Part shown: positions 1 to 64,000 of the stretch, one piece after another
Numbering within the stretch: the stretch's first letter is position 1
How the letters are laid out: each line of letters begins with the position of its first letter
Source of the DNA: Aquilaria yunnanensis
Taxonomy: Eukaryota > Streptophyta > Magnoliopsida > Malvales > Thymelaeaceae
Assembly: GCA_039654915.1 (NCBI GenBank)
Contig: CM077594.1
Span: forward strand, 110,994,893-111,058,892
Length of the DNA stretch: 64,000 bases
Direction of reading: 5' to 3'
Program-made: the position numbers and the translations under genes
The notes under the pieces: generated by a model
What the model was told of the DNA's origin: nothing
The model's database searches: none
Seen by the model: only the letters and a program-made list of their open reading frames with translations

Positions 1-1176
1 AAACCCTCCATTTTTAGGTGTTGGCGCCGCGTCGCCAAAGGCAAAAAGAATTGGCGACGCGTCGCCGACGAACAAACGTTCTGTGACTGAAAAATGAATT
101 GGCGACGCGTCGCCAATTTTCGGGCCAATTGGCGCCGCGTCGCCAATTCTGCAGAAATGCAGAATTTGGCCGATTGCTGCTACGAACTTTGGCAACCAAA
201 TACATATAGCAAACATGCATCAAAAGTTACCAAATTTCATACACATGAAGTACATGTTGCAAGGAACAAAACCAACTATCAAAGCCAAACTATGATGCAT
301 TAGAAGCATCAAACCAACCCTTCGAATTTAGCTAGTCCATCATAATTCCCAAAACGTTTCTTCATACCATAACCAAAAATTACTCAACTTTCTCAATCCA
401 TTTTAATCCAAAAGCAATCCAACAACTTAAAAACACTTTCTCCCTTACCTTAACACCAAGAACAAGCAAGAATTCGAACCCTTCCTCTTCCAAACAAGCT
501 TCCAAAGTTCTACACAAAACCATACCAAAACAAAGCTCTAAAACATCAAAAACACCTCTTCCAACCAAAACCCAAGCTTCCAATCAACCAAATAACACGA
601 ATTCAATCAAGAACATGAATCATACCTCGTTCAAAAACAGGGGATGGAGAAAAACGCCTCTCCAAGCTTCAAAAACATGGATTCAAGCTTGAAAATGCAT
701 CCTCCAAGCTTAAACACCCTTAATTGCGCCTCTTGACACCAAGATCACTTGATTCCAAGTTCAATTTGAGAGAGAAATGAGTGAGGGAAGCTTAAGAACG
801 TGTTAATGGTAGCTTCTCCCCCTCTTTCCCTTCTTAAACCCTCACTTAGCAACCAAGATCACCAAGGTTTCAAGTTAAGTGCAATTAGGTCCCCCATCTT
901 TGTAACTTGACAATTCTTGATTAAATTCTTGTCTATTTGTTGAGTTTGAGTTAAGGTTAAAAGTTAAGTTCTAAAATTCATTTTAAAACACTCGGGACTC
1001 GTCCCGGCCACTCAGGGTGCAAAATTACCATTTTGCCCCTGAACTTAGTTCAGAGCTTTATTCTTGTCGGAACTTAGTGAACTTTGGCAAACTTCTTAAT
1101 TCTTGCTAGGCAAACTCAAATTAAACTTCTAAACTAAATTCTAAAATCCTTACCTCCCTCTAGAAGGGCCGTAACA
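1..1176 (-). repeat. 3' LTR of the Ty3/gypsy element, cut by the window edge
   Basis: Equivalent to 7337-8512 of the 5' LTR; the missing part should be about 1335 bp beyond the left edge. The LTR boundary at 1176 is clear because left and right copies diverge at the next base (TTCT here, CTAT at 8513). The final codons and stop of the polyprotein lie inside this LTR. Confidence 0.95.
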
Positions 1177-4100
1177 TTCTCCCCTCCTTCTGGAATTTGG
1201 TCCCCCAAATTCCGTTGCAACTCTGGAAAAACACCAGGATATCTTTTCAGCATATCCTGCTCTGTCTCCCAGGTAGCTTCCTCCTCACTATGGTTAGACC
1301 AAAGGATCTTAACCATCGGAATCCACTTAGTCCGCAGTTTCTTGACTTGCCTATCCAAAATCTGAACTGGTTTCTCTTCATAAGTCAAGTCCTCCTGAAT
1401 GGGTATCACTGAAGGATTTACTACCTGTCCGGGCTCAACTGTGCACTTCCTGAGTAAACTAACGTGAAACACGTTATGCACTTGAGAAAGGTTAGGCGGT
1501 AAAGCCAACCGATAAGCAACTTTCCCAACTTTCTCTAACACTTCATAAGGTCCAATGAACCTTGGAGCTAACTTGCCCCTCTGTCCAAAACGACTAACTC
1601 CTCTCATGGGCGACACTTTCAGAAGTACTTTGTCACCAACCTCAAAACTCAATTCTCTTCTCCTTCTGTTTGCATACTTAGTCTGTCTGTCATTAGCTGT
1701 CTTGATTCTCTGCTGAATCAACTTAATCTTAGCTGTAGTGTCAGCTATGATCTCAGGTCCAATAACCACTCTGTCTGTCGGATCTGCCCAACAATGAGGT
1801 GTCATACATCGTCTCCCATACAAAGCTTCATAGGGCGCCATTCCAATAACAGATTGATGACTGTTATTATAGGCAAACTCGATCAGTGGTAAGTGCTGAT
1901 CCCAATCACCTCTGAAATCAATGACACACATGCGTAGCATGTCCTCCAAAGTCTGAATCACCCTCTCTGACTGTCCGTCAGTCTGTGGATGAAAAGCAGT
2001 ACTAAGGCTAACTTTACTGCCCAATGCTTCCTGAAAAGCATTCCAAAACCGTGATGTAAATCGTGGATCTCTGTCTGATATGATCTGATCTGGTATCCCA
2101 TGGAGTCTCACAATCTCCCTGAGATATAACTGAGCCAACCTCTCCAATGTATAGGTGACTCTGATCGGTATAAAGTGTGCCGACTTCGTCAATCTGTCAA
2201 CCACTACCCAAATAGCATCATGTTGATTCCGGGTGGTCGGTAACCCCACTAGGAAATCCATAGTAACGGATCCCCACTTCCTCACTGGTAGAGATAAACT
2301 CTGAAGTGTGCCTGCTGGTTTCTGGTGTTCAGCTTTCACCACCTGACATGTCAAACACTTTGCCACATGTCCTCGTACATCTCTCTTCAGTCCTGGCCAC
2401 CAAAAATGTGTCTTCAGATCTTGATACATCTTACTAACACCAGGGTGAATACTCAATGTACTGCTATGTGCCTCCTGTAGGACTTGCTGCCTAAGTCCCT
2501 CAACATTCGACACATAGAGTCGATCACCATAATGCAGTATTCCATCTTTGTACTTGAACTCTTTCTTCAAAGCACCAGTCTTAGCTTCACCTGAAATCTT
2601 CTTCAACAATGGATCTTTCAACTGAGCTTCTCTGACTCTGGCTAACCAAGCCGTCTGAATCTCCAAAATGTAGACTAAGGATTTTTCTCGACTTTGCCAT
2701 AATTCATGCAAAGCTAAGAAACAATCCTTCAATGCTCCTTCTGAAGAATCTGTAGCCTGATCCTTGGACAAGATCACTCCTGTGTACTTCCGGCTCAAAG
2801 CATCTGCTACCACGTTCCCTTTACCCGCACAATACTCGATCGAACAATCATAGTCTTTAATGTACTCAATCCATCGCCGCTGTCTCATGTTCAGATCCTT
2901 CTGAGTAAACAAATACTTCAAACTCTTGTGATCAGTGAAGATTCTGAACGATCTTCCCATCAAATAATGTCTCCATAATTTCAGTGCAAAGATCACTGCT
3001 GCAAGCTCAAGATCATGAACAGGGTAGTTCAACTCATTAGGCCTCAGCTGTCTCGAACCATAAGCAATCACCTGACTGTCCTGATGTAGAACACAACCCA
3101 AACCTGAACCTGACGCATCAGTATAAACTGTAAAGGCTCTGTCCGGGTCTGGTAACACAAGTATGGGTGCACTGGTCAACTTTTCCTTCAGCTTCATGTA
3201 GGCTTCCTCACACTTCGGTGTCCACTCAAATTTCTGAGCTTTCCTGGTCAATGCTGTCAACGGCGTAGCTATCACAGAGAATTTCTCTATGAAGCGTCTG
3301 TAGTAACCTGCTAGACCCAAGAAACTCCTAACCTCTGTAACTGTAGTCGGTCTCTTCCAATCAACCACTGCTTGAACCTTTTCAGGATCAACTGACAAAC
3401 CTTGAGCACTAATAATATGCCCCAAAAACTGAATCCTCTCGGACCAAAACTCACACTTAGAAAATTTTGCATAGTACTGATTATCCTTCAGCACTTGCAA
3501 AACCGTTCTAAGGTGCTCCTCATGCTCTGCTGTAGACTGTGAATAGATCAGAATATCGTCGATGAAGACCTCAACAAACTGATCCAGAAATGGCTTAAAG
3601 ATCCGATTCATAGCTTCCATAAACACTGCTGGAGCATTAGTCACACCAAAAGGCATAACCGTATACTCATAATGCCCGTACCTTGTCCTGAAGGCAGTCT
3701 TCGGAATGTCTTCCTCCTTAACTCTGATCTGAAAATACCCAGACCGAAGATCAATCCTGGAAAACACTCTCGCTCCTTTGAGTCTGTCAAACAAATCATC
3801 AATTCTAGGAAGTGGATACTTATTCTTAACTGTCACTGCATTCAACTTCCTGTAATCGATGCACAACCTGAAAGTTCCATCCTTCTTCTTCACAAATAAC
3901 ACTGGAGCTCCCCACGGTGATACACTCGGTCTTATGAAACCTTTCCCTAGCAGTTCCTCCAACTGCTTCTTCAACTCATCCATCTCAGGAGCCGACATCC
4001 TATAAGGTGGTACTGAAATAGGCTCAACCCCTGGTTGCAGATGGATAGCAAACTCAGTATCCCTCCTAGGCGGTAACCCAGGTACCTCCACTGGAAACAC

Positions 4101-5876
4101 CTCAGGAAACTGATTAGCTACAGGAATGCTTCCCAATTCTTCCTCTATAGCTACTCCATTCAACGAGTAATACTCCTCTTCACCCACTACAGGGATGGTA
4201 TCTACAAGTCTAAGGTGTAAACTCTTAGCACTAGATGCCAACCCTCCTGTGCAAGTCACTCTAGCTCCATGAGCATCAATAATGTCAACTGAGTGATTCG
4301 CACAGTTAATTTGTGCCTTGTGCTTACTCAACCAATCCATTCCTAGCACCAGGTCATATGATTTCAACTCAATCACCCACAACTCACAACAAAAGTCATG
4401 ATCACCTAACTGCAAAGGATACCTAGTAACCACTTCATTGGTCACAATAAAACCTCTCCCTGCAGTCCTGATGAGTCTCAACTCACCCGCAATTTCACGC
4501 TGTAAACTATGCTTATCTACCAAGGCAGAAGATATCACTGAAAGAGTAGCTCCCGTATCAAAAAGCACTCTAACACTACTGCTCAGAAAAGTAAAATTAC
4601 CTCGTACAGCTGGCGGTTCTCTGGCCGCCTGGTTCGTCAAAGCGAAGACTCTTGGGTTCACTGCTGCAGCAACTACTCCAGGCCGGTTCCCAACGGCAAG
4701 CGGTACCGGAGGTAAAACCCGAGATGGACCTGTAACTGAACGAACTCTTGGGCAGTCCCTGGCCCAATGCCCTCTCTGACCACAGACATTACAAATATCT
4801 GTACCCAGAGTACATGGTCTTCCACCATGGAACCGTCTGCACCTAGGACACACACCTGTCCTCCTCTTCTTAGATGGATCCTGGTTCCCTACCATTGGTC
4901 GCTTTCCAGCACTTTTCCCCAAGTTAGATGGCCCAGCTTCCACCTTTTTCATAGGTGCTCTGGAATCCTCGAATTCCCTTTCCAATGCCAATGCCTTCTG
5001 AACCATCTGGCGATAACTCCTGATGTCAACTGTCGCCATATACCTCCTGAAAATAGGCTTCAGGCCCTGAGAAAACTTCTTGGCTTTCAGCTCCTCATTA
5101 CCCAACATATATGGAGCATACCGGATAAGTGAGTTGTATCGCTGCTCATACTCTCGTACTGACATCTCCCCCTGTGTCAGATTCTCAAACTGGATCCTCC
5201 TCTGATCCTGTGCAGCTTCACTAATATACTCCTGTCTAAACTTCTTTTCGAAGTCTGACCACTTGAGCACCTTTTTCTTGTGCTCTGGACGAGTGCCATT
5301 ACTCTCCCTCAATAACTCCATCACGTCGTCCCACCAAAGACTGGCTCTCCCTCTCAGAAAGAAAGGTACTAGAACCATCCTCTGCTCTGTCTCATAACCA
5401 CCACAAGTAAAGAGGCGGTTCATAACAGACAACCAATCCTCTGCTCTGTCAGGATCTCCCGTCCCATCAAAGCTAGGTGGATCAACTGTCTTAAACTTTT
5501 CCAGCAACCTCATCTGATGTGGAGTGTCTCCCCTCCTTGGAGCCTCCATCATCTCTGGTTCCTCAACCTCCTCAAGAACTTGATTTCTGGGTTCCTGAGC
5601 TCTAGGCACTTGCTGTTGTTCAGCATGCCTTTCCTGTTCCTGTTGTGGCTCAACTTCCTCCTGGACAACACCTCTGTCCCCATAATCTCTGAACATCTCT
5701 GTTACAAGAGTGCTCATGCCCTGTGCCACCTGAGACATAGTCTCAGTCAAACTCTGTAGCACTCTGGATATCTCATCCAACCTCGCCACAACTGGGTCAC
5801 TAGAACCTTCACCAGGTTCCCTAGTCCCCCTCGAAGTTCCAGACCTCGTATCAACCATAATAACCTGCAACCACAA
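1134..5876 (-). CDS. Gag-Pol polyprotein of a chromovirus, intact 1580 codons
   Basis: It supplies all functions for retrotransposition of this element. Visible domains by residue: Gag core about 125-300; two Cys clusters, CPRC (343-346) and the CCHC knuckle [14 protein letters not shown] (362-375); aspartic protease [10 protein letters not shown] (440-449); reverse transcriptase about 625-800 with FIDDILIYS (771-779) as the Y/F-x-DD box; RNase H with YTDAS (918-922); integrase with a C-x2-C zinc site (1174/1177) and catalytic D1207, D1268 and E1304, the last two separated by exactly 35 residues; C-terminal chromodomain-like segment about 1504-1550 with aromatic residues (ILDRQ...KILW...ATWE). 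There is no internal stop or frameshift. The first Met is at 5876, but the Met at residue 7 (5858, MVDTRSG) is a more typical start. The TAG stop lies 40 bp inside the 3' LTR. Confidence 0.96.
1177..1191 (-). other. Polypurine tract of the Ty3/gypsy element
   Basis: Minus-strand AGAAGGAGGGGAGAA directly abuts the 3' LTR (TGTTACGG). It is also coding: it lies in frame within the last part of the polyprotein. Confidence 0.88.
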
Positions 5877-5982
5877 CCAGACAACATTTCCCCAGATGTT
5901 GGTCAGTACTAACTTCCTAGCACTTGGACTTTACTACTAGATCTCAGTCTAAGCCTCCAATATCCATGAAATAAAACCCTTA

Positions 5983-5994
5983 GCTCTGATACCA
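5983..5994 (-). other. Primer-binding site, initiator tRNA-Met type
   Basis: Plus strand GCTCTGATACCA, so minus TGGTATCAGAGC, the classical plant PBS complementary to the tRNA-iMet 3' end. It sits 7 bp from the LTR end at 6002. The copia element at 24086-24097 has the same PBS. Confidence 0.92.
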
Positions 5995-6832
5995 AGAACA
6001 CTGACACGATCCCCGTGCCCCTGCCCGGGATACCCTGTGAGCGTTTGTCTCACGGTGGATTGTAATTGGCTAGCTGGTTATGTGTGTGGATTAAATCCAA
6101 TGCTACTAGTTGATTAACCTAGAAATGCAATATGTATGCACTTATGCTTTGACTTGGTTTATTAAAACCATAAAACATTTAATCATTTAGACATTTAGCC
6201 GGCTAAGTAAAATTCTATATAAATAAATACAAAATGCCAAAGCATAGCAAAATCAACCTTTGAGTGATTAACTACACATACACCGCTCGTGAAAGCATTT
6301 ATACATAAGTAACTAATGCTCTCACCCAGAGAACAATCCCCTGAGTCAAGGACTCTTTATAACATAAATACTGGAGGCAAAATAAAGTACTGTATCAAAA
6401 TACAAGACTTTGCTGAGATCTTTTACCCTAGCTCCCACTTTGGACTCCTGTCCCAGTGGCGAGTCTCACAAGTCCTGTGCCAAGTGCTACTAGGCTCTGC
6501 AGCCAAAGGAAGAAACAAGTTAGTACCACAGCCTGACCAACAGACCAATTAAACACTTAAGCAGGCTAGAAACTTAAAGTTTCTCAACTACCGTACCTTT
6601 ACAGACAAAAAGGTACTACCGTGATAATCCTCAGTGATTATCCGGTCCTGCTACTTCAGACTCTGCATAACAAACAGGGAGTGAGAATTCAACATTCTCA
6701 GTAAGGGTCTTCGATGTACCTGCAAGAAAAATTACTAGGACTCTGGCTGCGAGCTCACACAGCATGAGGGTACTAGTCATATATATATAAACTAGGTCGG
6801 TAGACCTCTCCTCAAGTAGTCCTCTGTATCAG

Positions 6833-6965
6833 GCCAAGTGCAATCACTTAGCAACCTGACACATATACAGGCCAAGCGCCATCACTTAGCAACCTGACAT
6901 ATAGGCCAAGCGCTATCACTTAGCAACCTATCATATGGCTCAAGGGCGAACCTTAGCAAGCCTCA
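6833..6965. repeat. Short tandem repeats inside the Ty3/gypsy 5' LTR
   Basis: Three to four imperfect copies of a unit built on AGGCCAAGCGC-ATCACTTAGCAACCTGACATAT, 35-40 bp each. They start about 45 bp from the putative TATA run, on its upstream (U3) side for minus-strand transcription. They could be promoter or enhancer repeats; function is inference. Confidence 0.7.
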
Positions 6966-7356
6966 TTCAAACATAGAACCTCTCACCTAATTGTTATGCA
7001 GGGGAATTTATGATGGGACTTGTAGACTAGGCCGCAGGGCCTCTTTGATGTAAACTAGATGAACAAGGTTTCGCCTCGTGGCCTCGTGGCTCCGGCACGG
7101 CTAGGCCGACGAGGGTTCTAAACCTCTCACCTGAGCTATTGATAGCTAATTAAGTTCAATTGCAACATTTGTTTCCTTACTTGTTGCCTAAGCAACTTAC
7201 TTACCTCAAACAGTTCAAGAAAACTCATACTTCCGGTGGGACTTTCAGAAGTCTCGGAGTACCATCGGGATCCTCGGACCCTTAGGCACGTTCCGAACCT
7301 TCCGTAGTCTCGGTCGGGTCAACGCAGCAAAAAGTCAAACCCTCCATTTTTAGGTG

Positions 7357-7482
7357 TTGGCGCCGCGTCGCCAAAGGCAAAAAGAATTGGCGACGCGTCG
7401 CCGACGAACAAACGTTCTGTGACTGAAAAATGAATTGGCGACGCGTCGCCAATTTTCGGGCCAATTGGCGCCGCGTCGCCAA
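7357..7482. repeat. Four CpG-rich 18-bp palindromic motifs in the LTR (second set at 21-146)
   Basis: TTGGCGMCGCGTCGCCAA-type motifs at 7357, 7387, 7435 and 7465; the same set lies in the left LTR at 21, 51, 99 and 129. The copy at 7435-7452 (99-116) is a perfect 18-bp palindrome around the ACGCGT core. Spacings are 30, 48 and 30 bp. They stand out against AT-rich surroundings and lie in the U3 part of the LTR. Confidence 0.85.
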
Positions 7483-8512
7483 TTCTGCAGAAATGCAGAA
7501 TTTGGCCGATTGCTGCTACGAACTTTGGCAACCAAATACATATAGCAAACATGCATCAAAAGTTACCAAATTTCATACACATGAAGTACATGTTGCAAGG
7601 AACAAAACCAACTATCAAAGCCAAACTATGATGCATTAGAAGCATCAAACCAACCCTTCGAATTTAGCTAGTCCATCATAATTCCCAAAACGTTTCTTCA
7701 TACCATAACCAAAAATTACTCAACTTTCTCAATCCATTTTAATCCAAAAGCAATCCAACAACTTAAAAACACTTTCTCCCTTACCTTAACACCAAGAACA
7801 AGCAAGAATTCGAACCCTTCCTCTTCCAAACAAGCTTCCAAAGTTCTACACAAAACCATACCAAAACAAAGCTCTAAAACATCAAAAACACCTCTTCCAA
7901 CCAAAACCCAAGCTTCCAATCAACCAAATAACACGAATTCAATCAAGAACATGAATCATACCTCGTTCAAAAACAGGGGATGGAGAAAAACGCCTCTCCA
8001 AGCTTCAAAAACATGGATTCAAGCTTGAAAATGCATCCTCCAAGCTTAAACACCCTTAATTGCGCCTCTTGACACCAAGATCACTTGATTCCAAGTTCAA
8101 TTTGAGAGAGAAATGAGTGAGGGAAGCTTAAGAACGTGTTAATGGTAGCTTCTCCCCCTCTTTCCCTTCTTAAACCCTCACTTAGCAACCAAGATCACCA
8201 AGGTTTCAAGTTAAGTGCAATTAGGTCCCCCATCTTTGTAACTTGACAATTCTTGATTAAATTCTTGTCTATTTGTTGAGTTTGAGTTAAGGTTAAAAGT
8301 TAAGTTCTAAAATTCATTTTAAAACACTCGGGACTCGTCCCGGCCACTCAGGGTGCAAAATTACCATTTTGCCCCTGAACTTAGTTCAGAGCTTTATTCT
8401 TGTCGGAACTTAGTGAACTTTGGCAAACTTCTTAATTCTTGCTAGGCAAACTCAAATTAAACTTCTAAACTAAATTCTAAAATCCTTACCTCCCTCTAGA
8501 AGGGCCGTAACA

Positions 8513-9740
8513 CTATATAAGTGATCTATGTAAATCTTACTAGAAATAAATCTGTTCACATATAAAAGTAATAAAACAAATCTGTTCACATATAGCAGTA
8601 ATAAAACAAACACGCAATAATTATATTAATATAAAAAATTATAAAGTTCATCAAATTTTCTAGAAGTTTGCAAAACACTCCCACTGATATTAGTGGAAAA
8701 TACAATATGAATATCTAATTATTTAAATTTAATTATTAAAGATAATTTTTTTATTTAATTTTTTATTTGTCCCATCATAGTCTAATTATTAACAATATAA
8801 TATTTAGTTCCAATTATTTGCCTCCAATTTTGAATAGAGTTTATGGAGTCAAATATTAACTTTGATTCATTTTATTTTTCTCCAATGTATATTAATTAGT
8901 GAAATTTCAAAGATAAGATTGGAGACAAATGTGTTATTGCCCCATTATATTTGTCTAAAAAGCTAGTTCCTCATATGGTGAATTCAAAATAAAATAAAAA
9001 AAAAGTAAAATGAGAAATGTTGAAAACCAATTTAATTTGAAAATACAAGGTAAAACAACATTGCTGATCCTAAAAAATGAATTATTAGTAATTATTTTTT
9101 ATATATAGAGATTATTCACTCAACTTGAATAATATCGATTGAAACTTTCTATTTAAAAAGGTTGAAAAATAATTTTTAACTGTTTTTGAAAAATCTTGGT
9201 AGTATCTCTTGATTTTTATTTTTCTTAGTTAGCTACAAAAAAATTATTTTCTAAAAACATTATCCAAGTGATTATTAATTAGATATTTAAATGATATAGT
9301 TCTAGAAAAAAAAAATTAATTGAAGTGGCTAGATGCATTAATGCGTTGACCTTCCTCTTTTCTCATTCAATTTCCATCGATTCACGGAAGGATAAGTGGG
9401 GTGAATTTGAGTGAGTCTGAATGGGTCGAGGCGAGCAAGTCAATTGATTTTGGGTACAAGGTCCGGGAAGGAAGCAGTGGAGCAAGAAGGCAGGGTTAGA
9501 TATGGAGGCGGGGAGGTGGCAAAGGTAGATGGGGTCAAAGTGGTGGTAGCAAAGAATATAAGTAAAAGATGAGAAGATGAAGGATGTTCTTAGAAAACTG
9601 TAGATTTCAAAAGTTTTTGGTATAATTGTAAATCAAATTAAATTTAAGATAATTAGCTATAATTTTAACTGATGACATTAAAAAGGTAAAAAGTTAAGTA
9701 AGTGTCCAAGTGTTATATCACCTCGGAAAATTGACCGTGG
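8513..9740. other. AT-rich intergenic stretch, no gene seen
   Basis: No convincing coding sequence. A direct repeat lies at about 8548-8612 (AAATCTGTTCACATATA...AGTAATAAAACAAA twice). Bases 9380-9560 are locally G-rich without a supportable frame. Confidence 0.6.
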
Positions 9741-10347
9741 TTTTTTCAGGTTTGACCCAACTCCGATTTCAGTTCTCTGCTTACTCCTTCAATTTCCAAA
9801 TTCAATGAAGTACCCCCCCAAAAAGAAAAAATCCAAATTCATGTCAGTAACTTTTGCGATTTAAATGATTCGTTGGAATTTGTTGACGATTCGCTGTTTG
9901 GAACAGAAAAATCAGCTTTTCGATTATAATGACGGTTTCAAGATAGTTTATGATTTGATTCATAACGCTAGCATTGGGTTCTTGCTAAAGTTTGAACTTG
10001 GGGTTCATAGTAAACTATTTGGTCTAGTGATTCTCTAATGTATCCTATGTTTGGTAACAAAGGACTCGAGATATATTTTATAAAGTATAAATGAGTTCTG
10101 GTTTTGATGGGAGAAATTTTCAAATTTCATTTGGCTACTGTTGGTACTTGAGAGGAGGGAGGGGGTGAGCGTTGTTGAACTTTCTCTTTAGAAAGATATG
10201 GTTTTCTTCCCTGAGGGTTTCAATTTGTTTAGGGTTCATCAGGGACTAAACTTAGCTCATAGGAATATGGTCTTGTGGTGCCTGGTTGGATTGAGTTTGT
10301 TTTGATTTGTTTTCTTGACTTATAACATTTCTTGTGCGATACAGAGA

Positions 10348-10559
10348 ATGGGTTTGTGGGCATTGCTGGAAGGCCTTTTGCTTCGTACAAAATCATTGGC
10401 TATACTGAATGAGGATAGGTTTGTTGCTTCTCGGGGTTGGAGCTTCTCAGAATTTTCAGCTGGCCGGACAAATTAAGTCACTTAGAGGGCAGAGTATGGG
10501 AGTTCGTTTTATACTGCTCAATGCCACGTGCATAATCGCAAGGTTGGTTTTCAGGGTGA
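10348..10559 (+). pseudogene. YOS1 / IER3IP1-like protein, broken copy
   Basis: From ATG 10348 the frame reads MGLWALLEGLLL...LAILNEDRF and then a GWSFSEFSAGRT segment. This is the start of the small (about 76 aa) two-transmembrane YOS1-like proteins that act in ER-to-Golgi vesicle transport. A 4-base insertion makes TAA at 10474. In the next frame the sequence continues KSLRGQ, lacks about 8 codons expected before the second membrane helix, and then reads RFILLNATCIIARLV. An extra T near 10550 removes the family's LVSG-stop ending, which would lie at 10557-10559. The bases before the ATG (TGCGATACAG-AGA) look like a 3' splice site, suggesting an original gene copy with a leader intron rather than a processed copy. 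The family call rests on remembered motifs. Confidence 0.72.
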
Positions 10560-12262
10560 CTCTGCAAGGGAAAGGCATGATTTAAGTTCTTACTTGCTTA
10601 CCCAAGATCCTGTGCAAGAATATAGTAGTATTTGATCAATCTTAAGCTAACTGGACTGGTTGCCCTCTACTTGAAATCATGAACCAGGCTGCCTATGCTC
10701 ATGTTATGTAGACATTTTCTAGGGTCAGGTTTGCCTCTAGGTAGTTTTCTATACCAAACCGGATTTGCTTCTGCATTTATAATGTCAATATTGGTTGGGA
10801 GGTGATGTGACATCTATTTATTAATTCCTAGTTGCTATTGAAAGGTGTGGAATAAGTAGAGTGCACAAGCATGTGGACTGATTTACTGTAGTTTATGGAT
10901 AAATGGAAAGAAAACTGCTTTTAAATGTTACCTGAACATAATAATCAGCTCAAAAATCAATGAGATAGATACTCAAATATTTCTTCTTAGAACGTATTGA
11001 TTTGACCATACCCAGCCTCTGAAGCTGGTTTGATGAGAAAAGGCATGTCCTAGAGTCAGTTGAACTGAAAATATTGTGCGCAGAACTTTCTAAAATTGCA
11101 GAATCATCTACACTATCAAAGCAATAAGGACTGGATTAGTCCAGTTATTTGTTACTGCTGCATTTATAAATTGTAACTGTGATTAGCGCTAAGCTCAATT
11201 CTTGTTCCATGGAAATTAGTTCTCTTCTTAACCTACTATGTTATTGACTTTAGCTATGAAAGTAAAGGCTTGAACTTCTAACCCTCTTGGAGTGACAGAA
11301 ACAAATACACTTGAGGTACTGAAAACATAAATTGATCTATCAGGGCTGTGTGACAGCATTCATTGACTGGGTTTCCAACCTTCTTTTTTTAACGAAATAA
11401 TTTTATAATTTTTGAGGAAAAGAGATTTTGCGGTTTCTTTATAGCAAGCTCAATGCAGTGAACCATTTGTTTGTATCTCCTTGCACTGTATAGCTTCTTA
11501 ACACATGAATAATTCTCATGTTGCATGCAGAAATTGGCTAAACGTCCTCTGGTTCTCTTTGCTTAGTAGTTATTTCGAAAATCGGATCTTGCATACCAAC
11601 TTTTAGCAACTGCTTCCAACTTTCCTATGGAACTCACAAAGCTTTTTGCCTCCAAAGAGGCTTCGGAAGTTGTTACTAAGATAAGACTTGTATAAATTTT
11701 GAGTGATTGTGTAAAAGGAGGTATTTTGGCTGAGAGATTATACTTGTTTCATTAGTTTAAGTTTCAGTGAAAGGAAAGCAAGAAGCGAATACCCTTCTAC
11801 GTCATCTCAGCCCCCTCCCATCATGAAGATCTCTTTCGATTATCAAGTAAGATGCTCACTACTGGTCAGCTTGTTGTCATGCACCTGCACCATTTTGCTT
11901 GCCGATCTTTGATCAAGAGGATCTAACTTTCACTTGCAGTGGTGAGCTTGGACAATTTCTTCTTGCTGTTACTGAACAAATATTGAGAGCTGTAATAAGT
12001 GATAGATTCTGTAAATTAAAGAAGAGGAAAACAATATATATAGGACAGGGATATATATATATATAATGCGTTTACAAGATATGATTGTGACCAATACAAC
12101 TACAGTAATATATGATACACGATCAGAGAAATTAGGTTTTTTTTTTTTTTTTTGATACTATCAGAAGAATTAGGTTAAGGATACACAATCTATACTAGAC
12201 TGTTACTAATAACTCATGCAATTATCTTTTATGAAGTTCTTTTCTCTTTCTCCACGTTTGAT
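10560..12262. other. Non-coding stretch between the YOS1-like pseudogene and the COL gene
   Basis: No supportable frame. The right end (about 12000-12262) is probably the 3' UTR and downstream flank of the minus-strand COL gene; it includes TA repeats (12051-12064) and a poly-T run (12139-12153). Confidence 0.5.
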
Positions 12263-14470
12263 TTAAAATGAGGGCACAATGCCGTAACTGTTCTCTGTCA
12301 TCATGGTTGTCGAAAACATCTGGTCTACTTCAACTTCTACATCTGTTCTCTTTGCAAAGCGACCTTTGATTCGTGGTCTGGTCTCTGCATAAGCTTTTCT
12401 GGATGCATATCTTATTGTCTTTTCAAACTTTCTGGACTTCTTCTTCTCTCTGTAGCGCAGGACCCTAGCCTCCCTGTCCAAGGGAGTTAGTTGAGTTGGC
12501 ACTTGAACTGAAGAGCCTGAGAACAGGTCAATGGTCCCTTTGGGAGGCCTTGCATGGGAGTTTGATATTTCACTCATTGTTGATTCTGGCACAACACCGA
12601 TGTCTAAGGATGAAACAGAAACCTAGTTTATAGAGAGAAAAGAAACAATGAACTTTGTTAGCTTACTGTATGGTGAGTTGAAAGAAGGAGAAAATGTTAG
12701 CCTTGTAGGAAAATAAACACAACCTTTAGCAACAGAATAACTTAAGTTTATTTAAATTTCACAGGACCAAATGCTATTTAAAGAGACAATTCACCACATT
12801 GCTGCACTGGGACACATCTAAGTCAAAGTTCAACATTCAGGCCATCAGAATACTAGGCAAAGTTATTAAAATGTTTTCATGGTGAGTTACCTGTTTTGTA
12901 TTATGCAAGTTCTCCCTAGAATGCTGACCTGGATTTAAATCATAGCTTAAAATTAAGAGGAGGTCCAAAGGATGTTATTCGGATTCTTTTGGAGGAGATA
13001 AAGTAAAAGGAACAAAAAGAGGGGGGGGGGGAGGGGGGGATCCAGCGGGGTTCTTCAGCTGCTCCGCAAAATTGCGTAGAAGTCGAAGTATTCCTCAGGA
13101 GTAGAAAATTAGAAAAGATAAGAGGAAAGCTTTTTAAGCTTGGGAATGTGCTAGAAATTACAGTTTTGGAACGTAGAGTTCAGATGAGAATTTTCAGCAT
13201 AGTTTATTGATGAAGCTGAATAAATAAATAAACAATCCTTCCTAAGTGCAATTTATTTATAAAAGATCTATTGTCTGATGTCTTTACGACTTTACTTGTT
13301 GGCCCAGAGAGCTAAATCACGGGCACTAGATTCAATCTGGGGAAGAAGAGGATAGATCAACAGACACTTAACTTCAATAAAGCACACTCAAAGACAGGAT
13401 TCAACGGGGCAATAGGGAGAAAAAGGAGTCAAATTTATGGGGACTATTAGTATAGTTTATTGAGTTAGTTGCATATATAAATTAAATAAAAAAAAAAACC
13501 CTAGTGCCAACTGAATATTACAATATTCACTTGAGGAATCAGGGAGGTTTGATTCAATTCTCTCTTCTTTTTTTTTTTTTTTTTGTTTTTTTGGTTCAAA
13601 AAAAGCGTGTCTTGAAAAACTGATACAAGAATAGGTTTGGATACACCCAGACCACAGCACAGGTACAAAAAGTAGGAAGTTAAGATTGCGTAAATTGGTG
13701 GAAGGGGGGGGGGGAAACCTTACGCTGTTGCTAATGGAGCCATTATAGCTGTATGAGGTCTTTGATGGCTCATATTCCATGCGGAAGTGAGAATTGCGTG
13801 GTTTCTGCTGCAGCTGATCTCCATTCTGTATGGGGACGAGACTGTCAACCCCATTAATTTGCTGCTGGGTGGTATATGATTGGCGACTGTGGCTGTATTC
13901 ATCTGCAAACTGAGTCTCTGCACTTGAATTGTACTCCACAAGATCCAAATATTCATCTTCTTCCCCTCCCAACAAGAATCCATTATTATTCTGGTTGGTG
14001 CCATCCTTCCCAGGATTAAGCAGTAGCCACGAAGCGGCCTCATCCTCATCCCCTTCAGGGGCTATAAATCCATCCTCAGTTGCTGCTGCTGATGCTGATG
14101 CTACTCTCCTAGTACTACCTTGGTCACAGGTTGGCACACAGCCTGAGATTGGAAGAATTGGAATGCGCTGGTGACGGCGTGCGAGTGGATTGGCGGAGTG
14201 GATGTCTGCATCACAAGAGGTGCAGAGGGAGGCAGCGTCTGCTTTGCAGAGCAAGGCTGCAGGGGCACGTTCACATGCCTCACACACCCAGACACGCTCA
14301 TGGCGTGAAGCCAGGCGGTTAGCGGCATGCACACGGGCATCACAGCCACCGCACAGGTAAGCCGAGTCGGCACGGCAGTAGACGGTGCATGCTGCAGACT
14401 GGCATGTGTCACATGGTCGTGCCCAGTTGTTAACAATCCCACCCCCATCCTTAGTTTCCTCTTTCATCAT
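12263..14470 (-). CDS. COL2: CONSTANS / CONSTANS-LIKE B-box zinc finger transcription factor (group I)
   Basis: Nuclear transcription regulator of the photoperiod/flowering family. Two exons: 13724-14470 (249 codons, phase 0, donor GTAAGG) and 12263-12622 (119 codons plus stop, acceptor CTAG), giving 368 aa. B-box 1 spans residues 20-57 (CDTC...VYC...CGGCDARVH) and B-box 2 63-100 (CEAC...LLC...CTSCDADIH), with all zinc ligands present. Middle motifs are [11 protein letters not shown] (about 144-154) and [12 protein letters not shown] (about 171-182). The CCT domain covers about 299-341 ([23 protein letters not shown]...). The tail YGIVPSF is the VP motif that binds COP1 in this family. The RxRPCDTC-type N-terminus groups it with CO/COL1/COL2 rather than COL3-5; which paralogue it is cannot be settled here. 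The exon 1 reading frame runs on into the intron, so an unspliced model would wrongly end near 13457. Confidence 0.93.
12623..13723 (-). other. COL intron with homopolymer tracts
   Basis: 1101-bp intron between the B-box and CCT exons, a conserved position in group I COL genes. It holds a near-perfect G run of about 19 bases at 13021-13039, a 12-base G run at 13703-13714 that on the transcribed strand is a C run 8 bases into the intron, and a poly-T tract near 13567-13584. Confidence 0.85.
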
Positions 14471-14547
14471 CCCTTAATTTCTTCTGATTCTGCTTGCGGC
14501 GTAGAAAAGTGAGGCCAAGGGCAACCTAAAGAAAATCCAGCTACATC

Positions 14548-14553
14548 CACGTG
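14548..14553. promoter_or_regulatory. G-box upstream of the COL gene
   Basis: CACGTG within CCACGTGTC, 78 bp upstream of the COL start codon. It is the core for bHLH/bZIP factors and, with the flanking TGTC, an ABRE-like site. GGCCCA/TGGGCC-type motifs (site II-like) lie near 14619-14631. The sites are seen; their use is inferred. Confidence 0.5.
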
Positions 14554-14559
14554 TCACGA

Positions 14560-17500
14560 ACTCAGAGGCTACGAAAAGTTTTACCCGTTATCTTGTGGTT
14601 CACTCGCTGAGCTCCTGCGGGCCCAGGCCCAGTGCTGCTGCTGCTTTCTTTTTTGGAACATTTTATTTTATTTAATGCCAGGTAAGTCCTCGACGGTCTA
14701 CTCGACCCTCACATGCCGCAAGCATTGCAAGGTACGTGCTCTCCCTATAATGATGACATGTGTCAGTTGATGGTGCCTTCTGGGTTTGTAAACCTGTCTG
14801 TGAATAAAGATAGATGTGCCGGGATGTTCGTCTGACAGGCTAACACGTGATTGTGTCTCAGCTTTTTGCTTTTGTGTCGTGGGTGTTCAATTTCCTTGTA
14901 CAGTGTTCCTTCAGTTTTCATTCTTGTGCTGTGAAAATCTGACGCTATATAAGGGTGTTTATCAATTTGTTCAACTCATAAAATTAATTACTTTGAACCA
15001 AATCAAACCAATCATAATATGGGTTTTATGCGGATTAGAGTTGGGTCAGGTAACAAAACGTGAAATCCTGTCATATATATAGGGTTGGTGCGGGGTTTTC
15101 AATTTTAAAACCTTGCTAACCTACATCAACGCAATTCTAATCCTCAATTCCTAAATTCTTATCCCTAGTTTGACACCCTTACAGCATTAATACTAATTAG
15201 TAGTTAGTCTCATAATTTGCTCCTTATCAAATCAGGTAACATATTTTCTCCAACCAAGTGTAGTAATGCTACATGCATTAAATTTTAGCATGCATAATAG
15301 TTTAGCAAAATAAGTATATCAAAGATCTTTTGATCAAACTTAAAAAAAAATTATTTGTATTAAAATTAACTTCTTTTTTCTTAAAAATTTATTCATAATC
15401 CATGAGCTGTAAATATCTTAGGAGACAATATTTAGGTAGACCATTCGAAGTCCAACTATATATTTAATAATATAGTTTTCACTTTGTAATTCAGAAGTAA
15501 AGAAGCGAGATGTATAAATTTTTTGTACTTTGTATAGGTACATTTTGAAAAATCAAATGAAAATTTCATAAAATTTATATGTAAAACCAAAAAAAGAAAG
15601 AAAAACAATAGCATATAATAACTTTTAAAACCCGATTATACTGAACCAACCCGAACAGTCCTTATACAGGTAGGGTTTCAATCGAATTTTTATTCATGTT
15701 GGTAGGGTTAGGTACTAGAATGTACAATCCAGTTAATGTAGCAAAGCGAGTTGGGTTCTACTAAACCCGGTCAAATCCGACCCACGAACACTGATCTTTT
15801 ATATGTATATATATATATATTGCATCATGAGTTGTTGGCAGTAGAATTTGGTTTCTGTCCCTTGCAGAACTGAAGTTCCCATCTTCTCGTTTCGGCTTTT
15901 AACACTTTTGAAGCTGGAGTTTTTTAGCTTCAGTTTCTCTGTATTACCTGATTGGATCCTTGTTCCAAGCTAAATTAAGTGTTGGATACTGCACTACCGA
16001 TTTTCATTACGAGCCTTAAATTGACTAATAAAGTTCAACCGCATTCACCTCAAAGCATTGATTCAAGGAAGAGGGGAGGGAGAAATTAAACCCTAAGAAA
16101 GCGATATGAGATAAGGAAGCACAGAAGCATGTCTGTGTCAGCGTCGCAATTATCTTGTTAACTTTTCTTTTCCTCACTCTTTTATGGCTACAAGTTGGTC
16201 CCCAAACAGTCTAAGTATAGAACCAAATTTAACAACCCAATACGTGGAACAGAATGGGTAAACCGTTATTTCCTAATATAAAATTTGAAAGTTGGGAAAA
16301 AGCCCAGCCACAACCCCTGTGCACTTCATTTGCTTTGCCCTCTCAACAGTACCTACGTGGATGTAACATGACCGTTGGTTTGATGAGAGGCAGCTGACTC
16401 GGACGAGTCCAGGAAATTCATCCCACCAATTCGATATTGCCAGGTAAGATGTCAACAGATAAAGTTAGATGTGCACCGCAAGCTGTGATACTAAGAGCCT
16501 AGGCCTAGAGGCTGCCTCATCTCCAATCGCCTTCAAATCGCCCCCATCCATAAATCTATCTATCTCTTTAACGTCGTTTTAGTAACTTTAACTACAGGAT
16601 TGTTCACTCACACTCGCTCATATGTGTATGAGTGGTCTTAACGCAACCCGTTTTGCTTCTTGCTTAATAGCAGTAATTATAAGAAAAAGGCTAATGAAAA
16701 AATTATAGCCACTACATTTGGATAAGGTGAGTGGTGAGATTAGATTACGGGTCAATTCAGATTGAGAAAGTTGTAGCATTAGCATGGATCTTTGTCTGGA
16801 TGGTTGCAGACGAGAACAGCTCAACAAAATTCTGTGTTGGGGGTGTGCAAATTTAAATTCTTTCCCCTAAGCACCGCCCCTCCTCCTTCTCTTTTGTTTA
16901 TCTCTTTTCATCTCTTCCTTTTGTACATGTGAGAATCCAACGAAGAAAAAAGTGAAGTTGACAACTACATATTTCTAACAGCTTCTTTTTTTTTTTTTTT
17001 TTTTAAATTTATTTGCTACATCAGATTTTATTTATATATTTTTATCCCTGGGGCATTTTTTCAGTTTCGAGGAGGATAATGATTTTGTCTACCAACAGAA
17101 TTTGCCATAAGCTGTTAAAGCATTTGATAATTTATTTAAAAAACAAAGAACATTATACTTTTTCTCTAAGGTTTGGTACTAATTATGCTAACACCTCGTA
17201 GATTGGAAATCTAATCTTACTGGCATTAACTTTTAGAATTCAAAATTAAATTACTTAATAACTGTATTTCAATAAATTAAAACTATTATCCAGTAGTAAT
17301 TTTTTAAAGTTCATGAATAATTTAAATTATCAACTCTTCCCTCTGAATATTTCAAAAATTAATTTTTTCCCTAGAGGTGTTGAAAAACTGAAGGTGGTAA
17401 AGAGTAGTTTTCCAAACTTAAGGGTTATAAGTGATTAGAATTTAAAGCTAAACTTTTTTCTTTTTTTTATACCTAGAAGCATGTACAAGATATAGTATGG

Positions 17501-18256
17501 TATTAGAGAGTTACTAAAAAAAGTTTTAGAGGAAAGTGTAATTGACCTTCCATAAAAAGTGAAACTAATTCCTTTTCATATGGCTGAAATGAAAAGTTCT
17601 ATTGAATAAAAGCCTTTTCTTTTGTAAGTATCATATGGCAAGTAAATTGCCAAGGTAAAATGTGAACTACATCATTCTGCAAATAAAAAAAGACTCACAT
17701 GTCCTCAGTCCATCCTTTTGTTTTGTGCGATGGCCATGGAAAAGAACGATGATAGCTTCTCCTCCTCCTTTCTCTTCTTCATGATAGTGGTGACAGGCAG
17801 AGTTGCACACAAGTTAGTCGCCATGGGACAATTCCAGTAATTGCCAAATAAGCAGCCATCGGGTGGCAGTGAAGAGGCTGTGGATCTGCAGAGAAAGGTA
17901 GGGACGGATCATGAAGGACTCACCCTTTTGATTTGGCATTGCCAGCCAAATTATATGTATATCAAAATAATGTAAGAACAATTTTGATATTAAAGTAAAA
18001 TATGTACAACACATAAAGACAATTGTATAAGCATATAATTACATACGTACAAAATAACTTTTGTTTATACATTGGATTAATATATTAAAATTTAAGCAAT
18101 TAAAATGTGTACAAATGATTGAATATATCTATAACATATCTCTAATATTATTTGTAGATATGTGTCACATTACTTGTTTTAAACATCAAGTTTTATACAT
18201 ATCTGTAATTTGATTTGTACATATCTCTAATTTTAGGGGAAAGGGGATTTGACGCG

Positions 18257-18303
<47 letters not shown>

Positions 18304-18391
18304 TTTTTATGGGATGTTTAACTCATAACATATCTGTAATATTATTTGTTCATATTTTTCATTTTTTTGTACATTGAGTTTTTACATATTT
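14560..18391. other. AT-rich intergenic region with transposon remnants
   Basis: No gene is supported. Around 15000-15110 and 15620-15790 there are GGGTTGG.../...CCAACCC-type sequences in opposite orientation, perhaps degraded inverted-repeat ends. A 36-codon frame at about 17728-17841 (MAMEKNDD...) has no recognisable features. Bases 18175-18390 carry several ACATATCTSTAAT-like repeats, which recur beyond the copia element at 24365-24385. Confidence 0.45.
18259..18302. repeat. Compound microsatellite (CA)n(TA)n
   Basis: About 14 CA units followed by 7-8 TA units, 90 bp from the left end of the copia element. Confidence 0.95.
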
Positions 18392-18646
18392 TGTTGAGAA
18401 TAATTGATCAACTAGTTTTCAATGGATCAATGACTCACAAACAATAACGACTTGTCATATTGATCAAGAATGTTTACCTTTATATAGGCTAGTTACATAA
18501 GAAACCTATTAGAAATAGAAGAAGTAATCTAAACCTAAACTATTACGTAACCCTAGTTGTCTTAAGATTACTTGCATTTAACCATGCACATGCATTAAAA
18601 ACTACAAGTTGTCAAGTAAAAGGTCCTACATGGACTTTTCTCTACA
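18392..18646 (-). repeat. Copia 3' LTR
   Basis: TGTTGAGAATAATTGATCAAC... to ...CTTTTCTCTACA. Pairs with 24101-24350; the divergence indicates an old insertion. Confidence 0.9.
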
Positions 18647-18749
18647 TTCCCTTCCTTAAACTAATTGCCTATGGCAATTAGTTTAAAAATATCACACACT
18701 CCCAGATGCTCTTGTAGTTTCTGAAATGTTTTAGGCCTCAAAGCCTTGG

Positions 18750-19320
18750 TTATGACATTGCCACTTGGTTTTGACTTCTACAATGCTCTAGTTCAATGAC
18801 TTCTTCCTTAACAAGCTTTCTTAAGAAGTGAAAACGTACATCTATGTGTTTGCTTCGTCCATGCATGACAAGGTTCTTAGAGAGTTTAATAGTTGAACTA
18901 TTGTCACACATAGTTGTAGTGCATTCCTTTTGTGTTTGCCCTAGATCATTTAATATCTTTTTCATTCATACAACTTGCGAAGCACAGCTTGCTACTGCCA
19001 CAAACTCAACTTCAGTAGTTGATAAAGTAACTATAGGTTGCTTTCTTGAGGACCAAGCTACAGCTTTTGAACTTAGAAGAAACACATATCTAGAAGTACT
19101 CATCCTATCTTCTAAATCTCCAGTGTAGTCATTATCAATGAAGACCATCAAGTTTCCATGTTCTCCTTTTCTTATACTTGATTCCATAGTTCATTGTTCC
19201 TTTTAAGTATCTCAAGGCCCTCTTAGCTGGTTGTAAATGAAGCTCAGCAGGTCTACCCATGTATCTGCTAATAAGGCTAATGACAAACATCATATTTGGA
19301 CAAATGGTAGTCAGATACAT
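18750..19320 (-). pseudogene. Copia RT end and RNase H (frameshifted)
   Basis: Three minus-strand frames in succession: 19135-19320 (SRYMGRPAELHLQPAKRALRYLKG), 18966-19187 (DNDYTGDLEDRMSTSRYVF and SRKQPIVTLSTTEVEFVA) and 18750-18965 (CDNSSTIKLSKN, HIDVRFHFLR). Together they cover the C-terminal RT/RNase H module of copia polyproteins, with two frame changes. Confidence 0.88.
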
Positions 19321-19554
19321 GAGCCTTCCTACTATTTGTTTGAAATAGGTCTCCTAAGTTGCTACTCCATTATCATCTTTACTTATTTTGACACTTCAAA
19401 CAATTGGAATAGTCACTACCTTGCTCTCCATCATTCCAAATCTTTCTAATATCTCATGAGCATACCTTCTTTGAAAAATACAAATGCTACCATTTCTGAA
19501 GCACTTCTATTCCCAAAAAGAATCTCATTCTCCTTAAATCAGACATGTCAAATT

Positions 19555-20968
19555 TGGGTAAATTGCGCGCATTACCCCCAACCTTTAACTATTGTTCCTA
19601 TTCTAACTATAACCTTCATTTTCCTCGTACAATACCCTAACCTCATTAAAATGTTTCATTTTAACCCCCTTTTAGATGAAAATTGTTATGTTGGATGGAA
19701 AATGTCACATCAGCATAGGATTATAAAAGAAAAAGCTAGTTTTAACTCCCTAAAAACTTTTTCCTTCCCAAATAGACCTAAAAACTCTGAAACCTAACGA
19801 TCAGACCACCCTGTCACCACAAAAAAAAAATTAGAATTTTAATCAGCCTTCACTGTTTGATAGCCTTTTTTATCCTCTTTAACTTCCTACTCTCTCATTT
19901 CTTCCAAAGCTCAACCAATTTTTGTAAATTGAGCTTCAAATATTCAGGTTTCAGAATTTCAGATGCATATATATGAAAATCTGATGAGATTTGGAAGAAA
20001 TGATAGAAGAGAAAGTTAAAGAGCATAAAAAATACTACCAAACCATATAAGCCGATCAAAATTTTGAAAAAAAAAATTTCCTGACATGGTGGCGTAGCTG
20101 CATCGATAAGTTTCCTGGTGGAGGTGCCATTATGTCGGGAAAAAAATTTCCAGAATCTTGATCGGCATACATGGTTTGGTAGCATTTTTCATCCTCGTTA
20201 ACTTTCTTTTCTATCATTTCTTCTAAATCTCAACGGATTTTTGTAAATCAAGCTTTAAAGATTCAAATTTCAAAATTTCAAATCGAGATGTATGAAAATT
20301 TGCTATGATTTAGAAGAAATGATAGGGGAGAAAGTTAAAAATGATGAAAAATACTATCAAACCATGTAGGTCGATAAAAAATCTATAAATTTTTTTTTCT
20401 GCACGATGGCACAGCAGCCGGAAAACTCATCGGCATGGCGGCGCCATTGTGTCGGAAAAAATTTTCCCAAAATTTTGATCGGCTCATATGAGTTGATAGT
20501 ATTTTTCATTTTCTTTAACTTTCTCTTTTATCATTTCTTTCAAATCTCATTAGATTTTCATATATCTGCATCTAAAATTATGAAATCTGAATATTTGAAA
20601 CTCGATTTACAAAAATTGGTTGAGCTTTGGAAGAAGTAATAGAAGAGAAAGTTAAAGAAGATGAAAAAGGGTATCAAACCATGAGGACTGATTAAAATTC
20701 TAGATTTTTTTTTATGGTAATAGGGGTGGTCAGATCGTTAGGTTTCAAAGTTTTTAGATCTCTTTGACAAAGAGAAAGCTTTTAATTAGCTTTTTCCCTT
20801 ATAATCCGGTGCTGACGTGGTCTTTTCCATCCAACATAACAATTTTCATCTAAAAAATGGTCAAAATGAAACATTTTAATGAGGTTGGGGTATTGTATAA
20901 GTAAAATGAAGGTTAGGGTTAGAACATAAGCAATAATTAAAGTTGGGTGTAGTGCGTGCATTTTACCC
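19555..20968. mobile_element. Mutator-like foldback element nested in the copia RT
   Basis: 1.41 kb element with ends GGGTAAATTGCGCGCATTAC... and the inverted ...GTGCGTGCATTTTACCC. Terminal inverted repeats extend at least 200 bp. A direct repeat TGTCAAATT flanks it (19546-19554 and 20969-20977); a 9-bp target duplication is characteristic of Mutator-like elements. Inside are further palindromic modules (near 19850-20060, 20165-20390 and 20480-20700), so most of the element can fold back on itself. No transposase is visible, so it is non-autonomous. Confidence 0.9.
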
Positions 20969-21042
20969 TGTCAAATTCCCTCATTATTGAATCTTTAGAT
21001 CTAGCCATTAAGTCTTTGTCATCTCCAATGAATATTAAATCA

Positions 21043-21237
21043 TCAACATATATGCTTACAATCAGAATTTTTTTTTTTCCCTTTCTTAGTGAACAATGTT
21101 TGTTCACCATTACATCTCTGAAAACCTTCTTCTAAGAAGAATGCTTCAATTATGCTAAACCAGGCTCTAGGAGCTTGTTTCAAACCATATAGAGCCTTAT
21201 GCAACTTATAAACCAAGTGTTCATTCCTCTTTTTCAC
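21043..21237 (-). pseudogene. Copia reverse transcriptase fragment
   Basis: Reads VYKLHKALYGLKQAPRAW, the hallmark copia RT motif, followed by a degenerate continuation. The rest of the RT is displaced by the foldback element at 19555-20968, which inserted just downstream in the minus-strand sense. Confidence 0.88.
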
Positions 21238-22094
21238 GTATTTTTATGGTTGTTCCACAAAAACATTATTATTTAGATTTTTATGAAGAAAGGCTGACTT
21301 TACATCTAACTGGAAAATTTTCCAGTTTCTTTAGGCTGCTAGAGCAATAATCATTCTATCTCTGTTCATTCTTGCCATTGGAGCATAAACTTCTATATAG
21401 TCTATTCCATGTTCTTATGTGTATCATTTAGTAACTAATCGTGCCTTGTACTTTTCCACCTCTCATTGTTAATTATATTTGGTTTTATAAACATATTTCA
21501 CTCATGTTTTCTTAGCTCCTTTAGGCAGTTTAGTGAGCATCTAGGTTTTGTTTCTTTTTATTGATTCTCTTTCAGCATCCATTGCTTTCTTCCATCTTAA
21601 GTTTTTCACAGCTTCTTCGAAGTGGACAAGATTAGCTAGCACCAAATTTGCTTTATTATCAGAAAATGCTGTCCCACTCTTATAGTCATGTAACAATCTT
21701 AAAGGTTTCCTTTTTCTTCTTTGGTCTTTTTTTTTATTTGTTTTCTTTCTACATCTTTTTCCTCAACTCTTATTGCACCATAATTATTGTTATAGACTTG
21801 TTCAATTTCTGAATCCACTTCTTTATCTTCCCATTCTAGTTCCATCAGAATATGTCTTTCAAATTCTTTATTTCAATTCCATTATTTTTATTCTTCAAAT
21901 ATGACATCTTTATTCACAACAATCCTTCTTGTGGATGAATCATATAATCTGTACCATTTGGACTCTTCACTAACTCCTAGAAATACACAAGTGAAGCTCT
22001 TATCATTAAGCTTAGTTCTCTTTGCATCTGGGACATAAATATGTGCCACACTTCCAAAGATTCTGAAATGCTCAACTGATGGCTTAACTCCACT

Positions 22095-22523
22095 TCATTC
22101 TTCTTGAAAGGTAACATTCTTAACAGCTAAAGTAAGGCATCTATTTAAAATATAGATTGTCCAATTCACTACTTCAGGCCAGAAAGTCTTAGGAATTTTC
22201 TTATCTGGCAACATTGATTGAACCATATTCATTATGTTCTTATTCTTTCTTTCTGCCACGCCATTTTGATGTGGAGTAAAGTTATAGTTAACTACCTTTT
22301 TCACACCATTCTCTTCACAGAAGTTCTTAAATTCTTCTGAGTTAAACTCACCTCCTCTATTAGTACACAAACACTTAATGAATAATCCAGTTTCCTTTTC
22401 AACAAGCCTTTTAACATTTTTGAAGGAATTTGAAGCATCGAATTTTTCTGTCAAGAAATAAACATTCGCTTTTCTACTGTAGTCATCAAGAAAGCATAAA
22501 AAATACCCTTTTTTTCCATCCAT
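22095..22523 (-). pseudogene. Copia integrase core fragment
   Basis: 142 codons with FLDDYSRK (first catalytic Asp region), CTNRGGEFNSEEF (second Asp replaced: TNRGGEF where TDRGGEF is usual) and HQNGVAERKN (catalytic Glu). The D-to-N change and flanking stops mean it is not functional. Confidence 0.88.
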
Positions 22524-23082
22524 ATGAACAAGCTCTAGCTTTTATGTTGTTCTCCATGAACTTTCTTTACGAGTAAGGTTTCTGTGCTATTTTCCAATCA
22601 AGCAGCCAGTGCATGAAAGTTCTGGCTTTGATAGCATTGGTAATCCACGTACCATCTACTTACTTTGCAAAGTTTTTAGACCTTTATAGCTTAAATGCCC
22701 ATATCTTCGATGCCAAATGTGAGTTAAATCCTGAGATCAAGTGTGAAGATACATTTCTTCTTGAGTTTGTGGTTTGCTCATTAGAATAAACATTCTATTG
22801 GTTGTCATGTTGATCTCAATGACAACCCTTTCTCTTGATGATATATTTTACACTTGCCTTCATTAGTTACAATAGCCATGCCCTTTTCTTAAAGCTAGTC
22901 AATACTCAACAAATTATTCTTTGAATCTGACTCATAGTACACTTCTATGATTGTGTGATTGACTCTATGCAACGATAGTCTTATACTTCATTTTCCCATT
23001 ACATTCATCTTTGAATTATTTCCCAACTTTGCCACATGCATGAATTCTTTATCCAAGTTCTTAAACATGGATTGGTTTCCAT

Positions 23083-23742
23083 TCATGTTATTTGGGGATC
23101 CTGATCTAGGAACCATGCATGTTCATTTCTTGCTTTAGTCATGTCAATATATGACATTAATAACATGCCCTCTTTTCCTTCATGTTCTATGTAGTTTGCC
23201 TCTTTGTCCCATGTGGGACATTCATACTGAAAATGTCCTAGTTTATGACACTTATAATAACACTCCATAATGGCTTCATTGAATCCTTGCCGACCTCTTC
23301 CTCTTCTTCTAAATCTTTATCTACCTCGACCTCTTTCGCCAATCCTATTCTCAGTAGTTACTTTTAGAGCTTGTTCTTCACTACTTGCTTTTTGAAACTT
23401 TTGCTCATGCATAATTAAAGAGCTTTGCAACTCATTTATTGATAAAGTATCAATATCCTTTGATTCCTCAATGGAACAAACAATATAGTTGAACTCATCA
23501 ATCAATGATATGAAGATCTTCTCCATAATTGTCACATCTCTCATCTGTTTGCCATAGGTCCTTATCTTATTGGCCACAACCATCACCTTGGTGAAGTATT
23601 CAAAAACCATTTTTCCTGGTTTCATCTCAAGTGTTTCAAACTCCTTTCTTTGTGCTTGTAACATTGAGCGTTTCACCCTTGTATTCCCTTCAAACTTTCT
23701 CTTCATCGAGTCCCAAATCTGTTTGGAAGTATTCTTTTCCAA
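23083..23742 (-). pseudogene. Copia Gag with zinc knuckle (broken)
   Basis: A 141-codon frame (23317-23742) carries the copia gag signature: the KQIWDSMKRKFEGN region, then LQAQRKEFETLEMKPGK and the SIEESKDIDTLSINELQSSL helix. A second frame (23083-23268) supplies the CCHC knuckle CYKCHKLGHFQYEC. Stops and a frame change separate them. Confidence 0.85.
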
Positions 23743-24085
23743 GATTGTCTCAAGGATGGTTCTATCTATAGCCTGAAATAGATAGTTTTTTTGTTATAGT
23801 TTTGTACTTTTAAATCTTTCAGCTTCAACTCGTCAAGCTTCTTCTGTTATGTTTCAGTGAGCACTGCTCCTTTTGGGGGTTGCATATATCCAGTCTCTAT
23901 CAGATTCCAATATTCTTTGGATTTCAAAAAGTTATCCATTAACATGCTCTAATAATCATAGTGACCATCGAAGAGTGGCACAGCTAGCTAGACAAAACTC
24001 CCGTTGCTTTCAATCGTTATCTCTATTTCTTCAATTGCAAGTCACACTTAGAAAGATTGTTTTTGTTTCATTAGGCCCAGTAATT

Positions 24086-24097
24086 GCTCTGATACCA
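24086..24097 (-). other. Copia primer-binding site, tRNA-Met type
   Basis: Plus GCTCTGATACCA, the same 12 bases as the PBS of the gypsy element at 5983-5994. Confidence 0.88.
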
Positions 24098-24100
24098 ATT

Positions 24101-24350
24101 TGTTAAGAATAATTGATCAACTAGTGCTTAATGGATCAAAGACTTCCAAACAAACTGAAATAATGACTTGTCATATTGATCAAGAATATTTACCTTTATA
24201 TAGGCTAGTTACATAAGAAACATATTAGAAATCTAAACCTAAACTATTACGTAATCCTTGTTGTCTTAGGATTACTTGCATGTAACCATGCACATGCATT
24301 AAAGACTAAACCTGGTCATCTAAAAAGTCCTAAATGGACTTTTCTTTATA
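24101..24350 (-). repeat. Copia 5' LTR
   Basis: TGTTAAGAATAATTGATCAAC... to ...CTTTTCTTTATA. The expected terminal CA has decayed to TA. It begins 3 bp after the primer-binding site. Confidence 0.88.
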
Positions 24351-26918
24351 TGTTTAATATCTCATTTGTACATATCTCCAGCTTTAATGGGATACCAAAT
24401 TTAGTGTGTTCACATTTGTTTTATGCTATGAATAACATTACTGAAATATAAATAAATATGAAGATCTTTTACTTTAACGCAACGTGATACAATACCTACA
24501 AATTGACTAGCTATAATTGAAATTACTATTTACCAGTGTAGCAGCAACAATAATTTTTTTTAGCAAGTCTTACATCTTGTGTAACGATCTCCTTATTAAG
24601 TCGCTGAAACCAAATATGTAACCATATTTTTAAGGTTTTGCTTACGAGTTTTTTGTCTCAAATTTAGCTTTAATGTTTCTAAAACTTGGTGCTACGATTC
24701 GGCTTCAAGTTTGTTTTGTCTTCTTTTGTTCGAGTTAGTTTATCCCTTGACCCTAGGGACTTAGTAAACCCTTTTAAAGTTGTCTTGGATTGGACTTCTA
24801 TCCTAAAAAAAAAATAAAACTGGCCCATAAATTTAAAAAAAAAAAACCCTAAGAGCAAATAGTTTCCAACCAACCAAGGTGGAATTTCATTCTTACAGCC
24901 CAGAAGTAAATGTTATTCAAATAAAATAAAAAAAAATGAAAGATTTATTATATTTGAATAAAATAGTTCGGTTGTTTTTTTAGCTTAATGAGTTTAAACT
25001 AAAACTGAACTTTATTTTCGATCATCAAATTAGTTGTTGATCATATACTTAAAACCAAATAAACTAAATAGACCAAATAGTAATAAATATTAGATCATTG
25101 TCCATATTAACTCTAAATGTATAAAGCTATTTCTTAGTAATTTTGGATTATATGTTGCTGATCCTTCTTTAATTTTGGGTATTAGCTAAGTTACATAATC
25201 CTTATACTTTGAGTCATCGCTCCCACTTCTGCTCTCAATTGCGACTCTCACTTTCATTTTTATAACATTTTTACTTATTTAGATTAAAAATGTGAAGCTT
25301 TCCCGCTCTCGCTCCCCGCTCTTTCTTTCGAGAAGCTTTGTATGACTTAGGGTATGAGATGTAAAATTTTATATATTTATCATAAGTTTTCATTTAATAT
25401 ATGCCTAAATCTTATAAAGATAAACCGAACAAATTAATCCGAACAAACCAAAATGTACTTCAGATGATTCAGATCGGGTTTGACATGTAATTTAGATAAT
25501 CTTGATGCATTTTCTAAAAATCGATAAACAATCAACTTTGTATTTGGATTAGTTTTAAATCGAACAAACCGAAGGCTCACCGCAATTAGAGCCCAACAAG
25601 AGCAAAAAATAAAGCAATATACATGGGCTCATGGTCACAAAGCTTGGCCCAACGTACTTATTATACCCATAAGGTCAGTCCAATGAGGACCGAAAAAATG
25701 TTGGTGTCATTCAAAACCATATGTATTTCCATTGGGCCATTATAAGTTAACAGCATGTTATAGTGAGTGATCAAATCATTTTAGGTTCAAATGTTTCATT
25801 CCAACTTCCGAGCATGAGGCAGGCTCGGTTAGAAACATCATTGGTACAGGACAACACTTAACGGCTACAGTTAATGGTAATAGTAATGTCGGCGGAAGTA
25901 GCGCAGTTTCTCTGTGAATTTGCGGTTAACTTCTCTATATTAATAAATATTATCTGCTCGCTTCAACAAATACTACTAATGATATGAGTTTTGTATATAA
26001 TATTGTATTAATATGAGTTTGAACCATCTAAGTCTAAGTCTAAGTCTAAGTCTAACCTTAAAATTAAAATGCATATGCTTTTGGTACTCTCCTAAATCCT
26101 AATGCTACGTTCTCGAGCTCAACTATTGGATGGCTCAACTGCCATGATAGGGTTTAGCAAAGAGGGAAATGCTCATGCCTCCTATAATTTTAAATATTTA
26201 TGAGTCCGACTAAAAACAAAAGTAGTCTACTCTTCGATGGTTTACTTTACTATATATATTAAACAGTACATAATCATATACTAGTAATTAATAGACATGC
26301 TCCTACACACTTTTGGTGTAAATGGCTCATAGGATTTATGTAGTAAATTCTAATCAAATTGGCTGAAAAATAAATTAATTCGGAATTTACCATACTCTAT
26401 TTTGCGCTTTTAATAAAGCACCTCACAAATTTCACCTTGAAAGCTTTCCATAAACGGCATACCTAAAAGAAACCAAATTTCTCAGGAGGGGGAAGTTATC
26501 TGACTCCAAGGCTGAAGCCACCTCAATTGGGATTTACAATGTTACTCAGATATTGCATCTCATGAATTTCACGTCCAAAAAGTTCACATAAACAATATCT
26601 TGGTATTCTACCAAACAATAGACAGTAGCATCTTATCATGAAACACAATTATACAAAAAAAAAAAAAAATACCGCAGTTTCTGTCACTAAAATAACAAAT
26701 ACATGAAACTTCCATCCTTTTAGGTCTCTTCCTAGCTTCTACCCTGTACATCTTAGTAAATTTTTATGCTAAAGAACCGGTAAATTTTCAAAACCCCTTG
26801 AATCTCTGCTCTGCGACTACTATAGCAACCATACGACTCCACAATAATGTCACCACTAATTTTCTACTTTGCAGTGGAAAAAAAAAAAAGAATGGCGGTA
26901 AATTCACATGGAGCATAT
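24351..26918. other. AT-rich intergenic region
   Basis: No gene recognised. A TAAGTC/AGTCTA hexamer repeat of about five units lies at 26027-26055. TTCGGTT.../...AACCGAA sequences near 24968 and 25424-25572 may be the ends of a decayed inverted-repeat element. The right end is the probable 3' UTR of the kinase gene. Confidence 0.45.
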
Positions 26919-29900
26919 TCACCTTGGGCCAGATAGCTCCATTGCTTGAACTAATAGTGAAGAGTCATCAGTGAGATCAGAATACCTATCAGATGAGGAG
27001 AATTCATGAGGCTTGCTCTTAGTTGCTTCGGCTTGTTGCGAAGCTTCCCATCTCTCTGCCAGTCCATCACCTTCAAGCATGCGCACAACTTCAGACATTT
27101 TTGGTCTTTGAACCGGAAGATATTGGGTGCACAGCAATGCCACCTGAACCATCTCCTCGAGCTCGATTCTATCATAGTGGTTTTTTAGATCCTTGTCCAC
27201 TAACATTTCAAGCTTCTTCTCGGTGTGAAGTTTTTTTACCTGCAATGCGAGCATCAAAGAATGAAATGAAGTGGTGGGAAAATATCTTCAGCTGGTGATT
27301 CTGGTACCTAAAAGCTTGTCAAGCACTATATTTTGGCAAAAAGTTTAAACAGATAAGTCTTACCCAATCAAGCATAGCCCCTTTCTGGTTAGCACCCTTG
27401 CCAAATTCTAGAGCTCTTTGCCCTGTAATCAACTCAAGTAGGAGAATTCCAAATCCGAAGACATCTGTTTTCTCAGATGACTGACCGGTGGATAAATATT
27501 CAGGGGCAATATGTCCAACAGTGCCCCTCACAGCTGTTGTGACATGCGAGTCTTGGTGATCCAACAACTTTGCTAGCCCGAAATCTCCCACCACAGCCTC
27601 AAAAGAGTCATCCAGCAATATATTTGCCGCTTTGACATCCCTATGAATAATTTTTGGATCACATTGCTCATGAAGATATAATAGCCCTCGAGCTGCTCCT
27701 AGGGCAATTCTCTTCCTTGTGCACCAATCCAGCACCGGTTTTCCTGTCAACAAAATGAGAACCAGATTCAGCCACAGGTAAGTCAGCAATACAGTGTGAT
27801 GCATGCTATATAGTTTATTAGTTTTTACCCTTAAGACGGGAGGCTACACTGCCATTGGACATGTATGGATAAACTAGGAGCTTCTCAGACTGGGTAATAC
27901 AGAATCCGTATAACCGAAGGAGGTTTCGGTGAACTGCTAAGCTTATCATCTCAACTTCAGTCTGGAACTGGATCTCTCCCCCAGCCGCATTGCCATCTTT
28001 AAGCCTCTTAACAGCCACCACTTTTCCGTCTGGCAGAATCCCCTTATACACATTCCCAAAACCACCCATTCCCAGAATATTCTTGCTGCTGAAGTTATTT
28101 GTTGCTATTTGAAGTTCTCTTAGCTGGAACCTTCTCAGATTTCCAAGGGAAACGTCTTCATGTTGCCGATCTAAGGTAAAATGGAACTAGAAGTAAAAAT
28201 GACTGCATATCTTTGGGGCTCATAACTCTACAATTTAAAGTTCAAGGAGTGGTTTTGGACAGACCTTTAACATCGAAAAACATCTGTTGATTCCATCTCT
28301 GTCTCCACCAAAGGAGCAATCCAAATATGAAAATCATCAGGGAGATCCCAGCGCTCAAGCCAAAGGCAAGGGCTATTTTGTGAGTTTTAGGTCTCCCTGA
28401 TGGTAAAGCTGCTTGATGAAAAGGAAAATTTCATCAGAAAGAAACAGGTATACTTGAATTAATACAGCCAGCATCTTGAGACTTATTCAGAAAGTAGACT
28501 TTCAGAGACTGTTAATTACATACATTGTGAAGTGTTCAAATTCATGGACATTGGCATTAGCATCACTCCATGGCACTGTGGCTCAGAACCTGTTGCACAT
28601 ATTAGAGGATTCCCAACAATGCTGCAACAGAAAATGAAAACAACTAAGCATTTGAATTTTCTGGTAAGATAGATGCAGAATAAGTGTTATGACATGAATG
28701 TACCTAAAGGTTTTAGCAGCTATCCTGGTGACAGGGCCGCTCAGATTATTGTAGGACAAGTCACTGAAATGTGTAAGCAATAATTAATAGAAAATGTCCA
28801 AGGAACCAAATATCAGCTATTAATTGAAGAAAAGGGTCAAATAAAAGCTAATGTATAAGAAAAACAACATATGCATCTTACAGAAATGCAAGCTGAGTCA
28901 TGTTCGCCAACCACAAGGGAAATTCTCCAAAAAGACTGTTGTTATTAAGCCTCCTAGAATTGAAATTCCAGCAGTCAGGTCAGGTTAAGGGGCAAAGCAT
29001 GGTGCAAATGGTGTAGGCATGTCCAATTGAAACTAAGCAACAAGTATTATCACTCAACAAGCAACAAAGTCAGTTTAACTTGGCTATATTTCTTACCTGT
29101 ATAAGAGTTATTTTTCATTTACTTGTCACATTTTTATTTGTTTCTTGTTTAAATAGGGCACACTCACACTTGGAGCATCAAGTTCTTACTCAAGAGTTAA
29201 TCCAGAAGGACGGATGTGTAAAAATAATTTTCATCTTTCAGCTCCTGAGTTCTATGAAAAAGACTAGGTACTTCAGTTCTTACAAGTATTGCAGGCTTCT
29301 TAAGTTTCCTAGTGATGAAGGTACTTTCCCACTGAAAAAGTTACTGGAAAGATCAAGTGTGTGAAGCTTTGAGAGTTTTCCCAGCTCTGCAGGAATTGGA
29401 CCTGTTATGTTGTTATTCTGTAAGAGCCTGAAAAAGAGTCCATAGCAGCCGCATTAACTCAAGCCTGGCAACAGAAGTTCCTTAAATTTTCCATTTATAG
29501 AACAGTGATGCTGTTTTTACACTCCATTTTTTTTGTTAATTCATACTAAGGAAAAGGAGAAAGGGAAATTACTAACACAATCTGAAGGTTGGTCAGGTTC
29601 CCTATACTTGGAGATAGAGTTCCTGACAAACTCTGGCTTGGAACACCCCTGCAACAAACATCATTTCAATCAACTTCAAAAGATCTTTTATCCTGATCTC
29701 AGGAAAAATGCTTATGCCTGATGCACCAATCATTTCCCTTTTCCATAAAAAATTTGAACTTCCATTATCTTCTTCTAAGAGGGTTTACATTAAGAAGAAT
29801 ATGGGGGTAAAATGTTGGTGCTTTGTTTTTGCATGAATCTATAGTGTTGATACGATTTTTAACGGTTCATTCACGTCATAAACTTCATTCCACCAACCTA

Positions 29901-30162
29901 AACATTGTCGGGATTAAGGTGTAGTACGACAATGATGTTCTGAAGTTTGAAGTTTTAGCAACACTCACAAGCCAATAACCAAGGCTTCAGGTGAACAAGT
30001 GACCATAGTCCAGCTGCATGGATCAACAGCAGTCGCATCCCAATTATCAAGAACACCATGAGGATCACGCAGAGAAGCTTTTATACCCATTAAAGCTTGA
30101 ACTGCAATGAAAAGACAAACAAAAAAATCCCCAATTTCAAACAAAGTGTTTCATGTACTCTC

Positions 30163-30206
<44 letters not shown>

Positions 30207-30389
30207 GCCAATAGACAAACGCCATAGCTGCTAATTCCGGTGAAACAAAAGAGAGTCAGAGTTGGGTTCTTTTGGTTTACCTTCAAAGTTTACACCTTTG
30301 GGAGAAAGTAACCCATTTGCAGAAGCCCAGAATGAGAAGAAAACAACCAAGTAATGAGCAATTTCTTTTCTTCTTCTTAACATCTCCAT
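26919..30389 (-). CDS. NIK1: NSP-interacting kinase (NIK-type LRR receptor-like kinase, LRR II subfamily)
   Basis: Plasma-membrane receptor kinase; NIKs act in antiviral translational repression and immune signalling. Eleven exons from splice sites and phase: 30281-30389, 29969-30101, 29577-29648, 29284-29427, 28882-28953, 28704-28763, 28524-28621, 28265-28408, 27829-28170, 27364-27743 and 26919-27239. The sum is 1875 bp, 624 aa, with every junction in frame. Domains: signal peptide ([20 protein letters not shown]), N-terminal cap with DPCSW, LRRs in exons of 72, 144, 72 and 60 bp (72 bp or multiples is typical of LRR II), transmembrane segment in exon 8 ending LLLWWRQR, and kinase with Gly loop [22 protein letters not shown] and activation loop [20 protein letters not shown]. 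The tail ends [19 protein letters not shown], a NIK/SERK-type ending. All catalytic residues are present (RD kinase). NIK1 versus NIK2 orthology is not resolved. Confidence 0.94.
30166..30203. repeat. (CT)n microsatellite in NIK intron 1
   Basis: About 16 CT units; GA repeats on the transcribed strand, between exons 1 and 2. Confidence 0.95.
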
Positions 30390-31284
30390 TGAACTGAAAC
30401 TCTCAAGATTTTGTTTTTCCGAAAAGAAAAGCTTCTTTTTCTTCTCACACTTGCTGGTTGGGATACATAACAAACTCTGAAATGAAATTTCTAGTCCAAG
30501 TAAATCCTATATCAGAACCCACCACATCCCCTCCTTTACATGCCAGAAAACCATCCACCGAAAATCTCTTGGCAGGCCCAAGAAAAGGAGAAAAAGAATC
30601 GGTCTTGTTGGTGGCATAAAGTTAAAGTGAAAGTAGCATGCCTGTCACAGGTTCAGGAGGTTGTTTAAAGCAAAGAATATTTGATGAGTATTACTAGTAT
30701 ATAATTACGACTAGATTAATGCCAATAATGTTACAATAAGCAGACAATATTAAGCAAATCTTCTGAGTTGAGTTAGCTTCCAAAGCCAGGGGGTTAAAAG
30801 GAATTTCTCACCACGCGCTTGCCTACAAAAAGGATGGAGTTAAAAAGAGCTATTGAACAAGAGAGGTAATGCCAATTTCATCGAAGTGGATGAATATCTT
30901 AGGCATATAATCCAAACCCCGCTTAGTTAAGACTCTGTTTTTCCGAAAAATAACGTAGAAATTAGTGTTACCACCTCAAAAACACACTACTAGTATTTGG
31001 CTTACATTTGATGCTCCGGCATTTCGAAAATTTCGAGTAATGGTAGTACATGCCACAGTAGTAATTGCTAATTATTTTAAATTCATGATCACGCATAGAT
31101 ATATATTAGCTTATCAAAATTTCAATTTTCACCTAATAAATCAAGATTCATATCGCTTATTTCCCTGTATTAATATGTATCAATTAGCTAATTCGAGACA
31201 TTTGGAGAATTCAAACCTAGGTACTTACACGAAAAAAACTTGAGTAGTACCTGAGTACATTCCTGTTGCAAACCCTCATGAGCT
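30390..31284. other. NIK upstream region
   Basis: Non-coding. It contains the presumed 5' UTR and promoter of the minus-strand kinase gene. No strongly positioned TATA box or other element that I would defend. Confidence 0.45.
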
Positions 31285-32313
31285 TAAGGGAAAAGCCTCA
31301 AATTTGTCAATAATGTTTTGGATTGAGACCAAATTACCACTAAAATTTTTTCAATCTCAAATTCCCACTAATTATTTGAAAATTGGCTAAAATTGCTCAT
31401 TGATGTTAAAAAACTGACAAAAATGAGAAAAATATTAGATTTTGAAATTTTATGGTAATAATGCAACTTTCAACAAACTTGAGAATGTTAGGTAATTTAT
31501 CTATTTATTCAACGTGAAAGGAAAAAGCAAGGATTCTGGTCCACCTTGCCTTGTGAATGTTGCTCCGGCTGCTCTGCCTTCGGCGGCCTTCTCGATTGAG
31601 ATACTTGGCTTGTCATCTGAAATATTCAATTAATTTACCCATTTTCCTTATTAACAACCAACACTTTGATTCCAATAAAATCTTCTGATGAAATGCCCTC
31701 CAATCCTGACTGTAAATGTTGTTCTCCATTTTTATCCAAGTCATCTCATATCTACTTGTAGAAGTTTGACCTATCGAGTGAAGAGCAACGATGCCTGAAA
31801 CAAAGAGCAGGAGTAAAGGGAATCACCAAACAAGGAACTGAATGTGAAGCCTTCTTTGGGAACCGTAAACTCTTGGTTGGAAGTCTTCAACCCACCAGCG
31901 ATTATTGATTTTTCTTGCATGGCTATAGAATTTATATTCTCTCTTTGTCACACTTAGGGAGCAAAGATTATAGTGAGACTATGAGGCATGAGATTGGATA
32001 TTGGAGAAGGCCGTCAACCACTGAGTAGCCAAAGCAACTGCCATGGGTAAGATGGATTGGGTCCTTAAAATTTTCTTTTTAAAAAAAGCTATATCATTAC
32101 CCTAAAATCTCTAAACCTATAACTTTTGCCCCCTTTTTTGTTAGCCTTTTAACATCCAATTTGGTTAGTGGCTAATTTGAGCCAATTTTTTAACATTAGT
32201 AGGCAATTTGAGCCAATTGTAAACATTAGTGGAAATTTGAGATAAAAAAAAACTTTAGTGAAAGATTTAGTTCTAACAAAAAACATTAATGGCGAAGTTG
32301 AGACTTTTGCTTA
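31285..32313. mobile_element. Long-TIR DNA element (about 1.03 kb), non-autonomous
   Basis: The left end (AAGGGAAAAGCCTCAAATTTGTCAATAATGTTTT region) and the inverted right end (ending near CATTAATGGCGAAGTTGAGACTTTTGC) match imperfectly over about 100 bp, including shared TCTCAAATT-CCCACTAA and AATTGGCT blocks. No clear target duplication. The interior (31530-31990) is less AT-rich than the arms and could be acquired sequence. Confidence 0.75.
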
Positions 32314-33446
32314 TCTTTAATTATGTCCAAGGTATTAAGTACCGTATATTTAAGTATACCACACCCTGTAATTTCAATGTGTACTACATGGTATGTCATG
32401 CTGAATATCATTGTTATGTACTTAAAAAATGTTAGAATATTATTTTAAGATGGAATAAATTAATTAAATTTTTTTCACCTTTTTTATATGTATTCTATTT
32501 TTTTGCATCATAATTTGTCAAATATAAATAAGATATATATGAAAGATGATATTTTTCATATAAAAAAACATTAAAAAATGTTATATATAGCTCAAGATAA
32601 ATATTAGTTAGTAAAAAAGCTTATTTATTAATACATGAGAAAAAATAAACAGTATTGTAATAATAATAATATATTTTCTAATATCACATTAAGTTTCTAC
32701 ATGACTCAAAGTATGAAGCTTCTATCCTAGGCTCCTAACTTGTTTTGTAAAAGTAACATGTTCATCATATATCATGAAATTCTGGTTTTGAGTTAAAAAA
32801 TTCTGCAAATGAGAGTAATGTTCAGTTGGGGTAACATACACTAGAAATCCAACTAGGAGATATTGATTAACACCATGTTGTGGGTGAAAAAAATAATAAT
32901 AATTGGCATCAAATAGATGATTAAAAAATATTATAGCTAATAATGATTAGCCTTCAGCCAAAGATGACAACATTTGTTACAGATATCTATATGATCAATA
33001 CATCATGAAGCCACTATCATCAATTGGACTCATTTTGGGACCACTTGAAATTTCTTCAATATCCATCATAATTGAGTCAAATTGACTCACAAAGTATGTG
33101 TATTAATTATAGTTTACTATTTTACATATTTATGTATGATATTTTGATTAAAGTGATAAAAAAATATCTTACACATGCCCCGAGAAAAATAGGATGCTGA
33201 GGTACGTACCTTATAGTATATCATAGTATTATGACAAAATGTACATAAGTTATGCAGAAAACCGTGAAATAACACAGTATGCCGTGATATTTCTTAAGAA
33301 AAAAAATAATAAAATGTAAAACATTTGTACTGTGTATTTTTTATCGTGCTGTATACTACAAAACTAAAAAGCATAATTATTCTCATAATGATAGTTGGGA
33401 ACTGAATCTTTTCTTAAATCTTGTCGTCAGTTTTATTTTTATTAGG
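32314..33446. other. AT-rich intergenic stretch between two long-TIR elements
   Basis: No coding potential or recognisable element. Confidence 0.5.
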
Positions 33447-34535
33447 GGTTTTTACAATTATCCCCCTAAGCTATAGGTGAAATTATACCTGCCCCCTATG
33501 GCTTGGAAACCTACACTTGCCCCTTGCTTTTTTAACATCGTCAGTTAGCTATTAGTGAAAATTATAGCTTGCCTCCTTGAATTCAATGTGGTATACAATT
33601 ATACCCAAAGCCTCAGAAATCTACACTTTCACATTAATATATTTTTGGACAATTTCTTCATACTCATTAGTGCCTCATTCTCCGCCACCATTAGCGTCTC
33701 TTCCTCTGCCACCATCAGTGCTTTCTCTGTTAGCCCAAAATGCAATGCCGCCATCAGATTGAGTCAAAGGGAGACGAGGAAGGTCGAATCGTGTTCTGTC
33801 CCACTGCCATGATTTCTTCTTCAATGTGCCATTGTCTGTTGCCAATTAGCCACCATTAACCTTCACAACTGGTCGCCCATGCTCCGTTCCATTTTGCCTT
33901 ACCACCAGCGACCCAAACCAAATGAGTTCTTCCATGAGTTGCGCCCTTTTGCCCATTTCATCCTCCACCCCCTTTTACCCAATAAAAATTTGTCGAAAGG
34001 CCAACAAGTTCTTCCATGAGTTGCATATTCAAGGCCGAAGCCAATTTGCTAGGGTTCTTTGATCAAGTGTTAGGTAGACCGACGGGTTCTTCAATCGATG
34101 GTCGACTGAACTAGCCTAGTGTTTCTAATGGAAATAAGGAGACAAGAGCAATGTGGTGAGGACGTAGTGGTAAGAGGAAGAAAAAGATTCAGGCAACGTG
34201 GTGGGGGAGGAAAAAAGACATTTAGGGCATGCAGTGGTGGAAGGAAGAGAGAGATTCAGATGACATGGGGAGGTAGCGCGTGGTAGGGAGAAAAGAGAGA
34301 TTATGGCAATGCAGTAGCAAGGGGAAAAGAATTGTAAATGATTTTGACAGGGTGCAAATTATTACTTAAGTTAGTTTTGGGCAATTTTGTAAACCAAGCT
34401 AAATTCAGGAAAACTAGTTGTAATTCCAACTGACAGTTGACTAACAGTGTTAAAAAAGTAAAGGGTAAGTGTAGGTTTTCAAACCACGATGACAATTGTA
34501 ATCTCACCTGTAGCTCAGGGGTAATTGTAAAAACC
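33447..34535. mobile_element. Long-TIR DNA element (about 1.09 kb), Mutator-like
   Basis: Ends GGTTTTTACAATTA and TAATTGTAAAAACC are near-perfect inverted copies, and the similarity continues inward about 100 bp (AAACCTACACTTGCCCCTT against the inverse of AAGGGTAAGTGTAGGTTT). Flanks are TTTTTATTAG and TTTTTGGTTA, possibly a decayed 9-10 bp duplication. The interior is GC-richer with GA-rich near-repeats (34140-34320); no transposase. Confidence 0.82.
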
Positions 34536-34697
34536 TTTTTGGTTAATTACATTACTTTAACAACGTATATTTTTTTATGATGTGTCTTCAACTATTTAAT
34601 TTGAATTATTCATCATTTCACATAATTGATTTAATTAGCTTTGCTTTATTACCACAAGATGTTCTAACCCAACTGGTCAGACTAAGGGCCAATTTTT

Positions 34698-35000
34698 TCT
34701 TAAACTAAATAAGATTAATGCAAAATGTTTTTGCAATTTTTTTATCTAGATTTAATTTTATTTAAAAGCTAACATTATATAAGTATGATAATCCATTGAA
34801 TAATATTTCTTTATAGTGTAATCAAATTTTTATTAATTTTTTAGGTTAAATAAGTAAAAAATTATAAATTTAATTAGATTATAAAAAATTGTTATATCTA
34901 TATAATATTAACTTCCAAATAATATCAAATTCAGATAAAATATTTTAAAAATAAAAATGATTTATTTTATATTGTTTAATTTGAATTAAAACAAAATTGA
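34698..35000. repeat. AT-rich MITE-like copy 1
   Basis: Shares GTTATATCTATATAATATT and surrounding TTTTTATTAATTTTT/ATAAATTT blocks with the better-preserved copy at 40727-41072. Ends are approximate. Confidence 0.55.
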
Positions 35001-38000
35001 CACTAATAATTGATCATGGTTGCCTTTAGGGCAAAAATATTTATAATTATAGGTTGAGAGGTTGTCGGGAAGTCTGAACTTAACCTCTCATGCGTTACAG
35101 GTACAGCAGAGAAGTTATACTAATTGGAATGGGAATGTGAGAATCTCGAGGTCGAGGGGGGCGGGGGCGGGTCGCCCAAACTCGACACTGAAGATTCGAA
35201 TGTTGATTTGGTCACCCACTCCAGTCCTGCTGCCGTATGTACGTAACGTATGCCTTTGTCTAAATTAAAGTTGCCCAGCCAGGCTTTGATGGCTCACACA
35301 CTTGTATTGTATTTGTACTCCATTAACCTAGCTAATTTCCGGATATTTTATTATTGCTTTTTCAGACAAAAATATATGGTCCTGTTGATGTTAGGCTTCA
35401 CGTTATTATGTTCTGATCCATTTTAATTTCGATTAAATATTAGGACAAAGTATTTGTTTTTTCAGTCAAAGCCAAACTTCATCCCATCATCTTTGTACTG
35501 ATTACGGTAATTCTAAAAATAAATATTTTCTCCAAGAAAATAGCCGAACTCAAAAGTATTACATGAAAGGAAAAAAAAAAAAAGATTTGTTAAGTGCTTC
35601 CCAACATATTATGTGATCTTAGATCTTTCTGAATAGGAAAAAAAAAGTGCCTTTGGACGGTAAATAGTTGGCTTCTGGTACTTGCGTTTAGTTTTTTTTT
35701 TTTCTTAATTTTTTTTATTTTTTATGATAAGTGACACCTATGAAAAAATTCTAGCACAATGTTAAAAAGTTACAAAATATTTTTGAAAATGTACGTTGAG
35801 GTAGATTCTAAAATTTTATTCCAATAACAACTTAAAAAAAAAAACATTCTGCATCAATAACAGACGACTACATCTTTTACGTAAATATATTTGTTTTAGA
35901 AATATTTGTAACATTAATTGCTTTTTTTTGTTTATATTTTATGCTAGATTCCGTTTGAAACGTCAATAATTCGCGAAGGAGACTGCCAGGCCATCTTATT
36001 CCCCGGGAAGCCATTCGAAAACGAGCGTATCATTAATTATACATACTTTATAAACCAAAAGCTGCCACCCCATCGGCCCATCCCCTCCCTCTCTCTCCCT
36101 CTTTTTTCTTTTCCTTTTTCGCCATCTTTCTTGCTTTTCCCATGTAAATTATAAAACCTTCGATTTCTTGTTCAAAATACAAATTTTTCATTTGGTTTTG
36201 AAACTTGCACTTAATTTACTTCATACATATAACAATTTTTTTCTATCACAAGTAACTGGTTTTTTGATGGACGGGAAAGAAGATAGAAGACTCGAATCCG
36301 TGTGAAGGGTGTGGAAGTTGTATATATAACCAATTTTTATAGTGCATGTCAGTTACTAATATCAATTTTTTATTTTAATTTAAAAAAAAATTTACCAGTT
36401 TTTTTTTTATAAATTTAAAGTATTTGGAATAATTAACAGCTAGTTGAAACTAAATTTTTATTTTTATTTTGAATATGAGCGATTATTTTATTTGGAAATT
36501 TAATAAGTATATAAGATAAAATTAACATGTATTAAATTTTATGTAGAAGGAAAAGTGTAAAACTAAAGAAAGAAAATAGATAGGATATGTGTAAATAAAC
36601 AAGGCTTATATATGATGGTAGAGGTTAGATGAGAACGAGGGGACCCCAAACAACAAAATGGCGAATTGAACTGAGAAACACAACAGGAGAAATTGACACA
36701 ACACAGCAAAACAACAAATAACATTAATTAACATCTATAGATGTACAAACCTTGAAGAATGCCAATAATGTGTCGAGATTTAAGGGCTTAATAAATTACC
36801 GGAACAAATTAAAATTTCTCTTAATCTCGATCGACTTCTAATTTATACTCCTTCATTTCACATGTTAATTATACACACAAATGGATGAGACAGCAATTTT
36901 TTTTTTTTTTTTGCCAATGACGTTAAAATTTGATTGGAGTCTTCCATATGCAAGTAAATGTTGCATCTACAACTTTTTGAGTCAAACTTTATCTTGTCAG
37001 TTTTTTACATTCTCATGTTGCACGAAAATTTGGGAATCAGACAGGTCTTATAGCCTTCATTTGGAATAATATTTGAGATCAGTGTTTATGAACAGTTTCT
37101 TCAAGCCTTTAATGTTAAACGATGATATTAATAATTTTTTTAATTTTCAATACTAAACGTTAATATTATTCCCAAATGAAGATATATTGTTACAGGCAGC
37201 CGTGAACTACTATCACCACGATGCATATATTAAGATTAGCGCTTCAGTAGCCAACATTCAGAACGAAAAATTAAAATGAGGTCCAGCATTTCTATATATT
37301 TTTCTTTTAATTTTCCATGAAGTGATCCTAGTCCATGTAGAATTGAATGGTTGGGGGGGCACAGGGGAAGATGTTTTCGGAAATTATCTTCATGTATTAA
37401 TTGATTGATCCACATGCATGCACCAAATTAACAAATTCAAAAAAAAGTCACATAATATCAGCCAATAAAATTTTATGATTGAACAACTATAACCTGAATT
37501 TGATTTAGTTGCGTTTACTTGTCCATAGTTAATAATATTACAATCTTAAGTTGATCTGAACCAATAAAGGAGTTGAAAAACATATTCTAGGATTAGACAC
37601 CAAATAACTGTATTTTGTATTAACCTTATTAGACTATTAGTGATAAACATTGCGATGATCAGACCAAGTTCAAACAATTGTAACACTTCATTGGACATAT
37701 CTGATATCTCCTGACACTGCGTCTAATGGTCAGTATCGATCCTCGTAGATAATTTATACACACATAATCCCCATCCCAAGATCTTTGTTTCATTTCAATT
37801 TTTTTTATTAAGTTTGACTAAAATTGATGTATATAAAAAAATTTTTAAAAAATTAGATTTAAAATTAAATATGAGTCTTATAGTTTCTAAATATATATAT
37901 TTTAAAAAAATATAAAATAATAATATAAACAAATTCAAGTCAAATTTAAGTAAAAAAACTAAAATAAAACAAAAAAATTAGGATGAAGGGAGCATATCAT

Positions 38001-39197
38001 CTCTTATTGATGGAAAAAAAAAATTCATAATCACCCATCATGCACAATGAAACAATAAATAAGATCAAATAAGCATGTACAAATTTAATGTGGTTCAACT
38101 CTTAAGTAACCTATATCTACAAATGAAAAAAATTAGATCACTCAGAAAAAAATATATAAATTACAGTAAAAGTATGACCTTAATGCTCATTGTGGCCTAT
38201 ATATAAATTCCCTGCACACTACTAACAACTTTAATATCTTTCTATTATACAATTATAAAATATGAGAATTATAAAAAATTTCTCATCCTACTCATCTCCA
38301 CTTTCAGACCTTTGTCTTTTTTTTTTAAATCATTACATCTTATCTCTTTATCATATTGACTTTTCTCTCTTACTCAAAATCATAACATGAGAAACATTTT
38401 TATAAACCATACATAAATTTAGACCACATCAAAATAGAAAAACTAATTAATTATAAACAAAATCTAAATCTAATACTAAAATAAATTAAATTAATAACAA
38501 CTTCAAATCATCGTCTACTTTGAATTTGAACAAATCGCCACAAAACTGATCCCGGTTGTTAATTAGTTAGAGATTTGACATGAATTAAGCTGGCTTCCCA
38601 CAGGGTCTTCAGTGCCCTTGACTGGATCTTCAAATTTATTGAGTGAGGTGGGTGGGGGCGTGGGGCCGCTAGCGCGCATCCCTTCATAGTTCATAGCGGA
38701 TAGATCGCAGACCGGCCATACGCTAAAGCGGCTACCGTATCGTATGATGATGCTCATCAAAGTTTCACTAAATTAGTTTGGGCGGGATTAATATAAAGAT
38801 CCAAATTAGGCTAATAATTAAGATGATCATCATCACCGTTTCATTATATATAATGGGAAGTGCCTTTTTCTTTCAGCCAAGCCGCAAGCAGAGGAATGGC
38901 TCAAGTAGAATGAAACATATAGAAATGGAGCGCATGCAAATGAGTCGTTATAATTATGAAGTGGCCTTAATTAGTCCCATCTTCTTTTTGGTGAATTAGG
39001 CGTAGTATGTATTAATTAAGCAAGAAAGCAGTATTGCAAGCGTTAGCGAATGATAGACGCCGCTTCATGATCCGAAATCCTAACTGATCTAAGATTAAAA
39101 AAAAAAAATTCCCAATACAATCGGCTAAAAAGATGGTCATAACAAATTCTAGACAGTCCTGACACATAATATACCCTTTATCTCACAAATCTTGTAT
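35001..39197. other. Long AT-rich intergenic region
   Basis: No gene I can support. Two islands of higher GC (35060-35240 and 38580-38760) hold short frames with no recognisable motifs. A TTTATAAA followed by a CT-rich tract at about 36045-36130 looks promoter-like, but the first ATG is immediately followed by TAA. Confidence 0.45.
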
Positions 39198-40450
39198 GGG
39201 TAAATTCCAAATTTGATCCCTTTACTATTCAATTTGTCCTAAAATTGCCCCTTAACTCTAAAAGTAACTACTAAAGTCCCATAATTAAAATGGTGTATCC
39301 TATCTCAGTCTGTTTCATCAGTTGAGCTATTATTTTAAATGGAACTTGACCACATGGCACCCATAATGCCACGTGACTTCCTCTTTAACTAAAATAGGTG
39401 ACGATTTTGTATAAAAAGAAAATTTAAAACCCCAACTGACACAAATACATAATCTTGGGAACTTAAATATAGATAATGCAAACTCCATCTTCATCAATTC
39501 AGCGATTGAATCAATGAGGCAGTGGCAGTGGGGTGATAGCGATTAAAATGTAAGGCCGATTGAAATCTACAGCAACTTCTACACGGACAAAACAAAAGTC
39601 GGCAAACAAATTGACTCCTGCACGAACAAAACCCTAAACCTATAAAAATAGAGGACGAATCGACTATGGCAGCACCTTCGTAAAAAAAGGGCTGAAGCTA
39701 GCATGAAAACCTAAATAACATGTTCCTGCGTGGTCTTTATGGATCAAGGGCTATCGACGCCAGGACTCATTAGAGCCTCTGCCTTCATCTCCAGGGGATT
39801 GTCTCCTGGGGGTTGTAGAGACTAAGGTGGTTGATGGAGACAGTAAGAGGAAAGGTGGGAGGAGATAGATACAAGCGTGAAGGAGAAGGGTGATTGAAAG
39901 TGAAGGGCACGGCAATAGCAACGAACAATCGAAATGGAAGGAGAGAAGATTGGGATTTGATTCTCTTATTCAAAATATCGTTAAAGATTCTATTCTACGA
40001 TTCAAAATATAGCTGGGATCCGATTCTCCTTTTCTATTGTTGGTGGCAGAGGTTGAGGGGTAGAGCCATTGAGGCAAAGGGAGAGAAGATGGTGGCGGCG
40101 ACGAGAGAAAATTTGGGAAGATTTGGGGAATTTACGATTTAAGTTCCTAAAATTAGATTTTTTGTCAATTATAGTCTATGATTTATTATTCTTTCAATCA
40201 TATCACTTATTGTCATGAAAAAGGATACCACATGGCATTGTGGAACCAAACAGGGGGTATTAAGTGTCACATATGCATTTTTCATAAAAAATAATAACAG
40301 ATGAGACTCAAATAGGATGGATGTACTTCATGAGTTAAGGACCTTAATAGTCACTTTTAGAGTTAAAGGACCTTAATAGTTACTTTTAGAATTAAAGGAC
40401 CATCTTACGACAAAAGTGAATAGTTAAGGGACCAAATTTGAATTTTACCT
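39198..40450. mobile_element. Long-TIR DNA element (about 1.25 kb), Mutator-like
   Basis: The left end GGGTAAATTCCAAATTTGAT and the inverse of the right end ATCAAATTTG-GGAC...TTTTACC match, and the TIR continues through ACTATTCA and TAACTCTAAAAGTAACTA blocks. The right arm has an internal duplication of the TTAAAGGACCTTAATAGT unit. Flanks ATCTTGTAT (39189-39197) and AACTTGTAC (40451-40459) match 7 of 9, consistent with an old 9-bp duplication. The GGGTAAATT tip is shared with the element at 19555. Confidence 0.85.
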
Positions 40451-40726
40451 AACTTGTACCCTTAACTATTCATGACAATTGATTTATATATTTTTTTTAA
40501 AAAAATTCTTATAGAAATATAAAATTTTTGTATGAAAATGGTACCTTAAAAACTTTAGTTTATAAATATAATTTTTAATTTTTTTAATAACAGATTAATA
40601 TGAATATTTAAGTCAAACTTTAATGATAAAAAAAAAATAAAAAAGCCAACTTTTGTGAAGCAAATGGCGTAGTGTTTTTTGCCGTGGGCAATTAAACATC
40701 ATAAACAATTAATCCTTACATTGCTA

Positions 40727-41072
40727 ATTCATTTTAACTTAAATTAACTTAATTTAAAATAATTTATTTTTATTTTTACATTTTTTTACTTGAAACCAAT
40801 TTTATTTGAAATTTAGTTTTATGTAAATGTAACAATCCATTGGAAATATAATTTTTATGATTTTATTAAATTTTTATGATTTTTTTATTTTTAATGCCTA
40901 AAACTAAAAAATTTATAAAAATTGAATAATATAATGAAAATTTACTTTTAAATGAATTGTTATATCTATATAATATTGATTTTTAAATGAAATTAATTTT
41001 AAATTAAAATGAATGTAAAAATAAAAATAATTCAATTTTAATTAAGTTAACTTAAATTAAAATAAATTGATA
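40727..41072. repeat. AT-rich foldback MITE, best-preserved copy
   Basis: Left arm TTCATTTTAACTTAAATTAA...TTTATTTTTATTTTTACAT and right arm ...ATGTAAAAATAAAAATAATT...AACTTAAATTAAAATAAATT are inverted copies of about 100 bp each. Related sequence occurs at 34698 and 47540. Confidence 0.8.
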
Positions 41073-44000
41073 GTTTCTTCATCAGAGATCTTCATTTAAA
41101 AAGAATTTGTCTACTAAAACTTAATGGATAATAAAAGGGAGAAAATAAGAAGTAGCTACTGGGTCCATAAGTACAACAGGGTAAAAATAGAAAATTGAAT
41201 GATTTTCTTTCGTCGATTTGATCTTAATCTTAAAGTTAAGCGCTAACATACGTTAAAATGAAGAGTTTATGTCTATCGGCTACACATGACAAGAGAGATT
41301 CAGGCCAGGACTAGGCCACAATTTTATTCTTTTTTAATTATTTTATTTTAATTTTTATCAAACGTTCTTTTTTAAAAAAATAAAAAGAAAATGAAAATGA
41401 AAGTGAGAGGATTCGACTCTCGTAAGTACCAAATCCAATACCAACTAAGGTTCTCATCGCAGCTCATTAACTACTACTAGCTTTCACATTCATCTTCCAG
41501 TAGTGCGACACGATACACGCCTAAATCTACTTTGTCCTTGAATCTGAACCAAGACAACAAACGACAGATAAAATATAAAATATTACCCTTCCATTTCATA
41601 TTAGTTTGTTCCTTTGATTTTTCATGCAATTTTAGAAAAGTTCGTGTTTTGGTGCTTCTTAAAAAAAAAACTGAATAGATGTATTTTATTAATTTTTTTA
41701 GGAAGAGTCTTAAATATTAAAATTTTCCTAAAACTAATAAATGTCAAATAATACGAAACAATAGGAATGCTATTGCTTCCTACTGTAGTGTGTGACTTAA
41801 ATATAGGAGGGCATTGTTGTTTTTTAAACAGAGGATTATAATTCAACAAATTTTATATAAAATTTTAAAATACGTACTACAGATCAACGTAATAAACTAG
41901 TTTAGAGTGAAAATTATGGTAGTAATTATGCAATTGAAATAAAATTCCTCCGAAAAGCAACCACAAAGTTTTGACCAGAGCCCACTTCCCAAAAATGGGG
42001 GAAACATGTTAAGAGACAAAGGTAGGTCCAAAAATTGGGCCGCTTTAATTTTGTAATTTACATAAATTAGAATAGAAGGGATGCTTTTGAAAATCAACCG
42101 ATATACATATACCGAGGGGAAAAGAGGGAGAGGAGAAGACCCAAAGGCAAAGGCAAATGCAAAGGCAAAGGTAGCGGACCCACTTTAAACATATTCACTT
42201 TTGTGATCAGTTAACACACCACACACAACGCAAACACAATAATTCACCTCACCCTCTGGCCTGGCCATGCCCTTATGTTGCAGTTGTACTTTTTAATCAT
42301 GCTGCTCCTGATGCCTATCTGCTTACCCCCTCCTCCGTCCATCATCACTAACTTATGCCTTTTCTTCACCCTTTACTTGCTTAACCGGAAAATCCCCCTC
42401 CCCCTCCCCTACCACCGGCTTTCTTTCCTCCATCATCCACATTGATGATTCTCTTATTCATGTATATATATATGCTTCTAAGTCTACAAGAGTCCACATA
42501 TAGTAAAACATGAAATTATCAATGTCATTTTATGTTATGGAGAAAAAGTATCAAACAGTTATTGCATAGTTTAAATGTATTAGCATAAATTAAATTAAGA
42601 TTTTTCTACAACTAAAAGTGCCACAAAATATGATGATGTGGCTTTTTTTCATCCAACTTATTTAGGTTTGGGGTTAGTATACAACAAACCAAAGGTATGG
42701 GATGGATTTGCAATAACCCTAAAAGGTTTGGACTGAGGGTGCAATTTATCTATTTTCTTCCTCCCTTCTTGGGCTCTGTCTGTATGTACAAAAATCACAA
42801 AAACTCTTGAGAAGGGCACGCAGATGATATTCAAATGTGATATATCTCTAGTCCCTCCGCTCGCTGCCTGATTAAATTACTCAAGTCTTGGTCCCCCCCC
42901 CCCCAAAAAATAAAATAAAAAAACAAAAACTAAGCTTCTTCTTAGAGTGTGGAATAACTGATCCGACAGAAGGACTGGAACACTGCACTATTCTGCACAA
43001 CAAACAGCTACTAATCATAACCATATCATGCATGCCTGTGTTTCTTGTTGTGAGAACCTAACTTGGTCCTTTGTTTTCTCATCTCTCTCTTCACACACAC
43101 ACAAACACAATCCTCTTACATTGATTCATTCAACTCTAATTTGTATCTGCCTCTCTGACAAGTGATGAGAAGACAATCTCATCACCATCACCATGTTGCT
43201 TTCATTTGTTCTGTCGCACTCATAGCGTTTTGCCCATCGAAATGTCTGCCAGGCTCCTCGTGCAACTTCATTTTTGTTTCATCTCTTGTAAGCTGATTAT
43301 TAGTATATAATCTGTACAAACGCCTATGCTCTAAGCCCCAATTAAAATTAAAGACCCATCTTTAATTAACATTTAACACCGGTTCTGTGGTGTCTTAAAT
43401 TTCAGTACCATCAAAATTTTAAGCAATCACCTTGTTAAATTCCACTTGATCAATAAACCAAGAATGATATAGCTGTAAGTTTTGACAAAAAGTTTCATGT
43501 TTTTTTTTTTTCTCACATATAAAAAGGAAAAAAAAAATACAAGAAACTTCACCTTTCTCAAGTACAAGGGTGAAGTTCTAAGTATAGGGTTACCAGCGAA
43601 AGCAAGCGCCGTGTTCAGCCACTCCCTTGCAGATAACACTTGATTGTGTGATCGTATGTTTGGCTGCATGCAGAAATTATGAAACTGTTGTTTTTGCCTC
43701 CGGTCCCCAACCTTCAATTATGCACAAGAAAAAGGAGATTCTGACATATCAACACTACAACTTGTACCGATGCTTCAATCAGCAAAACGTCAAGCATCAT
43801 CATCTCCTACTTACCCAAGCAACAATCCTAAACAAAATTGCAGCTCCATTTGGCAATAACTTTACCAAGTAACATCTTTGTTTCATATGTGAATAAAACG
43901 TCTCACAAAGCTCTAATTATTTATGGCTCTATGGGACTGACCATCACCATTCCCCACCATTAGCAAATTACATAAACTTCCACACTGGTCACAAACTTTA

Positions 44001-45437
44001 CTGCCAAACAAACTCTTTAAGAAAGACCGGTCTGCCTTCGGGTTTGACATGCCAACTGCTAACAGCTACTTGATTCTTCGATTGCTACACGAACTAACCA
44101 CAAAATGTTCATCTACTTTGCATGCTGTAAAGACCTCCATTTTTCCATAAAGTCCACAAAAAAGGTTCTAGCTTCGCTTTTGTGTGAAGAAAACCACTTT
44201 ACATATTCATGAGTCCTTCAAAAATTATAGCCATTGGCACATCCCAGCAAAATACTCTCACCTGAAAGATGCTACTGATAAATGCTGAATGACCTCTAAA
44301 TGAAGAAAAGCACCCCAAAAGAAGCCATCACCTTGAAGGATAAAATAGCATCTTATTCATGCTATTATTGTTTTATAGCAGTTATCTGTACATGTTTCAG
44401 AGCTCTATACTGATCAGCAAGTAGAAGCTTATTCTAGATGCATGGATCTACTGGGCATCAACCAGAGAAGTAAAAGAAGACAAAATTTTTGCTTTATCAA
44501 CGCATCACGCCTCAGAAAAAACAACTTTAATCACAAAGGGCCATTGATGGATGATGAAATATTCAATGAATTGTAAAACATACAAGTTAGATGCATTTAG
44601 ATATAACAAAATGACTGCATGCTAGATCAGCTTCAGGGTCAATAGATCATGAAACTGAAGAACAAGAGAGGTGTTCTTTTCTCTCACTGCATGCCGACAA
44701 GAAGAATATCTGGACAAAAACACAAAAAGGACAAAAATTCCAAGTGCACTCAGATAGACAGAAGGTTCAGCAAAAACAAAACATGCACTCTAGATAATAG
44801 TCACACCCTACTGCAAGCAGGATTTTGATGCATTGAGAAGCGATCGAAACAAATCAGAGGCTGAAGTGCATTGAACAGTCTTGTATCATGAAAGTCAGGC
44901 TCAAATAGTAGCTCCGTCCTACCAAGCACGTTCAGTTTTATCCAACTAGAATAGATTAACAGAAACACACAGCAAGTTAAGCATAAAAAATAATATGAAA
45001 GATTGCAAAGAGAACCAAGAGGAAGAGAAAAGATAGAAGTTGCAACGTATCTGTTGAAATATAAATAGATGCGCAAATCGCCAAAATACAAGTTATTAAC
45101 CTAGCGTGAACCGACAGTCTTCAATCCCACAATGACATCAGGACAGGTATATTGACCATGAACCAGAACTTCTGCTTTTGGAGGAATGTAGTTTAGCATC
45201 TCTTATGTTATCTCGAATCCATATAAAATTACAGTCATATGATCAGGGAATGTAACAGAAAAGCTGCAAGTACGGATCAACGGAAAGGATCACGATACCA
45301 AGACTTTTGTTTTGCTCAGAAACAACGGGTAGAAGCTCTAGCAAACAATGTTAGAAATTCCCTAGCAAAATTTTGAACAAGAGTGAGCATACATAAACCA
45401 AGCAAAAAGTACAGCAAGGTAAGCATTCGGGTGAAAC
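41073..45437. other. Intergenic region downstream of the PPR gene
   Basis: No long coding frame is supportable. Visible items: a CAAAGG-type hexamer repeat (42140-42170), a C12 run (42893-42904), promoter-like CT-rich sequence before a 43-codon frame at 43165 (listed separately), and about 0.7 kb next to the PPR stop that is probably its 3' UTR and flank. Confidence 0.45.
43165..43296 (+). CDS. Possible small secreted peptide, 43 codons (uncertain)
   Basis: ATG at 43165 after a CT-rich, 5' UTR-like tract with an ACACACACAC stretch. The frame starts MRRQ, continues with SHHHHH, then a hydrophobic run VAFICSVALIAF resembling a signal peptide, then three cysteines, and ends at TGA. CTT-GTAAGC near the end could be a splice donor, so it may be a first exon. 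I do not recognise a family. It could equally be chance in non-coding DNA. Confidence 0.2.
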   Translation: MRRQSHHHHHVAFICSVALIAFCPSKCLPGSSCNFIFVSSLVS

Positions 45438-47399
45438 TTAAGCAACAGCAAAAGCAGCTGCAGCAGCTTCATTTGAGCTCTTCGAACAGAAGAGATCTAG
45501 AACATCTGCATGGTTACGGATGAAACTTGGGCATTTAGACAGCAAATCTTGTGCTTCATCATGCCTTGCAGCTTTGAAAAGGGCTTCAAAAACACGGAGC
45601 ACCACTGAAGTAGAAGGAAAGCTCTTCGAAGCCATTGCCTTGAGGAAAACAATAGCATCATCACTATTTCCAGACTTCGACACATATTCGATGAATGGAT
45701 CCACAGAAGGAGGGAACCCATGACATTTCATTAAACCTAGAACACCAACAGCATCTTTAAATTCTCCCCAAACAAGTAATTTCTTAATCAAAAGTTTGTA
45801 GGTATTATGCGATAATTTCAACTGGTCTTCTCTGGCAAATGCATGGACTATCTTGGATGCCTCTAGTGCTCTGTTCTTATGACAATAAGATTTCACCAAC
45901 AACTCGAAAGCATAAGAAGCAGCAGACACGCCCTCACTTACCATCTTTGCTAAATAATTAGAAGCTTTGTCGAAATCCCCAGCATCACAATACCCTGCAG
46001 CTGAAGATACCCATTCCCTGTGATCTAAATTACTTTTTGACGCCTTCATGAGTTCAAGAAATATTGTCATTTCATCTTTTTTGCCAGATTTAGCAAGCTT
46101 GAAGGCAATTTGACTCAGGATATTACCCCCAACAACAAGCCCCCCTTCCTCCATCGCTCCAAGGATTTTGTCGCAATGTTCAAATCTACCAACGCTATTT
46201 AAAGATTTTAGAACTGAATTAAGCATGGAATCTGAAAACATATTTCCACCAGCCTTAGAAGCCCTCACAACTCTATGAAACAAACTCAAATCAAATTCTT
46301 TTGCAACTGCTATTTTTCTCATCAGAAAAGTGCAACATTGAATAGATGGCTTATTGTTTCCAGCCATTGCAAACTCATACAAGTTTACAGCTTCCTCAAT
46401 CAACCTCCTTTTGCAAAACCTTCCCAAAACCTTTACTAATGTTTCCATCTCCATTTCATATCCCTTTGCTCTCATCTCATCAACAAGCTTCCAGAACCTA
46501 TCAACACAATCTTCTCTCCCCAAAATCCTAGCCATAGAATTATAAGTTGACTGATCAAGGTTTGTTACACCACTCTCCTCAACCCACCTGAAAAAAATCA
46601 ATGCCTTCATTGGTTCTGTAGTAAGGCTTTCCAGCACCATCTTCACCAAATCATATGAAAAGTCGGCATGGAGGGCTTGTATTTTCTCTTCAACACCGTG
46701 CCCCCACACTTCACTCTTAATCATTCTACTGATTCTAGAAGAAACCTTTTCTACGGAATTATCTATAGAGCCTGATGCAAAAAGTGATCTCAACTTCTCC
46801 ATATCAGGAACCCAACCTTCTTTCTCAAACTTCTCCACAGCTTTATCGCGCACTGACCCAGATACCCCATAGCCTTTTTTCCTCATAGCATCGACCAGAT
46901 CCCAGAATTCATCTCGGAGACCATTCGTAACCAGAACATGCAACATGAAATTGTAGGATTTCGAGCTCAATCTCTCCCCTTCAGTCTCTAAGACCCAATC
47001 AAAGAACCTCCTTGCAATATCAGGACTAGCCTCAAGGTGTTCCAACACCTTAAGAACCAATTCGTGGCTAATGGCAACATCATTAGACCCCATTTCTCTC
47101 GCGATGTCGCCCGCATCCTTAAATTTGCTGAAAACATCAGTTACAGTCACTAAAGCTTGATCTGTCTCCGTTTGCTCAACCGCTGGTTCAGATGAGAAGG
47201 TACGGAAAACGGAAGCTGTAGAAACTACAGGTAGCCTGGTGCCCAAATCAGGGCTCGCGAATCGATGGCCGGAACAAGTGTTCTGAAGGAATGATGAGAG
47301 AGAGCGAACGGAGTTAGGGTTCGCCAGAGACCTACCGGGGAGATGGACAGGCGAACGAAGGAAACTTCCCAAGAGAAACAAGCGCCATTGTTGCCTCAT
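45438..47399 (-). CDS. P-class pentatricopeptide repeat protein, probably mitochondrial
   Basis: Intronless frame of 653 aa, typical of PPR genes. The N-terminus is Arg/Ser-rich with no acidic residues for about 50 residues (RSPVHLPGRSLANPNSVRSL), fitting a mitochondrial targeting peptide. Degenerate PPR helices are clear at about 146-180 (SYNFMLHVLVTNGLRDEFWDLVD...) and 283-317 (STYNSMARILGREDCVDRFWKLVDEM), with more through 560 (SHNTYKLLIKKLLVWGEFKDAVGVL). No E, DYW or SMR domain is present. It ends in an Ala-rich tail (EAAAAAFAVA). It resembles, from memory, the Arabidopsis At3g02490/At5g15980-type mitochondrial PPR proteins, so a role in mitochondrial RNA handling or the mitoribosome is inferred. 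Confidence 0.93.
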   Translation of the reverse strand: MRQQWRLFLLGSFLRSPVHLPGRSLANPNSVRSLSSFLQNTCSGHRFASPDLGTRLPVVSTASVFRTFSSEPAVEQTETDQALVTVTDVFSKFKDAGDIAREMGSNDVAISHELVLKVLEHLEASPDIARRFFDWVLETEGERLSSKSYNFMLHVLVTNGLRDEFWDLVDAMRKKGYGVSGSVRDKAVEKFEKEGWVPDMEKLRSLFASGSIDNSVEKVSSRISRMIKSEVWGHGVEEKIQALHADFSYDLVKMVLESLTTEPMKALIFFRWVEESGVTNLDQSTYNSMARILGREDCVDRFWKLVDEMRAKGYEMEMETLVKVLGRFCKRRLIEEAVNLYEFAMAGNNKPSIQCCTFLMRKIAVAKEFDLSLFHRVVRASKAGGNMFSDSMLNSVLKSLNSVGRFEHCDKILGAMEEGGLVVGGNILSQIAFKLAKSGKKDEMTIFLELMKASKSNLDHREWVSSAAGYCDAGDFDKASNYLAKMVSEGVSAASYAFELLVKSYCHKNRALEASKIVHAFAREDQLKLSHNTYKLLIKKLLVWGEFKDAVGVLGLMKCHGFPPSVDPFIEYVSKSGNSDDAIVFLKAMASKSFPSTSVVLRVFEALFKAARHDEAQDLLSKCPSFIRNHADVLDLFCSKSSNEAAAAAFAVA

Positions 47400-47422
47400 A
47401 TTCTGCTGATGCGAGGCCGGGA

Positions 47423-47431
47423 TTAGGGTTT
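47423..47431 (-). promoter_or_regulatory. Telo-box in the PPR leader
   Basis: Minus-strand AAACCCTAA 24-32 bp upstream of the PPR start codon. Telo-boxes are frequent in plant genes for translation and organelle biogenesis. The position suggests the 5' UTR or proximal promoter. Confidence 0.55.
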
Positions 47432-47539
47432 TGCTGCGCCTGCCAGAAGAGAGAAACCGAAAGCTGTTGGGGAAGAAGCGGGTGGCCTACTCGACTGTGT
47501 TCAGGGTTTTTTGACTTTGTGAGGGCATTTCACACCAGT

Positions 47540-47785
47540 TCGTTTTAATTAAAAACAACTTAATTTAAAATGGTTTACTTTTTTTTTTTTATATTTTATA
47601 TTTAAAATTAATCTTATTTAAAATCTAATATTAAGTAAATATAAAAAATAATTTAAAATAAAAATTTTATAATTTTATTAATTTTTATAATCTTTTATTT
47701 TTAATGCATAGAAAAATAAAAAATTTATAAAAATTTAATAACATTATAAATTTTTTTACTTTTAATGGATTATTGATAGTCTTCT
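47540..47785. repeat. AT-rich MITE-like copy 3, truncated
   Basis: TTTTAATT...CTTAATTTAAAAT, TTTTATTTTTAATGCATAGAAAAATAAAAAATTTATAAAAATT and TTGATAGTCTTC parallel the copy at 40727-41072, but the right arm is largely missing. It lies about 140 bp upstream of the PPR start. Confidence 0.6.
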
Positions 47786-49456
47786 ATTTTTTAGCCTAAA
47801 AGATAAGAATTCAAATCCATATGAATACAACCGCATTACGTACCTACAAGGATGTTAGTGAGCAAGTTTGAGGTGAGTAAAGTTATTTTTAGATCATCCT
47901 TTCAATACAAAAGTCATACCCAAACTTTCCTCACAACCCACAGCTGATAAAATGAGATATTGTACTTGTAATACCCACAGAAATGATTCATATAATAAAA
48001 ATAATAAAAAATAATAAAAACCAAAGAAGAAGGATAAGAACCGTAAAAAAGAAAAAAAATGTCACAAATCCTTTTATATTATGATTATGTTCTTTTAACA
48101 GCCATAAAAACAAACTAAAGCAACAAAGAAAAATAAAAAAGAAGAAAAATGTAGATAAATATAAATTTGGAAAAAAAATAATACAAAAAAATGAAGCTGG
48201 CAACAAAAGGCTGGAAAATTTGAAAAAAAAATGATGAAAAAACAATGATTACAAGTAGAAAAAGAAAGACAAAGTTACATAGAAAAAATGGGAATAAGAT
48301 GAAAAAATAAAGAGAAAAAAAAGCCATAAAAATAAATAATGAAAAAAAAAACTAGAAGAAAAGGTGCAAGAAAAAACAGAAAATAAAAATGGGAAGAAAA
48401 TGAAAAAAAAAACACACTAGGAAAAGAGTAGCAAAAATGGATTTAGCGCGAATCAAATCCACGACACCTTATTTCCACATACAGCATGCTAACCACTTCA
48501 CCAAATGTAATAGTTTGTTTAAAGATTGCATAAACTTTATAGGTGCCATTTTTACATGTGAAACTCGTATGTAGAGTGTTCAATGGGTCTACCGGGCCAA
48601 GGCTAGGTTGGCTAGGTCTAGGCATGACTCACCTTAAGACAAGTTAGGTATAGGCCGGGACTGGTGTGAGCTTGGAACTAGGCCAGGATTTTATTTAATT
48701 AATTTTACATTATTATTTCTTTTAAAGAGAAAAACACTACTACGAGACTAGATTTATTAATTGAAAAACCAAACGACGCTTATAAAAACTAGAACGTGTA
48801 ATACATGTGAAAATAACAAAACATTTCAACAATTACTGGATAAAAACATTAATAATCTCATCGGATAGGGCTTCATTGTCGAAACTAAGAGCAACATTAG
48901 GCCAATCATAGTTGCATTAACTTACCTTTTCAGATAACAGTTACATCCATTTATTAGGTTTTTCTATTTTCACGGAACTAAAACCTATTTTACTCACAAC
49001 TGTTGATTGTATGCACACGAATACTATCATTTTCCTACGAAACTTGCATGTTTTGGACCTCGCATCATTCTCAAAATGAAATGTGAATTTCTGGCCACGC
49101 CCAATGTGAACTTTTCCTGAATTTTACAACATGGATGTGGATGCCTTTATTGGCCAGACAAACTTTCTTATGAAAAAAAAAAAAAATCATTCCAGTGGTA
49201 CGGGATGAAGAGTCCACTACATCTTTATCCTTTTCTTTTTATCTTGATGCCATTAATAAAAGAGTAATAGTATAGATAAAGAAGCAAAGGAGGGCCGACG
49301 GATTTGTTCACAGCGTGAAGAAGCTTCAGCATGGGGAAATCAAAGGTGGGTTTGGCATGGATGAGGGAGAGGAAGGTTGAATCGGGTGAGTGATGGTAGG
49401 GATGGGGAAGAGGTCGGTGCTAGTCACGGGTGAGGATGATAGTGGAGATGGCGGGG
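47786..49456. other. A-rich intergenic region
   Basis: 47990-48420 is extremely A-rich low-complexity sequence (frames through it are artefacts). 48425-48500 has a tRNA-like segment on the minus strand (see rejected items). No gene. Confidence 0.5.
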
Positions 49457-51976
49457 TGTTGACACCCAATTTCGTCCGACCTGTAATTTTTTTTTTTTAA
49501 TTAATTATTCTTATTATTACCAAAAATAATAAAAAAATTAATAAAAAAAATTTTTAGGATATGGGGGGCATTTTATTTTATAGGATTAGCTTTAAAATAA
49601 TATATATCTATATTTGTGTATAAAAATCAAAATTAAAAAAAAATTAATTAAAAAAATTTAAAAAAAAATTTACTATTAATTAATTAATTATTTATTTTTT
49701 TAAATTGATTAAAACTAAAACTAAAAAAATTCTCCCCCTAGATACGTGTTTTCCTTGTAGCTCGGCCTCCCCCAGAACAAAACAAAAAAAATCTACCTAC
49801 CTTACCTGCCCCTGACTTTGGCTCCCCCCTACTAGAGAAATCACGAACTCTCTCCCTTATCTCAGGGACCCGATTTGATCTCTAGAGAGTTCGATTCCAG
49901 CTCCTTCTCTGTCCAATCTATCTGGCTCTCTCTAGATTTTTCTGATCTTATCTTCTCGGCTCTGAGATCATCTCTCTCCGAGGGCTCTTAAAAATCTCTA
50001 ACTCTCCTCTCTCGGGAGGACAGTTTGAGTTTTCCTCTCTCTGGCCTGGATCTCTAAAAAAATAGGACCCCTCTCTCTCCTGCTTCTCTCTCTCTCTCTC
50101 TCTCACTCTCTTAGCTCTCGCCGGAACCATCCCTCTCTCTCTCTTTCATCTCAGCTCTTCTCTGCATCTCTCGTCTTCTCTCCGACACGAACCCCCCCGC
50201 TCTCACGTGTTTTCTCTCGGCCTCTCACAGAAACACAAACTCCCTCGCCTCATTCCTCTCTCTCTCTCTCTTCCGGCGACTTCGCTCGCCTAACTCTCCT
50301 CCCTCTCCTTCCCTCTCATCCCGGAGCGTCGACGCCTCAGGATTTCCCCCAAAATTCACTGCCATCTTTCAGCTTCCTCCACTGCGCCGTTGCCTCCAGC
50401 TGCATCGCCGCTCCCTTTACCGCACCTCGTCGCGCCTAGCCCCCTTTGAATCCATTGCCTCGCCATCCCCTCGCAGCAGCGCCATCGCCGTGCTGACGCT
50501 GGAAGGAAAAAGGAGAAGTTAAAAACGTCAAACGCGTTTTTTTTTAATTGTTGACCAAAGTCAAAGACCTTTTTTTATATTTTAGGTAAAATCCTTATTT
50601 AGTCTTTAATTTTCTTTATTTTGATCATTTAAGTCACTAACATATCCGATTGAATTTTTTTTTTTTTTAAATCCTATTTCGTGTTTTGGTTGTGATTCTT
50701 GTTTGGATGAGTAGTGATGGAGAGGAACTTCGATTTCATGCTTGCTTTTTGAGTACTGTTCTATATTATGTTTTTACTGATGATCTCTGTTTGGTTTGGT
50801 TGCTGTGCTGTTAAACAGTATAAAATAATAAACAAAAAGATAGATTTACTTTTCTGAATATGGATGCTTTCGATAAAGAAAATCTATGAACTAAATCATC
50901 ACTAGTATTTTCTTTCTAATAATCGAATCCTTGGATTTTTCATGCTATTCGTGCTACTGTGAAATAACTGTTCATGTTTTGTTTATTTTCCGAATTTTTG
51001 AGCATTTTGGCAGGGAAATGAATTAATTTTTTTTTTGGTAAAATCTTTATTTAATCCTCCATCTTCTTATTTTCTTCCATATGAGCTACTAACCTCCTTT
51101 TATTGTTTATACTTTTCTTTGTTTACTTTGTTATTGTTGGTTTTCCCTTTCATTAAATTTGATCATTAAATAGACATAGAAGACAACATAAAATTTTTGA
51201 TTTGATATGTATCTTTATAGTTTAATTTTAATTATTGTAATGCATTAAATGTGTATCAAATTATTAGAAATCCGTCCTAAGATGGATTATTTGTTCCATA
51301 TCCGGGTGGTCCGATAGGATCTATGGTATGGAAATATAAAAATTAAACTCCATGTCCAAATGATTCGGTTAGAATCCATGGCTTGGATATTAACTAAAAA
51401 TTATTAAAAATAAAATAAAATTAAATAACGAATCCTAAGACGGATCATATCCATGTCCAAATGATTCGGTTAGAATCCATGGCTTGGATATTAAATTCCA
51501 TATCCGGATGATCCAGCAGGATTTACAGTTTGGAAAATATCAAACTTTTAAAATAAATAAATTAAATAAAAACATAAAAATCCATATTTACGATATGGAT
51601 TAATTGATTAAAATTTCATCAAATTCCGTGTCCAAATGACTCGGCAGAGTCCATGGTTCGGAATCCAAATCTTCCGTGTCCAAATGACTCGGCAGAGTCC
51701 ATGGTTCGGAAGTATAAAATTCTATACAAATTAACTTAAAAATCCACATTTCGACTAATTCAGTTAAAATTTCTAAGTTAACTGAAAATTATTTAAAAGC
51801 AAAGTAAAACAAAATTAAAATCAACTAAGGTGCCAATTTTGGGCGCTATAACAATATTGTTTTAGCGTAACCGTACTCCCGATCCCCGAACTCTCGCAGA
51901 CCAATTTTAAGGTGACCAATCGACCTAAGAAAACTGATTGGTGGCGACTCTCGAAAACGGCCCGCACGTTGCCACA
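49457..51976 (+). repeat. 5' LTR of the cargo-carrying element (2520 bp)
   Basis: Starts TGTTGACACCCAATTTCGTC and ends ACGTTGCCACA. 49800-50300 is CT-rich with (TC)n runs (50080-50110, 50254-50270). Short direct repeats: CCATGTCCAAATGATTCGG-based, 41 bp, at 51351 and 51450; TTCCGTGTCCAAATGACTCG-based, 40 bp, at 51626 and 51669. Confidence 0.85.
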
Positions 51977-51979
51977 GCT

Positions 51980-51997
51980 TGGCGACTCCACTGGGGA
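51980..51997 (+). other. Primer-binding site of the cargo-carrying element
   Basis: TGGCGACTCCACTGGGGA, 3 bp after the LTR. TGG at the start pairs with a tRNA CCA end. From memory this type is used by plant Tat-like elements; the tRNA species is not certain. Confidence 0.75.
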
Positions 51998-52967
51998 ACT
52001 CCGGTTAGTGAGTCGAGCCTAAAACTTGATTTGTTTTGTTTTGCTTTGCTTCTTTTTATGTGGATTTATATATTATATTTACTTAAGTAATCATGCATAA
52101 TGCATTCACAAAATGAAGCTCTATACCCGAGCTTCCTTAAATCAAACACGATTCTTTCTAAGCGGAATTGGTGTTGCTGTCCTTGTGAGGCCACGGTCTC
52201 CAAGCCTTCACCGGTTTCAAAGTAGCAAAGTAGTGTATTGCCTTCTGAGACGGTTAGTCTCTGCATGGGCCCACGAAAAGCTACGACTCGAATTAATCCA
52301 TTCCTTACATAAACCCTAGAGGTTAAGGAATCGGGCTGTCACTATGATTTAGTGACGGGATTCGAGAACTATCCCTTGCCTTTTTGATAAGCCACCTTAT
52401 GCATATAGAACTCCCCACTTAACCATAGAACTAACCATAGAATTTCTACCATTTTACCAACGCCATAAGCATATCCTTGTTATGCTGTGTTGTTACTCTA
52501 CACTTTTCTTCATATGGTTTTAACTTGTTTATCCATAATACTTCATGAGTTGTTAATTACTATTTAACTTGTTAATAACCTTATTTTTCTTTTGTTATAC
52601 TTCCATTCTGTGCAATTATTCTTCATGCATCAAAACCACGCATCAAATTATGCTAACTTTTTGGTCTTTTTAATAATAACTAGAAGTCTTGAAGTTTCAC
52701 AATAGTTGATAATCAAGCTCACTCATTGCATACATCCATTACATCAATCACATGCATATAAAATTTGATAAAAATAATCTCATTGCATGCATTCCATTAC
52801 ATCAATCACGTGCATATAAATTTTGATAAAAACATAATCTCATTATGTATTGCATGCATCCATTGCATCAATCATATACATGTAAAATCTAATAAAATGA
52901 ATCTCACTTTAAAAAAAGAAAAATTAGATCTCAACACCAATATCCAACTCGGCTCCAAACAAGACTA

Positions 52968-53143
52968 ATGGCAGAACAAACTGAAGGACGTCTCATAGAT
53001 ATAGAGTCCAAGATAGAAAATATGGCCGGAGCAATTCCCTCCTCATTACACCAAAAAATGAAATTCATTTTTGAAGGAAAGTTAATCACAGTCTTTGCTG
53101 AAGAAGGCATTCTGCTATCATCTATATCAATAGTAGCAAAGAC
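52968..53143 (+). pseudogene. Start of a gag-like ORF, interrupted by a solo LTR
   Basis: ATG 52968 opens MAEQTEGRLIDIESKIENMA, plausible for a retroelement Gag N-terminus (charged, helical). A segment KMKFIFEGKLITVFAEE then resembles, from memory, sequence found later in Tat-like polyproteins, so an internal deletion may have fused two regions. At 53143 the frame is interrupted by the solo LTR; after the LTR, joining the host flank gives a stop within two codons. Further coding-like remnants follow to about 56330. Confidence 0.5.
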
Positions 53144-56100
53144 TGTAATGCCCGGACAATCCAAAGTGATTAGGTCCCGGGTTAAATGGATTTGGAGCAT
53201 AAGAATTTTTCCTTAATTAGGAATTTAGCTCAATTAAATTGAGAAGACAATATGGCATGTGCATAATTGAGTGTTGAACGTCTTAAAAATAAGCTTGGCT
53301 TAGGCCAAGAGAAATAGTAATGAAAATGGTGGTTTTTAAAGATGAGGGACTAAATTGAACAAAGGGATTTTTAGTGGTTGGGCTCAATTGCCCAAATTTA
53401 GAAAGTTGGAGGACTAAAGGGGGAATTATGCCATTTTAATGGCTTTGGATGCCTTAGCCAGCCATGCCCCTCCAATTCCCAATATTTTATGTCACCTTCC
53501 TCCAAATCCTATTATTTTAATCCACCTCCCACCCTTAATCATTACCTTGGATTCTTTCTTCACCTACTTTTGACTTTTTCTACCAAACTTACACAAAAGT
53601 CTTCCAATTAGTCTTCCATCCATTAAATCTTGTCTCCCACTCATTTCAAACACATTATTAATTTCCTATTATTTTAATCCACCTCCCACCCTTAATCATT
53701 ACCTTGGATTCTTTCTTCACCTACTTTTGACTTTTTCTACCAAACTTACACAAAAGTCTTCCAATTAGTCTTCCATCCATTAAATCTTGTCTCCCACTCA
53801 TTTCAAACACATTATTAATTTCCTATTATTTTAATCCACCTCCCACCCTTAATCATTACCTTGGATTCTTTCTTCACCTACTTTTGACTTTTTCTACCAA
53901 ACTTACCCAAAAGTCTTCCAATTAGTCTTCATCTCTTTTAATCTTGTCTCCCACCTTCCAAGCACATTATACACTCATTTTCCTTCCCATATGGCTGGCC
54001 ATTACCTTCCCACACATTAAAACATAATCGCTCCACTCATTCAAAGCCATTTGCTCTCAAACTCTCTCATTCTCTCTCCATTTTCTTCCATACCAAGTCT
54101 CATCATTCCAAACACATTTCCAACTCTTTTCTCATCTAAATATTCGTCCATAGCTAGAAATAATCATTTCTCAAATTAAAACCAAGTATTCTTGGTTGAA
54201 TTCAAGCTCTAAGACCATAAAGAGCAAGAATCAGGTGAAGAATTCAAAGAAAACCAAGGAGGAAAATTCGGCTATTTCCATTTCTTGGAGGTTTTAAACT
54301 CCACTCAAGGAGCTCTTTGTGTGATTGAGTTCCTAAGTTCATTAGAAGCAAGAAATCAAGAAAAAGCTTGAAGAACATCAAGCACAAGAAATTGGCCTTA
54401 CCTCTTCTGTGAGGTTCTGTAAGTGTACACCAAGTGTTCTTGGTATTTTGTGTTATTTGAGTTAATCACCAAGTGTTCTTGGTATCTTATGGTTACTAAT
54501 AAAATTCGGCCCATCTTGGTTCTTATGCTAGAAAACAATTTCTAGAGTCAACAAGCAAGGAAAACGAAGGAAAATAAGCTTATAAAGCTTTCGGTGTTAT
54601 GGGTAAGGATTCCTATACTCACTTTATTGCATGGTATAATTCCATGGCCTTTTTATGTGAGTATTCGGGCCCCTAGGTGATGGTCAAAGAACCATGTGAT
54701 CCTAGGAGTGCTAAGAGGGCTTAAGTTATGTTATTGCTTCGGCAATTCTGTTTTGCTCATGAGCTAAGTTAAGTAAGCAAGCATTATGGGCTAGGAGTTA
54801 AGGCGGTCACCTTAATTCCTATGCTAAGTGAGCTCTCCGAAAACATTAAGTATATGAAATTAATGAACTAAAACTTGAGGGATGCTTGCTGCCCTTCTGT
54901 GAACAAAGTGTTAAGTGGCGTGTGTTTGTGTGCTTCTTTGATTTGTTGTGCATGCTAACCCCCGATTATGATATTATTGCTATATGCATGTATCTTTTTG
55001 TTTTCTTTGTCTTTATGTTTCCTTTGCAGGAATAAGGATTATTTTGCCATTACATTATTGGCATATGTTAGGCCTTGGAGGCCATAAGTTAGGTATTGGA
55101 TGCCACGGAATCCTTATTGAGTTTTATAACTCACCCGCCCTACTCTACTTTTGTAGGTAAAGGTTTGCTTGAAAGATCAAGCTAAGAGTCTTGAGTACTC
55201 TTTCTGTATTCTAAGGTTGGATTTGTGTATGGTATTGCTCAAAATATTCTAAGTATTCTAAGTATATAAGCTACTTGTAAACAAGCTAAAAAAATGTGGA
55301 CTTTCTGTGCAGGACTTGAAGTCTTAGAATTGTGGGAACAAGGTCTATTAAGGTGGAAATTTGTGTTCCATGGCTTTGTGAATTTATGGCTTGCTTTTAA
55401 GCATGTTTTTGTTGGTCTAACTTTAGTGACCAAATTATGGACTTAGCTAAAATTTGGCCAAACTTGGCTTTGGGCTTGTATTATGGACTTGGACATTTTC
55501 GGGTATTTTTATTGCTTGGTGGACTTACCAAGGCCCATGCATGAATTTATGGGTTATGTTTTCATGAAATTTGAAGCATGTTGAAATTGGGCTTAAATAA
55601 GAACTTAAAAATTTTGATTTTATTCTTGGTTAATTTTGGGCCATATGCATGTTAAGTACTAAAAGACCCATAAGCCCATGTCTATGTTAAAAGCATGCAA
55701 TGTCTGGCTATGTATGCTCATTTAGTAAAGAACATGCAAGTAAACTTAGAAAAAGCATGAAATTGGATGCTTGTGTAAAGTTTGGCTAATATGAAATTTA
55801 AATGCACGTATGTGAATTAATACATGCCTAAGCATTAGTTGCATTTAAAGGCATTAAGTGATTATGTGCACTAGTGAACTCCAAAACGCATAAGCATGCA
55901 AAGCATATGCATGAAAATAAGTTTTTAAACTTAAGTTGGTGTTTTAGTTGCCATGCATATTCTTGGCTAAGCTCGGTAAAGACCATGAAAATGAACACAT
56001 GAAATCCACATAGGCACTAGCTTGTTTCTGAGAGCACATCAACTTAACCTTAATTAAAGAACTTAACGAGCTAGTACCGATAAGTATCCTGGGGTTCGTG

Positions 56101-56209
56101 CCTATAAGTCTTAGTGAGTTTTAAAAGCCCCTTCTGTGTAATGAAAACTTCCGCTGCATGTTTTAAGTAATCAGGCCCAAATGGGCCAGGGGCAGTTTAG
56201 GGCACGACA
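53144..56209 (+). mobile_element. Solo LTR (3066 bp) nested in the gag-like region
   Basis: Starts TGTAATGCCCGGACAATCC and ends GGGCAGTTTAGGGCACGACA. It is flanked by the perfect 5-bp direct repeat AAGAC (53139-53143 and 56210-56214), proving insertion into the older element. There is no PBS, internal region or second LTR, so it is a solo LTR left by unequal recombination. Its length and TGTAATGCCC start fit a chromovirus-type LTR (inference). Orientation is assumed from the start motif. Confidence 0.9.
53507..53980 (+). repeat. 157-bp tandem repeat, three copies, inside the solo LTR
   Basis: The unit beginning TCCTATTATTTTAATCCACC occurs at 53507, 53664 and 53821, exactly 157 bp apart. The first two units are nearly identical; the third diverges after about 110 bp. 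Confidence 0.93.
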
Positions 56210-56529
56210 AAGACCAAGTGACCTTCTCTTCCAAGTTGGTGTGACTCAAATCCCAAATATAACTGAAAATTCTGTCATATTGAAACTCAAGGTCCAACAG
56301 TTGGTCGAGTCCAAGTTCCTAGGCCTGATGTGATTGGTAATTGAAAATGAAGATTTTGAACTGGAATTACATTGATTTTGGAAGGGCTCCAAGTCAGATC
56401 TGACCTAACAGTCCGCACACACTTTTGAAGGACAGGGAATCCTTTGAATAAACTTGTATCTTTGAAAGCTTGCAAAAGTAATTTAATAGTAAAAATCTCC
56501 TAGATTTAGTCCAGAATCTAGGGTGTAGT

Positions 56530-56890
56530 CTTTGTTAAATGGACACCTGCTATTCTTTTTCTGGTGCAACAAAAAGATGTAATGCGTGCATTCTACTACT
56601 TTCCATTTTTACACTCTTTGCCATTATACTATCCATTATTGCCATCACACTTTACTTTTCGACAACCGGTAATTCTTTTTGTTCTCTAACAAAAAGATGT
56701 TGCGTGTGCATTCTACCACTTTTTAATCCCATTATTACTTCTACACATTCTACCAATTTTTACCAAAAATTCAATTATTACACCTACACATTCTACCACT
56801 TCTTACCAAAAATTCCGTTTTTACATCCATCTCTCACTCCTTTCCATTATACTATCCATTATTGCTATCACACTTTACTTTGAAAACGAT
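56530..56890 (+). repeat. Low-complexity internal repeats of the cargo element
   Basis: Imperfect repeats of ATTCTTTTT...AACAAAAAGATGT-GCGTGCATTCTACYACTT and CTATCCATTATTGCCATCACACTTTACTTT. The 114-codon frame across it is repetitive and not a recognisable protein. 57305-57410 is A-rich. Confidence 0.6.
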
Positions 56891-57584
56891 ACTACTCGTG
56901 GGTGAAAATAAAAAGTTAAGAGAGATTTAATAGTGGCGATCTTGAAAGTGCTGTCAAATCTAGTAAGAAGGATTTCATATGTTGCACCTCAACCCTCAAA
57001 AGGAATTCACAGTGGTTATCAACATCCTTGCAAGAAGTCCGGGGTTAGCTTCCAAATCCAAAGAAGTTAGCTCTCATATTAAATGGCTTCAATGGTCTCT
57101 CAATTCTCATGAATGCTCAACACAAGCAAAGGTTCTCAGTTCTCTGCAACACAAACTCCAAAAAGAAAGAGAAATTCGTCCCTTCCATCAAAAGACAACA
57201 AGGGGAAATTCAAAACCAAAAAAGGACTGAGAACAAGCACGAGCAAGCAAAGCCACTTGAGTCATCTCACTTCAAGAGAGTTATCAAGTATGTCATCACC
57301 ATAGCTCACAAAAAAAAAAAAAAAAAGGAAACAAAAAAAAAAGAAAAACAAAAAAAAAAAGAAAAGAAAAGAGGCTCAAGTTAGAGCAAAAGAAAGAAAA
57401 CAAAAAAAAGTGAGCTATGGATTCTAGACTGAAAACCTGCAAAGGTGGTTTAGAACACAAAAGCAACCCTCAAACCAAGCATGCATAAAGATCACAATAG
57501 TTGGGGGGCAACAGATGAGGTCTAACTTTCTGGAAAGAGTGGCAAGTTGAGGTCATCACTATTGAGTTTTTCACCACAATCAAA

Positions 57585-58290
57585 TTTGCTCACGAGTAGT
57601 ATTAAAAGACCCTTTTTCCACACCACTTAAATTTAACTTTCCTCAAACCGAACATCCTCATTCAGTTAAAAGACTATCATTGTGAATCATGTTTCTGCCT
57701 TGTTTAATACTGCTCATGAGTAGTATTAAAAGACCCTTCTTTCAAACCACTTAAACTTAACTTTCCTCAGACCGAACATCTTCATTCAGTTAAAAGACTA
57801 TCATTGTGAATCATGTTTCAACCTTATTTAATACTGCTCACGAGTAGTATTAAAAGACCCTTCTTCCACACCACTTAAATTTAACTTTTCTCATACTGAA
57901 CATCCTCATTCAGTTAAAAGACTATCATTGTGAATCATGCTTCTACCTTATTTAATACTGCTCACGAGTAGTATTAAAAGACCCTTCTTCCACACCACTT
58001 AAATTTAACTTTTCTCAGACTGAACATCCTCATTCAGTTAAAAGACTATCATTGTGAATCATGCTTCTACCTTATTTAATACTGCTCACGAGTAGTATTA
58101 AAAGACCCTTCTTTCACACCATTCAAACTTAACTTTACTCAGATCTAATATTTACCTCTTAATATCATTCTTATTCAGCTAAAAGATAGCAACAAAACAA
58201 AAAAAAACATTCAAACTTAATTTTCCTCACGCCTAACAGTTACCTCTCGATATCATCCTCATTCAGCTAAAAGGCTATCCTTGTGAATCA
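57585..58290 (+). repeat. 124-bp satellite-like tandem array, five units plus partials
   Basis: CACGAGTAGTATTAAAAGACCC (the second unit has CATGAG) recurs at 57591, 57715, 57839, 57963 and 58087, an exact 124-bp period. Each unit also carries GACTATCATTGTGAATCATG. A degraded tail continues to about 58290. Internal arrays of this kind are known from Tat-lineage elements, where they can seed genomic satellites. Confidence 0.93.
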
Positions 58291-58299
58291 TGTTTATAC

Positions 58300-59184
58300 C
58301 TTATTGCCTTGCACAGTTTATGTCTTCGAGTTGGAAAGGGAAGAATGGCAGGATATTTTAATTAAAAACAAAGACCGTAAATTACTTTGTCAAGCTTTGT
58401 AAATTGATGAAAGTTTTTCTTTAAGGCCAAACCATTATTCATTAATGTGTGTAGACTTAAAAGTGAGGATATAGCTTGAGTCTTTCTTTAATAAGATGTG
58501 GTTCTTGTAAGAGAAATTTACGATCAAGTACCATCACAAAGGTCTAGAAATGCTCGACCTTCTGTTAAATCAAAGGCGAGATGATATCTCTTTCCACATA
58601 AACACCATATTCAGGGGGGCAAAGTAGTCTCTACGAAGCATAAGAGGAGTACTGCCAACAAAGAAGTTCAATAGACAAGGGGGCAAGTCTTATGGATCAA
58701 AACATGAGTTCAAGGAAGAGCAATCATTCAGATTATAATATGGGGATAAGTAAGTGTCGGCACGGTCACAAGAAAAGGGGCAAAGCAGACATTGAAAGTA
58801 AAGCCTTTGATGGTATCAAATCTATGACAATGGATGAGTACCCGAAAGAGATATAAATTATGAGGCGGGCCAACTTTAAAGAAATTGAGGCCAAAATTCA
58901 AGAACAAGTCAAAGAAAGGGGATTTTGAAAAGAGTTGGGCTTTTGAGGCAGCGAACAAAAGCTGGAAAGCATAAAGAGATTCAATGATAGTCCAAGAAGG
59001 CCATCACAAAGAGAATCCAGTAAAACAAAGATATAAAGAACTAGATCCATACAAAAAAAAGCCATTAGTTACACATGCTCTGCATTCATGCATTTCATAT
59101 CATGCATACATAGCCTTTACATAACAAGGACCAAACGGAAATCACATTCACAGCATAGTTACAACAGTATAAGCTGAGATCTCA
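58300..59184. other. Interior of the cargo element without recognised genes
   Basis: Retroelement-like sequence with two purine motifs (GGGGGGCAA near 58614, AAGGGGGCAA near 58672) and a broken frame near 58862-58925. No domain identified. Confidence 0.45.
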
Positions 59185-59260
59185 ATGTCATCAGCTCTTA
59201 CCAATCTATCACTGGATACACAGCTAATATGCGGGACCAACCCGCATCAGGAATTCAAGG

Positions 59261-59640
59261 ATAAAGTAGACAATATTGTCAAAAGCTTGGCTACCGATTC
59301 AATAATCAAGGCTACACCTGGAAGGATAGGATTGACGCCAGCTAGTAGTATCCAAGATAAAAGATAGCTATAGCCAAGGATAAGGCAGATATAAAAAAAT
59401 ATATAAAGTAGACAATATTGTCAAAAGCCTGGCAATTGATTCAATAATCGAGGCTACACCTGGAAGGACAGGATTGATGCCAGCTTAGCAGCATCCAAGA
59501 TAAGAGATAGCTGTGGTCAAAGATAAGCGCGGATATCGAGAAATATTGTCGTCGAAAGCAGACAATGGATTCAATAATCAAGGACTGGATTAATGTCATG
59601 CCTAACGAGATATCAAAGATAAGAAATATCTATGATACCA
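59261..59640 (+). repeat. 142-bp tandem repeat, about 2.5 units
   Basis: ATAAAGTAGACAATATTGTC recurs at 59261 and 59403, followed by AAAAGCYTGG, GATTCAATAATC-AGGCTACACCTGGAAGGA and GCCAGCT-AG-AG-ATCCAAGATAA. A third, decayed unit starts near 59540. It directly precedes the leader of Cys/Arg-rich copy 1. Confidence 0.8.
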
Positions 59641-59769
59641 AAAAAAAGTAGGATCCACTTTTCCGGTTAAACGGCGGATACGGTACTCCGTGACTCTCAA
59701 GTCGGTTCTCTCAGTTGCCCATAATAACTGATTCTTTCCTCTCTTCTTTCTTTTACTTCCCTCTAGAAA

Positions 59770-60318
59770 ATGGATCTTACTCTTTCTGTCTTACGAAAAT
59801 ATTTTCCTTCTCTCCCAATGAACATTCTCAAAAAGATCTACCAAGTTCGCTGTGAACGATTAAGAGTTCTGATGCGCAAATGAATCCTTAAAGATGTGCG
59901 GTGGTTAATCGAAGCCAAGGTTCGTCTGGCAAGTGAAATCCCAGAGGCATTTGTGTCTCACATGCCTGGTATAGGCAAAAGCTCTTATGCCAAAAAGCGA
60001 AGAGCGAAAAGGTTACAAGTCTGCCATAAATGTGGACGGTGGACTTGTAATACTAAATGTCGTTCTTTAGGGATGATCTCTGATAATCGAGAAGATAAAA
60101 TACGATTCATTAAGAATGGCCTGAGTAAGGACTTGTTGGATGATATCCAATTGACTCTTGAGACGCATTCTTGTGGATCTGTGCAACGTGAACTTCTTGG
60201 TTTATGGAACATTTTTCATGAAGAACGAAACCGTTACAGTCCCGGGAATCTGACTGTAAATGACCCTGTTTGCCAGCTTGTAATAAAACTGGATGGAAAG
60301 CAAATCCTCGACTCATAG
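59770..60318 (+). pseudogene. Cys/Arg-rich nucleic-acid-binding-like protein, copy 1 (one premature stop)
   Basis: 183-codon frame with an in-frame TGA at codon 38 (59881-59883), otherwise open to TAG at 60316. The N-terminal third is amphipathic (RKYFPSLPMNILKKIY). A GIGKSSYAKKRRAKRL stretch follows, leading directly into CHKCGRWTCNTKC (C-x2-C-x4-C-x3-C). The C-terminal half is charged, with ERNRYSPGN and NDPVCQ. A basic, nuclear-localisation-like stretch followed by a small zinc finger is the layout of the cysteine-rich nucleic-acid-binding proteins of carla-like plant viruses, some of which affect silencing; homology is inferred from this layout and needs a profile search. The three copies have equal total length (549 bp), so they descend from one ORF. 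Confidence 0.6.
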
Positions 60319-60470
60319 AAGCCGTTAATGCCGTTACTGGACGTAAAATCAGTGGAAGATGTGAGCCACAGTCACAATTACTGTACATACAGTTTGTTAT
60401 ATTTGGAAAAGTTTGCATTTTCTTTTGACAGATGTACATGCTCCCCTAAGTGTAATCGACACGTTATCCA

Positions 60471-60490
60471 TTTTCATCACTATAAATGCG
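60471..60490 (+). promoter_or_regulatory. TATA module before copy 2
   Basis: TTTTCATCACTATAAATGCG; a GTGTAATCGACACGTTATCC block lies just upstream and has a counterpart in the module before copy 3. Confidence 0.5.
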
Positions 60491-60607
60491 TGTTCTTCCT
60501 TCTGATTAAGCAGCGGATAAGATACCCCGTGACTTCTAAATTCGGTTATTCCAGTCTCTTACAATAACTGATTCATTTCCCTCTTCTCTCAAATTCTTCT
60601 CTCATCA

Positions 60608-61156
60608 ATGGATTCTACTCTTTCTGCACTGTGAAAATACTTTCCTTCCCTTCCAATAAAAGTTCTTAAAAAGATTTACCTTGCTAGATGTGAAAGAATC
60701 AGAGTTTTTACACCCAAAGGCATTCCCGATAATGTGCAGTGGATAATTGAAGCTAAGGTCCGTTTGGCGGGTGAAGTTCCAGATGCATTTATGCCCCGCA
60801 TGCCCGGTTTAGGTAAAAGCCGTTATGCCAAAAGGCGAAGAGCAAAGAGACTAGGCGTGTGTTATAAATGTGGGCGATGAAATTGTAATACTAAATGTCG
60901 CTCTTTAGGATACATCTCCACAAATCGTGAAGATAAAAGAAAATTCATTAAGAATGGCCTGCGTAAGGAATCTCTGGAAGATATCCGAGAGACTCTTGAA
61001 ACACATTCTTGTGGAAAAGTGCAAGGTCAAATTGTCAAATTGTGGAGGACTTACCATAAAGAACGAAACCGTTACAGTCTTGGGAATGTGACTTTAAACG
61101 ACCCTGTTTGTCAGTTTATAAGGAAACTGGATGGGAAGCAAATCCCCGACTTATAG
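60608..61156 (+). pseudogene. Cys/Arg-rich nucleic-acid-binding-like protein, copy 2 (two premature stops)
   Basis: Same 549-bp layout as copy 1, starting 838 bp downstream. In-frame TGA codons at 9 (60632-60634) and 91 (60878-60880); the latter replaces the Trp codon that follows CGR in copy 1. No net indels. The basic run YAKRRRAKRLGVC and C-x2-C...C-x3-C finger are kept. It has its own TATA module 127 bp upstream. The two stops are TGA codons at sites that are open in the other copies, consistent with point decay after duplication. Confidence 0.6.
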
Positions 61157-61298
61157 AAGGCATTGAAGCCATTACTGGACATAAATCAATGGAAGATGAG
61201 AGCCACAGTCATGATTGCTGTACATATAAGCTGTCATTTGTCTTTTCTTTTGACAATAATGTACTTGCTTCTGTAAGTGTAATTAACGCATTATCCCT

Positions 61299-61316
61299 TT
61301 CATCACTATAAATATG
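61299..61316 (+). promoter_or_regulatory. TATA module before copy 3
   Basis: TTCATCACTATAAATATG preceded by GTGTAATTAACGCATTATCC, closely matching the module before copy 2. Confidence 0.5.
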
Positions 61317-61372
61317 TGTTAGTTATTTTCGTTTCCTACAATCACTAATTTCTTTCTTTGCCTCCTTCATCA

Positions 61373-61921
61373 ATGGAGTCTTCTCTTTCCGCCATACGAA
61401 AGTATTTTCCTTCCTTCCCAATAAATGTTCTTAAAAAGATTTATCAAGCTAGATGTGAACGATTCAGAGTATTTATGCACAAAGGCATTCCTGATAATGT
61501 GCGGTGGCTAATTGAAGCTAAGGTTCGTTCAGCTGGTGAAGTTCCAGAAGCGTTCTTTCCCCGTATGCCCGGCTTTGGTAAAAGCGCTTATGCAAAAAAA
61601 AAAAAGAGCAAAGAGGCTAGGCGTTTGTCATAATTGTGGATGGTGGATTTGCGGCAATAAATGTCGTTCTCCAGGAGTGATCACCAGAAATCGTAATGAT
61701 AGAATAAGATTCATTAAGAATGGCTTGCATAAGGAATCTCTAGAAGATATTCGAGAGGTTCTTGAAGCGCATTCTTCGGAATAGTGCAATTTGAGGTTGT
61801 TGGATTATGGATAATTTTCCAAAAAGAACGAGATCGTTACAGTCTTGGGAATCTGACCCTAAACGACCCTGTTTGCCAGTTTGTGAGAAAGCTAGATGAG
61901 ATACAAATCACCGATTCATAG
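61373..61921 (+). pseudogene. Cys/Arg-rich nucleic-acid-binding-like protein, copy 3 (two frameshifts)
   Basis: 765 bp after copy 2, again 549 bp to the equivalent TAG (61919). A 12-A run at 61594-61605, inside the basic region, carries one extra base. A one-base loss near 61776 restores the frame, but in the shifted frame a TAG (61782) would end translation first. The finger is CHNCGWWICGNKC. Apart from these lesions the N-terminal frame is open. The homopolymer shift could be a sequencing error, but the second lesion is not in a homopolymer. TATA module 66 bp upstream. Confidence 0.58.
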
Positions 61922-61975
61922 AAAGCATTGAAGCCATTACTGGACGCAAAGCCAGTGGAAGACGAGGATCAAAGT

Positions 61976-62500
61976 CACGATTACTGTACGTGCTAGCTGT
62001 CGCTTTTGAAATTTTCCTCCCCTTTTGGTAATAATGTATCCACTCTTGACGTGAGCAACAGTCACGATTACTGTACGTGCTAGCTGTCATTTTTGAAATT
62101 TTCCTCCCCTTTTGGTAATAATGTATCCACTCCTGACGTGAACCAAAGTCACGATTACTGTACGTGCTAGCTGTCGCTTTTGAAATTTTCCTCCCCTTTC
62201 GGCGATAATGTATCCACTCCTGACATGAGCCATAGTCACGATACTGTACATGCTAGCTGTCACTTTTAAAATTTTCCTCCTCCTTTGGCAATAATGTACC
62301 CACTCCTGACACGGACTACTGTATATAGCTGCCACTTTTGAAATTTTCCTTCACTTCCGACAATCACGTACCTACTCCTGACATAAGCTACAATCGCGAC
62401 TACTGTATATTTTAGTTGCTTTTGAAATTTTCCTCCTTTTTTGATGATAATGTACCCACTCCCGACCTGAGCCATAGTCGTGACTACTGTGTATAGCTGG
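61976..62500 (+). repeat. 87-bp tandem array between copy 3 and the LOG-like gene
   Basis: CACGATTACTGTACGTGCTA recurs at 61976, 62063 and 62150, with a variant at 62237, exactly 87 bp apart; looser units follow near 62317, 62393 and 62478. Units also carry TTTGAAATTTTCCTCCCCTTT and AATGTATCCACTCCTGAC. Single relatives of the unit follow copies 1 and 2, so the array is an expansion of the 3' flank of the Cys/Arg-rich gene. Confidence 0.9.
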
Positions 62501-62544
62501 CAATAATGTATCCACTCTTGAGAATAAAATTATTACTTTATCTT

Positions 62545-62562
62545 TTCATCTCTATAAATATA
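62545..62562 (+). promoter_or_regulatory. TATA module before the LOG-like gene
   Basis: TTCATCTCTATAAATATA, 48 bp from the TATAAATA start to the LOG ATG. It shares the TTCATC-x-CTATAAAT core with the two modules upstream although the downstream gene is different. Confidence 0.5.
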
Positions 62563-62600
62563 TCCTTTTTTCTTCTTTTCTCACAAGGGTAAGGATAGGA

Positions 62601-63230
62601 ATGGAGAAAACCCCAACTCGTAAATCCCGAAGTATTTGTGTATTTTCTGGGGCTTTTCCTGGAAAAGATGAAGAGTATTTAAAGGCAGCCAACCATTTGG
62701 GTAGAGTATTAGCTGAGCGAAAAATACATTTAGTTTATGGAGGAGGTAGTGTCGGATTAATGAGAGGTGTAGCATCAGCAGCATCTTTAGGAGGAAGTCA
62801 AGTTTTGGGCATCATCCCTGGACCTTTGAAATTTGTTTCTGGGGGCACGATTGGAGAAGAATTAGTGGTTAAAAATTTGCAAGAGCGTGTGTTACAAATG
62901 CTTTTAAATGCTGATGCTTTTATCACTCTACCAGGTGGTTTTGGCACATTGAGAGAAGTCTTTCAAATTGCTTCCATGGCCCAACTTAATTTGCATAAAA
63001 AACCCATTGGGCTTTTGAATGTTAACAATTTCTTTACAGGTCTGATAGCTTTTATGGATTATGCTATGTAGAAGAATTTCATATCAAGAGTGGCACGGCG
63101 AATTATAATATCCGCAAAAACTGCTGAAGAATTGCTAGATAAAATACAAGCTTTTGTTCCTGAACCAGATCCAGCAATGATTCGGATAGACTGGACACGA
63201 CAGTCTTTCCCGACCAGTTCACTCCCATAA
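62601..63230 (+). pseudogene. LOG-type cytokinin riboside 5'-monophosphate phosphoribohydrolase, intronless, one premature stop
   Basis: LOG enzymes release active cytokinin bases from their ribotides in one step. The frame from 62601 runs to TAG at 63069-63071 (156 codons) and is open again, in register, to TAA at 63228, giving 209 codons, the usual LOG length. Motifs: SICVFSGAFPG (N-terminal Rossmann strand), VYGGGSVGLMRGVA (GGGxxGLM nucleotide loop), the Arg in LQERV, and LPGGFGTLREVF, the PGGxGTxxE signature. After the TAG the frame reads SARxxI-like helix sequence and then DKIQAF. The position of the stop suggests a GAG to TAG change. Plant LOG genes have several introns; this copy has none, so it is a retro-copy or of non-plant origin. 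The truncated 156-aa product would keep the active-site motif but lose the C-terminal helices. Confidence 0.85.
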
Positions 63231-63839
63231 TGGTCCTCTACTCACCCTGTTGAAGTATTGTGGAAGAAAGAAGCGATCTGATCCGTTTTTCTTGTCCTTT
63301 CGTTTTAATTATCAGCATTTTCTTTCGCGTTTCAGTTTTTCTTTTCAGGGAATTTCTTTTTTTATAGGATAGTTTCACCCATGCTGATATTAAAACCATA
63401 GGACAATGCTTTTAGGTTGGAATGGCTGAGTAAAGAGTAATTTTTGTTACTCTTGAGACGCATCCTATTAGGTCTACTAGGCATAACATTTTAGGGTAGT
63501 TAAGCTTTAACTTTATTTGGATGACATATCTCACAAGGGAATCTATATTTACTAAAGAAAATATTAGATGAACCTTGGATATTGATTCCAAACATCCGTT
63601 CCCTTTACATAATTTGTCAGTGTTATTGTTTTCATCAAGATTCACTCATCTTATCGAAGTCTAAATTTCTGCACTCACCTATTATGAAAATTCACACTTC
63701 CAAATAGAACATTTCAACTTCGATTGTCTGAGGTACTTAAAAAGGAGGAAAGAGTTTTTCTCCACAATCAAAATCAATTTCGAAAACAATCAATTTTCAT
63801 CATCGGGGTTTTAAGGATGGAACCTTTGCCTCGAAAACA
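63231..63839. other. 3' interior of the cargo element
   Basis: No gene. The purine tract AAAAAGGAGGAAAGAG (63738-63753) could be a PPT, but it lies about 90 bp before the LTR match. GAAAACAATCA occurs twice (63782 and 63833), the second at the junction with LTR sequence. Confidence 0.45.
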
Positions 63840-64000
63840 ATCATTAAATAGACATAGAAGACAACATAAAATTTTTGATTTGATATGTATCTTTATAGTT
63901 TAATTTTAATTATTGTAATGCATTAAATGTGTATCAAATTATTAGAAATCCGTCCTAAGATGGATTATTTGTTCCATATCCGGGTGGTCCGATAGGATCT
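63840..64000 (+). repeat. Second LTR copy, 5'-truncated, cut by the window edge
   Basis: 161 bases equal to 51162-51322 with a constant offset of 12678 and no mismatch seen. The match starts 1705 bp into the LTR, so the first two-thirds of this LTR are missing at the junction. Confidence 0.9.

Follow-up and report, generated by a model that had tools for sequence, protein, structure and literature searches.

The locus examined here belongs, as one of the non-autonomous copies, to a high-copy Ty3/gypsy retrotransposon family of the Tat/Ogre type. In its 3' region it carries a module of three tandem genes resembling carlavirus nucleic-acid-binding proteins (NABP), followed by a LOG-like gene. 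It lies in a window of 64,000 nucleotides from Aquilaria yunnanensis (Table 1). This forward 3' NABP and LOG module and a pol-less subfamily that keeps it set the family apart from described Tat/Ogre elements. The module is probably retained for lowering silencing and for raising cytokinin or proliferation, a function that we infer, unlike the structure, which is observed directly.

A single insertion of a pol-less element

The stretch from 49457 to C2:111059546 is a single retroelement insertion. The earlier note had proposed an LTR followed by a primer binding site (PBS), and both are real. The 3' LTR, which ends outside the window, is identical to the left LTR at 811 of the 815 positions of their shared part (about 99.5%), and CGGGG lies on both sides of the element. 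Together these point to one insertion with a deletion, and not to a right-hand LTR piece from a separate insertion, as the earlier note had allowed. This copy has lost the interior's 3' end together with the leading 1,705 bases of the 3' LTR. Full-length relatives of the 5' LTR (98%) occur at three places on C4. Apart from the window copy, 8 fetched elements, the pol-bearing L026 among them, have the PBS pattern TGGCGACTCC[AG]CTGGGGA, presumably a match to tRNA-Arg, directly after the LTR; no match to the pattern was found in the pol-bearing L021.

Table 1. Features of the element within the window.
Feature	Position	Strand	Remark
Left target-site duplication (TSD), CGGGG	49452..49456	.	Right twin outside the window, C2:111059547-111059551
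5' LTR, 2520 bp, TGTTGACACCC...TTGCCACA	49457..51976	+	LTR comparison
Primer binding site TGGCGACTCCACTGGGGA	51980..51997	+	Relatives where found: identical or one A/G change
Remnant reading frame, gag start (by eye) fused to protease-region remnant	52968..53143	+	53019-53120 is 88% to PRO ORF residues 414-447
Nested solo LTR of a different retroelement, 3066 bp, TSD AAGAC	53144..56209	+	Empty site in L019 and L011
Sequence typical of the pol-less subfamily, with 124-bp satellite at 57587-58143	56210..58850	+	Six further fetched copies match it colinearly
NABP-like gene 1, 182 codons, one in-frame stop	59770..60318	+	Pfam match
TATAAAT box 5' of NABP-like gene 2	60481..60487	+	
NABP-like gene 2, two in-frame stops	60608..61150	+	
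TATAAAT box 5' of NABP-like gene 3	61307..61313	+	
NABP-like gene 3, frame broken	61373..61921	+	
84-87-bp tandem repeats, NABP3-LOG interval	61970..62494	+	
TATAAAT box 5' of LOG	62553..62559	+	
LOG-like gene, one continuous frame without introns, one in-frame stop	62601..63229	+	PGGFGTLRE motif kept
Truncated 3' LTR, starting at LTR position 1706	63840..64000	+	Runs on beyond the window to C2:111059546

The interior had been said to lack reverse transcriptase (RT) and integrase, and tblastn searches of 49457-64000 bear this out: neither was found with a Tekay-type polyprotein and the Athila-like pol of L001 (E 1e-5), or with the family's own ORF1, gag, PRO, RT and RH-aRH-INT pieces (E 1e-2). 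The sole match of all these queries was a 34-residue protease-region remnant. The window copy has no gag or pol of its own, only remnants of the gag start and of PRO, and is a derivative of Tat/Ogre and not a full member.

The nested solo LTR is a later arrival that stands outside the cargo element proper, and the 157-bp satellite at 53507-53970 therefore belongs to it. Of the internal satellites reported previously, this one must be subtracted, while the 124-bp and 84-87-bp repeats do lie within the cargo element. The sequence at 56210-58850 has no match of at least 150 bases at E 1e-15 in two pol-bearing copies. Repeated TATA modules had also been described, and TATAAAT indeed stands upstream of NABP2, NABP3 and LOG in the window copy and most relatives; it is absent within 130 bases of NABP1 in eight of eight copies.

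The family and its pol-bearing copies

The earlier note could match the element to nothing described. Its kind is in fact described, as Tat/Ogre; the window copy is a pol-less derivative, whereas full copies keep pol. Two pol-bearing copies of about 22-23 kb contain, in order, ORF1, gag, a G-patch ORF, RT, RH-aRH-INT, NABP1-2-3, LOG and the 3' LTR. Their ORF1 matches DUF7745 (1.5e-55) and, at 34.3 bits, falls just below the cut-off of 34.9 for the plant mobile domain (PMD), which the available text of one survey places in 57% of Ogre elements (PMC6317226). The frame at L022:146-2146 contains RVT_3 (residues 105-215), which represents an additional RNase H (aRH) lying between RH and INT, then H2C2 (305-362) and rve (381-478). 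A gap separates gag-pro from RT-RH-INT in L021, between the end of the PRO frame at 8540 and the start of the RT frame at 8715. All 66 scored pol places were open, these being the best-scoring places and hence biased towards intact genes.

Pol-less copies measure about 15-20 kb; RT and integrase are gone, and gag and protease are eroded to varying degrees. The module occurs in both kinds of copy, and LTR pairs are 97-100% alike in both. Like the non-autonomous LARD and TR-GAG elements, which keep LTR, PBS and polypurine tract (PPT) and have lost pol, pol-less copies have LTR, PBS and PPT and no pol; they differ in retaining constrained accessory genes. A LARD is defined by an interior without coding capacity, and we rejected this classification: the pol-less copies at C6:10.36M and C4:67.8M keep cargo frames that are stop-free in their aligned parts.

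As far as the accessible text of two reports describes Tat/Ogre elements (PMC6317226, PMC6431247), the family shares with them large size, long LTRs, an ORF1 before gag (here with a PMD-like match just under the cut-off), tandem repeats, an RT-RH-INT ORF apart from gag/PRO, an aRH between RH and INT, and extra ORFs. It differs in its forward 3' NABP-like and LOG module and in the pol-less subfamily that retains it. Grande and other elements with accessory ORFs also have an accessory gene in the 3' region, transcribed in Grande from its own promoter; the proteins there are different ones, and the present family has up to four genes in sense orientation (PMC7264820).

Linkage of the module to the LTRs

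The module was present in 13 of 13 copies read. It occupies the 3' region, is in the same sense, and has one LOG-like gene preceded by NABP-like genes, usually three but in some of the copies two; in pol-bearing copies it sits between integrase and the 3' LTR. The suggestion of a retroelement family with its cargo inside the same LTR pair is supported: cargo lay between paired LTRs in all nine LTR-found copies, and copies with open genes occur elsewhere. At the four fetched loci that were found through their cargo, a PPT/3'-LTR start lay downstream every time. Exact PPT/3'-LTR junctions number 2,269 genome-wide (reversed control, 0), a count of sites in part of which the cargo was checked. On C1 below 23.94 Mb, an exact same-strand junction lay downstream of 11/13 LOG loci (within 8 kb; chance 0.016 per locus) and 4/5 NABP1 loci (within 10 kb), leaving two LOG loci and one NABP1 locus with none in range. 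Cargo mainly outside such LTRs, the converse pattern, was therefore not seen at the loci tested, as 4/4 fetched and 15/18 located by coordinates precede a family 3' LTR. Two separately scored lists yielded 13 NABP-LOG pairs, all 2.63-2.80 kb apart and in the same orientation, against 0.37 pairs expected by chance, and NABP and LOG places occur on all eight large contigs.

These observations bear on whether the cargo belongs to the element at all. It could be an endogenous carlavirus-like NABP integration beside an LTR, or intergenic sequence next to a separate right LTR, and the NABP-like protein does score above the cut-off for virus-named Pfam families. However, TSDs at both outer ends and the recurrence of the module across contigs and copies rule these readings out for practical purposes, and we give them almost no credence. 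In L022, moreover, the interval from pol to the 3' LTR contains no further long ORF except repeat frames and the module genes, and no other viral gene (replicase, coat protein, triple gene block) adjoins among ORFs of at least 120 codons, which comprise pol, NABP1-3, LOG, four repeat frames and one frame antisense to pol.

Identity of the cargo genes

The LOG-like gene that had been proposed is well founded: the ORF at 62601-63071 matches PF03641 (Lysine_decarbox/LOG) at 1.6e-23, and the PGGxGTxxE motif, which we take to be catalytic in LOG, is present in the window copy and 31 of 33 relatives. P0002, one of the LOG-type relatives, matches the structure of an Arabidopsis LOG-type protein (4.3e-66), and the relatives found include Populus LOG-like proteins, some named LOGL10. 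Steinbauerova et al. reportedly placed LOG in Athila-like elements in 2011. Plant LTR elements with LOG domains have been published before: the available text of one study describes a YgdH (LOG-family) domain within such elements in Citrus and, when no filter is applied, also in Populus (PMC9289625). Neither the NABP gene nor the four-gene module is reported in the literature searched, and neither appears in the accessible parts of that study.

The three tandem Cys/Arg-rich, nucleic-acid-binding-like genes were also rightly recognized. Window NABP1 (59962-60318) exceeds the Pfam gathering scores of Viral_NABP (27 against 23 bits) and Carla_C4 (24.4 against 20.9), as do NABP1-3 of L022 the cut-offs of both families; the window NABP3 piece at 61590-61784 reaches 19.1 for Viral_NABP, under the cut-off of 23, and the piece at 61373-61633 has no match to it. 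The Cys pattern CxxCx4Cx3C, presumably different from that of carlaviruses, occurs in 55/61 family members. NABP relatives are present in several eudicots, in one case behind an Athila-like pol (L001). Compared with carlavirus/betaflexivirus NABPs such as CVB p12, as the available text describes them (PMC7588395), the retroelement protein shares Viral_NABP and Carla_C4 matches and a basic stretch adjoining a Cys cluster. It differs in its length of about 182 aa, helical N-terminal part, long C-terminal part outside the match and Cys spacing, and its gene is tandemly repeated.

A basic/zinc-finger retroelement protein could merely have come to resemble the viral one by convergence. The matches reach modest values (E about 1e-5 to 1e-8), that to Carla_C4 lies mostly in the basic stretch and the beginning of the Cys cluster, and the L001 relative falls just short of the Carla_C4 cut-off (19.8 against 20.9 bits). 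The structure model is weak (pLDDT 67.6, pTM 0.34), and with it Foldseek gave no match below E 0.04, the first 19 all having E of at least 0.042 and low TM-scores of 0.15-0.25 (query length). Yet 57 of 61 members match Viral_NABP, and likewise 57 match Carla_C4 (E 1e-3), the Viral_NABP match spans 84-104 residues in four full-length members scanned singly, and 17 of those first 19 Foldseek matches carry names that we assign to betaflexiviruses. We consider convergence unlikely.

Constraint on the cargo genes

In the window copy all four cargo genes are broken and none of their proteins is encoded whole; given LTRs that are 99.5% identical, the broken genes were inherited or were lost very recently. 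Across 11-13 elements, dN/dS for the four genes was 0.21-0.36, and in pol-less elements 0.24-0.34, with bootstrap limits under 0.5 in both cases; comparisons among tandem NABP copies in four elements gave 0.20-0.42. Stop-free genes were found at 150/150 scored NABP and 147/150 scored LOG places, which are the best-scoring ones and so biased towards intact genes. Of 12 relatives read, five were stop-free in their aligned parts and seven had at least one cargo-gene stop. Judged from these substitution patterns, the cargo genes look as if they are kept by selection, also in copies without replication genes, where some of the constraint seen may stem from ancestors that still had pol.

Host and viral sequences captured once and copied along without function would account for the broken genes of so recent a copy and for the stops in seven relatives. 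Such passengers are improbable, however, given the low dN/dS in both comparisons, the constant gene order and spacing, and the related proteins in several eudicots.

Possible roles of the module

The cargo proteins could act in at least two ways. First, they could serve replication of the element and not host silencing or hormones, NABP as an RNA chaperone or packaging factor and LOG as a particle enzyme or partner. The NABP protein is basic and Cys-rich and is encoded behind integrase, where the extra ORFs of this group sit; all four genes are constrained; and, according to the available text of PMC6317226, the majority of extra ORFs in plant LTR elements lack a match to any known domain. On the other hand, LOG keeps its catalytic motif, and the module persists in pol-less copies despite the loss of RT and integrase and the erosion of gag and protease. 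We regard a replication role as a real but rather unlikely alternative.

Second, and in our view probably, the module acts on the host. Pol-less copies would use RT and integrase from pol-bearing relatives, and the module would be retained because its proteins aid propagation of the element or its relatives. By analogy with carlavirus CVB p12, described in the available text as an activator and silencing suppressor (PMC7588395), the NABP protein may be an RNA binder that weakens silencing by small RNAs, a nuclear activator of transcription, or both. LOG may free active cytokinin, which could hold the host cell in a dividing, meristematic state, where new insertions are heritable. The low fold scores and the Cys pattern of the NABP family, and the cargo-gene stops in seven of 12 relatives, speak against this reading. 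A broader proposal combines two claims: that the element's own anti-silencing and cytokinin/proliferation programme is under selection even in parasitic pol-less copies, and that the carlavirus suppressor family shares ancestry with an Athila/Tat gene through exchange between RNA viruses and retrotransposons. We advance this combination tentatively, as a possibility with the balance against it.

What the extra ORFs of plant LTR retrotransposons do is largely an open question, and two kinds found here have recognizable biochemistry. Together with their co-occurrence in every copy examined and their constraint, this makes a direct functional test possible. If the proposed functions are true, an enzyme that activates a hormone and a gene akin to silencing suppressors are encoded by one transposable element, tying together retroelements, RNA viruses and host development. 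The module may be overlooked in other species, since the 250-codon cut-off given in the available text of one large survey of extra ORFs (PMC6317226) would miss both NABP (182 codons) and LOG (roughly 210 codons). A retroelement origin may also apply to some of the multicopy LOG proteins that are labelled as host enzymes, such as Populus LOGL10.

A single retroelement insertion in the window

The earlier note took the left LTR, its PBS and a right-hand LTR piece to bound one element, and these do form a single insertion: of 815 aligned bases the two LTRs share 811, and the element is flanked on each side by CGGGG. The right-hand piece runs on to the LTR end, as a 3' LTR without its first 1,705 bases. 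We also considered an enclosure of the cargo by two unrelated LTRs and an endogenous carlavirus adjoining an LTR; both are ruled out by the TSD and by the recurrence of the module elsewhere. No RT or integrase was found in the window element, as had been claimed, and the one coding remnant there consists of the start of gag fused to a piece of the protease region. The proposed cargo of three NABP-like genes (NABP1-3; nucleic-acid-binding protein) and one LOG-like gene is present, with all four genes broken in this copy. A solo LTR is nested in the element, and its empty site in two pol-less relatives, L019 and L011, marks it as a later insertion.

Features of the window and of the element copy that it holds (window positions, or contig CM077594.1 positions where prefixed C2; the window spans C2:110994893-111058892)
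Feature	Position	Strand	Remarks
Element copy	49457 to C2:111059546		Right end is the end of the 3' LTR
5' LTR	49457-51976
PBS	51980
Solo LTR of another retroelement, nested	53144-56209		TSD AAGAC; internal 157-bp tandem repeat
Sequence shared by pol-less copies	56210-58850
Three NABP-like genes and LOG-like gene	59770-63229	+
Another Ty3/gypsy element	1134-5930	-	Uninterrupted 1598-codon gag-pol frame; Tekay-like by eye
Open frame with two B-box-like zinc-finger motifs	13457-14473	-	By eye; probably a CONSTANS-like host gene
Open frame, 682 codons	45438-47486	-	By eye; resembles a host pentatricopeptide-repeat protein

The cargo belongs to a retrotransposon family

Copies were sought in the whole genome (842 Mb, 345 contigs) and chosen from LTR matches as element-spaced pairs; nine, the window copy among them, were read over the cargo. 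In all nine, the NABP genes and LOG lie in the same order between the two LTRs, a point that the earlier note had proposed to check. Eight copies have three NABP genes and one has two. A tenth, partly fetched region with RT matches (L029) was left out of the count. The module is also present at four further loci picked out of the LOG list (three with three NABP genes, one with two). Their 3' sides were read, and in each the same polypurine-like stretch and the start of a 3' LTR come 1.9-4.4 kb after LOG.

Two of the nine copies, ~22.6 and 22.8 kb long as measured from LTR ends and starts, contain gag and pol: an ORF1 (DUF7745) with a PMD match near the cut-off, gag, a G-patch in the protease ORF, RT, RH, RVT_3 and integrase. 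According to the available text of PMC6317226, a second RNase H between RH and integrase marks Ogre and Retand elements. The other seven copies are pol-less and ~15-20 kb long. They share a sequence with no match of at least 150 bases in the two pol-bearing copies, and a 26-mer marking pol-less copies also occurs at C8:55.97M, one of the LOG-list loci. Protease-region remnants end at residue 447 of the PRO ORF in five of the seven (the window copy, L011, L015, L019 and L027); in C4:91M, gag and the first 28 PRO residues survive, and in C7:75M part of gag. We read the pol-less copies as the outcome of one loss of RT to integrase, then further erosion. The pol-less subfamily kept moving: where compared, the two LTRs of these copies show 97.1-100% identity, and a perfect 5-bp TSD flanks all three insertions that were read at both outer ends. 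In L022, from a pol-bearing copy, a long short-repeat array with open frames on both strands lies between LOG and the 3' LTR (6895-8159).

A plus-strand solo LTR (C4:91021265-91023784) and a full element (C4:29957-45089) have identical TSDs and flanking bases. Segmental duplication, with recombination between the LTRs of one copy, would give such a pair, as might an assembly duplicate.

Copy number and linkage of the cargo

The 26-base junction between the polypurine tract and the 3' LTR, counted with or without cargo, occurs exactly 2,269 times genome-wide, and its reversed control not at all. First-pass searches turned up candidate places, 8,504 of them for NABP, 3,632 for LOG and 29,665 for pol; these figures should not be read as counts. 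Among scored places, 150 of 150 for NABP, 147 of 150 for LOG and 66 of 66 for pol were stop-free; since the best places were scored, this indicates many open copies, not their share. Seven of 12 relatives read had one or more cargo genes interrupted by a stop; the other five showed none in the aligned parts.

Across both scored lists (148 of the 150 NABP places were used) there were 13 neighbouring NABP-LOG pairs, and in every one LOG follows in the same orientation at a distance of 2.63-2.80 kb. For the part of C1 below 23.94 Mb, a same-strand junction lay downstream of 11 of 13 LOG loci (within 8 kb) and 4 of 5 NABP1 loci (within 10 kb). Four pairs of neighbouring NABP1 copies in the 148 places have the same orientation and a spacing of 14-16 kb (for example C1:91996434/92010530 and C7:82470792/82485311), as expected of tandem elements sharing an LTR.

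Relationships of the cargo proteins

Viral_NABP is matched by 57 of the 61 aligned NABP members, and Carla_C4 likewise by 57. Structure prediction gives a helical model of low confidence. No match in BFVD is significant, but 17 of the first 19 bear betaflexivirus names, mostly NABP or 'RNA silencing suppressor' (two are unnamed); a PDB search gave nothing significant (best E 0.52). A single query found 296 relatives and a profile 712; among the best 120 listed of each, named ones occur in Rhamnella, Xanthoceras, Populus, Orobanche and Acer.

LOG has 2,969 relatives; among the best 120 listed, many belong to the single genome of Reevesia pubescens, while Populus, Paulownia, Rehmannia, Parasponia and Diplodiscus supply others. 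The relative P0002 matches Arabidopsis At2g37210 (2a33) at 4.3e-66, and eight LOGs compared are 46-54% identical to At2g37210. LOG relatives and the L022 LOG stand apart (100/100) from two Arabidopsis LOGs, the sole cellular references in the tree. Multicopy LOGs fill the scored LOG list of this genome. Plant LOG genes contain introns; here the LOG frame is continuous, which would be consistent with a spliced transcript having been captured.

Steinbauerova et al. 2011 reportedly described two Athila-like elements with similarity to LOGL4. The available text of PMC9289625, which cites that work, reports the LOG-family YgdH domain in consensus LTR elements of Citrus and, when no filter was applied, of Populus. 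For NABP in retroelements, we found no report in the available text of the literature searched (including PMC9289625, PMC7264820, PMC6317226, PMC6431247 and PMC11728184), in which subscription journals are mostly uncovered.

Constraint, promoters and possible function

Pairwise dN/dS was estimated by Nei-Gojobori with stop codons skipped. C4:67.8M has two NABP genes, which were assigned to NABP2 and NABP3 by order even though the first is preceded by sequence like that upstream of NABP1; the window NABP3 was left out, as was the second NABP of C8:55.97M. Overall values were 0.21 for NABP1 (12 elements), 0.36 for NABP2 (12), 0.28 for NABP3 (11) and 0.21 for LOG (13). Within pol-less elements they were 0.29 (7), 0.34 (7), 0.28 (6) and 0.24 (8), respectively, with all codon-bootstrap limits below 0.5; part of this value may be inherited. 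Tandem NABP copies compared within four elements gave dN/dS of 0.20-0.42 at dS of 0.28-0.94, so these copies are old and were constrained.

Of nine upstream stretches each, seven of NABP2 (one was too short for the search), eight of NABP3 and all nine of LOG have a TATAAAT box 13-127 bases ahead of the codon taken as the first; for LOG this was the first aligned codon, not always an ATG. None of eight NABP1 genes has the box within 130 bases.

LOG enzymes release active cytokinin. A role of LOG in cytokinin activity is also named in the available text of PMC9289625, and CVB p12, a carlavirus NABP, is described in that of PMC7588395 as a transcription activator in the nucleus and a silencing suppressor in the cytoplasm. 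Together, NABP and LOG could favour a cell state with more division and less silencing. The chief rival to such an effect on the cell is a role of the cargo inside the element's own replication.

NABP outside this genome

A scan of viral contigs with NABP and LOG confirmed no relatives, and a scan of genome contigs with NABP gave one locus, L001 (DAIEQH010000041.1). This 3.3-kb contig contains an integrase ORF without RVT_3 and, 0.2 kb further on, an open NABP gene 70% identical to the NABP1-type relative P0121. Its pol, which we take to be Athila-like by motif, shares ~31% identity with the pol of the pol-bearing copies in this genome. An NABP gene thus stands behind integrase in two lineages, and is either old there or moved between them. 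L001 is filed under a bacterial MAG, Candidatus Nomurabacteria, but has plant-type retroelement content, so the contig is probably contamination there. LOG and NABP relatives also occur on source contigs of equal size (8723, 4511 and 2128 bases), a hint of linkage in other plants that we did not use as evidence.
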